Shown piece by piece: positions 1 through 47,334 of a stretch of 47,334 bases of DNA. Source of the DNA: Spirochaetia bacterium. Lineage in GTDB: Bacteria > Spirochaetota > UBA4802 > UBA5550. Location of the stretch: assembly GCA_009885955.1 (NCBI GenBank), contig VFJS01000087.1:1-47334 (forward strand), written 5' to 3'. How positions within the stretch are numbered: position 1 is the stretch's first letter; every line of letters starts with the position of its first letter. A program made the translations under genes and the position numbers. The notes under the pieces are model-generated. The model had not been told where the DNA came from. It ran no database searches and saw only the letters and a program-made list of their open reading frames with translations.

Positions 1-344
1 CGGCAGTCTCACCGACTACATTTGTGTAACGAGGCCTGCGTGTTCACTTTCGTTACGGCCTGCGAACTGATTCAAAAAGCTTCAACCCTTCCCGTCGCCG
101 GTCAGGCTGTTTTATCATCTTCCGAGTGAAAGACCAATTACTCGCGTCGGACTTCCACCGACTGGTAAATTCAGCGCCCCGTGGCGCACCGGATGTCACA
201 AAAAGAACAACTCTCTTCTTTCGTGTTTTTCGTGATTTTCGTGGTTAATCTTTTTTTCTACCCGTTACGCTCTCTGTATAAAATCTCTTGTTATGCCTTT
301 CAGTAGAATAAAACAGTTTGATAAGATGATGGAAACGAACTGTT
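1..344. other. gene-free left edge with hairpins and a CGTG-rich repeat
   Basis: I see no credible coding region here. Positions 26-56 hold inverted arms GTAACGA/TCGTTAC. Positions 146-162 hold GTCGG/CCGAC. Positions 174-187 hold GCGCC/GGCGC around a 4-nt loop. Three hairpins in under 200 nt suggest a structured element, possibly mobile (integron attC-like or an end of a repeat family), cut by the window edge; I cannot name it. Positions 218-250 hold an imperfect tandem run of TTCGTG-type units, a pattern common in dispersed intergenic repeats. A weak 7-bp stem, AACAGTT/AACTGTT at 312-344, abuts the nifS stop codon and may help end its transcript. Confidence 0.4.
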
Positions 345-1535
345 CTAAAAGTTCACCGGCTTGCAGACTTTCTTTTCATTGTCCCAGTAGGGAGATATGG
401 AAAGGAGCCTGTCGACAATTTCGGGCATTACGGAGAGTGTATAATCGATTTCCTCCTCGGTGGTAAACCTGCTCAGGCTGTAGCGTATGGAGCCATGGGC
501 GCAGGTGAAGGGAACGCCCATTGCCCTGAGCACATGTGAAGGCTCCAGGGACCCCGATGAACATGCAGAGCCCGATGACGCTGCAATCTTCTTATCATCA
601 AGATAAAGCAGTATCGCCTCACCTTCAATGAATTCAAAACCTATATTCGTAGTGTTGGGGACCCGGCTTTCGCTGTCGCCGTTCAGCATGGAATTCTTAA
701 ACTGGGACAGGAGCCCTTTTTCAAGTTTGTCCCTGAGCCTCTTCATCCCATCATGATTCTTCAAATGCTCCACTGCCAGTTCAGCCGCCTTTCCCATGCC
801 TATAATCCCCGGAACATTCTCTGTACCGGGCCTTCTCCCCTTCTCCTGATGCCCGCCGTAATTCACCGGCCTCATCCTTGTGCCCCTTCTGACATACAGG
901 GCGCCAACTCCCTTGGGAGCGTGAAATTTGTGGCCGGAAATGGTGAGAAGATCGCAATTTATTTTATTCACATCGATCGGTATCTTTCCCGCGGCCTGGA
1001 CAGCATCCACATGAAAGGGGACTCCCCTCTGCTTCAAAAATGCCCCTATTTCTTCCACCGGGAATATGACACCGGTCTCATTATTTGCATACATAATGGA
1101 AACAACCGCAGTATGTTCAGTTACCGAGTCTCTCAGCATGTCCATGTCAAGGTTACCGTGGCTGTCAACCGGGACATAGGTGACATGATACCCGTCCCTC
1201 TCGAGCTTTTTACAAAGGGCAAGTATCGCCGGGTGCTCGACCCTGGATGTGATGATATGCTTCTTCTCCTTGTAATAGGCTATGGTCCCCAGGATGGCCA
1301 TATTATCGCTCTCGGTACCGGTACCGGTGAAAACAATCTCGTAATCATAATCAGCGCCGAGAAGCTTTGAAACATTCATCCTTGCCCTGTCCACTTCAGC
1401 CCCCACCTCCCCGCCGAAACTGTGGATGCTCGACGGATTCCCGTACCTCTCGGTTAGAAAAGGGAGCATAGCCTCCAGGACCTCGGGGTCCACCATCGTT
1501 GTCGCATTATTATCAAGATACACCACTCGGTCCAT
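345..1535 (-). CDS. nifS: NifS/IscS-type cysteine desulfurase
   Basis: This is a PLP-dependent cysteine desulfurase of 396 residues, which is normal length. It moves sulfur from L-cysteine, as an enzyme persulfide, to an Fe-S scaffold in the cytoplasm. Visible hallmarks are the N-terminal YLDNNATT, the HVDAVQAAGK segment holding the PLP-contacting Asp, the Schiff-base lysine in SGHKFHAPKG, and the catalytic cysteine loop ASSGSACSSG near residue 325. A strong GGAGGAG ribosome site lies 4 nt before the ATG. The scaffold gene nifU lies 12 nt upstream on the same strand, so the two form an operon. No nitrogenase genes are visible, so the pair probably serves general Fe-S assembly, as NIF-type systems do in several non-diazotrophs. 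Confidence 0.95.
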   Translation of the reverse strand: MDRVVYLDNNATTMVDPEVLEAMLPFLTERYGNPSSIHSFGGEVGAEVDRARMNVSKLLGADYDYEIVFTGTGTESDNMAILGTIAYYKEKKHIITSRVEHPAILALCKKLERDGYHVTYVPVDSHGNLDMDMLRDSVTEHTAVVSIMYANNETGVIFPVEEIGAFLKQRGVPFHVDAVQAAGKIPIDVNKINCDLLTISGHKFHAPKGVGALYVRRGTRMRPVNYGGHQEKGRRPGTENVPGIIGMGKAAELAVEHLKNHDGMKRLRDKLEKGLLSQFKNSMLNGDSESRVPNTTNIGFEFIEGEAILLYLDDKKIAASSGSACSSGSLEPSHVLRAMGVPFTCAHGSIRYSLSRFTTEEEIDYTLSVMPEIVDRLLSISPYWDNEKKVCKPVNF

Positions 1536-1547
1536 GGGCTCCTCCGT

Positions 1548-2396
1548 TTATTTCTGTGACTCGTGAACTATGATATCTTCCTCAACAAACTCCCTGAGCT
1601 TCCCTTCAACCAGGTTTTTAAGGGTCACATTGGAGACCAGGCAGTTAGAGCAGCTCCCCCGGAGCGCAACATACACATCCTTCCCGTCAACATCGATAAG
1701 CTCAATATCGCCCCGATCCTCTTGTAAAATGGGCCGTATGACATTATTTATGGTCTCGTCGATGAGCTGAATCCTCCTCATATTGGTAAGGGGTTTCTTC
1801 TCAGCCTTCTTCTCGGGCTCCTTCTTCTTGTTGTCAAGCTCCTCTGCAAGGATATCCTCAATCTTGGGTATGCACGACCCGCAGGCACCGCCCGCCTTGG
1901 TGTAGTTGGTCACATCCTCCACGGTGGTAAGGTGGTTCTCCCGGATGACCCTGCGGATAAGGCCGTCCGTAACCCCGAAGCACTGGCAGAGGATTTCGCC
2001 CTCAACGTCCTCCTCGCGATCAGTCTTTATGCCTCTCCAGTTTTTCAGGGCCTTTTCCAGGGCCTCACCTCCCATGACGGAACAGTGCATCTTCTCGTCG
2101 GGGAGCCCTCCCAGGAACTTCACGATATCCTGGTTGGAGATATGCTCCACATCCTCAACTTTTTTTCCCTTTATCATCTCGGTAAGGGCTGATGAAGAGG
2201 CAATCGCGCTGCCGCATCCGAAGGTCTCGAATTTGGCATCGGTAATGACATGATTTTCATCTATTTTCATATAGAGCTTCAGTGCGTCGCCGCAGACAAT
2301 GCTCCCCACCTCTGCAGTGGCATTGGCATCGGGAATAGAACCAACATTTTTCGGATTTTTATATAGCTCCTTGACCTTATCTGTATAATCCCACAT
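1548..2396 (-). CDS. nifU: NifU-type Fe-S cluster scaffold protein, three domains
   Basis: This is a full NifU with three parts. An IscU-like N-terminal scaffold has Cys in GSIVCGD, FGCGSA and MHCSVMGG. A central BFD-like [2Fe-2S] domain has four Cys in LCQCFG and GGACGSC. A C-terminal NifU/Nfu domain carries CSNC. A charged Lys/Glu-rich linker joins the last two. I place the start at the ATG at 2396 (MWDYTDK...) rather than the in-frame one 39 nt upstream, because GGAGG lies 7 nt before it and the protein then begins like other NifU/IscU proteins. It accepts sulfur from the NifS encoded just downstream, assembles clusters and passes them to apo-proteins. Confidence 0.95.
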   Translation of the reverse strand: MWDYTDKVKELYKNPKNVGSIPDANATAEVGSIVCGDALKLYMKIDENHVITDAKFETFGCGSAIASSSALTEMIKGKKVEDVEHISNQDIVKFLGGLPDEKMHCSVMGGEALEKALKNWRGIKTDREEDVEGEILCQCFGVTDGLIRRVIRENHLTTVEDVTNYTKAGGACGSCIPKIEDILAEELDNKKKEPEKKAEKKPLTNMRRIQLIDETINNVIRPILQEDRGDIELIDVDGKDVYVALRGSCSNCLVSNVTLKNLVEGKLREFVEEDIIVHESQK

Positions 2397-2541
2397 TATA
2401 TAACCTCCATCCCGGTAAAAAAATTGCCCTTTCAATATCAGGCGCGTATAAAATCAATTGCACCAATCATAATATGACAAGTGATGACATAAACTGTTAC
2501 TTTTAAAAAAATGCAATAAAATTATATATTTTTTCAAAAAT

Positions 2542-3093
2542 TCATGGAATGCGGGGCGTTCTTTTTTTATATTGTTCAATGATATGATAAATTACAATCC
2601 CGTAGGCTACCGAGACATTGAGCGACTGCTTAATACCATGCATGGGGATCTCTATTGCTGAATCAACAAGTTCAATCGTATCACCTGCAGTGCCGTCAAC
2701 TTCGTTTCCGACAATCAGGCATAACGGAAATGTGTATTCAATTTCAGTATAAGGAATGCTCCTGTCAGTATGTTCAAGCGCGGCAATATGATAGCCTTCA
2801 CCCTTCAGCTCTCTGATAACCTCAATTGAAGTATCACGCTTAATCCATTCCACGCTGTTTACACTGCCAAGGGCTGTTTTATCAATCTCCTTTCTGGGAG
2901 GAAAACCGGTATATCCTGTGAGATAGAGACGTTCAACAGAAGCACCGTCGGAAGTTCTAAAAATGGAGCCCACGTTATAGAGGCTCCTTACATTTTCCGC
3001 AATTACGGATACAGGAAATTTTCGGCCTGCCGTGACTTCCTCAACCGAGGGCCTTGTAGATTTGATGAATTCACTGGAATATTTTTTGTGCAT
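2542..3093 (-). CDS. TrmH/SpoU-family RNA 2'-O-methyltransferase
   Basis: This 183-residue protein belongs to the SPOUT (SpoU/TrmH) class, which methylates ribose 2'-OH in tRNA or rRNA using SAM. All three family motifs are present: motif 1 around NVRSLYNVGSIFRTSDG, motif 2 in VGNEVDGT, and motif 3 in IPMHGIKQSLNVSVA, which forms the trefoil-knot SAM site. It lacks the N-terminal RNA-binding extension of RlmB, so it is a compact version whose substrate cannot be read from sequence. It stands alone on the minus strand, separated from nifU by about 145 AT-rich bases. Confidence 0.88.
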   Translation of the reverse strand: MHKKYSSEFIKSTRPSVEEVTAGRKFPVSVIAENVRSLYNVGSIFRTSDGASVERLYLTGYTGFPPRKEIDKTALGSVNSVEWIKRDTSIEVIRELKGEGYHIAALEHTDRSIPYTEIEYTFPLCLIVGNEVDGTAGDTIELVDSAIEIPMHGIKQSLNVSVAYGIVIYHIIEQYKKRTPRIP

Positions 3094-3614
3094 TGATTAT
3101 CATCCATCTTCTTATTACTCAGCAATAAAATCAGTGCATCGGATTTACACAGATCTTCACGGATTTATTTTAATTTTGCTATTATTAAGTCACTTATTGA
3201 ATTCAGGATTACTATTGCAGTTCACAAATGAATTTGTACATACTATTACACCGTCCCTTCGGCTCCGCTCAGGGATCGGGCTTTTCCGCTGGCTGAGCGG
3301 AGTCGAAGCCAAGTGAAAGTACGTATTCATTCGTAAGATGCTTTATCTGAATTCAACAGTCAATCAGCTGCATTTTTTGCTGTGTTTATCCATGCCGATC
3401 CGTGACCAAATTCTCTGTTTAGAGCCGAGTTATTATTTATATGTATCCCTCAGGGACAGAGTCAAGATAAATTTTCATGGCATAATACCCTGTACTGTGA
3501 TTATGTCACATAACAGCGGTAAAATTTTATCCCTCTTTTTCAAAAAATAGGCTATGATATTTTAAAATTCCATACAGTTATTTTTATTATATTTCGATAT
3601 TAGGATTATGTTAA
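3094..3614. other. gene-free stretch with dispersed repeats
   Basis: About 520 bases lie between the methyltransferase start and fliK. At 3140-3170 is a repeat-like stretch with the core CACAGATCTTCACGGATTT, on the opposite strand to, and related to, the CGTG-rich run near position 220. At 3257-3308 is the 52-nt palindromic repeat listed separately. A 70-codon open frame at 3338-3550 has no ribosome site or recognisable domain and is probably chance. The fliK promoter should lie in the AT-rich stretch just before 3600, but I cannot pin it. Confidence 0.6.
3257..3308. repeat. 52-nt palindromic dispersed repeat, copy A
   Basis: Left arm CTTCGGCTCCGCTCAG (3257-3272) and right arm CTGAGCGGAGTCGAAG (3293-3308) are inverted repeats with one mismatch around a 20-nt centre. 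The same element, nearly identical over its length, occurs in reverse orientation at 39019-39070. It looks like a small non-autonomous palindromic repeat (REP/MITE-like). No coding capacity. Confidence 0.8.
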
Positions 3615-5171
3615 ATGGGACATTGCCCAAATATTAATTATTTTAGCGGGATTATGATAAATTTAATTAAATCAGAAAATTTTGCACTGGAGAGCGAAAG
3701 ACTTGCTCCTGAAAGCACCAGGCAGGGTAACGGCCTCCTGAACGGTTCAAGTTTTTTTGACATACTCACACGAAGCATCGGAAGTGATATGAAAAAAAGC
3801 GGTGAGATGCATACAAATAATTCTCAGGATACCGGCAAAATTGAGAAGGAAGCATCAGAGGCGCCCAGGGAGATCAGAAACGGCTATCAGCCTGAAAAAA
3901 ATGAAACGGCACGTACCGATGATCTGAAAAATCAGGATTTAGACAGAGAATCCCAGACAGCCATTGATGTGAATTCAGGAATAAATCATGGAAGAAAAAA
4001 TAAGGATAACGGCATAGATACATTTAAAGGCGATTCAGATAAAAAGTCTTCAAGCATGAAGATATCGGACCTGAAAAAAGCAAAGGCCACTGAAGAGTCG
4101 TTGCTTAAAGCCGGGCTTGATAAAGAAAATAAAATTCACCATGATGAAAATAAATTACACCATGTGAATAAATCAATGGCCAATGCATCTTCACGGAACA
4201 GGGATAAAACAGACAGGGAAAGTAAAAAAAATTCCGAACAGGACACCGACCTTGTGATGAGAGGGCTTAACCAGATCATTGACCTTATCAAACAGTTAAC
4301 AGCGAACGGCAAAAAGGACGGGGAATCTGATACATTGCTCAGGAACATGAAGGGCAGACTTTCAGATTCAAGGGATAATTTCAGGAATGGGGACCCTGCA
4401 AAGAATATCCGTGAAATGAAACAGTTTCTTGACAGCATTGATCTCAAAGGAACCGGCGATAAAAGCAGCCTGGGGAACAGCCTTGTTTCATTGAAGGAGA
4501 CCATTGCCGGCCTCATGAATAAATATTCCGGCAGAAAAAATTCCATTGAAAATGATTCAGCTGACAAATTAAAGATTCAAAGAAGTGATGCAGCTGATAG
4601 TAAGCCCGACTTTATGCAGATGAAGCTGAATGACATGTCTAAAAACGAATCACTCAGAAACTTCGGGAGCGGATATAATGAGAACCAGGGATCCGGCAGC
4701 ATAAGCATGAAGAGTACCGCCTCCCCTTCCCTTCATGGAAACGGGAATGCTGATAAAAATATTCTGTTCCGGGAACAGCTGCAGACGATAATCGATAACT
4801 CCAGAGTTACCGTAAGGGACAGCAGGAACGCGACTTTTTCCGTAAAGCTCAACCCGAAGGAACTTGGAAACATAAACGTGAATATCGGCCTGGAGCATGG
4901 GGTGCTTTCAGGAAAATTTCTTGTCGACAGCGCTGAATCAAAGGAGCTCCTCCTCCAGAACCTTGTGTACATAAAGCAGCAGTTGGAGGAATCGGGAATT
5001 AGCGTTGGAGAGTTTCAGGTCAATATCAACAACAACAGGGACATGCAGCAGTTTGAGAAAAAAGAGTCCCATTTGTTTTCTCAGGCTGATGATATGGAAA
5101 CGGTTGTGTCAGAAAAATACGAGGCTAACCTTAAGCCTTATCAATATAACGAAATAAACCTGTTAATATAG
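3615..5171 (+). CDS. fliK: flagellar hook-length control protein FliK
   Basis: This is the 518-residue hook-length ruler and export-specificity switch protein. The first ~370 residues are low-complexity and hydrophilic (rich in Lys, Asp, Asn, Ser), as usual for the poorly conserved ruler part. The C-terminal ~130 residues hold the conserved FliK domain, including LNPKELGNINVNIGLEHGVLSGKFLVDS in two adjoining parts and the ENLVYIKQQLEESG-like helix region, which contacts FlhB. The start is uncertain: ATG at 3615 or the in-frame ATG at 3654 (MINLIKSEN). Neither has a strong ribosome site. The stop lies 9 nt before flgD, so fliK, flgD and flgE are cotranscribed in the order usual for spirochete hook loci. 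Confidence 0.85.
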   Translation: MGHCPNINYFSGIMINLIKSENFALESERLAPESTRQGNGLLNGSSFFDILTRSIGSDMKKSGEMHTNNSQDTGKIEKEASEAPREIRNGYQPEKNETARTDDLKNQDLDRESQTAIDVNSGINHGRKNKDNGIDTFKGDSDKKSSSMKISDLKKAKATEESLLKAGLDKENKIHHDENKLHHVNKSMANASSRNRDKTDRESKKNSEQDTDLVMRGLNQIIDLIKQLTANGKKDGESDTLLRNMKGRLSDSRDNFRNGDPAKNIREMKQFLDSIDLKGTGDKSSLGNSLVSLKETIAGLMNKYSGRKNSIENDSADKLKIQRSDAADSKPDFMQMKLNDMSKNESLRNFGSGYNENQGSGSISMKSTASPSLHGNGNADKNILFREQLQTIIDNSRVTVRDSRNATFSVKLNPKELGNINVNIGLEHGVLSGKFLVDSAESKELLLQNLVYIKQQLEESGISVGEFQVNINNNRDMQQFEKKESHLFSQADDMETVVSEKYEANLKPYQYNEINLLI

Positions 5172-5180
5172 GAGAATGAA

Positions 5181-5645
5181 ATGAATAATTTTCAAATGTC
5201 ATCAATGGACCTTACACGGACTAACATTCAGGTCAATGAACATAATAAAAAGCTTGGCGTCAACAAGACCCCTCAAGAGGGAAAATCATCCCTAGGAAAG
5301 GAATCTTTTCTGAAGCTTCTTGTAACACAGCTGAAACACCAGGATCCTACAAAACCTTTAGAGGACAAGGAATTCATATCCCAGATGGCCCAGTTTTCAT
5401 CGCTGGAGCAGATGACAAACATGAACAAGGATATGAAAAGCCTTATAAGAAGTTCCGAGGCCTCGGAGGCCCATGGAATTCTCGGCAGGAAGATTGACTC
5501 AATGGACCCGGTTACAAAAGAAAAGATATCCGGTACCGTCACTTCCATAAGATACGGCGAGGACAGGGTTATATTGATGGTAGGTAAAAACGAAGTCCAC
5601 ATTAAAGATATCCAGACCGTTTACCATGATGCAGTGAAAAAGTAA
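5181..5645 (+). CDS. flgD: flagellar hook assembly (cap) protein FlgD
   Basis: At 154 residues this is a short FlgD, the scaffold that caps the growing hook so that FlgE subunits add beneath it. The conserved N-terminal block is clear around residues 38-75: ESFLKLLVTQLKHQDPTKPL followed by DKEFISQMAQFSSLEQM. The C-terminal Tudor/Ig-like domain of longer FlgD proteins is mostly missing, which is common in spirochetes. The ribosome site GGAG directly follows the fliK stop. flgE follows after 50 nt. Confidence 0.93.
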   Translation: MNNFQMSSMDLTRTNIQVNEHNKKLGVNKTPQEGKSSLGKESFLKLLVTQLKHQDPTKPLEDKEFISQMAQFSSLEQMTNMNKDMKSLIRSSEASEAHGILGRKIDSMDPVTKEKISGTVTSIRYGEDRVILMVGKNEVHIKDIQTVYHDAVKK

Positions 5646-5695
5646 ATTCATAGACAATTTTAAAACAGTAAATTTAATTTCAGGAGTTTCCCATT

Positions 5696-7069
5696 ATGAT
5701 GCGTTCCCTTTTTTCCGGAGTTTCAGGCTTAAAAAACCATCAGACAAGAATGGATGTCATAAGCCACAATGTAGCTAATGTCAACACCTACGGTTTTAAG
5801 ACAAGCCGCGCGACTTTTCAGGACATGCTCTCCCAGACCATATCAGGGGCTGCAAAACCTGAAGAGAACAAGGGCGGGGTAAACCCGAAGCAGGTGGGAC
5901 TTGGAATGACCGTGGCCTCTATAGACAAAATATTCACCCAGGGGAGCCTCCAGTCCACAGGCAACCAGACCGACATGGCCATATCAGGTGATGGCCTCTT
6001 CACCGTTGCCGACGGCGATAAAAAATTCTATACTAGGGCCGGGGCATTCTCCCTGGATAAAAACGGCAACCTGGTAAACCCGGGGAACGGCCTGAAAGTC
6101 CAGGGGTGGAAGGCCTCAAGGAATGACAGGGGGGATATGACCGTGAATCCCAGCGGGACCCCTGAAGACCTCATTGTCCCCATATTCAACAAGACTGAGG
6201 CAAAGGAAACCACTCTCGTGAGATATAAATGCAACCTCGATTCAAGGGTCAACATCATCCCGGCTGATGCCACTGGAAAGATGAGGTCTGCTGACGGTAT
6301 AACAACAAACATGGATGTCTATGACAGCCAGGGGAACACCCACAGGATGATCATGGTCTTCTGGAAAACAGGGGCAAACCAGTGGACAGCATCGGCTGCG
6401 GTAACCGACTCCACTACCCCGCTCACCCTTGATGTCCAGGCAGGCGGAGGACAGCAGAACCAGGCAAACCCCGGATCAAGGATTAACCTGAGATTTTCTC
6501 CCGACGGCAGGCTTGTATCAGTTGCTGACGGCGCAACTCCAGATGAATTAAACCAGGGAAACCTGATGGTTAATGCTAATTTCAAAGTGGCTGGCGATCC
6601 CAATGTCAGGACCATCCAGCTTAACCTCGGCAAGGCGGGACTCCTTGACGGGATAACCCAGTTCTCTTCGGAATCAACAACAAAGGCAGTTGAGCAGAAC
6701 GGATTCAGCATGGGATACATGGAGTCCTTCAATATAGACAACTCCGGCCTCGTAACCGGCGTATATTCCAACGGGACCAAGCAGTTCGTCGGGCAGGTGG
6801 CTCTCGCGGTATTCACCAATCCGCAGGGCCTGACCAATGTAGGGGAGAACCTCTACGAGGTTTCCAACAACTCAGGCCTTCCGAACATGGGGCCTGCAGG
6901 ACAGGCAGGCAGGGGAAAAATAATTGCCGGGTCACTTGAGATGTCCAATGTCGACCTCTCTGACCAGTTCACCGATATGATCGTGACCCAGAAGGGCTTC
7001 CAGGCCAATTCACGGTCGATCACCACATCGGACCAGATGCTTCAGGAAATACTCGGTCTCAAGAGGTAA
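5696..7069 (+). CDS. flgE: flagellar hook protein FlgE, with lysinoalanine cross-link residues
   Basis: FlgE is the structural subunit of the hook, here 457 residues from the first of two Met codons. The second (5699) is the likelier start, since FlgE usually begins MRSLFSGVSGL. The N-terminal rod-like block (HQTRMDVISHNVANVNTYGFK) and C-terminal block (VDLSDQFTDMIVTQKGFQANSRS) form the D0 coiled coil. In numbering from the second Met, Lys165, Cys178 and Asn179 are present (context VRYKCNLDSR). In Treponema denticola, residues at these positions form and catalyse the lysinoalanine cross-link that stiffens the hook for periplasmic flagella. This is strong support for a spirochete host. AGGAG lies upstream, and hairpins follow the stop. 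Confidence 0.97.
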   Translation: MMRSLFSGVSGLKNHQTRMDVISHNVANVNTYGFKTSRATFQDMLSQTISGAAKPEENKGGVNPKQVGLGMTVASIDKIFTQGSLQSTGNQTDMAISGDGLFTVADGDKKFYTRAGAFSLDKNGNLVNPGNGLKVQGWKASRNDRGDMTVNPSGTPEDLIVPIFNKTEAKETTLVRYKCNLDSRVNIIPADATGKMRSADGITTNMDVYDSQGNTHRMIMVFWKTGANQWTASAAVTDSTTPLTLDVQAGGGQQNQANPGSRINLRFSPDGRLVSVADGATPDELNQGNLMVNANFKVAGDPNVRTIQLNLGKAGLLDGITQFSSESTTKAVEQNGFSMGYMESFNIDNSGLVTGVYSNGTKQFVGQVALAVFTNPQGLTNVGENLYEVSNNSGLPNMGPAGQAGRGKIIAGSLEMSNVDLSDQFTDMIVTQKGFQANSRSITTSDQMLQEILGLKR

Positions 7070-7087
7070 CGGTTAATAGAGCAGCAT

Positions 7088-7131
7088 AATGGCTTGTAGA
7101 GGCTGAATACATTCAGCTTCTATAAGCCATT
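7088..7131 (+). other. 21-bp hairpin just after flgE
   Basis: Arms 7088-7108 and 7111-7131 pair over 21 bp with two G-U wobbles and a 2-nt loop. No T-run follows, so this is not a classic terminator. It could protect the 3' end of the flgE message, serve as an RNase III site, or be a small repeat. Confidence 0.6.
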
Positions 7132-7148
7132 ACAATAAGTTATATAAA

Positions 7149-7179
7149 GAAGGCTCCGGATAACCGGGGCCTTCTTTTT
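7149..7179 (+). terminator. rho-independent terminator of the fliK-flgD-flgE operon
   Basis: The stem GAAGGCTCCGG (7149-7159) pairs with CCGGGGCCTTC (7164-7174) with one wobble around an ATAA loop, and is followed by a T-run. It is a textbook intrinsic terminator on the plus strand. Confidence 0.88.
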
Positions 7180-7215
7180 GATGATAAAATACATTATGAA
7201 GGATATACTGATAAG

Positions 7216-7252
7216 TCTGCCACAGAGCCTACTCTGTGGCAGAAATTTTTTT
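7216..7252 (+). terminator. second terminator between convergent flgE and slipin genes
   Basis: A perfect 12-bp stem TCTGCCACAGAG/CTCTGTGGCAGA (7216-7227, 7232-7243) has a 4-nt loop and is followed by AA and seven T. It backs up the first terminator and insulates the convergent minus-strand gene that ends at 7281. Confidence 0.82.
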
Positions 7253-7280
7253 ATTCAAAGTTCTGCTGGTACCAGTCCGC

Positions 7281-8051
7281 TTAATCCTTATCCTTTCTCC
7301 TGCTCGACAGCATATCGTGGATGAAGTCAATGGGGAGCGGGAATATGGTGACCGAGTTGTTCTCCGTGGCTATCTCGGAACATGTCTGAAGATACCTGAG
7401 CTGCAGGGAAATGGGATGCTTCTCCATGAGAGCAGCAGCCTGCACCATCTTCTCGGCAGCCTGGAACTCCCCTTCGGCAGCGATGACCTTTGCCCTCCTC
7501 TCCCTTTCGGCTTCGGCCTGCTTGGCCATGGCCCTCTGCATTTCTTGAGGCAGGTCCACGTTCTTCACCTCCACGGCAGAGACCTTAATTCCCCAGGGGT
7601 CTGTGTGGTGATCAAGGATCGTCTGGAGCTGTTCATTTATCTTCTCCCTGTCTCTGAGAAGGCCGTCAAGGTCAACCATGCCCAGGATGCTCCTGAGTGT
7701 TGTCTGGGCAAGCTGAGAGGTGGCATAGAGATAGTCATCAACTGCGACGATTGCCCTGTTGGGGTCAACAACCCTGAAATAGACAACGGCATTAACCTTT
7801 ACCGAGACGTTGTCTTTTGTAATTACGTCCTGTGGATGTACGTCCATTGCTATGAGCCGGAGGTTCACTCTAACCCATTTGTCAATGACCGGGAAAATTA
7901 TAAAAATCCCGGGCCCCTTGGCCTCGGGCATGAGCCGGCCCAGTCTGAAAACAACAGCCCTTTCATACTCCTTGATCACTTTTAATGATGATACCAGCAA
8001 CAGTACACCTATTACTATCAATGTCGGGACAATGCCCCAGGCTTCCAGCAT
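7281..8051 (-). CDS. slipin (stomatin/prohibitin-family membrane protein)
   Basis: This 256-residue SPFH-domain protein has a single N-terminal hydrophobic anchor (about residues 7-23). The conserved slipin core follows: [35 protein letters not shown] and the coiled [20 protein letters not shown] segment. Such proteins form oligomeric membrane scaffolds and usually pair with an NfeD protease, as here: nfeD lies 26 nt upstream on the same strand. GGAGGT precedes the start. In archaea the NfeD partner cleaves the slipin's hydrophobic tail. The role here is probably membrane quality control, which is inferred. Confidence 0.93.
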
Positions 8052-8077
8052 ATCAAACCTCCAGTTTTTTTTTAATT

Positions 8078-9391
8078 TTATAATTCATTTTTTCCCTTGC
8101 GTACAAAAAGATCCAGGCCTCTGACCTCGGTGACGATGACCTGTTCATCCTTCATTATTTCTTCATCTGAAACGGCATTCCATATCTCCCCCTGGATCCT
8201 TATTTTTCCGCTCCCCGTAAATCCGGTTAATGCCGTCCCTCTTTTTCCGACGAGCCCCTCCTTCCCGGTAGTTACCGGGCTTCTGTGAACTTTAAGGACA
8301 GACCTGAGGACTATGAAGACAAAGGCAAGAATGAGAACAGCAGAACCGATGATTGTAGCCATGGGGATACTGCCGCCAGGCAGGGGCGAATCGAAAAGAA
8401 TCATTGAGCCGGAAATGTATGATATGATGCCTCCGATTGTAAGGAGCCCGTGGCTCGTAAATGTCAGCTCAAGCACAAAAAGGACTATGGCCAGGATAAT
8501 GAGCATGAGGCCGATGATGTTGATTGGTATCACCTGTATGGCCATGAGGAAAAGAAAAAGTGAAATGGCGCCGATAATACCAGGCACAATCATGCCCGGA
8601 CTTTTAAACTCTATCCCGATTCCCGCTATAGCGATGATGAGCAGGATGAAAATAATCTGCGGCTCGGCAAAGTAATTCAGAAGCCGCTCCTTCCAGTTCA
8701 TCTCGTAGGTTATTGGCGAGATATTTTCCGTATCGAGCTCGATTATGGTCCCGTTCATGTCGAGCTTCCAATGGTGAAGTTTCTTCAATAAATCATTCAT
8801 GTCCTCGGCCACGATGTCAATGACGCCGAGCTTGAGCGCCTCCTTATACGTCACCGAAATTGAATTGCTCACCGCGGAAACAGCCCAGTCAGTGTTCCTT
8901 TTTCTTTTTTCGGCCAGGCTTTTAGCATAGGCTATTGTATCATTGAGGACCTTTTTCTCCATGACGCCGTCGGGGTTCCCTTTGCTGTCCTTCTTCATGA
9001 AATCGAGCACAGGGCTCACGGGATGCATGGCCCCGATCTCTGTCCCGGGTGACATGGCTGCTATGTGGGCCGAAAGCATGATAAACCCGCCGGCAGAGGC
9101 AGCCTGGGCCCCTTTCGGGTAGCAGTAGACTACCACAGGGAGTTCCGAGGTGAGGATTGCCTTTATTATCTCCCTCATGGAGGTGAGGAGCCCGCCGGGA
9201 GTATCCAGCTGTAAAACGATGAACGAGGCGTTGTCTGACCTGGCCTGCTTAATGGACTTTGCTATAAAATCCGCTGCAACAGGATTCACCAAGCCTTCCA
9301 GTTTCAGAACGGCATATTTCCCTGCGCCATGGGCGTTAACCCCGACAAAGAGTATGATTGGTATGATAAATTTAACAGCTTTTTTTCTCAT
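8078..9391 (-). CDS. NfeD-family membrane serine protease (ClpP-like)
   Basis: This is a full-length (437-residue) NfeD. A signal peptide or anchor (about residues 7-23, ending near HGAG) precedes a ClpP-class Ser-Lys protease domain. The nucleophile lies in [10 protein letters not shown] and the general-base Lys probably in [26 protein letters not shown] forms the oxyanion region. A set of four or so membrane helices (about residues 240-350) follows, then a C-terminal OB-fold NfeD domain starting [10 protein letters not shown]. It is cotranscribed with the slipin just downstream, the standard pairing. No clear ribosome site precedes its ATG. Confidence 0.93.
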
Positions 9392-9496
9392 ATGCTTAAC
9401 TTTACACTCATATCTGCAGCAAATATTTTTACATAATTACAACAATCCGCCTTTAATAATGGCAGAAATAATATACAAAGCGTTAAAAAGAAAATG

Positions 9497-10918
9497 TCAA
9501 GCATTATTGTCATAGAATTTACGTTCAAAGCCATCAATTAATTTCGTATAAATCCCGTCGAAACCGCCATTGGACATGATGACGATGACATGTTCCCTGT
9601 CTCCATTTGAATTTGCCAGAATGTAGTTTATCATATCCGCGGTTTCATCAAACAGGAGGGAAACACGGCCGGATTCCCTTATCCTGCCGGCCACAGCATC
9701 AATATCAATCCTCTCATCCTCAGCCAGGGATTCAATCCTGTAAGGTTTTTTTATGAGGATAATGTCTGCCGGGGAAAAGGATGCCGGAAGGATGTCCTGG
9801 AAGATTTTCCTCCTGCTCGTTGCCGACCTGGGCTCATAAACTGCCCAAACAATGCCTGCCGGGTGCCGCTCCTTCATGGCAGAGAGAGTTGCCAGTATTG
9901 CCGTGGGGTGATGGGCAAAGTCCTCGTAGATGTGTATATTTTTTTTCCTGTAAATGAGGTCCTGCCTCCGCATGACACCGGGGAACCCTGCGACGCCGTC
10001 CATGATGGCATCCCTGCTTATGCCCAATAATGAAGCCATGGATACGGCTGCAGTGATATTGGAATAATTATATATGCCGAAGAGCGGGCTTGTGAGATTG
10101 ATTTCAGAACCGTCCATGAAAGATACCATCCCCTTCGAGAAACCGTCGGGACTGCAACTGAAATTCCATTTGAAATCAGCATCTTTTCCCCCGAAAGAAC
10201 GGGGCGCTGACAGCGATTTCGATACAACCTGACGCAGGGCATCATACTCCGCGGAATAGGTGATTATTCCATTGGATGGAATGATGTTGACCAGCCTTCT
10301 GAACCAGAGTTTTATTTCATCAAGATCCCTGAAAATATCGGCATGATCAAATTCCAGGGAAGTCAAAATCAGGTGCCGGGGCCTGTAAATCATAAATTTA
10401 GGTACTTTCTCAAAAAAAGCGGAATCGTATTCATCGCCTTCAATTACGAAATACCTCCCCTTCCCGAGCCGGTAATTGACCCCGCTTCCTTTAGGAGTTG
10501 CGCCGATTAAAAATGACGGGTCAGCGCCGCCGCTTTCAAGGATGCGGGCAAGGAGGGCGGTGGTTGTGCTTTTCCCGTGTGTTCCGGAAACCGATATGAC
10601 CTCTTTATCATACAAAAAAAATGACTGCAGTGCCTGGGCCATGGACATGTAAGGGGTACCGGCATTTAGCGTCTCTTCGATTTCGGGATTTCCCCTGCTT
10701 GCCGCATTCCCGATAATAACAAGGCCGGCTTTTTCCACGTGAGCACTCTTAAAGCCGGTGAAAAGTGGAATTTTCATATTTCCGAGGATTGCGCTCATTG
10801 GAGGATATATATTTTCATCAGAGCCGGTGACATGGCGCCCCTTTTCCCTCAGCATGCAGGCAAGGGAGCCCATGGCCACACCGCAGATCCCGATGAAATG
10901 TATAGTATCATCTTTCAT
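9497..10918 (-). CDS. mpl: UDP-N-acetylmuramate:L-Ala-gamma-D-Glu-meso-DAP ligase Mpl
   Basis: This 473-residue Mur ligase recycles the tripeptide released from old peptidoglycan by joining it to UDP-MurNAc. The N-terminal UDP-binding motif is HFIGICGVAMGSLACMLR, where the GICG form is typical of Mpl rather than MurC (GIGG). The ATP site GTHGKSTTT is near residue 114, FVIEGDEYDSAF near 160, and EFDHADIFRDL is the Mpl-type segment. YEDFAHHPTAI and YEPRSATSRR mark the C-terminal domain. It implies meso-DAP (or a related diamino acid) peptidoglycan. It stands alone, about 100 nt upstream of nfeD. Confidence 0.92.
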   Translation of the reverse strand: MKDDTIHFIGICGVAMGSLACMLREKGRHVTGSDENIYPPMSAILGNMKIPLFTGFKSAHVEKAGLVIIGNAASRGNPEIEETLNAGTPYMSMAQALQSFFLYDKEVISVSGTHGKSTTTALLARILESGGADPSFLIGATPKGSGVNYRLGKGRYFVIEGDEYDSAFFEKVPKFMIYRPRHLILTSLEFDHADIFRDLDEIKLWFRRLVNIIPSNGIITYSAEYDALRQVVSKSLSAPRSFGGKDADFKWNFSCSPDGFSKGMVSFMDGSEINLTSPLFGIYNYSNITAAVSMASLLGISRDAIMDGVAGFPGVMRRQDLIYRKKNIHIYEDFAHHPTAILATLSAMKERHPAGIVWAVYEPRSATSRRKIFQDILPASFSPADIILIKKPYRIESLAEDERIDIDAVAGRIRESGRVSLLFDETADMINYILANSNGDREHVIVIMSNGGFDGIYTKLIDGFERKFYDNNA

Positions 10919-11242
10919 GGCAATTGAAATACATTTATGAGAATGTTATATTTTTTCTTCAAATTCCGTTCTTCTTTTTGTTATTCAGATACTCCCGGCA
11001 AAAGCCCGGGAATAAAATCATTTGACAAAATAGACACAGGATTATCTGATTATCAGCTGACGGATAAATCCCGAAGCCCGGTTAATCGATTACAAACAGA
11101 TTAATGAGTCAATAATAAATCAACAGAAGATTAAATATTTTATGGACAGAAAACATACTTATTTATTTATCTCCAATGGAACGTTCTGAATTAAAATAAC
11201 GGAATGATGTAAACGAAATATTATTAATAATGATGATGATAA
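10919..11242. other. gene-free divergent intergenic stretch
   Basis: This AT-rich spacer lies between mpl (minus) and the small exported protein (plus). A short stem CCCGG/CCGGG lies at about 10993-11009. A TTGACA hexamer at 11022-11027 lacks a convincing -10 box at the right distance. I see nothing else definite. Confidence 0.5.
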
Positions 11243-11779
11243 ATGAAAACTACTTCGATTTTATTGATTAGCCTTTTTTTAACAACATTTTTATACGGCA
11301 ATGATCCCGTACTCCCTATGGATAAGGGGGAAAAATGGGGTACATCCTATGAATCATTTATAAAAAATTCAAAACCCGGCGTGAAATCTCAAAAATTCAA
11401 TCCCGGCACCAGGCCCGATTACAGCAACAGGATCCTTGACCATCTGGCTGGATTGAATGAAAATATTATCAAAGATTCCCAGGTAGTAAAATTTCAAAAT
11501 GAGCCGGAAAAGGAATATATCTTTATTAAAAACAGGCTCTCCATAATATCAATCGCATGGAATACGATGGACAAAATAGAACAACAAAAGCTTTTCGATA
11601 TATTATCCCGTAAATTCGGACAGCCGGATAAGAAAAAAGAGTTAAAAGCGATGGTATATTCTTTTTCTGATAATACTACAAAAATACTTTTTTTCAGCAC
11701 TGATATTTCCGGGGATACCTGCAGCTGCCAGGTTCATTTTTACCCGAGGAACCTGTTTAAAATTCTTATTGTAGAATAA
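11243..11779 (+). CDS. small exported protein of unknown function
   Basis: This protein has 178 residues. A signal peptide (MKTTSILLISLFLTTFLYG, about 19 residues, with likely cleavage before ND) predicts export to the periplasm. The mature part is hydrophilic and mixed alpha/beta, with a central segment FIKNRLSIISIAWNTMD and a later RKFGQPDKK stretch. Its end has two cysteines (GDTCSCQVHF) that could pair or bind a ligand. I do not recognise the family. The start is not backed by a strong ribosome site. It ends about 100 nt before rpsT. Confidence 0.7.
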   Translation: MKTTSILLISLFLTTFLYGNDPVLPMDKGEKWGTSYESFIKNSKPGVKSQKFNPGTRPDYSNRILDHLAGLNENIIKDSQVVKFQNEPEKEYIFIKNRLSIISIAWNTMDKIEQQKLFDILSRKFGQPDKKKELKAMVYSFSDNTTKILFFSTDISGDTCSCQVHFYPRNLFKILIVE

Positions 11780-11802
11780 TTTTTTTATTTTATTCTTAAT
11801 TT

Positions 11803-11831
11803 TTCTTGACAGTTGTAATACTGGATAAAAT
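11803..11831 (+). promoter_or_regulatory. candidate promoter of rpsT operon
   Basis: TTCTTGACA (11803-11811) offers a -35 box. TAAAAT (11826-11831) is a -10 box 17 nt from TTCTTG. The alternative reading TTGACA leaves a spacer of only 14 nt, so the exact pairing is uncertain. It lies about 50 nt before the S20 start. Confidence 0.4.
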
Positions 11832-11879
11832 ATTAACAAAATTTTATAAAAATTATATTTTACTTTCAAGGATAATCAA

Positions 11880-12164
11880 TTGGCAAATACTAAACAGCAG
11901 AAAAAAAGAAATATTCAGAGCGATAAGAAAAAAACAGCAAATTCAATGGTCAGATCCACGGTTAGGACAGCAGATAAAAAAGTCCTTCGCTACATTGAAT
12001 CAAAAGATGGAAAAGAAAAAACTGTTATTGAAACACTATATAAAAATTTTGTGAAAATTATTGATTCTGCAGCCCAAAAAGGTATTGTAAAAAAGAATAC
12101 AGCCTCAAGAAAAAAATCAAGAATAGCGAAAAAGGTTAATACAGCAATATCGCAGATAGGATAG
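11880..12164 (+). CDS. rpsT: 30S ribosomal protein S20, TTG start
   Basis: S20 binds 16S rRNA early in small-subunit assembly. The protein has 94 residues, is very lysine-rich, and opens with the family start MANTKQQKKRN, with SMVRSTVRTADKKV and the C-terminal KKNTASRKKSRIAKKVN helix. The start codon is TTG at 11880, chosen because the protein must begin MAN and AAGGA lies about 8 nt before it. A weak start codon on S20 recalls E. coli, where rpsT also uses a non-AUG start and is autoregulated in translation. The HU-like gene follows after 8 nt. Confidence 0.95.
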   Translation: MANTKQQKKRNIQSDKKKTANSMVRSTVRTADKKVLRYIESKDGKEKTVIETLYKNFVKIIDSAAQKGIVKKNTASRKKSRIAKKVNTAISQIG

Positions 12165-12172
12165 GCCTTGCT

Positions 12173-12457
12173 TTGAACAAATCAGAGATAATAAAGAACC
12201 TTTCACTGGAATGCGGTTTAACCAGGGATGAAATTCTTTTTATTATTGACGGTTTTTTAAATAAGATCAAGGATTGCGTTCACAATAACGATCAGGTTGA
12301 AATAAGGGGATTCGGCACCTTCCTGAAGACTGAAAAAAGAGCACGGAAAATACACTCCCCTATTGCAGGAAAAATTGTTGATGTGCCGGCAAAGTCAATA
12401 ATGGGTTTCAAGGCCAGTAAAGTTATAGAAAAAAATATGAATAATAAGGGCGTTTAG
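12173..12457 (+). CDS. HU/IHF-family DNA-binding protein, TTG start, end overlaps tRNA
   Basis: This 94-residue bacterial histone-like protein dimerises and bends DNA. The family pattern is clear: MNKSEIIKNLSLECGLT, IDGFLNKIKDCVHNNDQVEIRGFGTF, and the beta-arm ending SIMGFKASKVI. The arm carries HSPIAGKIVDVPAKS where HU usually has RNPQTGE, so the DNA-contacting tip is divergent. The start is TTG at 12173, only 8 nt after the rpsT stop. The stop codon (12455-12457) lies inside the downstream tRNA-Val gene, which begins at 12448. The two therefore share 10 bases and one transcript. Confidence 0.9.
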   Translation: MNKSEIIKNLSLECGLTRDEILFIIDGFLNKIKDCVHNNDQVEIRGFGTFLKTEKRARKIHSPIAGKIVDVPAKSIMGFKASKVIEKNMNNKGV

Positions 12458-12520
12458 CTCAGCTGGGAGAGCATCTGCCTTACAAGCAGAGGGTCGGCGG
12501 TTCGATCCCGTCAACGCCCA
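12448..12520 (+). tRNA. tRNA-Val, anticodon TAC
   Basis: The 73 bases fold as a cloverleaf: acceptor GGGCGTT/AACGCCC, D arm GCTC/GAGC, anticodon stem TCTGC/GCAGA around CTTACAA, and T arm GGCGG/CCGTC around TTCGATC, with discriminator A. The anticodon TAC reads valine codons. The CCA end is not encoded. Its first 10 bases overlap the 3' end of the HU-like gene. Confidence 0.97.
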
Positions 12521-12523
12521 ATC

Positions 12524-12557
12524 AAAGAAGCCCCGCAATGCATTGCGGGGCTTCTTT
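12524..12557 (+). terminator. strong hairpin terminator after tRNA-Val
   Basis: A perfect 15-bp stem AAAGAAGCCCCGCAA pairs with its complement at 12543-12557 around TGCA. The T-rich end of the 3' arm provides a U-tract within the stem. It lies 3 nt after the tRNA and should end the rpsT-HU-tRNA transcript. Confidence 0.85.
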
Positions 12558-12666
12558 GCAATATTAGAGCGTATAATGTGTCAATACTTTCAGCCGAACT
12601 CCATCACAACTAATCATTCCTCAGATCTACTCAGAAATCAAAAATTTATTTTGCTCACTTTGTGTT

Positions 12667-12990
12667 TTATGACATTTCCTTCCCATCACTTTCACTTGTC
12701 ATTACACTATCAGGATCACTTATGATATCTATGTGAGCATTTACTTCCTCGACAGATGGCTTAAAATATTTAAATAATTCCTGGATATTGTCAATGCAGA
12801 TTTCGATCTCTCTGCCATCTTCTGTTACCAGGATATGAGATTCATCATTCCAGGTTAATTTTTGGGCATCTTCCCTGTGGACTTTTGCGAAAGGCGATTC
12901 AGGATCAAGCATAGTACCGGACAACCTGGTTTTAACTTGAACAATTAAAGTTGTGGAAAATTCGAGTATTATTTTACATGTCTCTGACAT
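12667..12990 (-). CDS. small protein of unknown function, partner of DUF4258-like gene
   Basis: This protein has 107 residues and is acidic. A beta-rich first half (CKIILEFSTTLIVQVKTRLSG) precedes an acidic tail starting about SDPDSVM. AGGAG lies 8 nt before the ATG, so it is probably real. I do not recognise a domain. It follows the DUF4258-like gene by 39 nt on the same strand, and together they look like a compact two-gene toxin-antitoxin-type cassette in which this would be the partner. That reading rests on gene size and layout only. Confidence 0.6.
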   Translation of the reverse strand: MSETCKIILEFSTTLIVQVKTRLSGTMLDPESPFAKVHREDAQKLTWNDESHILVTEDGREIEICIDNIQELFKYFKPSVEEVNAHIDIISDPDSVMTSESDGKEMS

Positions 12991-13029
12991 ATTATTTCTC
13001 CTATTAAAAATCTGAATTTTTAAAATTGA

Positions 13030-13326
13030 TTACGAAGCCCGCTTCCAATATTTTGGGGGCTTCCGGCATCTCATTATAGTTTTAATCCTGCCATCAGGCG
13101 ATACTACAACTGCAATGTTTATAATGTCTGATAACTTTTTCCCGGAAATCCCAAGTTTAGAAATAGATTTTTCTCCGACCCATAAAGCCATGTCGCTTTT
13201 TCCTGCGTAAAAAAGTAAGGCATGGTCATAGAGAATATCCAGGGATTCAAGTTTAATACCACGCTGAGTTAATCTCTTCAGCGCATGGGAACTGAAGTCA
13301 TACAGAAAATTTTGATAGTCTATCAT
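13030..13326 (-). CDS. DUF4258-like small protein
   Basis: This protein has 98 residues. It has the DUF4258-type signature of a His near the N-terminus followed by an RG pair, SSHALKRLTQRGI, then beta-strands ending in VVSPDGRIKTIMRCRK. DUF4258 proteins are distant RelE/BrnT-like folds often found in toxin-antitoxin-like pairs. A GGGGAGGG ribosome site precedes the ATG. It is the first gene of a two-gene unit with the 107-residue protein downstream. Toxin activity is a guess from family fold and context. Confidence 0.65.
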   Translation of the reverse strand: MIDYQNFLYDFSSHALKRLTQRGIKLESLDILYDHALLFYAGKSDMALWVGEKSISKLGISGKKLSDIINIAVVVSPDGRIKTIMRCRKPPKYWKRAS

Positions 13327-13758
13327 ACAACGTCCCTCCCCTTTTATGGTAGTATCAGACTGTTCCTGATTTGAAATTATCGGATAAATTTTTAATATTT
13401 TCCATCATAGATGAATAATACGAAGGAACCTGGGACAAGGAATGACCTATACGGATGTGGAGATGAGTTAATAAAATATGAGAAGGGTCTCTACTATTTT
13501 TAGTTTGATAAAATTTTAGTATTAAAGATACCTTTGAAAAATTTATTGTCTATATTTCTAAGAAAATTTAATTCAAATTTGTCACATATCATATATTGTC
13601 AGAAATTTTACTGACATCTATCTAACACTGAAAAATATCAATAATGCAGTATAAAAGCCACAACCCTCGATTTTTGTGGTTGGAATATCATAGTAAATCT
13701 AATATTTAATTGATCAATAGTTATTGACAGCCATATAATCATATGTATAAATGTATTT
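13327..13758. other. gene-free AT-rich stretch
   Basis: About 430 bases lie between the divergent DUF4258-like gene and the brnT remnant. Apart from the promoter at 13724-13751, I see only AT-rich sequence and a weak CCACAA/TTGTGG inverted pair near 13660-13677. Confidence 0.5.
13724..13751 (+). promoter_or_regulatory. promoter of the brnT remnant/brnA unit
   Basis: TTGACA (13724-13729), a 16-nt spacer ending in TG, and TATAAA (13746-13751) make a near-consensus sigma-70 promoter. Transcription would begin close to the ATG of the broken brnT at 13759, leaving almost no leader. Confidence 0.65.
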
Positions 13759-13889
13759 ATGATATTTGAATGGGATGTCAACAAAAATTCATAAATATCA
13801 AAAAGCATAAAGTCAGGTCTGATTTACTATCCGCGGGGAAAATATTAGAATTTTCGGAGCTGGTTATTGGAGAGAAGGAAGGAAAAAAT
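13759..13889 (+). pseudogene. broken brnT-like toxin gene
   Basis: The ATG at 13759 reads MIFEWDVNKNS and then stops. Shifting frame just before the stop continues as INIKKHKV, together resembling the BrnT opening (FEWD-x-x-K-N...KHGV). The remaining ~25 codons do not match the rest of BrnT, which should be about 90 residues, so a frameshift and a large internal deletion have removed the RNase core. The antitoxin gene follows directly. The brnT assignment rests on a short motif, but position and partner agree with it. Confidence 0.55.
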
Positions 13890-14138
13890 ATGAAGAAAAC
13901 AATGTATAAATCTGCACCCAAAGAGATTACTGTGGCTATAGTAAAATCCGAAGTAATCAAAGATTTTCTTCCTGCGCCGGAAAAGCTCATGAAGAAAAAA
14001 GAGACTGTTAAAATTACCATTGCCTTAAGTAAGGAAAGCGTTTCATTTATAAAAGAAAAAGCAAAAAAAATTGGCGTCCCCTATCAATCAATGATAAAAA
14101 CAATAATTGATAAATATGCAGATCATTATAAAAAGTAA
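13890..14138 (+). CDS. BrnA/CopG-like ribbon-helix-helix antitoxin
   Basis: This protein has 82 residues from the ATG at 13890, chosen for the GGAAGG ribosome site 8 nt before it. The C-terminal half, KITIALSKESVSFIKEKAKK followed by IGVPYQSMIKTIIDKY, is a ribbon-helix-helix DNA-binding domain as in BrnA and related CopG-type antitoxins. These repress their own promoter and neutralise the partner toxin. An upstream in-frame ATG at 13770 would extend the frame through the broken toxin gene and is not the real start. With brnT destroyed, this is an orphan antitoxin. Confidence 0.72.
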   Translation: MKKTMYKSAPKEITVAIVKSEVIKDFLPAPEKLMKKKETVKITIALSKESVSFIKEKAKKIGVPYQSMIKTIIDKYADHYKK

Positions 14139-14145
14139 TTCAAAG

Positions 14146-14251
14146 GAAAAAATTTAATTAAATTGTATTTATCCCATACTCCCCCATCATCTCTTTCAAA
14201 TCCTTCTTAACCTCTTCAGCGAGAAAAGATGGCGACAGGATCTCTGTCCCG
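14146..14251 (-). pseudogene. 3'-end remnant of a second WYL regulator gene
   Basis: This ~105-bp stretch matches 16947-17053, the last ~28 codons and downstream flank of the intact WYL regulator gene, with roughly 85% identity by eye. Read on the minus strand it gives GTEILSPSFLAEEVKKDL... but lacks the stop at the usual place and has no upstream gene body. It is a fragment of a duplicated copy. Confidence 0.75.
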
Positions 14252-14262
14252 CCATCATCAGT

Positions 14263-14389
14263 ATCTTATGACCATGATCAAACAAAATGGAACCTGTTCC
14301 TCGCGTCCCTGTGCCTGCAGCTGGTTGAAGACCTGACAGGCAGGCCGTTTTATGAGGAGAGGGCCTTCAGGATACCAGATGTATATTAA
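14263..14389 (+). pseudogene. orphan C-terminal coding fragment
   Basis: An open run of about 40 codons ends in TAA at 14387-14389 and reads YDHDQTKWNLFLASLCLQ then LVEDLTGRPFYEERAF. It has good coding character but no start codon or ribosome site. It is probably the tail of a gene lost in the same rearrangement. I do not recognise the family. Confidence 0.4.
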
Positions 14390-14412
14390 AAATTACAAAC
14401 GGAGGCACAAAA

Positions 14413-14520
14413 ATGTTTGAATCACTGAGTCATATTGAAGATATTAAACTGGAAGTGACAAAAAGAATCTCCCGGTAAAGCTATATTTTTTTAGAAAAGA
14501 TCCCGGGAAAGGGACATAGT
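14413..14520 (+). pseudogene. degraded copy of the 183-residue protein gene at 18196
   Basis: The ATG at 14413, behind a GGAGG site as in the intact gene, reads MFESLSHIE, matching the intact start MFEALEQIE. It then jumps to LEVTKRISR, matching internal LEVTRRISR, and hits TAA where the intact gene has CAA (Gln). Past the stop the DNA still aligns with the intact gene for about 40 nt. It therefore has a large internal deletion plus a nonsense change. Confidence 0.72.
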
Positions 14521-14570
14521 ATATTCTATATTGACGACCTTCACCTTGAAAATATCTTTTAGTTCTCTAT

Positions 14571-15398
14571 TCATCGTATGTACAGGCCTTTAAGAAAATA
14601 ATCGATACGCTCAAAAACATCCCGTTGGATTTGTTCGCGCTCCTCCCTGTCGGTTACCGTATTAAAATCGGCGACAGCCTTCGGGCCATAATGGCCCACG
14701 GTTGCAAACTTATCGGAAATATTATAAAGACCTTCAGCAACTAAACTATTGCCCAGATGGGGACGGAATTCAGCAATAAGCGCATCAAGCTCTCCTGGAA
14801 AGTATTGCAGACAGTAATAAATATCATAGGCATCTTTTTCTTTCAATCGATCAGCAATAGCCATTCCTTTCATCACAATAAACGGTACGATCGAAGCAAC
14901 TCGAACGCGAGCAGAGTCCCTGGCACCGCCAGGAAGCGTGCCATCTATGGTTATAAATTCATTCATCTCAAAGGCTATATCACACCCGCGTGCCTTTCGG
15001 GCACGTATATCCTGAACCGGCTGAGTACGATGAGACTTTCCGGTACCGGTGTATTCTCCGGCAAGAAAATCTACTTCTACATCAATTGCCTGTCCTTCAA
15101 CAATGACTTCACGGTGAAAAATGAAGGGCTGCCGTTTATCTTCAATATACCCCCGGCCCTCAAGGAGCGCCTTGATTGTCCTGTAAGCATCTTCTTTGAC
15201 CATGCGGTGATCAATGGCGATATCAATATCTATGCTTCCCACATGGTCTACACTCCCCCGCGGGAGAAGAAGAGCAGGGACCCAACCGCCGACAATTACC
15301 ATGTCGTCTTTATATTCACCCGGCATGTGAACCAATTCTATCATTACCGAACGGGCGGCGCTGACCGGCCTTTCGTCATAATCTTCACGATTTACCAT
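14571..15398 (-). CDS. AbiEii-like nucleotidyltransferase toxin (type IV toxin-antitoxin)
   Basis: This protein has 275 residues from the ATG at 15398. It shows a polymerase-beta-type nucleotidyltransferase pattern: VIVGGWVPALLL, then SIDIDIAIDH with the metal-binding acidic pair, then VEVDFLAGEY with the third acid. AbiEii/MenT-like toxins use this fold to transfer nucleotides to tRNA or similar targets. The start overlaps the stop of the upstream antitoxin gene (ATGGTAA), a layout that couples translation. An in-frame ATG at 15422 would give a longer overlap and is less likely. The pairing with the AbiEi-like gene supports the call more than the sequence alone. Confidence 0.78.
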   Translation of the reverse strand: MVNREDYDERPVSAARSVMIELVHMPGEYKDDMVIVGGWVPALLLPRGSVDHVGSIDIDIAIDHRMVKEDAYRTIKALLEGRGYIEDKRQPFIFHREVIVEGQAIDVEVDFLAGEYTGTGKSHRTQPVQDIRARKARGCDIAFEMNEFITIDGTLPGGARDSARVRVASIVPFIVMKGMAIADRLKEKDAYDIYYCLQYFPGELDALIAEFRPHLGNSLVAEGLYNISDKFATVGHYGPKAVADFNTVTDREEREQIQRDVFERIDYFLKGLYIR

Positions 15399-16447
15399 GA
15401 TTTTGCAATCACCTGATTCCATATAGTTTCAGCGGCTTCTTCACCGCGTCCTTTGTAATTTTTTAGATCGAGATATAACTGTATCGGCGAGACAACTCGA
15501 ATGTTATTTTTCATGCTGCCATAATAGACACCCTCATCATAGGGAACGAATAAGCTCACATTTGCACCGCTGGCGACTTTTTTCAAATTAAGAGCTTTCT
15601 CAAGATCTTCATTGATTATGGAAACGTACGCCATAACCCGCTGTCCCCTAACCAGAGGGGCCGTACGATTGGCGCCGGAGAACCCGGTCAACGCATATTC
15701 TATATTGTTATTTTCACAAAAAGACACCAGTTCATTTTCTACATCCGGGGGCTGTTTCAGAGAGTAGTAATCATATATCTCATTTTTTTCATAGGAATAG
15801 TTTTCGCTCCATTCCAGGAGAATGTCAGATGGCCTTGACAACATTAAACCTGAAACCGTTTCAGAAATCCATTCACGGTCGGCCAGGAGTTTTTTTACAT
15901 TTGCCACCTGCCCAAGACTCACCCCTGCCTCGTTGGCAAGTTCCTGCATTTTCCAGCTTTTTTTCGGATTTACCAGAAAAACCCGCAAGACACGTGAGGC
16001 CTTTGGAGAGTAGAGTGAACGGATATCACGCTTCACGGCATATTTGTTCGGGTTCCCGCTATTCATAATTAAAATACTATCAAATAATAAATAACAATTA
16101 CCCGATAAATCAATGGTCCCAATTGATGATTTTCTGCATAAATCTGCGGTTTCTTGTGAAATATATGGGGCTATAAATATGCCGTAAGAGCTTTTTTCAT
16201 CATTAATTCGAGATATTAATTGCTGAATCGCCATTCTGGCATAGCGCGGCTCTCCGTTTGTTTTTACTTCAACCGCTATTTTTTTCTGAACTCCCTTGTA
16301 TTCGATTGTAACAGAGAAATCAACTGTGTCAGAATTATTAAATACCCGGGATTCAATTTCTATCAGATTTATAAAAGGTATAATCCCGAATACTTTGTGT
16401 ACAGTATCCTGTGCTAATTTCTCAATTTTATCTTTTCTTATTTTCAT
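15392..16447 (-). CDS. AbiEi-family type IV antitoxin
   Basis: This protein has 351 residues. The N-terminal ~130 residues resemble a restriction-endonuclease-like fold (VDFSVTIEYKGVQKKIAVEV, a D...ExK-like run). A winged-helix segment follows at about 150-215 (KSWKMQELANEAGVSLGQVANV), then an AbiEi-type C-terminal domain. AbiEi antitoxins bind inverted repeats in their own promoter and silence the co-encoded nucleotidyltransferase. Here a consensus promoter and a palindrome lie immediately upstream. Its stop overlaps the toxin start. Whether the N-terminal nuclease-like part is active is unknown. Confidence 0.8.
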   Translation of the reverse strand: MKIRKDKIEKLAQDTVHKVFGIIPFINLIEIESRVFNNSDTVDFSVTIEYKGVQKKIAVEVKTNGEPRYARMAIQQLISRINDEKSSYGIFIAPYISQETADLCRKSSIGTIDLSGNCYLLFDSILIMNSGNPNKYAVKRDIRSLYSPKASRVLRVFLVNPKKSWKMQELANEAGVSLGQVANVKKLLADREWISETVSGLMLSRPSDILLEWSENYSYEKNEIYDYYSLKQPPDVENELVSFCENNNIEYALTGFSGANRTAPLVRGQRVMAYVSIINEDLEKALNLKKVASGANVSLFVPYDEGVYYGSMKNNIRVVSPIQLYLDLKNYKGRGEEAAETIWNQVIAKSW

Positions 16448-16460
16448 TATTTATACCATT

Positions 16461-16476
16461 TTCAACGAACGTTGAA
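16461..16476. promoter_or_regulatory. candidate AbiEi operator, palindrome over the start site
   Basis: TTCAACG-AA-CGTTGAA is a perfect palindrome with a 2-nt spacer. It sits 5 nt past the -10 box and 14 nt before the antitoxin ATG, so a bound repressor would block initiation. A looser copy, TTTTCAAC/GCTGAAAA, lies at 16534-16553. Confidence 0.68.
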
Positions 16477-16481
16477 ATTAT

Positions 16482-16510
16482 AATATATAGTGAAAAATGG
16501 AAACTGTCAA
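16482..16510 (-). promoter_or_regulatory. sigma-70 promoter of the AbiE-like operon
   Basis: On the minus strand, TTGACA (16505-16510), a 17-nt spacer and TATATT (16482-16487) form a near-consensus promoter. It lies within a larger inverted repeat, TAGTGAAAAA/TTTTTTCACTA (16488-16524). Confidence 0.75.
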
Positions 16511-16524
16511 CTATTTTTTCACTA

Positions 16525-16969
16525 AAACTTATATTTTCAACAAAAGCTGAAAACAATAAATTTAATGAAAATTATTCAGATATACGTACTTTTTTTCAGT
16601 ATTACGGAATAGCATAGCAATTCCGGCACAAACCTGATGATATTCATCGGTATATAATCAAAATCCAACGGAGAAAAGGCATCCAGACTGTAATATTTAA
16701 CAACTTGAGTCTGAATTTTTTTTTTTTCGCGCCGTAGTGAGTGGTATGTTCCAAAATGGAACTAACCACGTTTTCATCCAATTTGAATCTGCAAGACAGC
16801 ATAGAGATTGGCAGAAGCGTTTAGAAAAATAAGAATTTTTTAAAGATTTATTTTCTGTTTAAGAGAGTTAAAAAACTTCGCAACATACTAATTATTCATG
16901 AAATCTTTATAGGGAATTTTGCAGTACTTTTATCTCTTAAACTTTGGGAAAAATTTAATTAAATAGAAT
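16525..16969. other. gene-free stretch with a 29-nt palindrome
   Basis: No gene is visible. At 16741-16769 is GTGGT-AT-GTTCCA-AAA-TGGAAC-TA-ACCAC, an inverted repeat broken only by the AT/TA pair, which could be an operator or small hairpin. A run of 13 T precedes it near 16717-16729. AT-rich sequence continues to the end of the WYL gene. Confidence 0.5.
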
Positions 16970-17938
16970 TTAACCATACTCCCCCATCATCTCTTCCAAG
17001 TCCTTCTTAACCTCTTCCGCGAGAAATGCAGGAGACAGGATCTCAGTCCCGGGGCCCCATGAGAGGACCCACCGCTTAACCTCAAAGAGTGAGTTAGTTT
17101 TAAAAGAAAGAATGATACTTCCGTCCTTATTTTTCTTTATCAACTGGTCCGGGTGCCACATTCTCTCGGTAATATAGTGCGATATGGCGCTTGTGAATTT
17201 TATTTTTACCGGATACTCCCTGTTCTCCGTTACAATCCCCATACTGGGCCCGAGAAATGTATCAAAATCAAAATCTTCGGGAATGACAAAGGATTCTTCG
17301 GTGACATCGGCCTGGAGGATCCTGGAAATTGCAAACTTGAGTATGGTCCTTCTTTTATGGCACCACGCGATGAGATACCACTCGCCCCGGAAGCTTGCCA
17401 GGTGGTAGGGATTAACGAATCTTCTCACCGGTTCGCTTCCGGCCTTTTTATGAAGAATATTAATTTTCTTCTGGTGCCTTAACCCCAGTGATATCTTCTC
17501 CCAGATATCAGGATTAATAATGGTATGGCTCTCCTGCATGAAAGTGAAGCGGTTATCGATCCACGAGGTCTTTACCCTGATTTCATCGGGGAGGAATAGC
17601 TTGATTTTATCAAAAATTCCCTGTAATTTATCATATATCTGCGTGTTTTTATACTGTTCCAGGGCTTTTTCCGCAATGCAAATGGCAAAAAAATCGCTTT
17701 CCTTGATATCGATGGAAGGAAGATGATAATTGGGCTCAGTATAATAGAATCCGCGCCTTGCATTGTCATACTCCACGGGCGCATCCATAGAATATTTCAG
17801 ATAATCAATGTCCCTTTGAATGGTCTTTGGGCTCACCTCATATTTTTTTGCCAGGGAGGAGCAATTGGGGTATATCCCTTTTCTTATTTCCTCATCAATA
17901 AAGACAATCCTGGGGAGATACATCCTTGATTTTTTCAT
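16970..17938 (-). CDS. WYL-domain transcriptional regulator
   Basis: This protein has 322 residues: an N-terminal helix-turn-helix of the HTH_11/DeoR type (SSLAKKYEVSPKTIQRDIDYLK), a WYL domain at about 135-215 (RRFVNPYHLASFRGEWYLIAWC) and a C-terminal WCX extension. WYL regulators sense ligands such as nucleic acids or nucleotides and often control phage-defence genes. The BREX repressor BrxR has the same overall layout. This gene lies 1.85 kb from brxF, on the opposite strand, with three genes between, so a role in BREX control is possible but unproven. A fragment of a second copy lies at 14146-14251. Confidence 0.9.
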   Translation of the reverse strand: MKKSRMYLPRIVFIDEEIRKGIYPNCSSLAKKYEVSPKTIQRDIDYLKYSMDAPVEYDNARRGFYYTEPNYHLPSIDIKESDFFAICIAEKALEQYKNTQIYDKLQGIFDKIKLFLPDEIRVKTSWIDNRFTFMQESHTIINPDIWEKISLGLRHQKKINILHKKAGSEPVRRFVNPYHLASFRGEWYLIAWCHKRRTILKFAISRILQADVTEESFVIPEDFDFDTFLGPSMGIVTENREYPVKIKFTSAISHYITERMWHPDQLIKKNKDGSIILSFKTNSLFEVKRWVLSWGPGTEILSPAFLAEEVKKDLEEMMGEYG

Positions 17939-18195
17939 AGAATTGAGCTCCTTTTTAGATTAAATAAATTTTAACCATCATTATAAACTTATTCAAGAAC
18001 TAAATTCATGTTTGGAAAAAAATGCCTGGCTGGAAAATAAATTTCAACACTGCAAATTCATCAGTATTATCCCTATCCTTAATATCTGTATAGGTCAATC
18101 TTTGTCCCACCTTACTCATTATCTTATAATTGTAAAACAGAATTGATAAAAACAAAAACAATACAATTTTTTATTAAATATCCGGAGGCTTTTTC

Positions 18196-18747
18196 ATGTT
18201 TGAGGCATTGGAACAAATTGAAGAGGATAATATAGATATCAATTTTGAAAACATGTGCAACAGGGGTATCGATTATCTGCAGAATGATGGATATATATCC
18301 CCTGCACTCTTTTTTTTCAAAGGTGGAGAAAAAATACCCTATAGTTTTGATTTCATTGAAAATAAAGAGGCAGCGGCAATGTTTAAATCAGGAAATTTTT
18401 TTCTCCATACTGCGGCATTGTGCAGGAAAGAAAAAGCCGTGAAAATTCTTCTTATCCTGGAATTCAATCCTGAACAGAATATGACGCTTGAAACGAGAAC
18501 GACTGAAGGCAAGAACGTAAAATTTTTGGTTTCTGAATGCCCTTTTCAAGATGCAGTATTGATATTGGAAGTAACCAGGAGGATATCACGGCAATGCTAT
18601 ATGTTCTTCACAAGGGATCATGAACCGGGAACCACCAAAGTATTGAATCACCTGTGCGAACGGGTCTATACGATGGACATCCTGGATATTGACAGGCGTA
18701 TTGCAGAAATACAGGAAGCTTTGTCTGACATGGTTTCAAACTCTTGA
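18196..18747 (+). CDS. hypothetical protein, 183 residues
   Basis: I do not recognise the family. It begins MFEALEQIEED, has a hydrophobic strand pair in AVKILLILEFNP and a conserved-looking LEVTRRISRQCYMFFTRDH segment. It is predicted soluble. GGAGG lies 8 nt before the ATG. It is divergent from the WYL regulator gene (257-nt spacer) and is followed after 22 nt by a zinc-ribbon membrane protein, so those two are probably an operon. A decayed paralogue lies at 14413, next to a WYL-gene fragment, so this gene and the WYL gene may have been duplicated together. Confidence 0.68.
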   Translation: MFEALEQIEEDNIDINFENMCNRGIDYLQNDGYISPALFFFKGGEKIPYSFDFIENKEAAAMFKSGNFFLHTAALCRKEKAVKILLILEFNPEQNMTLETRTTEGKNVKFLVSECPFQDAVLILEVTRRISRQCYMFFTRDHEPGTTKVLNHLCERVYTMDILDIDRRIAEIQEALSDMVSNS

Positions 18748-18769
18748 ATACCTGACAGGAGAATTATTT

Positions 18770-19042
18770 ATGGAAAATAAATGTACCGGGTGCGGGGCTG
18801 TAATTCCAGGAAACATATGTCATTACTGCGGGAATATTTATTCACATGATGATATTTTAGTATATGAAAGAATAGTCAAGGTTGTGGAATATATTCCGCA
18901 TCAACATGAAGAGGACTTTATATTAAGTCCCTTCTGGCAGAACTTTATTATGTATAAAGATACTCAATTCAGCCCGTTTATTGCCTGTATAATGATATTT
19001 ATGGCTCTCATATTTATTCTTGGCAAGTTATGTGAAAAATGA
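18770..19042 (+). CDS. small zinc-ribbon membrane protein
   Basis: This protein has 90 residues. An N-terminal zinc ribbon of two CxxC pairs (CTGCG...CHYCG, residues 5-21) is followed by a charged middle and a C-terminal membrane helix (FIACIMIFMALIFILGKL). The start at 18770 follows an AGGAG site. An upstream frame opening at 18689 overlaps the previous gene and is not needed. The function is unknown. The topology suggests a cytoplasmic zinc finger tethered to the membrane by its tail. Confidence 0.65.
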   Translation: MENKCTGCGAVIPGNICHYCGNIYSHDDILVYERIVKVVEYIPHQHEEDFILSPFWQNFIMYKDTQFSPFIACIMIFMALIFILGKLCEK

Positions 19043-19058
19043 ATAATTTACGAAACAT

Positions 19059-19421
19059 TCATGGGTATGCAGTGAATTCCAGGGCCTTGTCCAAGACTGT
19101 GTCGAGATCATCATAGGCAAATCCCACGGGACTTATACGCATTGCAGCTCCATTTCCCCAGCTCCCATAGGGCCCGGAGTTGGTGTTCCTGGCCCAGTCA
19201 TGAAATCTCCCTCCATACCCCCTACCGGGATACAGACGGTAATATTTTCTCATGTTATCAGCATAGTCTATGTCATACAAAATCGATTCTGCAAGTGCAA
19301 TGGTGAGGATTGAATCATCGGTATAGGTGCATTCAGGAGAAAAGAGGACAAAGTCCTTTGTCTTTATGTTGTTCCATTCATACACGGAACCGATAATGTC
19401 GCCGGCGATTGCTCCAAGCAT
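19059..19421 (-). pseudogene. truncated ADP-ribosylglycohydrolase
   Basis: The 120 residues match only the N-terminal third of an ARH/DraG-type ADP-ribosylglycohydrolase: MLGAIAGDIIGSVYEW, the metal-binding YTDDSILTIALA, and WGNGAAMRISPVGF. Whole enzymes are about 250-300 residues and carry further metal-binding Asp residues near the C-terminus, all missing here. The frame ends in a stop after ALEFTAYP, and no continuation is visible in the flank. It is therefore a remnant and probably inactive. Confidence 0.8.
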
Positions 19422-19791
19422 ACAATAACCTCATAATAATATTTTATTTTCAAAAAACAGATTATATCAATACCAAATTTTGAAGTATTACTGTAATAAT
19501 TATTTAAATGTCATTATTAATCATTTATTTACCTTTATTCAAAATAAATTGTTCTCAACGCTATCTTATTTAAAAGTATAACATTTCATTATATGCTTGA
19601 CCTTCTATAGCATCGTATAATTATTTTCAATGTGGGGATTATCCCAAATCATTAAGTGATGTGTTTAATAATATAAAATTGTTTATAAATATTTAACTAT
19701 ATCTGGCTGTAAATATTTATAAAATACCTAATATCCAAAAATCTAAATTAAGTTTTTGGATATTACTTAATTGAAATGAAGTTAAATAGTT
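19422..19791. other. gene-free AT-rich leader of the BREX operon
   Basis: These 370 very AT-rich bases lie between the truncated ARH gene and brxF. They should hold the BREX promoter. Many AT hexamers could serve as -10 boxes and I cannot choose one. The hairpin/operator candidate at 19729-19765 is the only clear structure. Confidence 0.5.
19729..19765. promoter_or_regulatory. 13-bp inverted repeat 26 nt before brxF
   Basis: TAATATCCAAAAA (19729-19741) and its exact complement (19753-19765) flank an 11-nt centre. Just upstream of the first BREX gene, it may be an operator for a repressor such as a WYL protein, or a leader hairpin. Confidence 0.55.
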
Positions 19792-20259
19792 ATGGGAAAG
19801 TTTGTGATCGAGAAGATTTTGCAGAATATTACTCAGGCAGCTGAAATGTATCACCGTCTTGTACTGTTGGCCGGCACAACTGGGAAAACAACAGCCTTGC
19901 AAGCGATACGAAAGCAGATTTCAGCACCTCTTGTCAATATCAACCTTGAATTATCCCGTCGCATGCTGGAACTAACCGAACGTCAACGCGCTCTTCAACT
20001 GCCTCGATTACTAAACGATTTAGTTGAGTCAACAGTCGGTGACATAGTCTTATTTGATAACATTGAGATTCTGTTCGATATTGCTTTAAAACAGGATCCA
20101 CTGAGATTGATTCAGGGGTTATCTCGCATAAAGACAATTGTAGCAACATGGGGTGGAAATGTTTCTGGCGAGATATTGTCGTATGCGGCGCCGGGTCATC
20201 CCGAATACCGCCAGTATCATATTAAAGAATTCATAGTAATATCTCACAATAGCGAATAA
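19792..20259 (+). CDS. brxF: BREX type 3 P-loop protein BrxF
   Basis: This is a small predicted ATPase (155 residues), first gene of type 3 BREX operons. The typical opening [10 protein letters not shown] is followed by GTTGKTTAL, a shortened Walker A: only two residues separate the first Gly from GK, where four are usual. A Walker B-like stretch, [15 protein letters not shown], is near residue 85. brxC follows 20 nt downstream. Its biochemical role is not well established in any BREX. Family identity is inferred mainly from size, the LVLL-G-GKT opening and its position before brxC. The ribosome site is weak, and a GTG at 19804 is an alternative start. Confidence 0.85.
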
Positions 20260-20279
20260 TTTTCACGGGGGCTGATGAA

Positions 20280-23200
20280 ATGAAATACAGTGATGTTATC
20301 CAGTTTGAACCCATTGAGTCCGTGGTTCAACTCCGTGTCGCTGATGAAGCCTCAGCGGCAAAAACTCTCGTACGTACCTATGTGATTTCTGAAGAAATGG
20401 CTGAGAAGCTAAACAGTCTTGTATTCTCACAACTTCAGTTTGAACAACCTACTGACAACAAGGGACTCCTGGTAGTAGGGAACTATGGCACAGGAAAATC
20501 ACACTTGATGTCTGTTATTTCTGCTCTTGCTGAAAATGAATCTCTTGTTAAAGTACTAAATAACAAATCAGTGTCAGATGCTGCAGTAAAAATTAGTGGA
20601 AAATTCAAGGTGATTCGTACAGAAATTGGCGCTACAACCATGTCGCTCCGCGATATAATCATCGCAGAGATTGAGGAACACCTTGCTACGATCGGAATAA
20701 CCTACACCTTCCCTTCGGCTGGTAAAGTAACCAATAACAAACGATCTTTTGAAGAGATGATGTCAGCATTCCATGAAGAATATCCCGAGCATGGACTTCT
20801 TTTAGTAGTGGATGAGCTTCTTGACTACCTACGCACACGGAAAGATCAGGAGTTGATCCTCGATCTCAATTTTCTGCGTGAAATCGGTGAAGTATGCAAG
20901 GACCTGCGTTTCAGATTCATAGCCGGCATTCAGGAGGCTATATTCGATAGCCCTCGTTTCTCATTTGTAGCAGATAGTATTCGTCGCGTCAAGGACCGTT
21001 TCGAGCAGATTCTCATCGCCCGTAAGGATGTAAAATTTGTCGTTGCGGAACGTCTTCTCAAGAAATCAACAGACCAGCAAGTAAAAATCCGCGAATACCT
21101 TTCCCCTTTTGCAAAATATTACAGCCACATGAATGAACGCATGGATGATTTCGTTCGGTTGTTCCCGGTACATCCCGATTATATTGATACGTTTGAGCGG
21201 GTTACTGCAGTAGAAAAACGCGAAGTTCTGAAGACCCTTTCACTGGCCATGAAGAAGTTACTTCATCAGGAGATTCCAAGCGGTCACCCAGGTGTTATCG
21301 CTTATGATGGATACTGGACAACATTGAGGGAAAACCCTTCTTTTCGTGCTGTCCCCGATATAAAAGCAGTCATCGATTGCAGTCAGGTGCTTGAATCACG
21401 CGTTCAACAGGCCTTTACCCGTCCTTCATATAAACCAATGGCTGTGCAACTCATCCACGCTTTATCCGTTCATCGTCTTACTACAGGTGATATATATTCA
21501 CCTCTCGGTGCGACTGCTGAAGAACTTCGGGACGGTCTTTGCCTTTATCAACCGGGGATCGAGGAAATGGGCGGGGATCCCGCTGATGACCTGCTCTCCC
21601 ATGTAGAAACTGTTCTCAGGGAAATCCATAAAACCGTTAGCGGTCAATTTATATCAGCGAATCCCGATAACCGCCAGTATTATCTCGATCTTAAAAAGAC
21701 CGATGATTTTGATGCACTTATCGAAAAACGTGCAGAAACTCTGGATCCCACACATCTGGATCGCTATTACTACGAGGCTCTCCGGCGTGTTATGGAATGC
21801 ACAGACCAGACCTACGTTACCGGTTATAAGATCTGGCAACATGAACTGGAATGGTTGGACCACAAGGCTGCCCGTCAGGGGTACCTTTTTTTCGGCGCTC
21901 CCAATGAACGATCCACAGCAGTCCCCCCACGGGATTTTTATGTTTATTTCATTCAGCCCAATGATCCGCCCCATTATAAAGACGAAAAAAAACCCGATGA
22001 AATCTTTCTCAAGTTATCGAATACCGATGAAGATTTCCGAAAACCACTCTGTAACTATGCAGCGGCCCTTGATCTTGCCTCCACATCTTCAGGGCATGCA
22101 AAATCGACCTATGAATCGAAAGCCTCCAATTTCTTACGAGATCTGGTCCAGTGGCTCCAGAAACACATGGCCACAGCGTTTGAAGTGACCTATCAGGGAC
22201 GAACCAAATCCATAACCGAATGGGCCAAAGGCAAGCCCCTGCGCGATCTCACCGGCATAAGCTCTCACGAGCGTATAAACTTCCGGGATCTGGTGAATAC
22301 CATATCAGGCCTCTGTCTCGGCACACAATTTCAGGACCAGTCTCCAGAGTATCCTTTTTTCTCGGTACTAATCACCGGCGCCAATCGCGCACAAGCCGCT
22401 CAGGATGCACTGCGGGCTATTGCCGGCCAGACACGAACCAAACAGGCCACCGCGGTTCTCGATGCTCTGGAGATGCTCGATGGAGAGCGACTGGATCCTT
22501 ATCATTCCAAATATGCCAAACATCTTATCGCCATAGCTAAGAAAAAAGGGCATGGTCAAGTTATCAACCGGAACGAAGTAATTCAGGAAGTCTATGGCGT
22601 CGATTATTTTGCCCCCGATAAAGGCTTTCGTTTAGAGCCAGAGTGGGCCGTCGTGATACTGGCAGGTCTGGTCTATGCCGGCGAGGTGGTTCTGGCTATC
22701 CCAGGTAAAAAATTTGATGCCACCGGCCTTCCTGTTCTGGCGGGAACGAGCATTGACGAATTGATACAATTCAAGCACATTGAGCAACCTAAAGACTGGA
22801 ACATCCCAGCCCTGAAAGCCCTATTCGAGCTGTTGGGGCTTACCCCGGGGATGGTTCAATTGATAACTCAGGGGAAAGAAGAACCCGTACAGGAACTACA
22901 AAAAGCTGTTAACAAAACAGTAAATCAGCTGGTGCTGGCACATCAAAGCCTGCAAAACGGTCTTAACTTTTGGGGTCGCAGCCTTCTGGTTGAGGATGAA
23001 TCACAAAAGATTCGTCAGAAACTCGATACCGCAAAGTCCTTTCTCGAATCCCTGCAAGCTTATACCACAACTGGGAAACTGAAAAATTTTCGAAATGATG
23101 TTTCAGAAGTAAATGCCAATAAAGAAAATATTGACTCAATGGTTACCATAAAATCGCTGGAAGAGCTTATCTCCGATCTCAACACACCCGTATCATATCT

Positions 23201-24011
23201 ATTCAATGCCGAGGCCATATTACCCGATGGTCACGATTGGGTTGTTAAGATGAAAACCGCTCGTAACGAAATCATGGAAACCATCATGAACCCGGCCAAG
23301 CGCGACGTCCCTACATTCAGACCAGAGGCTCAACGAAAACTCAATAAACTGAAAAAAGCTTATTTGCATACCTATCTATCGATGCACACCAAGGCCCGCT
23401 TCGGGGTGAACGATGATAAACGCAAGGCGAAGCTCATGAACGATGAGCGGTTAAAATCTCTGCAAAAACTGTCCACCATCGACTTGATGCCCCGACAGCA
23501 TTTATTAGACTTCCAAAACCGGCTTGCGGGATTGAAAAGCTGTTTCGCCCTCACCGAACAGGAGCTTGAGGCCAGTCCGGTGTGTCCTCATTGCAACTTC
23601 AAACCAGAGGTAGAAGCATCAGTGCATAATTCTGCTGCACTACTCGATGCGATGGACAAGGAACTGGACACTATACTGGAGAATTGGACTCAAACATTAT
23701 TGACCAATCTCGATGATCCCACTACTAAGGGGAATATGAGCCTTCTCAAACCCGAGCAACGGAAGCTATTGGAGGGATTCATTAAAAAACGCACATTACC
23801 GGATGATCTGGACCATGAATTCCTCCATGCACTCAAAGAGGTGTTGTCGGGCCTCATCAAGATTCCGGTAAAAACTGTGGATTTACGTGCCGCTCTCCTT
23901 GCCGGCGGTTCCCCGGTTACCCCTGTCGAGATGAAGAAACGTTTTGACGATTATATTGATTCTCTCACCAAGGGGAAAGAGCCGGGCAATGTGCGGATTG
24001 TGCTGGAATAG
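20280..24011 (+). CDS. brxC: BREX ATPase BrxC (PglY-like)
   Basis: This 1243-residue protein is the large AAA-type ATPase present in every BREX system and needed for defence. The N-terminal ATPase domain has Walker A GNYGTGKS (67-74) and Walker [13 protein letters not shown] (about 173-184). The long remainder is mostly helical, ending with a CPHC pair ([10 protein letters not shown]) near residue 1110 that may bind zinc with other ligands. The length fits the family (about 1200). GGGG is close before the ATG, and pglX follows after 35 nt. It probably powers the assembly that lets the PglX methylase and the other Brx proteins act on phage DNA. Confidence 0.93.
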
Positions 24012-24046
24012 TTCAAGGTTAAAAGCGCAGCATTGAGGATGATATA

Positions 24047-26824
24047 ATGGCTAAAAAGAAAAAATCGTCATCAAGAGAACTCTTCATGGACGAGAGCGGT
24101 CAAAGTGAACTGTTCGAGAAGTCTTATGAGCAGGAATTGGCCGAACGGCAGAACCAGCCTGTCGAATGTCTGGGCATGACATTCCCGAATGACGAAGCAC
24201 GGAGAAATCATTTTCTTGAGATACTGCGCGAGATGCTGAAAGACCCTGAGTTCAGGAAGATTGAAGGCTTCCCCATCGGTGCCGATGAGGATATACTCGC
24301 CCTCAGCGATCCGCCCTACTACACAGCATGTCCGAATCCGTTCATTGGTGATTTCATCAAACAATACGGTAAACCCTATGACCCAAATGTGCCCTATAGC
24401 CGGGAGCCATTTGCGGCGGATGTGAGTGAGGGGAAGAACGATGCTGTTTATGTATTTCATACATATCATACAAAAGTGCCTTATAAAGCCATTATGAAAT
24501 ATATACTGCACTACACCCAGCCTGGTGACATTGTATTCGATGGCTTTGGCGGGACAGGCATGACGAGTATTGCTGCTCAGAGTTGCGGCGATTCTCAATT
24601 GGTAAAGGATCTTGGATTCACTAATTATGGTGCCAGAACACCCATTACTGCAGAGCTTTCAACGATTGGGGGTTTCATAAGTGGGACACTCAACTCGGCG
24701 AAAATTGATGAACATGAAATTAAAAACTTCGAAACATTGATACACGAAGTGGAAAAAAAGTATGGATGGGTCTATGAAACGCGCCGTCAGAAGGATGGAA
24801 AACCAGCACGAATCAATTACGTTGTGTGGTCAGAGTGTTATATATGTGGAAATTGCGGTTCCGAATTGATCTACTATAGGGATTCTGTTGGCAAAACAGG
24901 ATCATCACTTGGAAATGACATCCAGTGTTTGAACTGCAAAGTCGTTGTCCCTAAGAGAACCCTTGAAAGAAGTTTTGTCACCGTGTTTGATTCGATATTA
25001 AATAAATCAATTAAACAAGTAAAATACTTACCATCTCTTATCAACTTCAGTGTTGGATCTAAAAGAGGCGAAAAAATCCCAGACAGCTACGACATAGAGA
25101 TAATGACTAAGGTGCTGAATTGTAAAGTCAGCAATTGGTTCCCGGCAGATCCAATACCCCAAATAGAAAGATACTATAAGGACGGACTACATATTATAAA
25201 TATTACTCATACGCATCAGTTTTATACGAAGCGCAATCTTCTTTGCGCTTCTGAATTATGGGCAGCTCTTAATAGTAATGTGCAAAAGCTAATCTTTACT
25301 TCATTTTGCGATAGGCACATTGTTAAGAGAAACAGATGGCTTTCAACCGGCCCAACAAGACCCCTCAACAACACTTTATACTTTCCACCTCTTTTTGCCG
25401 AAGTCAATGTTTTCGCTATCGCTGAACGTAAGTCAAGGGATCTGAGGAAAGCTTTATCGGTTACACGAAGGCAACCAAGAGTTGCTACATCTACGACACA
25501 AAGTTCAACAAACCTTAACCAAATGCCTGAATGTTCAGTAGACTATATATTCACAGACCCACCATTTGGTTGGAATATTATTTATTCAGAATTGAATTTT
25601 CTGTGGGAATCTTGGATAAAAGTACGGACAAACGAATCGACTGAGGTAATCGTAAATGACCAAGCAAAAAAGACTATTGATGATTACCGAGAGTTGATAG
25701 CGAGGTGTTTCTCTGAGAATTATAGAATCCTCAAACCGGGCAGATGGATGACTGTGGAATTCCATAACTCCAGCAACCTTGTTTGGCACTCGATTCAAGA
25801 AGCACTTCTTCGAGCAGGATTTGTTGTAGCAGATGTTCGTACTCTCGATAAGAAACAAGGATCTATGAATCAGGATTTTTATCGAACCGGTACAGTTAAG
25901 CAAGACCTCGTTATTTCGGCCTACAAACCCGATGGTGGGTTTGAGGAACGCTTCAAGCTAGAAGCTGGTACTGAAGGAGGCGTTTGGGATTTCATCCGTA
26001 CTCATTTAAAGCAGCTCCCAGTCTTTGTCTCCAAAGATAGTCAAGCTGAGATAATCGCTGAACGTCAAAACTACTTATTATTTGATCGTATGATTGCCTT
26101 CCATGTTCAGCGTGGTGTAACCGTTCCCTTGTCTGCATCAGAGTTCTACGCCGGACTGATCCAACGTTTTTCAGAACGGGATGGGATGTATTTTCTGCCT
26201 GAACAGGTTGCCGAATACGATAAAAAGCGGTTAACCGTTCGTGAGATTCTTCAACTCCAGCTATTTGTCACTAATGAATCCTCGGCCATTCAGTGGCTTA
26301 AACAACAGGTCACAAAAAAACCCCAGACCTTCCAAGAACTCCACCCGCAGTTTCTTATGGAGACTGGCGGCTGGCAAAAGAACGAGAAGCTACTAGAGCT
26401 GTCTGAGCTACTGGAACAAAACTTTCTCCGTTACGACGGAAAAGAAGATGTACCTAACCAAATTCACAGCTATCTATCCACTAACTTCAAGGAACTTCGC
26501 AAACTCCTCAAAGACGACGAAGCCCTCCGTGTGAAAGCCAAAGACCGTTGGTATGTCCCTGATCCGAATAAAGCCAGCGATCTTGAAAAACTACGTGAAA
26601 AATCCCTACTAAAAGAATTCGAGGACTATCGTTCTACTTCACAGAAAAAGCTGAAAGTCTTTCGCCTTGAAGCTGTGCGCGCTGGTTTTAAGAAAGCATG
26701 GCAAGAACGGAATTATGCGACGATTATTGCCGTGGCAGAGAGGATACCTGAGAATATATTACAAGAGGACCCGAAATTGCTTATGTGGTATGATCAAGCG
26801 ATGACGAGGATGGGAGGAGTGTAA
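24047..26824 (+). CDS. pglXI: BREX type 3 adenine-specific DNA methyltransferase PglXI
   Basis: This 925-residue protein is the site-specific methylase that marks host DNA. Near the N-terminus is DPPYYTACPNPF (88-99), then the SAM-binding FDGFGGTGMT (164-173). A cluster of five Cys at 264-297 (CYICGNC...CLNC) is probably a zinc ribbon. The catalytic DPPF, in FTDPPFGWN, is at 504-507, followed by YSELNFLWESW, typical of DUF1156-related methylases. The N6-adenine target is inferred from the family. The stretch coding for about residues 195-620 is visibly more AT-rich than both ends, as if the recognition region had been exchanged. The following ATPase gene begins 1 nt after the stop. Confidence 0.9.
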   Translation: MAKKKKSSSRELFMDESGQSELFEKSYEQELAERQNQPVECLGMTFPNDEARRNHFLEILREMLKDPEFRKIEGFPIGADEDILALSDPPYYTACPNPFIGDFIKQYGKPYDPNVPYSREPFAADVSEGKNDAVYVFHTYHTKVPYKAIMKYILHYTQPGDIVFDGFGGTGMTSIAAQSCGDSQLVKDLGFTNYGARTPITAELSTIGGFISGTLNSAKIDEHEIKNFETLIHEVEKKYGWVYETRRQKDGKPARINYVVWSECYICGNCGSELIYYRDSVGKTGSSLGNDIQCLNCKVVVPKRTLERSFVTVFDSILNKSIKQVKYLPSLINFSVGSKRGEKIPDSYDIEIMTKVLNCKVSNWFPADPIPQIERYYKDGLHIINITHTHQFYTKRNLLCASELWAALNSNVQKLIFTSFCDRHIVKRNRWLSTGPTRPLNNTLYFPPLFAEVNVFAIAERKSRDLRKALSVTRRQPRVATSTTQSSTNLNQMPECSVDYIFTDPPFGWNIIYSELNFLWESWIKVRTNESTEVIVNDQAKKTIDDYRELIARCFSENYRILKPGRWMTVEFHNSSNLVWHSIQEALLRAGFVVADVRTLDKKQGSMNQDFYRTGTVKQDLVISAYKPDGGFEERFKLEAGTEGGVWDFIRTHLKQLPVFVSKDSQAEIIAERQNYLLFDRMIAFHVQRGVTVPLSASEFYAGLIQRFSERDGMYFLPEQVAEYDKKRLTVREILQLQLFVTNESSAIQWLKQQVTKKPQTFQELHPQFLMETGGWQKNEKLLELSELLEQNFLRYDGKEDVPNQIHSYLSTNFKELRKLLKDDEALRVKAKDRWYVPDPNKASDLEKLREKSLLKEFEDYRSTSQKKLKVFRLEAVRAGFKKAWQERNYATIIAVAERIPENILQEDPKLLMWYDQAMTRMGGV

Positions 26825-26825
26825 A

Positions 26826-28220
26826 ATGCTAACTCAACTAAGAATACAGAATTTTAAAATATGGGAAGATACCGGTGAGATCCGCATGGCACCGATCACA
26901 TTGTTTTTTGGGGCAAACAGCTCGGGCAAATCCAGTATAGGACAATTTTTGATGATGCTAAAGCAGACAGTTGAATCCCCAGACCGAAAAGCGGTTTTCT
27001 ACCCAGGTGGAAAAAACTCAGCAGTTCAACTTGGTTCATATCAAGAAATGGTTTTTCATCGTAATCCAGAAAATAAAATTTCTTTCGAATACGAATGGGC
27101 TATTCAGAATTCTCTTCAAATAAAAGATCCAATTACCAGCCAGACTTACGTAGGAGACATTATTTCATTTGAAGCTGTAGTTGGTCTTGGAGATAAAGAA
27201 AAACATACTCTTGTTGTTGATCGTTTAAAATACAAGTTGATGGCGAATGAAAAGCAGGCATTAGCTGTGGGGCTATCACATAAAACCGGTGCCAAATCTG
27301 AATACACAGCTGAGGCAGAGCAGTATAATCTTGTTCGAAAAAAAATGCGCGCATGGTCACTTAAGGATGCCGTTAGATTTTATGGTTTCCCAGATGAAGT
27401 GGTCGCGTATTATCAGAATGCTGATTTTGTCCAGCAGCTCAACTTACGACATGAAAAGTTGTTCCAATCGCTTTTTTATCTTGGTCCTCTTCGAACTAAA
27501 ACGGAAAGGCTTTACTCATGGACAGGTATTGAGCCTGAGAGTGTAGGTTTTACAGGCGAAAATACAATTGCGGCTATTCTTGCAGCTCGTAACCGTAAAA
27601 TCAGCCTCGGCAATAAACGCCCCGCAAAGCCTTTCGAAGAAATTATTGCATTGAAACTTGTTGAAATGGGCTTGATTGAGGAGTTTAAAGTGAATCCAAT
27701 CTCCGAAAAGCGACAGGAATATGAAGTCAAGGTTAGAACTAAAGGATCGAAAGACTGGGTAGATCTTCCAGATGTCGGTTTTGGTATCTCTCAGGTACTT
27801 CCTGTATTAGTTCAATGTTTTTATGCACCACATGGATCAATTATTCTAATGGAGCAACCAGAGATACACTTGCATCCAAGAGCTCAGTCGGCACTAGCTG
27901 ATGTAATGCTTGATGTGATCAACTCCAAAGAAAATGGGATTAACAGGAACATCCAGTTGATTATAGAGACTCATTCTGAGCATTTTTTACGACGTCTACA
28001 ATGGCGAATTGCTGAAGATACTGTACAACATGAGAAAATATCAGCATACTTTGCTGATGTCACAAAAACACCAGCACATTTGGAACCTTTGCGGATAGAT
28101 ACATTTGGCAACATCCAGAATTGGCCGGACAATTTCTTCGGTGATGAAATGGGAGATATATCAAAACAAGCAAAGGCAGCAATGAATAAGCGTTTAGACC
28201 AAATTAAAACCGGGTTGTAA
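26826..28220 (+). CDS. DUF3696-type ABC/AAA ATPase embedded in BREX
   Basis: This 464-residue ATPase has an ABC/SMC-like head. It shows Walker A GANSSGKSS (29-37), the ABC signature-like GFGISQ near 318, Walker B ILMEQPEIHLHP (about 340-350) followed by a D-loop, and the switch His in ETHSEHFLRRL near 381. The tail INWPDNFFGDEM-type segment near residue 430 is the DUF3696 mark. Related ATPases (PtuA, AriA, OLD) act as sensors that hold or release a nuclease. Here the next gene encodes a PIN-like protein. It starts 1 nt after pglXI, so it is translated as part of the operon. It is not a standard BREX-3 gene. Confidence 0.9.
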   Translation: MLTQLRIQNFKIWEDTGEIRMAPITLFFGANSSGKSSIGQFLMMLKQTVESPDRKAVFYPGGKNSAVQLGSYQEMVFHRNPENKISFEYEWAIQNSLQIKDPITSQTYVGDIISFEAVVGLGDKEKHTLVVDRLKYKLMANEKQALAVGLSHKTGAKSEYTAEAEQYNLVRKKMRAWSLKDAVRFYGFPDEVVAYYQNADFVQQLNLRHEKLFQSLFYLGPLRTKTERLYSWTGIEPESVGFTGENTIAAILAARNRKISLGNKRPAKPFEEIIALKLVEMGLIEEFKVNPISEKRQEYEVKVRTKGSKDWVDLPDVGFGISQVLPVLVQCFYAPHGSIILMEQPEIHLHPRAQSALADVMLDVINSKENGINRNIQLIIETHSEHFLRRLQWRIAEDTVQHEKISAYFADVTKTPAHLEPLRIDTFGNIQNWPDNFFGDEMGDISKQAKAAMNKRLDQIKTGL

Positions 28221-28228
28221 ATAAATAA

Positions 28229-28723
28229 ATGACTAGTTTTCCTTCTAAATGTATAATCGATACTAATGTACCGAAAACTGCAAATCTTCAGATAGATCCT
28301 ATAAACATTCCGGACGATCTTGTTGAATGCGTTCAGGCTTGTCTTAATGCCATTGACCATGTTGTTAACTATGGAAGACTTGTAATTGATTGCGGAGATG
28401 AAATCTATAACGAATATAATAATAATTTAAGTTTGAGTGGACAAAAAGGCATTGGTAATGTTTTTATGAAATGGGTTCATGATAATCGTTGGAAGTTGAA
28501 GCTTGTCGATCGAGTCAATATATCAAAAAATGGCAGTTCTTACAATGAATTCCCAGAACATCCTGGTTTGGTCAAATTTGATTTATCAGATCGAAAATTT
28601 GTAGCTGTTGCGAACGCTCATTCAGATAAACCTCCAATTTTACAGGCGACAGATAGCAAGTGGTGGGGATGGCGAGATGCTTTAGCTGAAGTTGGAATAA
28701 CTGTTTGTTTTCTGTGCCCTTAA
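28229..28723 (+). CDS. PIN-like nuclease, probable effector of the ATPase
   Basis: This protein has 164 residues. Its start, CIIDTNV (8-14), is the classical PIN-domain first strand with catalytic Asp11. Further acidic residues sit where PIN enzymes have them: DEIYNEY (57-63), DLSDRKFVAVAN (118-129, Asp121 favoured) and ATDSKWW (Asp142). PIN enzymes are Mg-dependent RNases that leave 5'-phosphate and 3'-OH ends. It follows the DUF3696 ATPase by 8 nt, a pairing that suggests ATPase-controlled cleavage. The substrate is unknown; tRNA or mRNA is a guess. The domain call is by eye from the motif order. Confidence 0.75.
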   Translation: MTSFPSKCIIDTNVPKTANLQIDPINIPDDLVECVQACLNAIDHVVNYGRLVIDCGDEIYNEYNNNLSLSGQKGIGNVFMKWVHDNRWKLKLVDRVNISKNGSSYNEFPEHPGLVKFDLSDRKFVAVANAHSDKPPILQATDSKWWGWRDALAEVGITVCFLCP

Positions 28724-28758
28724 TATTGTGAAACAAAGTACATTGAAAAGATGTTATC

Positions 28759-29448
28759 GTGAAAGAAGATTTTTTCAAATTCCCTCCGACTCCACATATA
28801 GCATTACTTGGCGATATTAAAGTCAGGGATGATAAAGTATTGTCACAATCCGAACAAAATGATTTCCTACAGCATGAACTTGTGATTGAAGAAAAAGTTG
28901 ATGGGGCTAATATGGGAATTTCTTTCGACGCAGAAGGAAATATCTGCACTCAAAATAGAGGGGCATACTTACATCTTCCTGGTATGGGCCAGTGGAAAAA
29001 GCTCACTGATTGGCTAACTCCAAGAACCAATGCACTTTTTGAACATTTGGTAGACCGATACATTCTTTTCGGTGAATGGTGTTATGCTCAGCATTCAGTA
29101 TATTATAACCGATTACCGGACTGGTTTTTAGGATTTGACATTTACGATAAAAAGACTGCTCGTTTTTTTTCGTGTATCCACAGAGACCAATTTTTTCGGA
29201 CAATTGGCATCAGTCAAGTGCCAATCATTGATCGTGGCAATTTCACTTTTGCCAGACTTGTTAAAATGATTTCACAGTCACAACTTGGTGATCAGCTATC
29301 TGAAGGTCTGTATCTTCGTTATGACCAGGGCAACTGGTTAAGTAAGAGAGCAAAACTGGTTCAGCCAGCCTTTTTTCAATCAATTGAACAACATTGGTCA
29401 CATATGAAAATTAAACCGAATCGAATAAATATTGAAAGTGACGTATGA
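28759..29448 (+). CDS. Rnl2-type RNA ligase embedded in BREX
   Basis: This protein has 229 residues, the size of a minimal ligase domain. All nucleotidyltransferase motifs are present: I, KVDGAN with the adenylated Lys46; III, LFGEW (103-107); IIIa, FLGFDIYD (123-130); IV, EGLYLR (182-187); and V, KRAKLV (196-201). It should join 5'-phosphate to 3'-OH RNA ends (or nicks) using ATP, so it could reseal breaks left by the PIN-like protein without a kinase or phosphatase. The start is GTG at 28759. No strong ribosome site is visible, which may keep it at low level. The stop overlaps the brxHII start (ATGA). Confidence 0.9.
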   Translation: MKEDFFKFPPTPHIALLGDIKVRDDKVLSQSEQNDFLQHELVIEEKVDGANMGISFDAEGNICTQNRGAYLHLPGMGQWKKLTDWLTPRTNALFEHLVDRYILFGEWCYAQHSVYYNRLPDWFLGFDIYDKKTARFFSCIHRDQFFRTIGISQVPIIDRGNFTFARLVKMISQSQLGDQLSEGLYLRYDQGNWLSKRAKLVQPAFFQSIEQHWSHMKIKPNRINIESDV

Positions 29449-32306
29449 CTGATTCAGAGAAAAATATTAACAATGTTTGGTATTACAGCCCCGACCACAG
29501 ACAGCTCTGTCAGGTTATCGAAACCCAAACCCTATGGAACGAAACAACCTGTCGCATTTGGCTGCCAGGTCGAGATACCATTGTCCGAGTACCCGCAGCT
29601 CGATTACAGCCGCTTGATAGCATCGGCACTTCATCTCCGGATAATATAACCTATGTCGTAGCAGCCGCACGAGTAGCTGATGCCCTCACACAAGATGTGC
29701 TTCTTGCTCTCATTGAAACTACGGTGATACCACTCCCACACCAGATCCGTGCTTTATCTCGTGCTATATCTGGAGACAGCGTACGTTATCTACTGGCAGA
29801 TGAGGTCGGTTTAGGAAAAACGATCGAAGCCGGCTTGATAATGCGCGAATTAAAACTGCGTGGATTGGTGAAGCGAACACTGGTAATCGCCCCAAAAGGT
29901 CTGGTGAGTCAGTGGGTGAGCGAAATGCGCTTTCACTTTGGCGAGACCTTTCAGCTGGTGCTCCCGGAAGATATTAAAGCGATAAAGCGCTTAGTGCCCT
30001 ATAATAGCCAATTCAGCTCCGAAATAACAAATCATGATATAGACGCCCCCCCTTCCAATGCTTGGCAGATGTTTTCACAGGTGGTCGTCCCCATGGATTC
30101 CGTCAAACCTTTGGACAAACGCCGGGGATGGAGTGCTGAACAGATCAGTGAATTCAACCGTGAGCGTTTTGAGGATCTGGTTTCAGCCGGATGGGATCTT
30201 GTAATAGTCGACGAGTCGCACCGCTTGGGTGGCAGCACCGATCAAGTTGCCCGGTTCAAATTAGGACAGGGACTTGCCGAGGCATCCCCTTACTTGTTAC
30301 TCCTATCCGCCACCCCGCATCAGGGGAAGACCGATGCCTTCCACCGTTTGGTATCGCTGATAGACGCAGAAGAATTCCCTGATGTAGAGAGTGTTACCCG
30401 CGAGAAGGTCCATCGCTATGTCATTCGCACTGAAAAACGCCATGCCATTGATGCCGAGGGCAACCCGCTCTTCAAGCCCCGCCGCACACAACTGGTACCC
30501 GTCACATGGGAGCCTCATCACGATAAGCAGTACCAGTTGTACAAGGCAATTACGGAATATGTACGCGATGGCTATAATCAGGCCATGAAAGAGAAGCGCA
30601 GTTATATCGGATTTTTGATGATCCTTATGCAGAGACTCGTTGTTTCCAGCACCGCTGCCATACGGACGACACTGGAAAGGCGCCTCGAAGTTTTGATTGA
30701 ACCGGACGAACAATTGACGTTGTTCCCTGCATCCCCCATGGAAGATTGGGCGGATATGGATGGACAGGAGCAGGTTGACCTTCTCTTGAATGCTAAACTC
30801 AAGGCATTAAAGAATGAACGTGCTGAGGTTCAACTCCTGCTCGATGCTGCCGCTCTATGCGAAGTGTCAGGCCCAGATGCTAAAGCTGAAGCACTGCTGG
30901 ATTGGTTGTATCGCCTGCAATCAGAAGAAGGGGACCCGGAGTTAAAAGCCTTGGTCTTCACTGAGTTCGTCCCCACGCAAGAAATGCTCAGACGGTTCCT
31001 GACCGAAAGAGGATTCTCTGTAGTTTGTTTGAACGGTTCAATGGACATGGAAGAACGTAAAAGAGTTCAAGTAGAATTTGCGCAAAATGCAAGGATTCTC
31101 GTTTCTACTGATGCAGGCGGAGAGGGCTTAAACCTTCAGTTTTGCCATGTGGTCATCAATTACGATATGCCGTGGAATCCTATGCGCATTGAACAGCGCA
31201 TTGGCCGGGTGGATCGTATCGGACAGACACATGTTGTTCGTGCCATCAACTTCGTCTTTGATGGGTCCATAGAACATCGTGTACGAGAGGTTCTTGAACA
31301 AAAACTGGCAATTATCTACGAAGAGTTTGGAATCGATAAAACCGGTGATGTTCTCGATTCTGCTCAAGCCGGCAGTATGTTTGATGAAATGTATGTGGAG
31401 GCCATCCTAAATCCTGAGAAAGTTGAAAATACAGTTGATACTGTCCTCTCTCGATTGAAGGAACAGGCACACGAAGCTCAGAGTACAGCTTTATTGCTCG
31501 GTGCAAATGATGATCTGGAACCAGGTGAGGCACAGCGTTTACTAACTCACCCTTTACCACATTGGGTGGAGAATATGACTGTGAGTTACCTGAAAGCTCA
31601 TGGCGGCAAAGCTGTAAGGGAAAAACAGGGCTGGAACCTGATATGGCCGGATGGCGAAGCCTATGAAAATGTCGTCTTTTCCGGAAAAGAAGCAGAAACA
31701 ATTCCTTTCTCACAGCATTTAACACTGGAAGAACCTCGCATCCGTGGTCTGGCTATGAGACTACCACGCTTTGCACCGGGGCAACCGATTCCAACTATAT
31801 CCATTCAAAATCTAACCGATGAGGTACAGGGAATCTGGTCATTATGGCGTATCGCTATTGCATCCATGGAATGGAACCGCCGCCGGATAATGCCGCTCTT
31901 CCTATCTGACAATGGTATGGTGTATCAGCCTACTGCTCGGCATATATGGGATCAGCTTCTGGCCACACATTTTACCACAAAATCGAGTCTTGAAAGCACA
32001 GAATCATTATCAATATATGAGAGATTGCACCATGCGGCCGAAGAGCACGGGAAACCTATCTATGATTCGCTTCTTGCAGAACATCAAGCACGCATAATAC
32101 GGGAACGCGAAAAATCCGATTACGCCTATGTAGCACGCAAGAGATCCATTGAGCGCATCGGTCTTCAGCAAGTCCGGACTCATCGCCTGAATTTACTGGA
32201 ACAGGAAGAGCATACCTTTAAAGAACAGCTTGAACAGAAAGCTCACGCCTATCCCGAGATAGTGCCCCTGATTGTATTACGAATTGAAGGTGGCAACAAT
32301 GACTAA
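29445..32306 (+). CDS. brxHII: BREX type 3 helicase BrxHII (SNF2/DEAD-like)
   Basis: This 953-residue superfamily 2 helicase/translocase is typical of type 3 BREX. Walker A ADEVGLGKT (about 117-126), the DESH box (near 255), LLSATPHQGK (motif III), VFTEFVPTQEML, and the C-lobe DAGGEGLNL with RIGRVDRIGQ (near 585-594) are all intact. The last ~300 residues are helical and hold no motif I know. The start overlaps the ligase stop by 4 nt, and its stop overlaps the pglZ start by 8 nt, so the embedded module is translationally joined to the core operon. Confidence 0.93.
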   Translation: MTDSEKNINNVWYYSPDHRQLCQVIETQTLWNETTCRIWLPGRDTIVRVPAARLQPLDSIGTSSPDNITYVVAAARVADALTQDVLLALIETTVIPLPHQIRALSRAISGDSVRYLLADEVGLGKTIEAGLIMRELKLRGLVKRTLVIAPKGLVSQWVSEMRFHFGETFQLVLPEDIKAIKRLVPYNSQFSSEITNHDIDAPPSNAWQMFSQVVVPMDSVKPLDKRRGWSAEQISEFNRERFEDLVSAGWDLVIVDESHRLGGSTDQVARFKLGQGLAEASPYLLLLSATPHQGKTDAFHRLVSLIDAEEFPDVESVTREKVHRYVIRTEKRHAIDAEGNPLFKPRRTQLVPVTWEPHHDKQYQLYKAITEYVRDGYNQAMKEKRSYIGFLMILMQRLVVSSTAAIRTTLERRLEVLIEPDEQLTLFPASPMEDWADMDGQEQVDLLLNAKLKALKNERAEVQLLLDAAALCEVSGPDAKAEALLDWLYRLQSEEGDPELKALVFTEFVPTQEMLRRFLTERGFSVVCLNGSMDMEERKRVQVEFAQNARILVSTDAGGEGLNLQFCHVVINYDMPWNPMRIEQRIGRVDRIGQTHVVRAINFVFDGSIEHRVREVLEQKLAIIYEEFGIDKTGDVLDSAQAGSMFDEMYVEAILNPEKVENTVDTVLSRLKEQAHEAQSTALLLGANDDLEPGEAQRLLTHPLPHWVENMTVSYLKAHGGKAVREKQGWNLIWPDGEAYENVVFSGKEAETIPFSQHLTLEEPRIRGLAMRLPRFAPGQPIPTISIQNLTDEVQGIWSLWRIAIASMEWNRRRIMPLFLSDNGMVYQPTARHIWDQLLATHFTTKSSLESTESLSIYERLHHAAEEHGKPIYDSLLAEHQARIIREREKSDYAYVARKRSIERIGLQQVRTHRLNLLEQEEHTFKEQLEQKAHAYPEIVPLIVLRIEGGNND

Positions 32307-34308
32307 CTGGCGTGAACAAATTCTCAAGGAATTCACACCCAAGGTCGCTCGTCTAACCATAGTCGCTGACCCCGATGGGTTATTGCTCGAAGAGGGCATT
32401 TTAGAAGGGATACACGAACGCAGTTTTGAATTGATTCCTTTTGATGACCATATCGCCTTCAGATACGCATATGAAACACGTTTCAGGTCCCGTTGGGATA
32501 AAGGCGAACATACAGAACTTGTAGTCGTTTTGCGGACACCTGTGAGCGATTTCAGCCTTTTACCGTATGACCTGCTTCAAACCGGGCGTCAGTTATCATT
32601 CAGCCTCGGTGACATTTTCCCCAACCTCAGCTACCCGATAGTAACTGAACTTGATCGCGGGGATCTCGATGCACTTTTTGAAGCTCAGGTACGGCATGCA
32701 CCGGGCATTTTAGGCGATAATGCCACAAAAGAATTTATCCTGCGTCATGTATTCGAAATCGCTCCGGAACTTATAAAACAGGTGTCAGATCTGCTACGTA
32801 TTCTGCTTCGCATACATTATAGAGGTCAGCGTCTTCCTCGGATTCTTAATGAACGTCTCATCATCCTACTTCAACAAAGCAGTTTTTTCAATGATTGGGC
32901 CCTGGAAAAAATGGTTACTGATCGAGAGGCGTTCTTCGCCTTCTTACAGGAACGATGGCCTGTTTTCCTTGATCACGAAGCATCAAAGGAAGCAGGAAAG
33001 ATTCGAGAAGAACGTGAAGCCTATAGTCTGAAGTACGATGGCCCCCTCGACTTACCCTTTGATCATCACGATATACGTGTATACATCGATAATTTATTCG
33101 TTGAGGGCATTCTTAAGCCCGTGTCCCATGAACAAGCTGAAATGCTTTCAAAAACATGGATTGGTATAGGCATCCAAACTCAAGAGCAAAAAGATGACTC
33201 AAGACGACTTCAGAAACTTATTGATAGTCTAACTGTCTCAATTCCTTCTGATACAGCGAAACACACAGTCTGGTTGCATTTTGCCCGTGGTTGGGCAGAG
33301 TTTGTATTACTACTCCACAAGGAGTCTGTAGGCAATTTACCCAAATATCAATCAGAGGTATCTCAACTGGAAGAAAAAGTTGATACGGCTTTCTCTGCAT
33401 GGCTACTGAAACGCTATTCCGGTCTTATCAATCTTCCACCCTCACCTCCGGTTATGCTGCATCATTTACCCCGGTTCCTCTCGCATCGATTAAATGAGGG
33501 AAATAAAATTGCTTTAATAGTCATAGACGGTCTTTCACTGGACCAATGGCTGGTCATTCGCTCAACCCTGACAATGCAACTACCAAAGTACCAGTATCGG
33601 GAAAATGCTGTTTTTGCATGGGTTCCATCTCTTACGTCCATATCGCGACAAGCCACCTTCGCAGGTAAGGCGCCGATATATTTCCCAGAGAGTATCAATG
33701 GTACAGATAAAGAACCAGCACTATGGTCACAGTTTTGGGCTGATCAGGGCCTTGCCCCTAACGAAGTTGTTTACCAAAAAAACTTAGGAGCTTGCGACTT
33801 GGAAAAGCTGACTGAATTGCTTTCTCACCCAAAAGTAAAGGTAGCCGGCCTTGTCGTTGATATAGTAGACAGAATAATGCACGGCATGGAAATGGGAACC
33901 GCCGGTATGCATAATCAGGTAGACCAGTGGGTCAAACAACAATATCTGAGCAAACTGATTACCCTACTTTCAGAAAAGGGCTTCAGGGTATTTCTCACCT
34001 CAGATCATGGGAATATCGAAGCCGAGGGTTGCGGCCGGCCTTCCGAGGGAGCTACGGCCGACCTGCGGGGTGAACGTGTTCGTGTATATCCGGATGCTTC
34101 GCTACGTCGCAATATAAAGGACCGCTTCCCTGAAACTATTGAATGGAGTACGATTGGCCTCCCGGAGGACTTTCTCCCGCTACTGGCACCCCACCGGCAG
34201 GCTTTTATTCAGGAAAAGCAAAAAACGGTATGCCATGGGGGCATTGCAATTGAAGAGCTTATCGTTCCTTTTATTCAAATAGAGAAGGAAACGTATGAGC
34301 AGCAATAG
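32299..34308 (+). CDS. pglZ: BREX alkaline-phosphatase-like protein PglZ
   Basis: This protein has 669 residues from the ATG at 32299, which follows GAAGGTGG and overlaps the brxHII end (ATGACTAA). An upstream TTG in the same frame (32272) is not needed. The second half is the PglZ domain of the alkaline phosphatase superfamily: IALIVIDGLSLDQW (about 404-417) carries the first metal Asp, and FLTSDHGNIEAEG (about 565-577) the later Asp-His pair. PglZ is the signature protein of BREX/Pgl. In studied systems it is a metal-dependent hydrolase whose in vivo substrate is not settled. brxA overlaps its end by 14 nt. Confidence 0.93.
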   Translation: MTNWREQILKEFTPKVARLTIVADPDGLLLEEGILEGIHERSFELIPFDDHIAFRYAYETRFRSRWDKGEHTELVVVLRTPVSDFSLLPYDLLQTGRQLSFSLGDIFPNLSYPIVTELDRGDLDALFEAQVRHAPGILGDNATKEFILRHVFEIAPELIKQVSDLLRILLRIHYRGQRLPRILNERLIILLQQSSFFNDWALEKMVTDREAFFAFLQERWPVFLDHEASKEAGKIREEREAYSLKYDGPLDLPFDHHDIRVYIDNLFVEGILKPVSHEQAEMLSKTWIGIGIQTQEQKDDSRRLQKLIDSLTVSIPSDTAKHTVWLHFARGWAEFVLLLHKESVGNLPKYQSEVSQLEEKVDTAFSAWLLKRYSGLINLPPSPPVMLHHLPRFLSHRLNEGNKIALIVIDGLSLDQWLVIRSTLTMQLPKYQYRENAVFAWVPSLTSISRQATFAGKAPIYFPESINGTDKEPALWSQFWADQGLAPNEVVYQKNLGACDLEKLTELLSHPKVKVAGLVVDIVDRIMHGMEMGTAGMHNQVDQWVKQQYLSKLITLLSEKGFRVFLTSDHGNIEAEGCGRPSEGATADLRGERVRVYPDASLRRNIKDRFPETIEWSTIGLPEDFLPLLAPHRQAFIQEKQKTVCHGGIAIEELIVPFIQIEKETYEQQ

Positions 34309-35047
34309 GTTTACACAAATTGGCGTAGATCGCCTAATACGGCTGGAGTGGCTTGAGAAAACCGCTTCCCTTGTTTTGGCCGGAAATGACATAAAAACCA
34401 TAAAGGAAATCCTTCAAGCAGACCTACAAAAATCATTTCGGTCAGAAAGATTGGATGTACGTGGTTCACTCGATAAAACCATAACAATTTTAACTAAAAC
34501 GTGGGCCTTGGTCCCAAAAGAACTCGAAACGCTCAATCGTGATGCATTGGAACTCCTGACAATTAGTCCTCGCCAATCACACCTAAGCCTTCATTGGGGA
34601 ATGCTATTGGCTGTATATCCGTTCTGGGCTGGTGTAGCCTTGCAGGTTGGACGCCTCATCAATTTACAGGGAACCGCTGTCGCCGCACAAGTCCAGCGCC
34701 GGGTCCGAGAACAATATGGAGAGAGGGAAACGGTAACTCGTCGAACCCGATACGTACTCAGATCCTACTTAGATTGGGGCGTTCTTCAAGAAAGCGATAC
34801 GAAAGGTATTTATACATCAGGAATCAAATTGCCTATTGATGATCCAAAATTAACTGCATGGCTTGTTACCGCGTTACTCCACATTCGGGTAAACCGTTCT
34901 GCCCCATATAATGAGCTAATGAATAGTCCTGTATTTTTCCCATTTACTTTCAAACAATCTAATCCAAAAGTTCTTTTTTCAGACAATTCAACTATTGAAA
35001 TTTACCAACATGGGTTTAATGAAGATATTGTTATGATTAAAAAATAA
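34295..35047 (+). CDS. brxA: BrxA-family protein (DUF1819-like), last BREX gene
   Basis: This 250-residue, helix-rich protein closes the operon, where type 3 BREX has brxA. In type 1 systems BrxA is a small DNA-binding helical protein. Visible features are an N-terminal helical region, a hydrophobic LSLHWGMLLAVYPFWAGVALQVGR segment in two adjoining parts near residues 95-120, a basic helix VQRRVREQYGERETVTRRT typical of the family, and a winged-helix-like end. It is somewhat longer than the roughly 200 residues usual for the family. AGAAGG precedes the ATG, which lies inside pglZ. The call relies partly on position. Confidence 0.8.
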   Translation: MSSNRFTQIGVDRLIRLEWLEKTASLVLAGNDIKTIKEILQADLQKSFRSERLDVRGSLDKTITILTKTWALVPKELETLNRDALELLTISPRQSHLSLHWGMLLAVYPFWAGVALQVGRLINLQGTAVAAQVQRRVREQYGERETVTRRTRYVLRSYLDWGVLQESDTKGIYTSGIKLPIDDPKLTAWLVTALLHIRVNRSAPYNELMNSPVFFPFTFKQSNPKVLFSDNSTIEIYQHGFNEDIVMIKK

Positions 35048-35703
35048 TCAATTCTTGGAAAATCCCATCAGTATATATATCAAATTTTCGTTTTTTTTGA
35101 CTTCTAAAACAATTTGCAAGCAGCTGACAGGTTATCAAGTGTTAGCTCGTTCAAAGACCATCAACTCATTATAATTGAGAGGTAAAATGGCTATTATTAA
35201 ATGTTACAGAAGAGAACCATTTCTGCATGACATACTAGACATTTAGTGCATAAACCAATTTTTGCTTTCAAACTTTTATGATTTCGAATTTTGAGTCTGA
35301 GGCTTGATGTTCTGGCTCCTGAATCTCCTATTCTTCGCCTGTATACCGATTTTTCTGAAACCAACCCAAGAAATGGAATACTTAAAATTTATCATCAAGC
35401 TGCTTAAAAACTATGGAAAACTTTAACTTCACTTTCAATTTGGTTGAAGTTTTCCGGCTCATAGGGTATCATTATTACCATTCCACTTCCTCAATGAAAG
35501 TTCTATTACTCAACTCTTGCAATGATAATTATTTTTTAGATAAATATTAAAGTCAATCATTATTGATATAGAAATTACATTTTCATTCTTTTCAAATACA
35601 TGCTTTTTAAATTTAATTATTTTCCCATAAATTCCATTGAATTGAATTATATACATTTTCATATATATCTTTAGTTCTTTCTAAAGAAGCGTTTAGGAAT
35701 GTG
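35048..35703. other. gene-free right border of the BREX island
   Basis: About 650 AT-rich bases lie between brxA and the convergent DUF262 nuclease gene. A 19-residue frame at 35187 (MAIIKCYRREPF) has a good GAGAGG site but is too short to call. A 38-codon open run ending near 35407 may be a gene remnant. Arms at 35415-35427 and 35443-35455 pair over 13 bp with one wobble and could end the BREX transcript, though no T-run follows. Confidence 0.5.
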
Positions 35704-37773
35704 TCATCCCCCTGTGTCAGTATCGAATTCTTCCTTTTCTGCATTTTCAACTACAACCTTTTTTAACCACCACTTATACTTATCTTTGGGAATGCTTTCC
35801 CATGATTTAAAATTATGAAAATAGGATGCTTTTCTAATGTCACCTATAGTTTTTAAATTCAGATTCTTATAATGATTAAAATCAATTTTTGTTGAATCAT
35901 CTCCCAATAATAATTTATCAGCTATTCCTTTATCCTGATCAGATCTATTTAACTCTTTAGGCCAAAATCTATAATTTCCGAATCTATTTAGTGCAATATA
36001 TCTATATTTATGAAATTTCTCAGGGTATAATCGAAATTTTTCTGAATTTGGAATGCCTCCTCTCATATTAAAAAAAGCACCGGCAACAATATGGTCCAAA
36101 TCATAAGGCAAGTCTTCTCTCCTATTATTAAATTGTGAAGGATCATATTCAGGCCACCACTTATAAATAAAGTGACGTTGAATCCATAGCACATAGTTCG
36201 GATTATTGAATTTTGAATCTTTCGGATTGCCTCTTTCATCGATAAAACATTTAATAAATTCATCAGGATTTAGTATTTTGAAATTGGATTCATTTTCATT
36301 TATCTTTGTTATATCTTTGATCTTCTCATATATTTGCTTACCAGGAAATATCCTTTTTTCTGCAAATGCGAGCTTAAATGTTTCTCTGGTTATAATATCA
36401 TTGCTATCAGTATTGTGCAGATAAAAATGTTCAAAGAGTGCATACCTGACTATCTCTCTTCTACTATTGTCATCTAATTCATTGTTATATGTCCATGCAC
36501 AAATCGTATGCCATATTCTCCAATACAAGGATGCAAGCAAAGGAGTTGGTAATCCAATATCATCTTCACCATATTTCTCACAATTATATGAAAGAGCTTC
36601 TTTAGCTTTTATTATGGAGCTAAGAATTTTATTATCTGACTGCCCTTGCCCAAAGTGTTCCTGTATCTTCTTTAAGAGTGATTTATCATCTTTATCAACA
36701 TATGATATAATGCTTTTGAAACTTCTCTGATTCAAACGAACAACATCCGAACGCTTAATATCATTATCCTCTTTGAGAGATATAACTGCCAATCTGACTG
36801 CAAGATGAATGATATTTATTTGAGAAAGAAACTTTCCAGCAGCCTGATTTTTGTATATATCCCAGACAATATTGTGGCATTTATACCAACGAAGTTTCAA
36901 GGCAGAATAAAATAATTCCTCAGCTGACATTACAATACCACCAGAATTTAATCTCTGAAAAACATTTCCAAGATCACTTATATCTTGTATCCCATCTATC
37001 AGATATAATGGAATTTTGAATTGTCTAATAGCATTAATTTTAGGACGCAATAATTCGATCTTCTCAATTAGCTCAATCCTGTTATCATTAAATTTCTTAT
37101 TAAGAGTTGGAAAATATCCTATTGGAAGAAGGTCATTGACATCAAATTTTTTCTTGATGTTTAAAAGATATTCAAAGGGAACAGGATAATCAGCTTTAAG
37201 TGGATAGGAATATTCTAAAATGTTTTTATCGTTAGGTCTTTTATGTTTATCTTTCCCAATAGCTTCCAATGCCATCGATTCAAGTTTGTCTAAGTAAGGC
37301 ACATTCCCCCAGGGATTTGCCAAAGTACACATAGAAAAATTAAATTGAATTGCATCGCTTTTATTTTTAGGAGATATATCTAACCACAAGCGAGCAGAAT
37401 CATTAGTAATATATTTTCTAAATCCCAAGGCTATAGCTATTGATCGTTGTTGCCCATCGATAATTATATAACTATCTTTGGATGGAGTAAAGTCGACAGT
37501 ATTATCATTGGCTTGCTGTTCCGAGTCTGTTTGAGATGTTCTCGTTCCAAGATCCTTTAATAATTTTGAAAATAATAAAACACCTATGGGGAAGCCTCTC
37601 ATAATAGAATCCCATAAAAGCTCTATTTGCGAATTTTTCCAAACAGCATCACGTTGGAATGATGGCAATCTATACAGTGATCTGGTACCTTTGTTTATTT
37701 CTTTCGCTAATATCTCGATATAGATTTCATCTAATCCCTTTTCGATATAAAGTTTATGCATTTCTATTTTCAC
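35704..37773 (-). CDS. GmrSD/BrxU-like DUF262 type IV restriction nuclease
   Basis: This 689-residue fusion has an N-terminal DUF262 (ParB-like NTPase) domain with LPSFQRDAVWKNSQIELLWD near residues 37-56 and the nucleotide-binding IIDGQQRSIA near 104. A long helical middle follows, then a C-terminal HNH-type DUF1524-like nuclease: DLDHIVAGAFFN near 577 and NRFGNYRFWP near 620. Such enzymes (GmrSD, BrxU) cut phage DNA carrying modified cytosines, using NTP. BrxU accompanies BREX in other bacteria, covering phages whose modified DNA escapes methylation-based systems. It faces the BREX operon convergently and so is separately expressed. The start is GTG at 37773 or ATG at 37761. Confidence 0.87.
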   Translation of the reverse strand: MKIEMHKLYIEKGLDEIYIEILAKEINKGTRSLYRLPSFQRDAVWKNSQIELLWDSIMRGFPIGVLLFSKLLKDLGTRTSQTDSEQQANDNTVDFTPSKDSYIIIDGQQRSIAIALGFRKYITNDSARLWLDISPKNKSDAIQFNFSMCTLANPWGNVPYLDKLESMALEAIGKDKHKRPNDKNILEYSYPLKADYPVPFEYLLNIKKKFDVNDLLPIGYFPTLNKKFNDNRIELIEKIELLRPKINAIRQFKIPLYLIDGIQDISDLGNVFQRLNSGGIVMSAEELFYSALKLRWYKCHNIVWDIYKNQAAGKFLSQINIIHLAVRLAVISLKEDNDIKRSDVVRLNQRSFKSIISYVDKDDKSLLKKIQEHFGQGQSDNKILSSIIKAKEALSYNCEKYGEDDIGLPTPLLASLYWRIWHTICAWTYNNELDDNSRREIVRYALFEHFYLHNTDSNDIITRETFKLAFAEKRIFPGKQIYEKIKDITKINENESNFKILNPDEFIKCFIDERGNPKDSKFNNPNYVLWIQRHFIYKWWPEYDPSQFNNRREDLPYDLDHIVAGAFFNMRGGIPNSEKFRLYPEKFHKYRYIALNRFGNYRFWPKELNRSDQDKGIADKLLLGDDSTKIDFNHYKNLNLKTIGDIRKASYFHNFKSWESIPKDKYKWWLKKVVVENAEKEEFDTDTGG

Positions 37774-37861
37774 TCAATTGATATTATTAAATTGGATTTT
37801 AATTTTACTTTAAACAAATACTTAAGTCAAACAATTAATTTTACATTTGGAACTATTCGCA

Positions 37862-38380
37862 TTACTTTTCTTTCATCCCCAACCCCTCTGCCGACTCCCA
37901 CATCCTGTAAATAATCTCCAACCCCGTCCCGAACTCTTCATCCATTCCCATCTTCCCAATAATCTCGGTGTTAGAAGTATATTCAACAATTATACCACTT
38001 TCAAACCTGTAGCATGGAATGAGAGGTACAAATGGAATCCTGCCATATTCCATAGTTTCATAACCTTTTACTTCATTTAAACAACTTGATATAATATCAG
38101 TTATTTTAGTAGTTATCTTGCTCTTGATTCCGATACCAAAAAGTTCAAAAGCTGAGCCGAAATCACCCATAAAGATGGTGAACTTCTTCTCTCGTATGGA
38201 TTTATTCTTTGAATCAGCTATTATTTTAAGAGCATTGAAAAGTTGAGCTTTAACAGGAAACGAATATGTCTGCTCATTATAACTTTTCTGAATAATTGAA
38301 CTATTGAATTCGCAAATGAGAATATCCTGATAATCTGAAATGAAGTCAGTAAATTTGTATAAGCTGTCATTTGATTTCAT
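37862..38380 (-). CDS. hypothetical protein, 172 residues
   Basis: I do not recognise the family. It is soluble and mixed alpha/beta, with a hydrophobic strand DILICEFNSSII early and KKFTIFMGDFGSAFELFGIG in the middle, and an EYTSNTEIIGKMGM stretch later. It lies 89 nt upstream of the DUF262 nuclease on the same strand and 83 nt downstream of ssb, so all three could share a transcript, but a long palindrome separates it from ssb. A role in defence is possible only by neighbourhood. Confidence 0.65.
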   Translation of the reverse strand: MKSNDSLYKFTDFISDYQDILICEFNSSIIQKSYNEQTYSFPVKAQLFNALKIIADSKNKSIREKKFTIFMGDFGSAFELFGIGIKSKITTKITDIISSCLNEVKGYETMEYGRIPFVPLIPCYRFESGIIVEYTSNTEIIGKMGMDEEFGTGLEIIYRMWESAEGLGMKEK

Positions 38381-38415
38381 TTGTTAAACCTTTTGTAATT
38401 GTATTTAAATATAAT

Positions 38416-38449
38416 TTATGGCATCATATCAATTGATATGATGCCATAA
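38416..38449. terminator. perfect 34-bp palindrome between ssb and the 172-residue gene
   Basis: TTATGGCATCATATCAA is followed immediately by its exact reverse complement, with no spacer. It lies 14 nt past the ssb stop. It may act as a terminator in either direction, though no T-run is attached, or as a dimeric protein site. Confidence 0.55.
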
Positions 38450-38463
38450 TACTAGTAAAGGAA

Positions 38464-38802
38464 CTACTGCTGTTCTACTTTCTTTTCAGGCTCAGGAGCT
38501 TTTCCCCCGAAGTTAAATTCCTCAACTACCACACTATTATCATAAACAGCCTTACCGTTCTCATCTTCATACCGGTATTGGTCAATCCTTCCGGTCATGA
38601 AGAGCTCAGTGCCAACCTTTGCATACTGGGCAATGAGTCGTGCTGTACCTCCCCAGGCTGTTGCTTTGTAGAATCCTGTTTTTTTGTTTGTTCCATAATG
38701 CACATCATTGGCAAAGAAGAATGTGCACAGGGCATTGTTGTTTTCCAGTTCTTTAAGAACCGGCTCCATGGTGATACGGCCGTTAATGCAGAGTTTGTTC
38801 AT
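38464..38802 (-). CDS. ssb: short single-stranded DNA-binding protein
   Basis: This is a 112-residue OB-fold SSB: MNKLCINGRITMEPVL, FFANDVHYGTNKKTGFYKATAWGGTARL in adjoining parts, and VGTELFMTGRIDQYRYEDENGK. It coats single-stranded DNA in replication or repair. It lacks the usual acidic tail ending in Pro-Phe that recruits partner proteins, stopping instead at EPEKKVEQQ. This may therefore be an accessory SSB rather than the main one, which is typical of mobile or defence regions. GGGAGGT lies 9 nt before the ATG. Confidence 0.85.
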   Translation of the reverse strand: MNKLCINGRITMEPVLKELENNNALCTFFFANDVHYGTNKKTGFYKATAWGGTARLIAQYAKVGTELFMTGRIDQYRYEDENGKAVYDNSVVVEEFNFGGKAPEPEKKVEQQ

Positions 38803-39122
38803 GGGTATTACCTCCCAAATACTTAAGATTTATTCAGCGCAGGTCACTTATTGCCTGCGTTGTTATGGAGATAATATAATACAGGGGGTAGGACAAATAG
38901 TGTCCTATACGGATGTTTAAAAAAAATATTAATATTTATTTCTAAATTTCAGACTCTGGCACAGCGTATTGCACAGTTCCTTAGAGCAGTTAACGATTAA
39001 ATAAGGACTTTAACCTCGCTTCGACTTCGCTCAGCCAGTGGAAAAGTCCGATCCCTGAGCGGAGTCGAAGGGCCGGGCAACAATCTTATTCCTACATTTA
39101 TTCCCACATTAAAGTGGTATTC
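38803..39122. other. gene-free stretch holding a dispersed repeat
   Basis: These 320 bases lie between the ssb start and the end of the fic gene. They contain the palindromic repeat copy B at 39019-39070 and otherwise AT-rich sequence in which the ssb promoter must lie. Confidence 0.5.
39019..39070. repeat. 52-nt palindromic dispersed repeat, copy B
   Basis: Arms CTTCGACTTCGCTCAG (39019-39034) and CTGAGCGGAGTCGAAG (39055-39070). In reverse complement it matches copy A at 3257-3308 with only a few changes, including the 20-nt centre. The two copies face opposite ways. Confidence 0.8.
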
Positions 39123-40166
39123 CTACTTTTTCTGCCACCTGGCGTCGCGTCCCTTTCCAAGCATTTTGAGTTTTCCCTCATCACGCCACCGGTTCATGGC
39201 ATTTCGTATTGAATCACGGCTCACATTGGGGCATAACCGCTCAATATCGGCAATGCCGAAAGGCCCGATAATATTCTGCAGGGCATATTCAACCTGGCCG
39301 GTCTTTGATCCCCTTTTCGGCTTCTGCCGTTCCGCGCGGTCTTCGAATTCCCCGTAGGCCCTTCGTAACGTGGACAGGAGATATCCGAACCACGGGAAAG
39401 GATCGTGCCTGCCGTTATGCCATTTCATCGAGCTCATTTTCAGGGCCTCGTAGTAATCGGCCCTGGTCTCCTCAACGTGCCGCTCAAGGCTGATATACCG
39501 CCCGATAATGTAGCCGTGCCGGTAAAGCTCGAGCAGCGTCAGGAGCCTTGATACCCTGCCGTTGCCGTCCCTGAAAGGATGAACGCATAACAGGTCCAGT
39601 ATCAGGGAAGCCACGGCCAGGAGGGGGGGTATATTCAACTGATCGACGGATTCACGGTATCCGAGGCAAAGCTCATTCATTGCATCGGGCACCATGTCCG
39701 GAGACAGGGGACGGAAACGGACACTCCGTTTCCCGTCAGGAAAAATCTCGATGATGTCATTCGGGGAAGTCTTCCATCGCCCGGCGTCGCCGCTTGTCCC
39801 GCCCTGCGCAAGGGCATGGAGACGGAGGATGGTCTCCGGAGTTATGGGTATCTTTTCATAATCTTTATGAATCCAGTTCAGGGCCATACGGTAACCGATA
39901 ATCTCCTCCTCCGACCTGTCAATGGGTTTCGTATTTCCCAGGACGAGCGGCTTGAGCCTCTTCCTGTCAACCGTCACCCCTTCTATTCTGTTGGACGATT
40001 CGGCGCTTTCAATGAGGGCGGCCTCCCTCAGGGTTTTCAAAATTTGAGGGGATTGATTTTCAAAAAGCTGCTGACGGCCCTTTGATTCGGCAAGTGATTG
40101 AATCAGCCATACGATTGACAGGGGGGGGCGTATGTCCTTCAGCCATGTTCCGCGGAAACTCATCAT
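39123..40166 (-). CDS. Fic-family protein AMP-transferase
   Basis: This protein has 347 residues from the ATG at 40166. That start is chosen over one 87 nt upstream because AAGGA lies about 13 nt before it and Fic proteins of this group begin near SFRG. The N-terminal Fic_N region carries the inhibitory helix motif SNRIEG ([S/T]xxxE[G/N]), so this is a self-inhibited class II Fic. The catalytic loop HPFRDGNGRVSRLL is intact (His, Asp and the anion-binding GNGR). A C-terminal winged helix (IADIERLCPNVSRDSIRNAM) follows. Fic enzymes usually transfer AMP from ATP to a Ser/Thr/Tyr of a target protein; the target here is unknown. Confidence 0.9.
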   Translation of the reverse strand: MMSFRGTWLKDIRPPLSIVWLIQSLAESKGRQQLFENQSPQILKTLREAALIESAESSNRIEGVTVDRKRLKPLVLGNTKPIDRSEEEIIGYRMALNWIHKDYEKIPITPETILRLHALAQGGTSGDAGRWKTSPNDIIEIFPDGKRSVRFRPLSPDMVPDAMNELCLGYRESVDQLNIPPLLAVASLILDLLCVHPFRDGNGRVSRLLTLLELYRHGYIIGRYISLERHVEETRADYYEALKMSSMKWHNGRHDPFPWFGYLLSTLRRAYGEFEDRAERQKPKRGSKTGQVEYALQNIIGPFGIADIERLCPNVSRDSIRNAMNRWRDEGKLKMLGKGRDARWQKK

Positions 40167-40306
40167 ATAGTATACTGTCCTTTTTTTTGATTCATGATAA
40201 TAAACGAAAATGATCCTCAATATTGTAGAAAACATAGAATAATAAAAAATCAAGCATTATTTAATTCTCTCTCATATTCATCATTCACTTTTAGGATAAA
40301 AATCTT

Positions 40307-40894
40307 TCACCTGCCCTTCCCCTTCCTATGCCTGAACTCCCAGGGCGGCTGCGGGTTCGGCTCCTTCCATATACCCAGTTTCTTCTCCCTTGCCTGGCCC
40401 TCCTCCCTGATGAACTCCGAGGCATAGGGGGACTTTTTCAGGTACTGCTTGTACGCCCATGCATGCCCTTCGGATACCATCTCGCGATTGATATTTCTCC
40501 CGTCTAACCATATGATGCACACCAGTCGTTTGTACCTGTCCCTATCCATCACATCCACCTTCACCTTTTTCCGGAGAACCTTCTTCTCCAGGGCCTTCCA
40601 TGCCTCCCTGCCCCAGGGCTGGCCGCGCTTGCTGATCCTTCCTGTTTTTCTATTTTTCTTTTCTGTTTCCGGGGCGTCAATGCCGTATAAGCGGATCTTG
40701 ACCCTTGTCCCATCGGCATCCTTCACCTGGACGGTGTCGCCGTCGGTGACGCTTGTCACTATTCCTTCTATGGTGCGGATTGGTTTTTTTGCTGAAAGAG
40801 TTCCAGGATTACCTGTGATGGCTATAATGCATAAAATCAGTAGTACGATTGATCTTGGAGAATAATACTTTTCAATGAACTGCTGCAGTATCAT
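40307..40894 (-). CDS. exported thermonuclease (SNase family)
   Basis: This protein has 195 residues. An N-terminal hydrophobic segment (VLLILCIIAITG) serves as signal peptide or anchor, and is followed by a staphylococcal-nuclease domain from about residue 38. The calcium and catalytic residues are recognisable: Asp in VTDGDTVQV, Arg/Asp/Glu in IRLYGIDAPE, and Arg in RDRYKRLVC. The ending GHAWAYKQYL...LGIW is typical. It digests DNA or RNA outside the cytoplasm. It starts 11 nt after the addA stop, with an AGAGGATG ribosome site in the gap, so it belongs to the addB-addA operon, an unusual companion. Confidence 0.9.
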   Translation of the reverse strand: MILQQFIEKYYSPRSIVLLILCIIAITGNPGTLSAKKPIRTIEGIVTSVTDGDTVQVKDADGTRVKIRLYGIDAPETEKKNRKTGRISKRGQPWGREAWKALEKKVLRKKVKVDVMDRDRYKRLVCIIWLDGRNINREMVSEGHAWAYKQYLKKSPYASEFIREEGQAREKKLGIWKEPNPQPPWEFRHRKGKGR

Positions 40895-40905
40895 TATATC
40901 ATCCT

Positions 40906-43900
40906 CTACTGCCAGTCAACAAACAGCAGTTGGGCAACGGGCTTTTCACCGGTTATCGTAAAAAAAGCAGAGGCATACCCCTCAACCTGGTCCCGGTAAA
41001 ATTCCCTGAGCGCTGCCAGGTGCTGTTCATTATCAATCTTATCTGTCTTATAATCGATTATCTTCCAGGTATTATTATGAAAGTAGACAAGGTCTATTAT
41101 CCCTGACGAATATATCTCCTTTCCTCCTTCCATGAATACAAGGTCAACGGGAAATTCAGGAATACGTCTTCCGGCCTTCAGGCACTCAGCCATTTCAGGC
41201 GAAGCCATTGCCTTCCGTACATGCCTCCTGAGCAGGTCCATGCCGTCTGCAGTAATATCAACCCCTGCCTCTTCTGCTGCGTGAGCTGCGATGCCGTCAA
41301 TCCCGGCGTCCATGAGCTTTAACGCTTCCTCTTTATGTATTTCACCGCCAGTGCCAAGTCTCCTGATTATCAGTTCCATGGAGCGGTGGAAAAGGGTTCC
41401 ATGCCCGCTCCCGTATCCCTCTGTTTCACGCACCATGGCCTTTTCATGGGAGAAGGTCCGCTTTTCGTATTTTTCAACGGAGTGACTGATGATATCATCA
41501 AGAGATTTCTTTCGTTTCTTCTCAACGGCTGCAATCTTCTTTATTGCTGCGGATCCGGCAGTATCTCCGCTGCTTAATGCAACATGGGGCATGGGTATAA
41601 GCGGTAATTCTTCATCTGCATCTGTAATACCGGCCTCTGCAACTGTGAACATGTTCGATTTTCTGTAACTGTCAATGAGCTTTTTGTAAAGGGCTGCCGG
41701 CTTATCATGATAAAAAGGTATCACGAGATAGTCCCGCGCCCTGGTGGCAGCTACATAGGTGACCCGGTCATCTTCCCTGGACATCTCCTTCTTCTCGTCA
41801 TCGACCCTGTCTTCAAATCCCGACGACCCTGTTTCATACAGATAAGACTTGTATTCAGCATCCCTGTACCTGTCCCGCTTTTCAAGGCCGAACTTGTAGT
41901 AGAGCCTGTCATTCTCACGGTCAAAAATGGTATTCACCCTGTCAGAGCCCTCGGACCCAAGGTCGCAGAGAATTACAACGGGGCTCTCGAGCCCCTTGGC
42001 CTTGTGCGCCGTGAGGAGGCGCACCTCCCTGGTCCCCTTGAAAGGGTAGTACATGGGGTCGAGTTTTTTACCGGAGCAGATATCCTCCATGATTCCGGCC
42101 ATGATATCCGACGGTGAAAGGGATTCACCTGCCCGGGAGTCTATGTATGATATGACTGCATCAAAAATATTCAGCCCCATGACGGGCCTTGTCTGGTTCA
42201 GGATATATTTTATCTTACCTGTCTCCAGGATCTTCCTGAAGCCCCTGGCCGGCGGCATTCCGTTCACCGCCCTGTTATGCCCCTTTAATATTCCAAGGGC
42301 ACTATTGACATTTTTATTCCCGAGGGACTCATCAATGCTGAAATATCTAAAAGTGCCGCCCTTGAGCCTGTGGTCATAGAGGTCGCTGTCGCTTACACCG
42401 CAGTATATGCTCCTAAGGGCTGAGACCACCGCAGGCGGGCTGTCGTGGTTCACGCATCCGTCAAGGAAGCGGAAGGTGTCAATGACCTCGGGAAGTTCAA
42501 GGAGGAAGCCTTCGCCGTCCATGGCAACGGGGATCCCTTCCCTGGAGAGGATTCCGGCATAGAGTTTCATGAATTTTCTTCGTTTAAATAGAAGCATAAA
42601 ATCGCCATAATCAGCACTCCTCCCGTTCATGGGGAGTCCTTTGCTTTCCACGGTCTCTTTGATCCAACGGCACACAGCCATGGCCTCCCTTCTTACCCGG
42701 TGTTCCATCTTCAAGGGCCTGTCTTCATATTTTTTGTTTTTCATATCCTCAGTGTCAGTATCCAGGTCCAGCTGGAGATCAAGGAATATCAGGTTTTCTT
42801 CGCCCATGCACTCCCCCTTTCCCCTGTAGGAGTGGATTGGGGCATAATCAATACCGCTGTCACCGCCAGTTGGGAAAATTTCACCAAAGGCATGGTTATG
42901 GTTTTCCACCAGGGATTCTACGGAGCGGAAGTTCTCCTGGAGATTCTCCACCTTTCCATGGATTCTGAAGATCTCCTTTATCCTTCCATAGATGCTGATA
43001 TCTGCTCTCCTGAACCGGTATATGGACTGCTTCTCATCTCCCACCACGGTCAGCTTCCCGGGCTTCGGCCTTATCTCCTTCCATGGCACATCATCGTATC
43101 CATCCTGGCAGATGTACATGAGCATCTCTGCCATGACCGGGTCCGTGTCCTGGAACTCGTCTACGATGACAAGGTCAAAGCGATCCTGGAAATACTTTCG
43201 TGCCTCAAGGTTGTCCCTTATGAGGCCCCTGGCCTTGATGAGCATATCGCTGAAGTCCAGGGCCCCCAAATCCCCTTTTACTTTTCCATATCGGTCATTG
43301 AAAATATCATAGAGCCTCCTGAAATGGAGATAGAGGTCATAGGACACCTGTGATATGATCTCACCGCTGGCATCCTTAAAAGGTGCCAGAAGATAATGAA
43401 CGAGGGACTTTGCCCTGTCGTCCCCAATTTTGACATTTGGCCATGATTTTTTTTTAGGATCGATAATCTTCAGCCTGGCAAAAAATGAAATTATCTCATC
43501 AATACTCTTCGTTTCAAGGGCCAGCCATTCACCGTAGTTCCGTTTAATCCATTCAAGGCCGTCGGCGTTATCGTTGTCATTCCTGGCCAAAAGGCCGGGT
43601 ATTTCAGAGAAAGCTTCACTGTGCCTCTGCCAGAATCCCTCCAGTGGTATGCCGGGATCGGCAGGTTCCACAGGGGTGAGGTCCCGGTACATGTTCAGCG
43701 TATGAAACAGGCCGATGCCCGTCATGGGGTCGAACTCCCTTTTCATCGGGAGATCCTTCATCCCGGGCGAGGTGAAATATTCCCTGATTACCATTTCCCC
43801 GATACTGTCAATAAGCTCCCCCGATTCCTCTTCGTCAAGGGCCTTTGTGTCCGGGGCAATGCCCGATTCAAGGGGGCGCTCTCTTAAGAGCAGGAGGCAG

Positions 43901-44190
43901 AAGGAGTGTATGGTTCCGATGAACATCTTCTGCAGATGAAGGGCCGACTGATCCCCGGCCTTTTCCAGGGACTGCCGTATGCGGTAGAGGAGCTCATTGG
44001 CGGCCTTTTCTGTGAAAGTCATGACTGCAATCTTTTCCGGTGGCATTTTCAGTTTAGTTATGGCCTCCACAACCCGGCTCACGATGCTGTGGGTCTTGCC
44101 TGTGCCGGCTCCAGCTGTAATGAAGAGGGAATCGGCAAAATTTTTCTTAACCTCTTCACGTATATTAATGTCTACGGGTTTTTTCATCAT
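40906..44190 (-). CDS. addA: AddA/RecB-like helicase-nuclease
   Basis: This 1094-residue UvrD-type (SF1A) helicase is fused to a C-terminal PD-(D/E)xK nuclease. Walker A is ITAGAGTGKTHSIVSRVV (about residues 21-38). VIVDEFQDTDPVMAEML is motif II, VVGDEKQSIYRFRRAD motif III, RLLTAHKAKGLESPVV motif V and VTYVAATRARDYL motif VI. The nuclease shows GIIDLVYF...WKIIDYKTDK near residue 1040. With AddB it resects double-strand breaks for recombination and degrades linear phage DNA. The ATG overlaps the addB stop by 4 nt (ATGA). Confidence 0.93.
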   Translation of the reverse strand: MMKKPVDINIREEVKKNFADSLFITAGAGTGKTHSIVSRVVEAITKLKMPPEKIAVMTFTEKAANELLYRIRQSLEKAGDQSALHLQKMFIGTIHSFCLLLLRERPLESGIAPDTKALDEEESGELIDSIGEMVIREYFTSPGMKDLPMKREFDPMTGIGLFHTLNMYRDLTPVEPADPGIPLEGFWQRHSEAFSEIPGLLARNDNDNADGLEWIKRNYGEWLALETKSIDEIISFFARLKIIDPKKKSWPNVKIGDDRAKSLVHYLLAPFKDASGEIISQVSYDLYLHFRRLYDIFNDRYGKVKGDLGALDFSDMLIKARGLIRDNLEARKYFQDRFDLVIVDEFQDTDPVMAEMLMYICQDGYDDVPWKEIRPKPGKLTVVGDEKQSIYRFRRADISIYGRIKEIFRIHGKVENLQENFRSVESLVENHNHAFGEIFPTGGDSGIDYAPIHSYRGKGECMGEENLIFLDLQLDLDTDTEDMKNKKYEDRPLKMEHRVRREAMAVCRWIKETVESKGLPMNGRSADYGDFMLLFKRRKFMKLYAGILSREGIPVAMDGEGFLLELPEVIDTFRFLDGCVNHDSPPAVVSALRSIYCGVSDSDLYDHRLKGGTFRYFSIDESLGNKNVNSALGILKGHNRAVNGMPPARGFRKILETGKIKYILNQTRPVMGLNIFDAVISYIDSRAGESLSPSDIMAGIMEDICSGKKLDPMYYPFKGTREVRLLTAHKAKGLESPVVILCDLGSEGSDRVNTIFDRENDRLYYKFGLEKRDRYRDAEYKSYLYETGSSGFEDRVDDEKKEMSREDDRVTYVAATRARDYLVIPFYHDKPAALYKKLIDSYRKSNMFTVAEAGITDADEELPLIPMPHVALSSGDTAGSAAIKKIAAVEKKRKKSLDDIISHSVEKYEKRTFSHEKAMVRETEGYGSGHGTLFHRSMELIIRRLGTGGEIHKEEALKLMDAGIDGIAAHAAEEAGVDITADGMDLLRRHVRKAMASPEMAECLKAGRRIPEFPVDLVFMEGGKEIYSSGIIDLVYFHNNTWKIIDYKTDKIDNEQHLAALREFYRDQVEGYASAFFTITGEKPVAQLLFVDWQ

Positions 44191-47138
44191 CCCTTATCCT
44201 CCATTGCCACTGCCTGGATGGCCCTGATCACTTTATCAGGGTATTTCCATTTTAATGCGGTCATGTTGCCGACGCACATGCGGCCGTAATCGCAATAGCG
44301 GCATGAATTGGTGTTCATGTAAAAGGACTTTGAGTCAATGATTCCCTGAAGCACTGCCCCTGCCATTTCCTGGAAGCCGGCCAGTGCACTTTCAAAGTCC
44401 ATGAGCTCCAGCTCATAGCCCCCGTCGGGCGTGATAAAATAGTATCCGCTTTCGATCCTCTCTGCACCGTAATTTTTCAAGAACCCGCTGAATATCATCC
44501 CGTATACAACGTGCTGCAGGCTGTCGCCGTTTTTGATCCACACCAGCTGATCTGAGTCCAGCCGGTTTTTTCCGGTCTTGTAATCGATGAGGCGCGCAAC
44601 GCCGTTCTTTGCATCGATGTCGATCCTGTCAATATATCCGGTCATGGGTATATCATACCCGCCCAGGCTGATGGTCACCGGGTCTTCCGAAAGCAGGTTC
44701 CCGGAGCCGGGATTTTTCTCCTTCAGGCCGAAGGCGGCCTCGGCCATTGCATTGGAAAAGCCTTTTGAAACTATATCCTCATTAGCTAAAACCTTTTCAA
44801 GAATGCCCATGATGTGATTCTTTTCATGCTCGTAGATATTCTTATCGGGCAGGGTCTCCTCCTTCCACTGGAGGAATATTTCTTCTGCTACCTTGTATAG
44901 AATTTTCAGCCTTTCCTTTCTGCCGGTGCCTTCGAGGCGCATCTTATTGAAAAAACCTTCAAGTATCTCATGCATCACTGAACCCCTCGACATTGCATTA
45001 AGCCACGTTACACCGTCGGGATCATCAGGGGGCTCAAGATATTCCGCCCTCAGAATCTTTTTCATGTAATACCTGAAGGGGCACTGCAGCAGGTCTTTCA
45101 GAGACGACGCTGAAAGTTTAATAGAGAAATCTTTCATCCAGTCAAGCTTCCCCTTCTCCATTACCCTGCCGTCATGGGATGTCAGGGAGTCCGACAGGAA
45201 ACGCCGGGCAAGCACTTCGGATATGCTGCGGTAGCTCTCATTGTATGCTGGAAATGAATCCCCTTTTTCAAGAAGCGCCGGGGACTGGTAGGGATTCACG
45301 GGGAAATGTTCATGCATCCGGGAATTGAGTTCCGTTAGGTCGGTTTCCCCGCCGATGGCGCTGATGAAATCTTCAAGGTTTTCGGCACCTTCATAGGCTC
45401 CGCTGTTCAATTCAAAAAAAATCTCCGACGGGGCAACCACGCGCTTCCCGTCGTAAAACACGTAGGAGAGTGAAAGCCTCTCGCCTGCAGTGAAAAGGAG
45501 CTTCTCAATCTCTTTGCCGTTTATTTCAGTCTCATCCAGGGATGATGCCATGCGGTTCTCACCTGCCGCCCTGTTCAGTTCAGCAATTTCTGCATCAAGG
45601 AACAGGGGGTTCTGGACTGCCGTTGCCGGGAATGAGCCATAGGAAAGGCCGGTTACATACAGGGCCCCGGGGCTCCTCCCCAGCGCCTGCCTGAGGGGCA
45701 TCACTTTCAGGGAGCTGACCTCCTTATCCTCCTTAACATATATCCGCGATATATGTCCCTTCAATTCATGGAGTATGATATCCATGGACTTTCCGCCGAG
45801 GTAAAATAATTCCTCATCTGCGAACTCCATGATGGAATCGAGAATGGCCCTCCTTGCCCTGCTCTCGAATTCTCCAAGGGATGCGGAGCATGCTTCTTCA
45901 TAAAAATCGCAGAGAGCATGAATTTTTTCTTCATATCCGCTCTCCGGAGAAAAGGCGAGGGAAAGTCCCTGGAAATTCTCTGTCATTTTCGCAATGGCTG
46001 ATAGGATATCCTTTTTGTACTGATTATCCTCATCTTCCATCAACTCTTTCGTCTTGACTGATATTTCCTTGAACCTGAAATGGCCCTGGAAACCTGAAAG
46101 CAGTTCCCTGACTGCTCCCCGCCCCGCCTTCACGGTATCCCCGGTGTCATGTATAATTTCGGGGAGATGATAGGCACGGTTCGTGAGAAGGGACATAAAA
46201 TATGCCGGGTAGTTTTTCGCTGAAATAAATTCCAGTATTTTATTGAAGAGCTTGTGTGACAGGCTCCAGTTCACCGGTACCCCGCCGGTAAATTCCACGG
46301 AAAGATTATCCTCAATTCCCCAGTCCGATAAGATGTCCCTGATGTTCTGAACGGTTTCATCGTAGTTCACTGCTGCGATGATCGTGTCTTCATAGTCAAT
46401 GCCCGATGAAAGGAGGCGCGATGCCGCTGATGCAGATTCCATGTAGGAGTTGGGAAAGGCATGGAGCTCAATCTTTTCCGTCCCCGTGAGGCCGGATGTA
46501 AGTTCACGGTAATCAGTTATCTCATGATAAGAGGATGCCTTATGTTTCACCAGGTCCAGGAGCCTTTTCTCGCACCAGGTGCCTGCTGAATTGATGTGGG
46601 CGATGATCTCCATGCCGGACAGAGGATTTGTTTTCATGGAATTAATGGATTCAATGATGTTAGTAACCAGGTCCGGGTAATCGATGCCTCCGGCCGATAC
46701 CAGCGCCCTGTTATATGCCTTTAACAGATCATGGAGCGACTTCAGTTTCGGCGTTGAGAGCGCTGATTCAGCTGCATCGGGATCTATCCCCGAGAGCTTC
46801 ATTTTTGTCACAAAGTCCATGAGAGGGAACCTGTAACCGGGATGTTGTATGCATACCGAGAGTATATGCCCGCTGTCGCCGGAGACCATATCGCTGAGGC
46901 ACGAATAAAGGAGCCTCATGGTCTCCCGGGAATTGAGAACTTTTTTCCCTTTGCTGAAATCAATAAAAACAGGAGCAAGGGTATCGGTGACGAAAGTACT
47001 GAAATCCATGACCTTCAGACCGGCAAAGGACCTCTCCTTTCTTACCATGAACTGCTTGAGGTTTGAGGCAAAGACCGGGTTATCCACGAGGACAATCTTT
47101 TCAGATATCGATTTCTTGTTGAATAGAGGTTTTGACAC
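44187..47138 (-). CDS. addB: AddB-like PD-(D/E)xK nuclease subunit
   Basis: This is the 983-residue partner of AddA. The N-terminal ~600 residues resemble an inactive helicase fold with no Walker A. The C-terminal nuclease has GYIDRIDIDAKNGVARLIDY followed by KTGKN (about 845-870), and the Fe-S cluster cysteines: one in LLQCPFRYYM before the nuclease and three in CRYCDYGRMC after it, as in AddB. The start is GTG at 47138 behind GGGAGG; an overlapping ATG nearby is in another frame. It is the first gene of addB-addA-thermonuclease. The low similarity expected in this subunit makes the name depend on layout and the Fe-S motif. Confidence 0.9.
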   Translation of the reverse strand: MSKPLFNKKSISEKIVLVDNPVFASNLKQFMVRKERSFAGLKVMDFSTFVTDTLAPVFIDFSKGKKVLNSRETMRLLYSCLSDMVSGDSGHILSVCIQHPGYRFPLMDFVTKMKLSGIDPDAAESALSTPKLKSLHDLLKAYNRALVSAGGIDYPDLVTNIIESINSMKTNPLSGMEIIAHINSAGTWCEKRLLDLVKHKASSYHEITDYRELTSGLTGTEKIELHAFPNSYMESASAASRLLSSGIDYEDTIIAAVNYDETVQNIRDILSDWGIEDNLSVEFTGGVPVNWSLSHKLFNKILEFISAKNYPAYFMSLLTNRAYHLPEIIHDTGDTVKAGRGAVRELLSGFQGHFRFKEISVKTKELMEDEDNQYKKDILSAIAKMTENFQGLSLAFSPESGYEEKIHALCDFYEEACSASLGEFESRARRAILDSIMEFADEELFYLGGKSMDIILHELKGHISRIYVKEDKEVSSLKVMPLRQALGRSPGALYVTGLSYGSFPATAVQNPLFLDAEIAELNRAAGENRMASSLDETEINGKEIEKLLFTAGERLSLSYVFYDGKRVVAPSEIFFELNSGAYEGAENLEDFISAIGGETDLTELNSRMHEHFPVNPYQSPALLEKGDSFPAYNESYRSISEVLARRFLSDSLTSHDGRVMEKGKLDWMKDFSIKLSASSLKDLLQCPFRYYMKKILRAEYLEPPDDPDGVTWLNAMSRGSVMHEILEGFFNKMRLEGTGRKERLKILYKVAEEIFLQWKEETLPDKNIYEHEKNHIMGILEKVLANEDIVSKGFSNAMAEAAFGLKEKNPGSGNLLSEDPVTISLGGYDIPMTGYIDRIDIDAKNGVARLIDYKTGKNRLDSDQLVWIKNGDSLQHVVYGMIFSGFLKNYGAERIESGYYFITPDGGYELELMDFESALAGFQEMAGAVLQGIIDSKSFYMNTNSCRYCDYGRMCVGNMTALKWKYPDKVIRAIQAVAMEDKG

Positions 47139-47334
47139 GGAACCATCCTCCCGGATTATTTTGTTATCAAAATTTTAAATATGAAAAATGAATTTAATAT
47201 CCTTCTTTCTTGCTTGCAAAAGAATATTAATACTCAGATTTAGAATACCTTTTGAGACATTATAACCCATTTGACCTCACCCTCAGTCCCTCTCCTGGCA
47301 GGAGAGGGATGACTCTAACCAGTGAACAATCCGA
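47139..47334. other. right edge, non-coding, with a palindromic repeat
   Basis: This is the upstream region of addB. At 47287-47309 TCCCTCTCCTG and its exact complement flank a single base, inside a CCTCACCCTCAGTCCCTCT-type element that recurs between genes in many bacteria. Nothing else is recognisable before the window ends. Confidence 0.55.

Follow-up and report, generated by a model that had tools for sequence, protein, structure and literature searches.

A minimal RNA ligase as the likely repair arm of a mobile ABC-PIN cassette in a spirochaete type 3 BREX operon

The small RNA ligase described here is probably the repair arm of a self-contained, mobile defence cassette, in which it follows an ABC ATPase and a PIN-fold nuclease and which has been inserted in a type 3 BREX operon. 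The gene was found on a contig of a Spirochaetia bacterium (VFJS01000087.1), of which the whole stretch of 47,334 nucleotides was analysed and is called the window below. The genes concerned are the following:

19792..20259, + strand: BrxF (PADLOC E 2.3e-61)
20280..24011, + strand: BrxC ATPase (PADLOC E 0, 2060.3 bits)
24047..26824, + strand: PglXI (BrxXI) methyltransferase, directly upstream of the cassette (PADLOC E 0, 1317.1 bits)
26826..28220, + strand: ABC ATPase, OLD/AriA-like, with DUF3696 (HEC-03B), 464 aa (HEC-03B E 1.5e-131)
28229..28723, + strand: predicted PIN-fold nuclease (PADLOC HEC-03A), 164 aa (HEC-03A E 1.4e-26)
28721..28762, + strand: end of the PIN reading frame by in-frame translation, with a premature in-frame TAA (28721-28723), the tail YCETKYIEKMLS and the ancestral TGA (28760-28762)
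28759..29448, + strand: RNA ligase ORF, GTG start, 229 codons, TGA stop
29445..32306, + strand: BrxHII helicase (PADLOC BrxH E 0, 1528.8 bits)
32272..34308, + strand: PglZ (PADLOC E 7e-295; Pfam PF08665)
34295..35047, + strand: BrxA (PADLOC E 8.6e-88)

The genes brxF, brxC, pglXI, brxHII, pglZ and brxA follow one another in this order on one strand, which identifies a type 3 BREX operon, and the three extra genes for the ABC ATPase, the PIN nuclease and the ligase stand between pglXI and brxHII, with the ATG of brxHII overlapping the ligase stop (ATGA, 29445-29448). The ABC ATPase scores above the Pfam cut-offs for AAA_15, AAA_21 and DUF3696, and the adjacency of HEC-03A and HEC-03B (26826-28723) classifies the pair as HEC-03. 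The AriA model of PADLOC matches the ATPase as well (E 5.9e-28), but the pair does not qualify as PARIS, which combines AriA with the Toprim protein AriB, since the partner is PIN-fold and gave no AriB match. Further genes surround the operon: an AbiEii/AbiEi pair with a WYL-domain regulator upstream of it (14571-17938), a short ADP-ribosylglycohydrolase-like ORF just before brxF (19059-19421; 120 aa against a profile of 287 positions, probably a fragment), and a GmrSD_N-domain protein directly after it (35704-37773, reverse strand). Beside this defence region, positions 39123-47138 encode a protein with a Fic domain, another with an SNase domain and two large PD-(D/E)XK proteins, of which one includes a UvrD helicase, and a group II intron D1-D4 element (Rfam) lies at the window edge (22-164, reverse strand).

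Motifs and structural modelling identify the ORF as a true RNA ligase of which only the nucleotidyltransferase domain is present, and joining activity is predicted for it. Its sole Pfam match is RNA_ligase (PF09414; 107.7 bits against a cut-off of 27, E 9e-31, residues 40-200). The first-pass annotation had counted five nucleotidyltransferase motifs in 229 residues; the length and the presence of the motifs were confirmed, while their number is six: I (K46-V-D-G), Ia (R67), III (E106), IIIa (F126-D127), IV (E182-G) and V (R197-x-K199). The residues K46, R67, E106, D127, E182, R197 and K199 are invariant among 25 relatives reaching down to 27% identity. The only departure from the motif set concerns motif V, which reads R197-A-K199 in the window ligase and K225-x-K227 in T4 Rnl2, and whose first position is Arg throughout the 25-sequence set. 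An AlphaFold2 model built from 25 aligned sequences reached a mean pLDDT of 91.6. Its best match in the PDB was the RNA ligase of Naegleria gruberi (Z 17.9, 189 aligned residues), tied with T4 Rnl2, which followed within one unit (Z 17.0), ahead of TbREL1 (Z 15.5). Queried singly against PDB sequences, the ligase returned a chance match only, whereas the profile reached Rnl3, the Naegleria Rnl and T4 Rnl2. Modelling against T4 Rnl2 had been proposed in the first-pass annotation, together with the expectation that a DNA ligase or mRNA-capping enzyme as closest match would speak against its reading; the closest folds are ATP-dependent RNA ligases, so this did not occur. It is highly improbable that the ORF encodes a DNA ligase or a capping-type nucleotidyltransferase instead. 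Indeed, these enzymes share the nucleotidyltransferase fold, and well-characterised DNA ligases do appear lower in the structure list, none above a Z of about 12, as does an Aquifex entry whose title reads putative DNA ligase (Z 13.1); however, the top 25 entries by Z are all RNA ligases, no Pfam family other than RNA_ligase matches and an OB domain is absent. This candidate was ruled out by the ranking of structural folds.

The catalytic core and the motif order are those of T4 Rnl2, the Naegleria Rnl (Rnl5) and TbREL1, but the accessory domains of these enzymes are missing. In the AlphaFold2 model the protein consists of the nucleotidyltransferase domain alone and stops some 30 residues after motif V. 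It has neither the C-terminal domain of Rnl2 and REL1, and so falls outside the Rnl2-family architecture, nor the N-terminal OB domain of the Naegleria/Deinococcus type that marks Rnl5; only residues 139-339 of NgrRnl could be aligned, beginning at ligase residue 3. Since the relatives encoded in the same gene triad measure 221 to about 240 aa, start-site uncertainty aside, the minimal size is a trait of the family. All three cassette genes are under purifying selection (for the ligase, dN/dS of about 0.15 between loci L003 and L006).

The HEC-03A protein upstream is predicted to be a PIN-fold nuclease, in agreement with the earlier proposal that the ligase is connected with breaks of the PIN type. 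It has no Pfam match above threshold, a weak PIN_3 signal being present in some relatives, and no PDB sequence was matched by the PIN profile. The structure was modelled on the complete homologue of locus L004 (pLDDT 91.9). With VIA-align, VapC toxins ranked first in the PDB (best Z 8.7) and PIN domains filled nearly the whole top 50; Foldseek with the same model returned nothing significant. D11, E62, D118/D121 and D142 are invariant in 15 sequences and, judged by motif position, form a putative active site typical of PIN domains. The gene is not part of a VapBC pair, in which a small DNA-binding antitoxin lies beside the PIN toxin; its neighbours are the 464-aa ABC ATPase and the RNA ligase.

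The window copy of the PIN gene is stopped 13 codons early by a TAA that is absent from all close relatives. Reading past it yields YCETKYIEKMLS and then a TGA; close relatives read DYVxxKYxKKM at the tail position, and the profile match of the window PIN continues through one TAA. A frameshift at the PIN 3' end, as an alignment had been read, was discarded because in-frame translation shows the TAA instead. According to the L004 model, the lost residues correspond to a C-terminal helix after the PIN core, and the core domain is kept. The window copy is thus truncated and may be impaired: the TAA may have reduced both coupling and PIN function, or it may be an assembly error. The ancestral TGA, in the PIN frame, overlaps the ligase GTG as GTGA (28759-28762), and the TAA now leaves a gap of 35 nt between the two genes. 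An overlap of PIN stop and ligase start occurs in 12 of 14 relatives and measures exactly 4 nt (ATGA or GTGA) in 8; a GTG start of the ligase was also seen at L002 and L022. The first-pass annotation had correctly noted the GTG start and the weak ribosome site upstream of the window ligase, but its conclusion that the ligase is made at low dosage could not be upheld, since the GTG is half of the ancestral stop/start overlap. Both features are, from the sequence comparison, relics of translational coupling.

The ABC-PIN-ligase cassette was found at 17 loci including the window, with near-identical copies counted once, in at least six phyla. A ligase search of genome contigs gave eleven loci, nine of which carry the ABC and PIN genes directly upstream (L002-L008, L010, L011). 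The same triad is present on plasmids of Tistrella, Aeromonas, Azotobacter and Rhodococcus, on the viral contigs L032, L033 and L035, and in G220 and G332, which are genomes from the home phylum. Four of the cassettes reside in type 3 BREX operons (window, L002, L004, L011), whereas the remaining ones, among them those of L003, L006, L007, L019-L023 and L085, have no BREX gene nearby; the genes around the L007 and L085 cassettes include no obvious defence partners, and the cassettes of L032 and L033 adjoin an integrase-like gene, assigned by reading its N-terminus. Among 46 genomes of its class the PIN gene occurs in the home genome only, and the 393 genomes of the phylum include three clear cases, the home genome being one; this distribution indicates horizontal acquisition. 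Escherichia coli genomes gave no match to the Aeromonas cassette at the DNA level, and phage records gave no PIN relative. Some loci have features of their own. At L003 the start of a RecC-like gene, recognised by reading, lies on both sides of the cassette (4277-4639 and 9624-12842), as if a target had been duplicated. At L002 (3541-6306) the ligase is directly followed by pglZ, brxHII being missing from its usual place. L004 holds an extra gene of 564 aa between pglXI and the cassette (5725-7419), so that this slot of the BREX operon seems to collect inserts.

The association also holds when the search starts from the nuclease: the ligase adjoins PIN in four of five plasmid lineages (the fifth being Acinetobacter soli), on both viral contigs with a PIN match and in all three clear matches of the home phylum. 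Moreover, the distance matrices of PIN and ligase are correlated (r 0.84, p 1e-4); the corresponding values for the ABC protein are unreliable because the L007 ABC row is out of frame. In a maximum-likelihood tree the cassette ligases fall into a single group (20 rows), with a support (92/82) that is not strong, and the lone ligases of large phages and plasmids stand apart from them (98/95); near the latter no PIN relative was detected. L009 differs from the other loci in that its ligase, nested among the HEC-03 cassette ligases in the tree, follows another ABC-PIN-like pair, PADLOC PDC-M07A/B (E 2.6e-167 and 1.2e-45), the nuclease of which was assigned by motif only; the PDC-M07 pairs of L082 and L083 are without a ligase. 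These data bear on the idea that defence islands carry the ligase as a passenger for RNA repair in general, responding to other nucleases or to damage by phages and having no specific tie to PIN, which we regard as quite unlikely. Related lone ligases in large phages and megaplasmids, and the ABC-PIN pairs that have no ligase, would suit a passenger; yet an ABC-PIN pair lies directly upstream at every cassette-clade locus with sufficient upstream sequence, except L036 and the decayed L012, and the PIN and ligase distances track each other. On three large plasmids of three genera, a distant lone RNA ligase is followed by an AAA-family ATPase (L024 8956-10974, L025 8965-11458, L027 8986-10919), which is possibly another repair pair.

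Natural knock-outs show how far the ligase can be lost. On the Aeromonas caviae plasmid NZ_AP022111 (L087 4299-6394) the ligase is interrupted by ISAeme25 of the IS256 family, with a 9-bp duplication, and the ABC and PIN proteins do not differ by a single letter from those of an Aeromonas veronii plasmid whose copy is intact. ABC-PIN without ligase was also found on the Acinetobacter soli plasmid L072, where an HNH gene takes the place of the ligase and the ABC frame is split, and on the viral contig L091. L091, L072 and L087 accordingly led us to drop the rule that the ligase always accompanies intact ABC-PIN. The ligase is therefore common but dispensable, a resting cell tolerates ABC-PIN without it, and it is not a strict antitoxin. 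It follows that an obligatory antitoxin, which would constantly reseal PIN cuts and the loss of which would be lethal, as in a toxin-antitoxin pair working by repair, is an unlikely role. Such a role would explain the tight translational coupling and the near-constant linkage to PIN, as well as locus L086, where frameshifts affect ABC and PIN while the ligase frame has stayed open, as would be expected of an antidote, which should be lost after its toxin; it conflicts, however, with the unchanged ABC and PIN proteins beside the broken ligase of NZ_AP022111 and with the occurrence of ligase-free pairs. Decay has taken another form at L012, where ABC-PIN is deleted and an internal deletion of the ligase removes motifs III to IV, although a misassembly is possible. 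L009 and L012 are two contigs of one metagenome bin and seemingly alternative alleles of one locus: L009 carries the PDC-M07 ABC-PIN pair and a ligase with no brxHII, pglZ or brxA alongside, and L012 carries BREX with the ligase remnant.

PIN enzymes leave 5'-P/3'-OH ends, and a ligase acting on their products therefore needs no end-healing partner. The first-pass annotation had reported no Pnkp- or Hen1-like gene near the ligase, and this proved right: no member of the Pnkp, Hen1, RtcB or kinase-phosphatase families was found among the window genes scanned, and Hen1 (PF12623) and the Pnkp ligase (PF16542) were not found in the whole genome either, a control genome being positive. Their absence fits breaks that need no healing. 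One RtcB is encoded on another contig of the home genome and could handle cyclic-phosphate breaks.

Taking these data together, we propose that the ABC ATPase would hold PIN inactive, by analogy with AriA-AriB of PARIS, until infection or inhibition of BREX releases it. The released PIN would then cut an essential RNA, most likely tRNA if the analogy holds, leaving 5'-P/3'-OH ends that the ligase would reseal. Resealing might cap leakage and make the arrest reversible in cells that have rid themselves of the phage, the ligase setting the threshold or the recovery; a role in limiting, reversing or exploiting PIN cleavage is our inference. The enzyme is expected to need a partner, since it has no OB domain, no C-terminal RNA-binding domain and an Arg at motif V, and it might be brought to the nick by the ABC or PIN protein. 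The isolated nucleotidyltransferase domain of T4 Rnl2 joins pre-adenylated ends and adenylates 5'-P ends poorly, and the K225R mutant of T4 Rnl2 retains strand joining with weakened enzyme adenylation (PMC3149579). Because this domain alone is weak at adenylation and the Arg of the window ligase resembles K225R, end sealing without a partner is uncertain. In the trypanosome ligases an OB-fold partner, bound via the C-terminal domain, contacts the RNA (PMC4599027), and by analogy a partner would be expected for the window ligase. Alternatively, PIN and ligase might act as a joint effector, in which the ligase misjoins, circularises or AMP-caps RNA and so adds to toxicity. A nucleotidyltransferase-only enzyme with Arg in motif V may favour adenylation and joining over accurate repair, and an Rnl3 of Palaeococcus is reported to adenylate strongly and ligate weakly (cited in PMC12153264). 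We nevertheless consider a joint effector improbable, given that the catalytic set is invariant, the fixed Arg aside, and that a lone cassette-clade ligase (L036 5998-6663, on an 80-kb phage-like IMG/VR contig) suits repair or counter-defence better than toxicity. The L036 contig may belong to a phage that acquired the ligase for counter-defence.

Parts of the system are already known, namely the ABC-PIN pair, as HEC-03 and as a BREX effector, and a PIN gene beside an RNA ligase, as in HARP-Rnl3. In PADLOC, HEC-03 is a candidate system; the window ABC and PIN proteins match both of its models strongly, as do the tested plasmid and viral copies. It is listed there as an ABC-PIN pair only, with no ligase model (the window ligase matched 0 families), whereas most HEC-03 copies found here have a ligase as their third gene. 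OLD-ABC ATPases paired with PIN endoRNases have been described inside BREX core loci as backup effectors (Rakesh and Krishnan, 2026; PMC12839542); the main text of that work does not contain the word ligase. PARIS resembles the cassette in pairing an ABC ATPase of the same broad kind with a metal-dependent RNase, and tRNA cut by its AriB carries 3'-OH ends (PMC12409363), but the PARIS nuclease is of Toprim and not of PIN fold, and the ligase is extra here. The gene for HARP, a PIN RNase P, lies beside that for the ATP-dependent RNA ligase Rnl3, and a toxin-antitoxin pair has been considered (PMC12153264). The neighbourhood of a PIN nuclease gene and an ATP-dependent RNA ligase is thus similar; the differences are that the Rnl3-type ligase has further domains, that neither an ABC ATPase nor a defence locus is involved, and that HARP-Rnl3 occurs mostly in extremophiles. 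The Pnkp-Rnl-Hen1 complex, linked to ribotoxin damage (PMC4411300), is likewise a bacterial RNA repair system, but the home genome lacks Hen1 and the Pnkp ligase, and the cassette ligase would be suited to breaks that need no healing. New here, from gene order and sequence comparison, would be the ligase as third gene of the ABC-PIN module. In the literature searched, a ligase as part of such a module was not found; an earlier mention is possible (Burroughs and Aravind, 2016; Krishnan, 2020), and priority is unsettled.

To our knowledge, RNA repair directed against defence nucleases is either phage-borne, as with Pnkp and Rnl1 of T4 against PrrC, or placed in separate housekeeping operons. The cassette, by comparison, seems to carry both an RNA cutter and an enzyme able to undo the cut. 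As a tentative generalization, to which we give somewhat less credence than to the repair role itself, a defence system may encode an RNA-cutting effector together with the enzyme that reverses it, immunity would be a resettable translational arrest, and phages would gain by capturing the ligase; such a gain from a captured reset enzyme is suggested by the lone cassette-clade ligase of L036. If true, abortive defence with a cutter and a sealer under the control of one ATPase would be reversible and could be tested with respect to recovery, threshold and the RNA that is cut, and the definition of HEC-03 would gain a third gene. A small natural RNA ligase that consists of the nucleotidyltransferase domain only would, moreover, open partner dependence to study.
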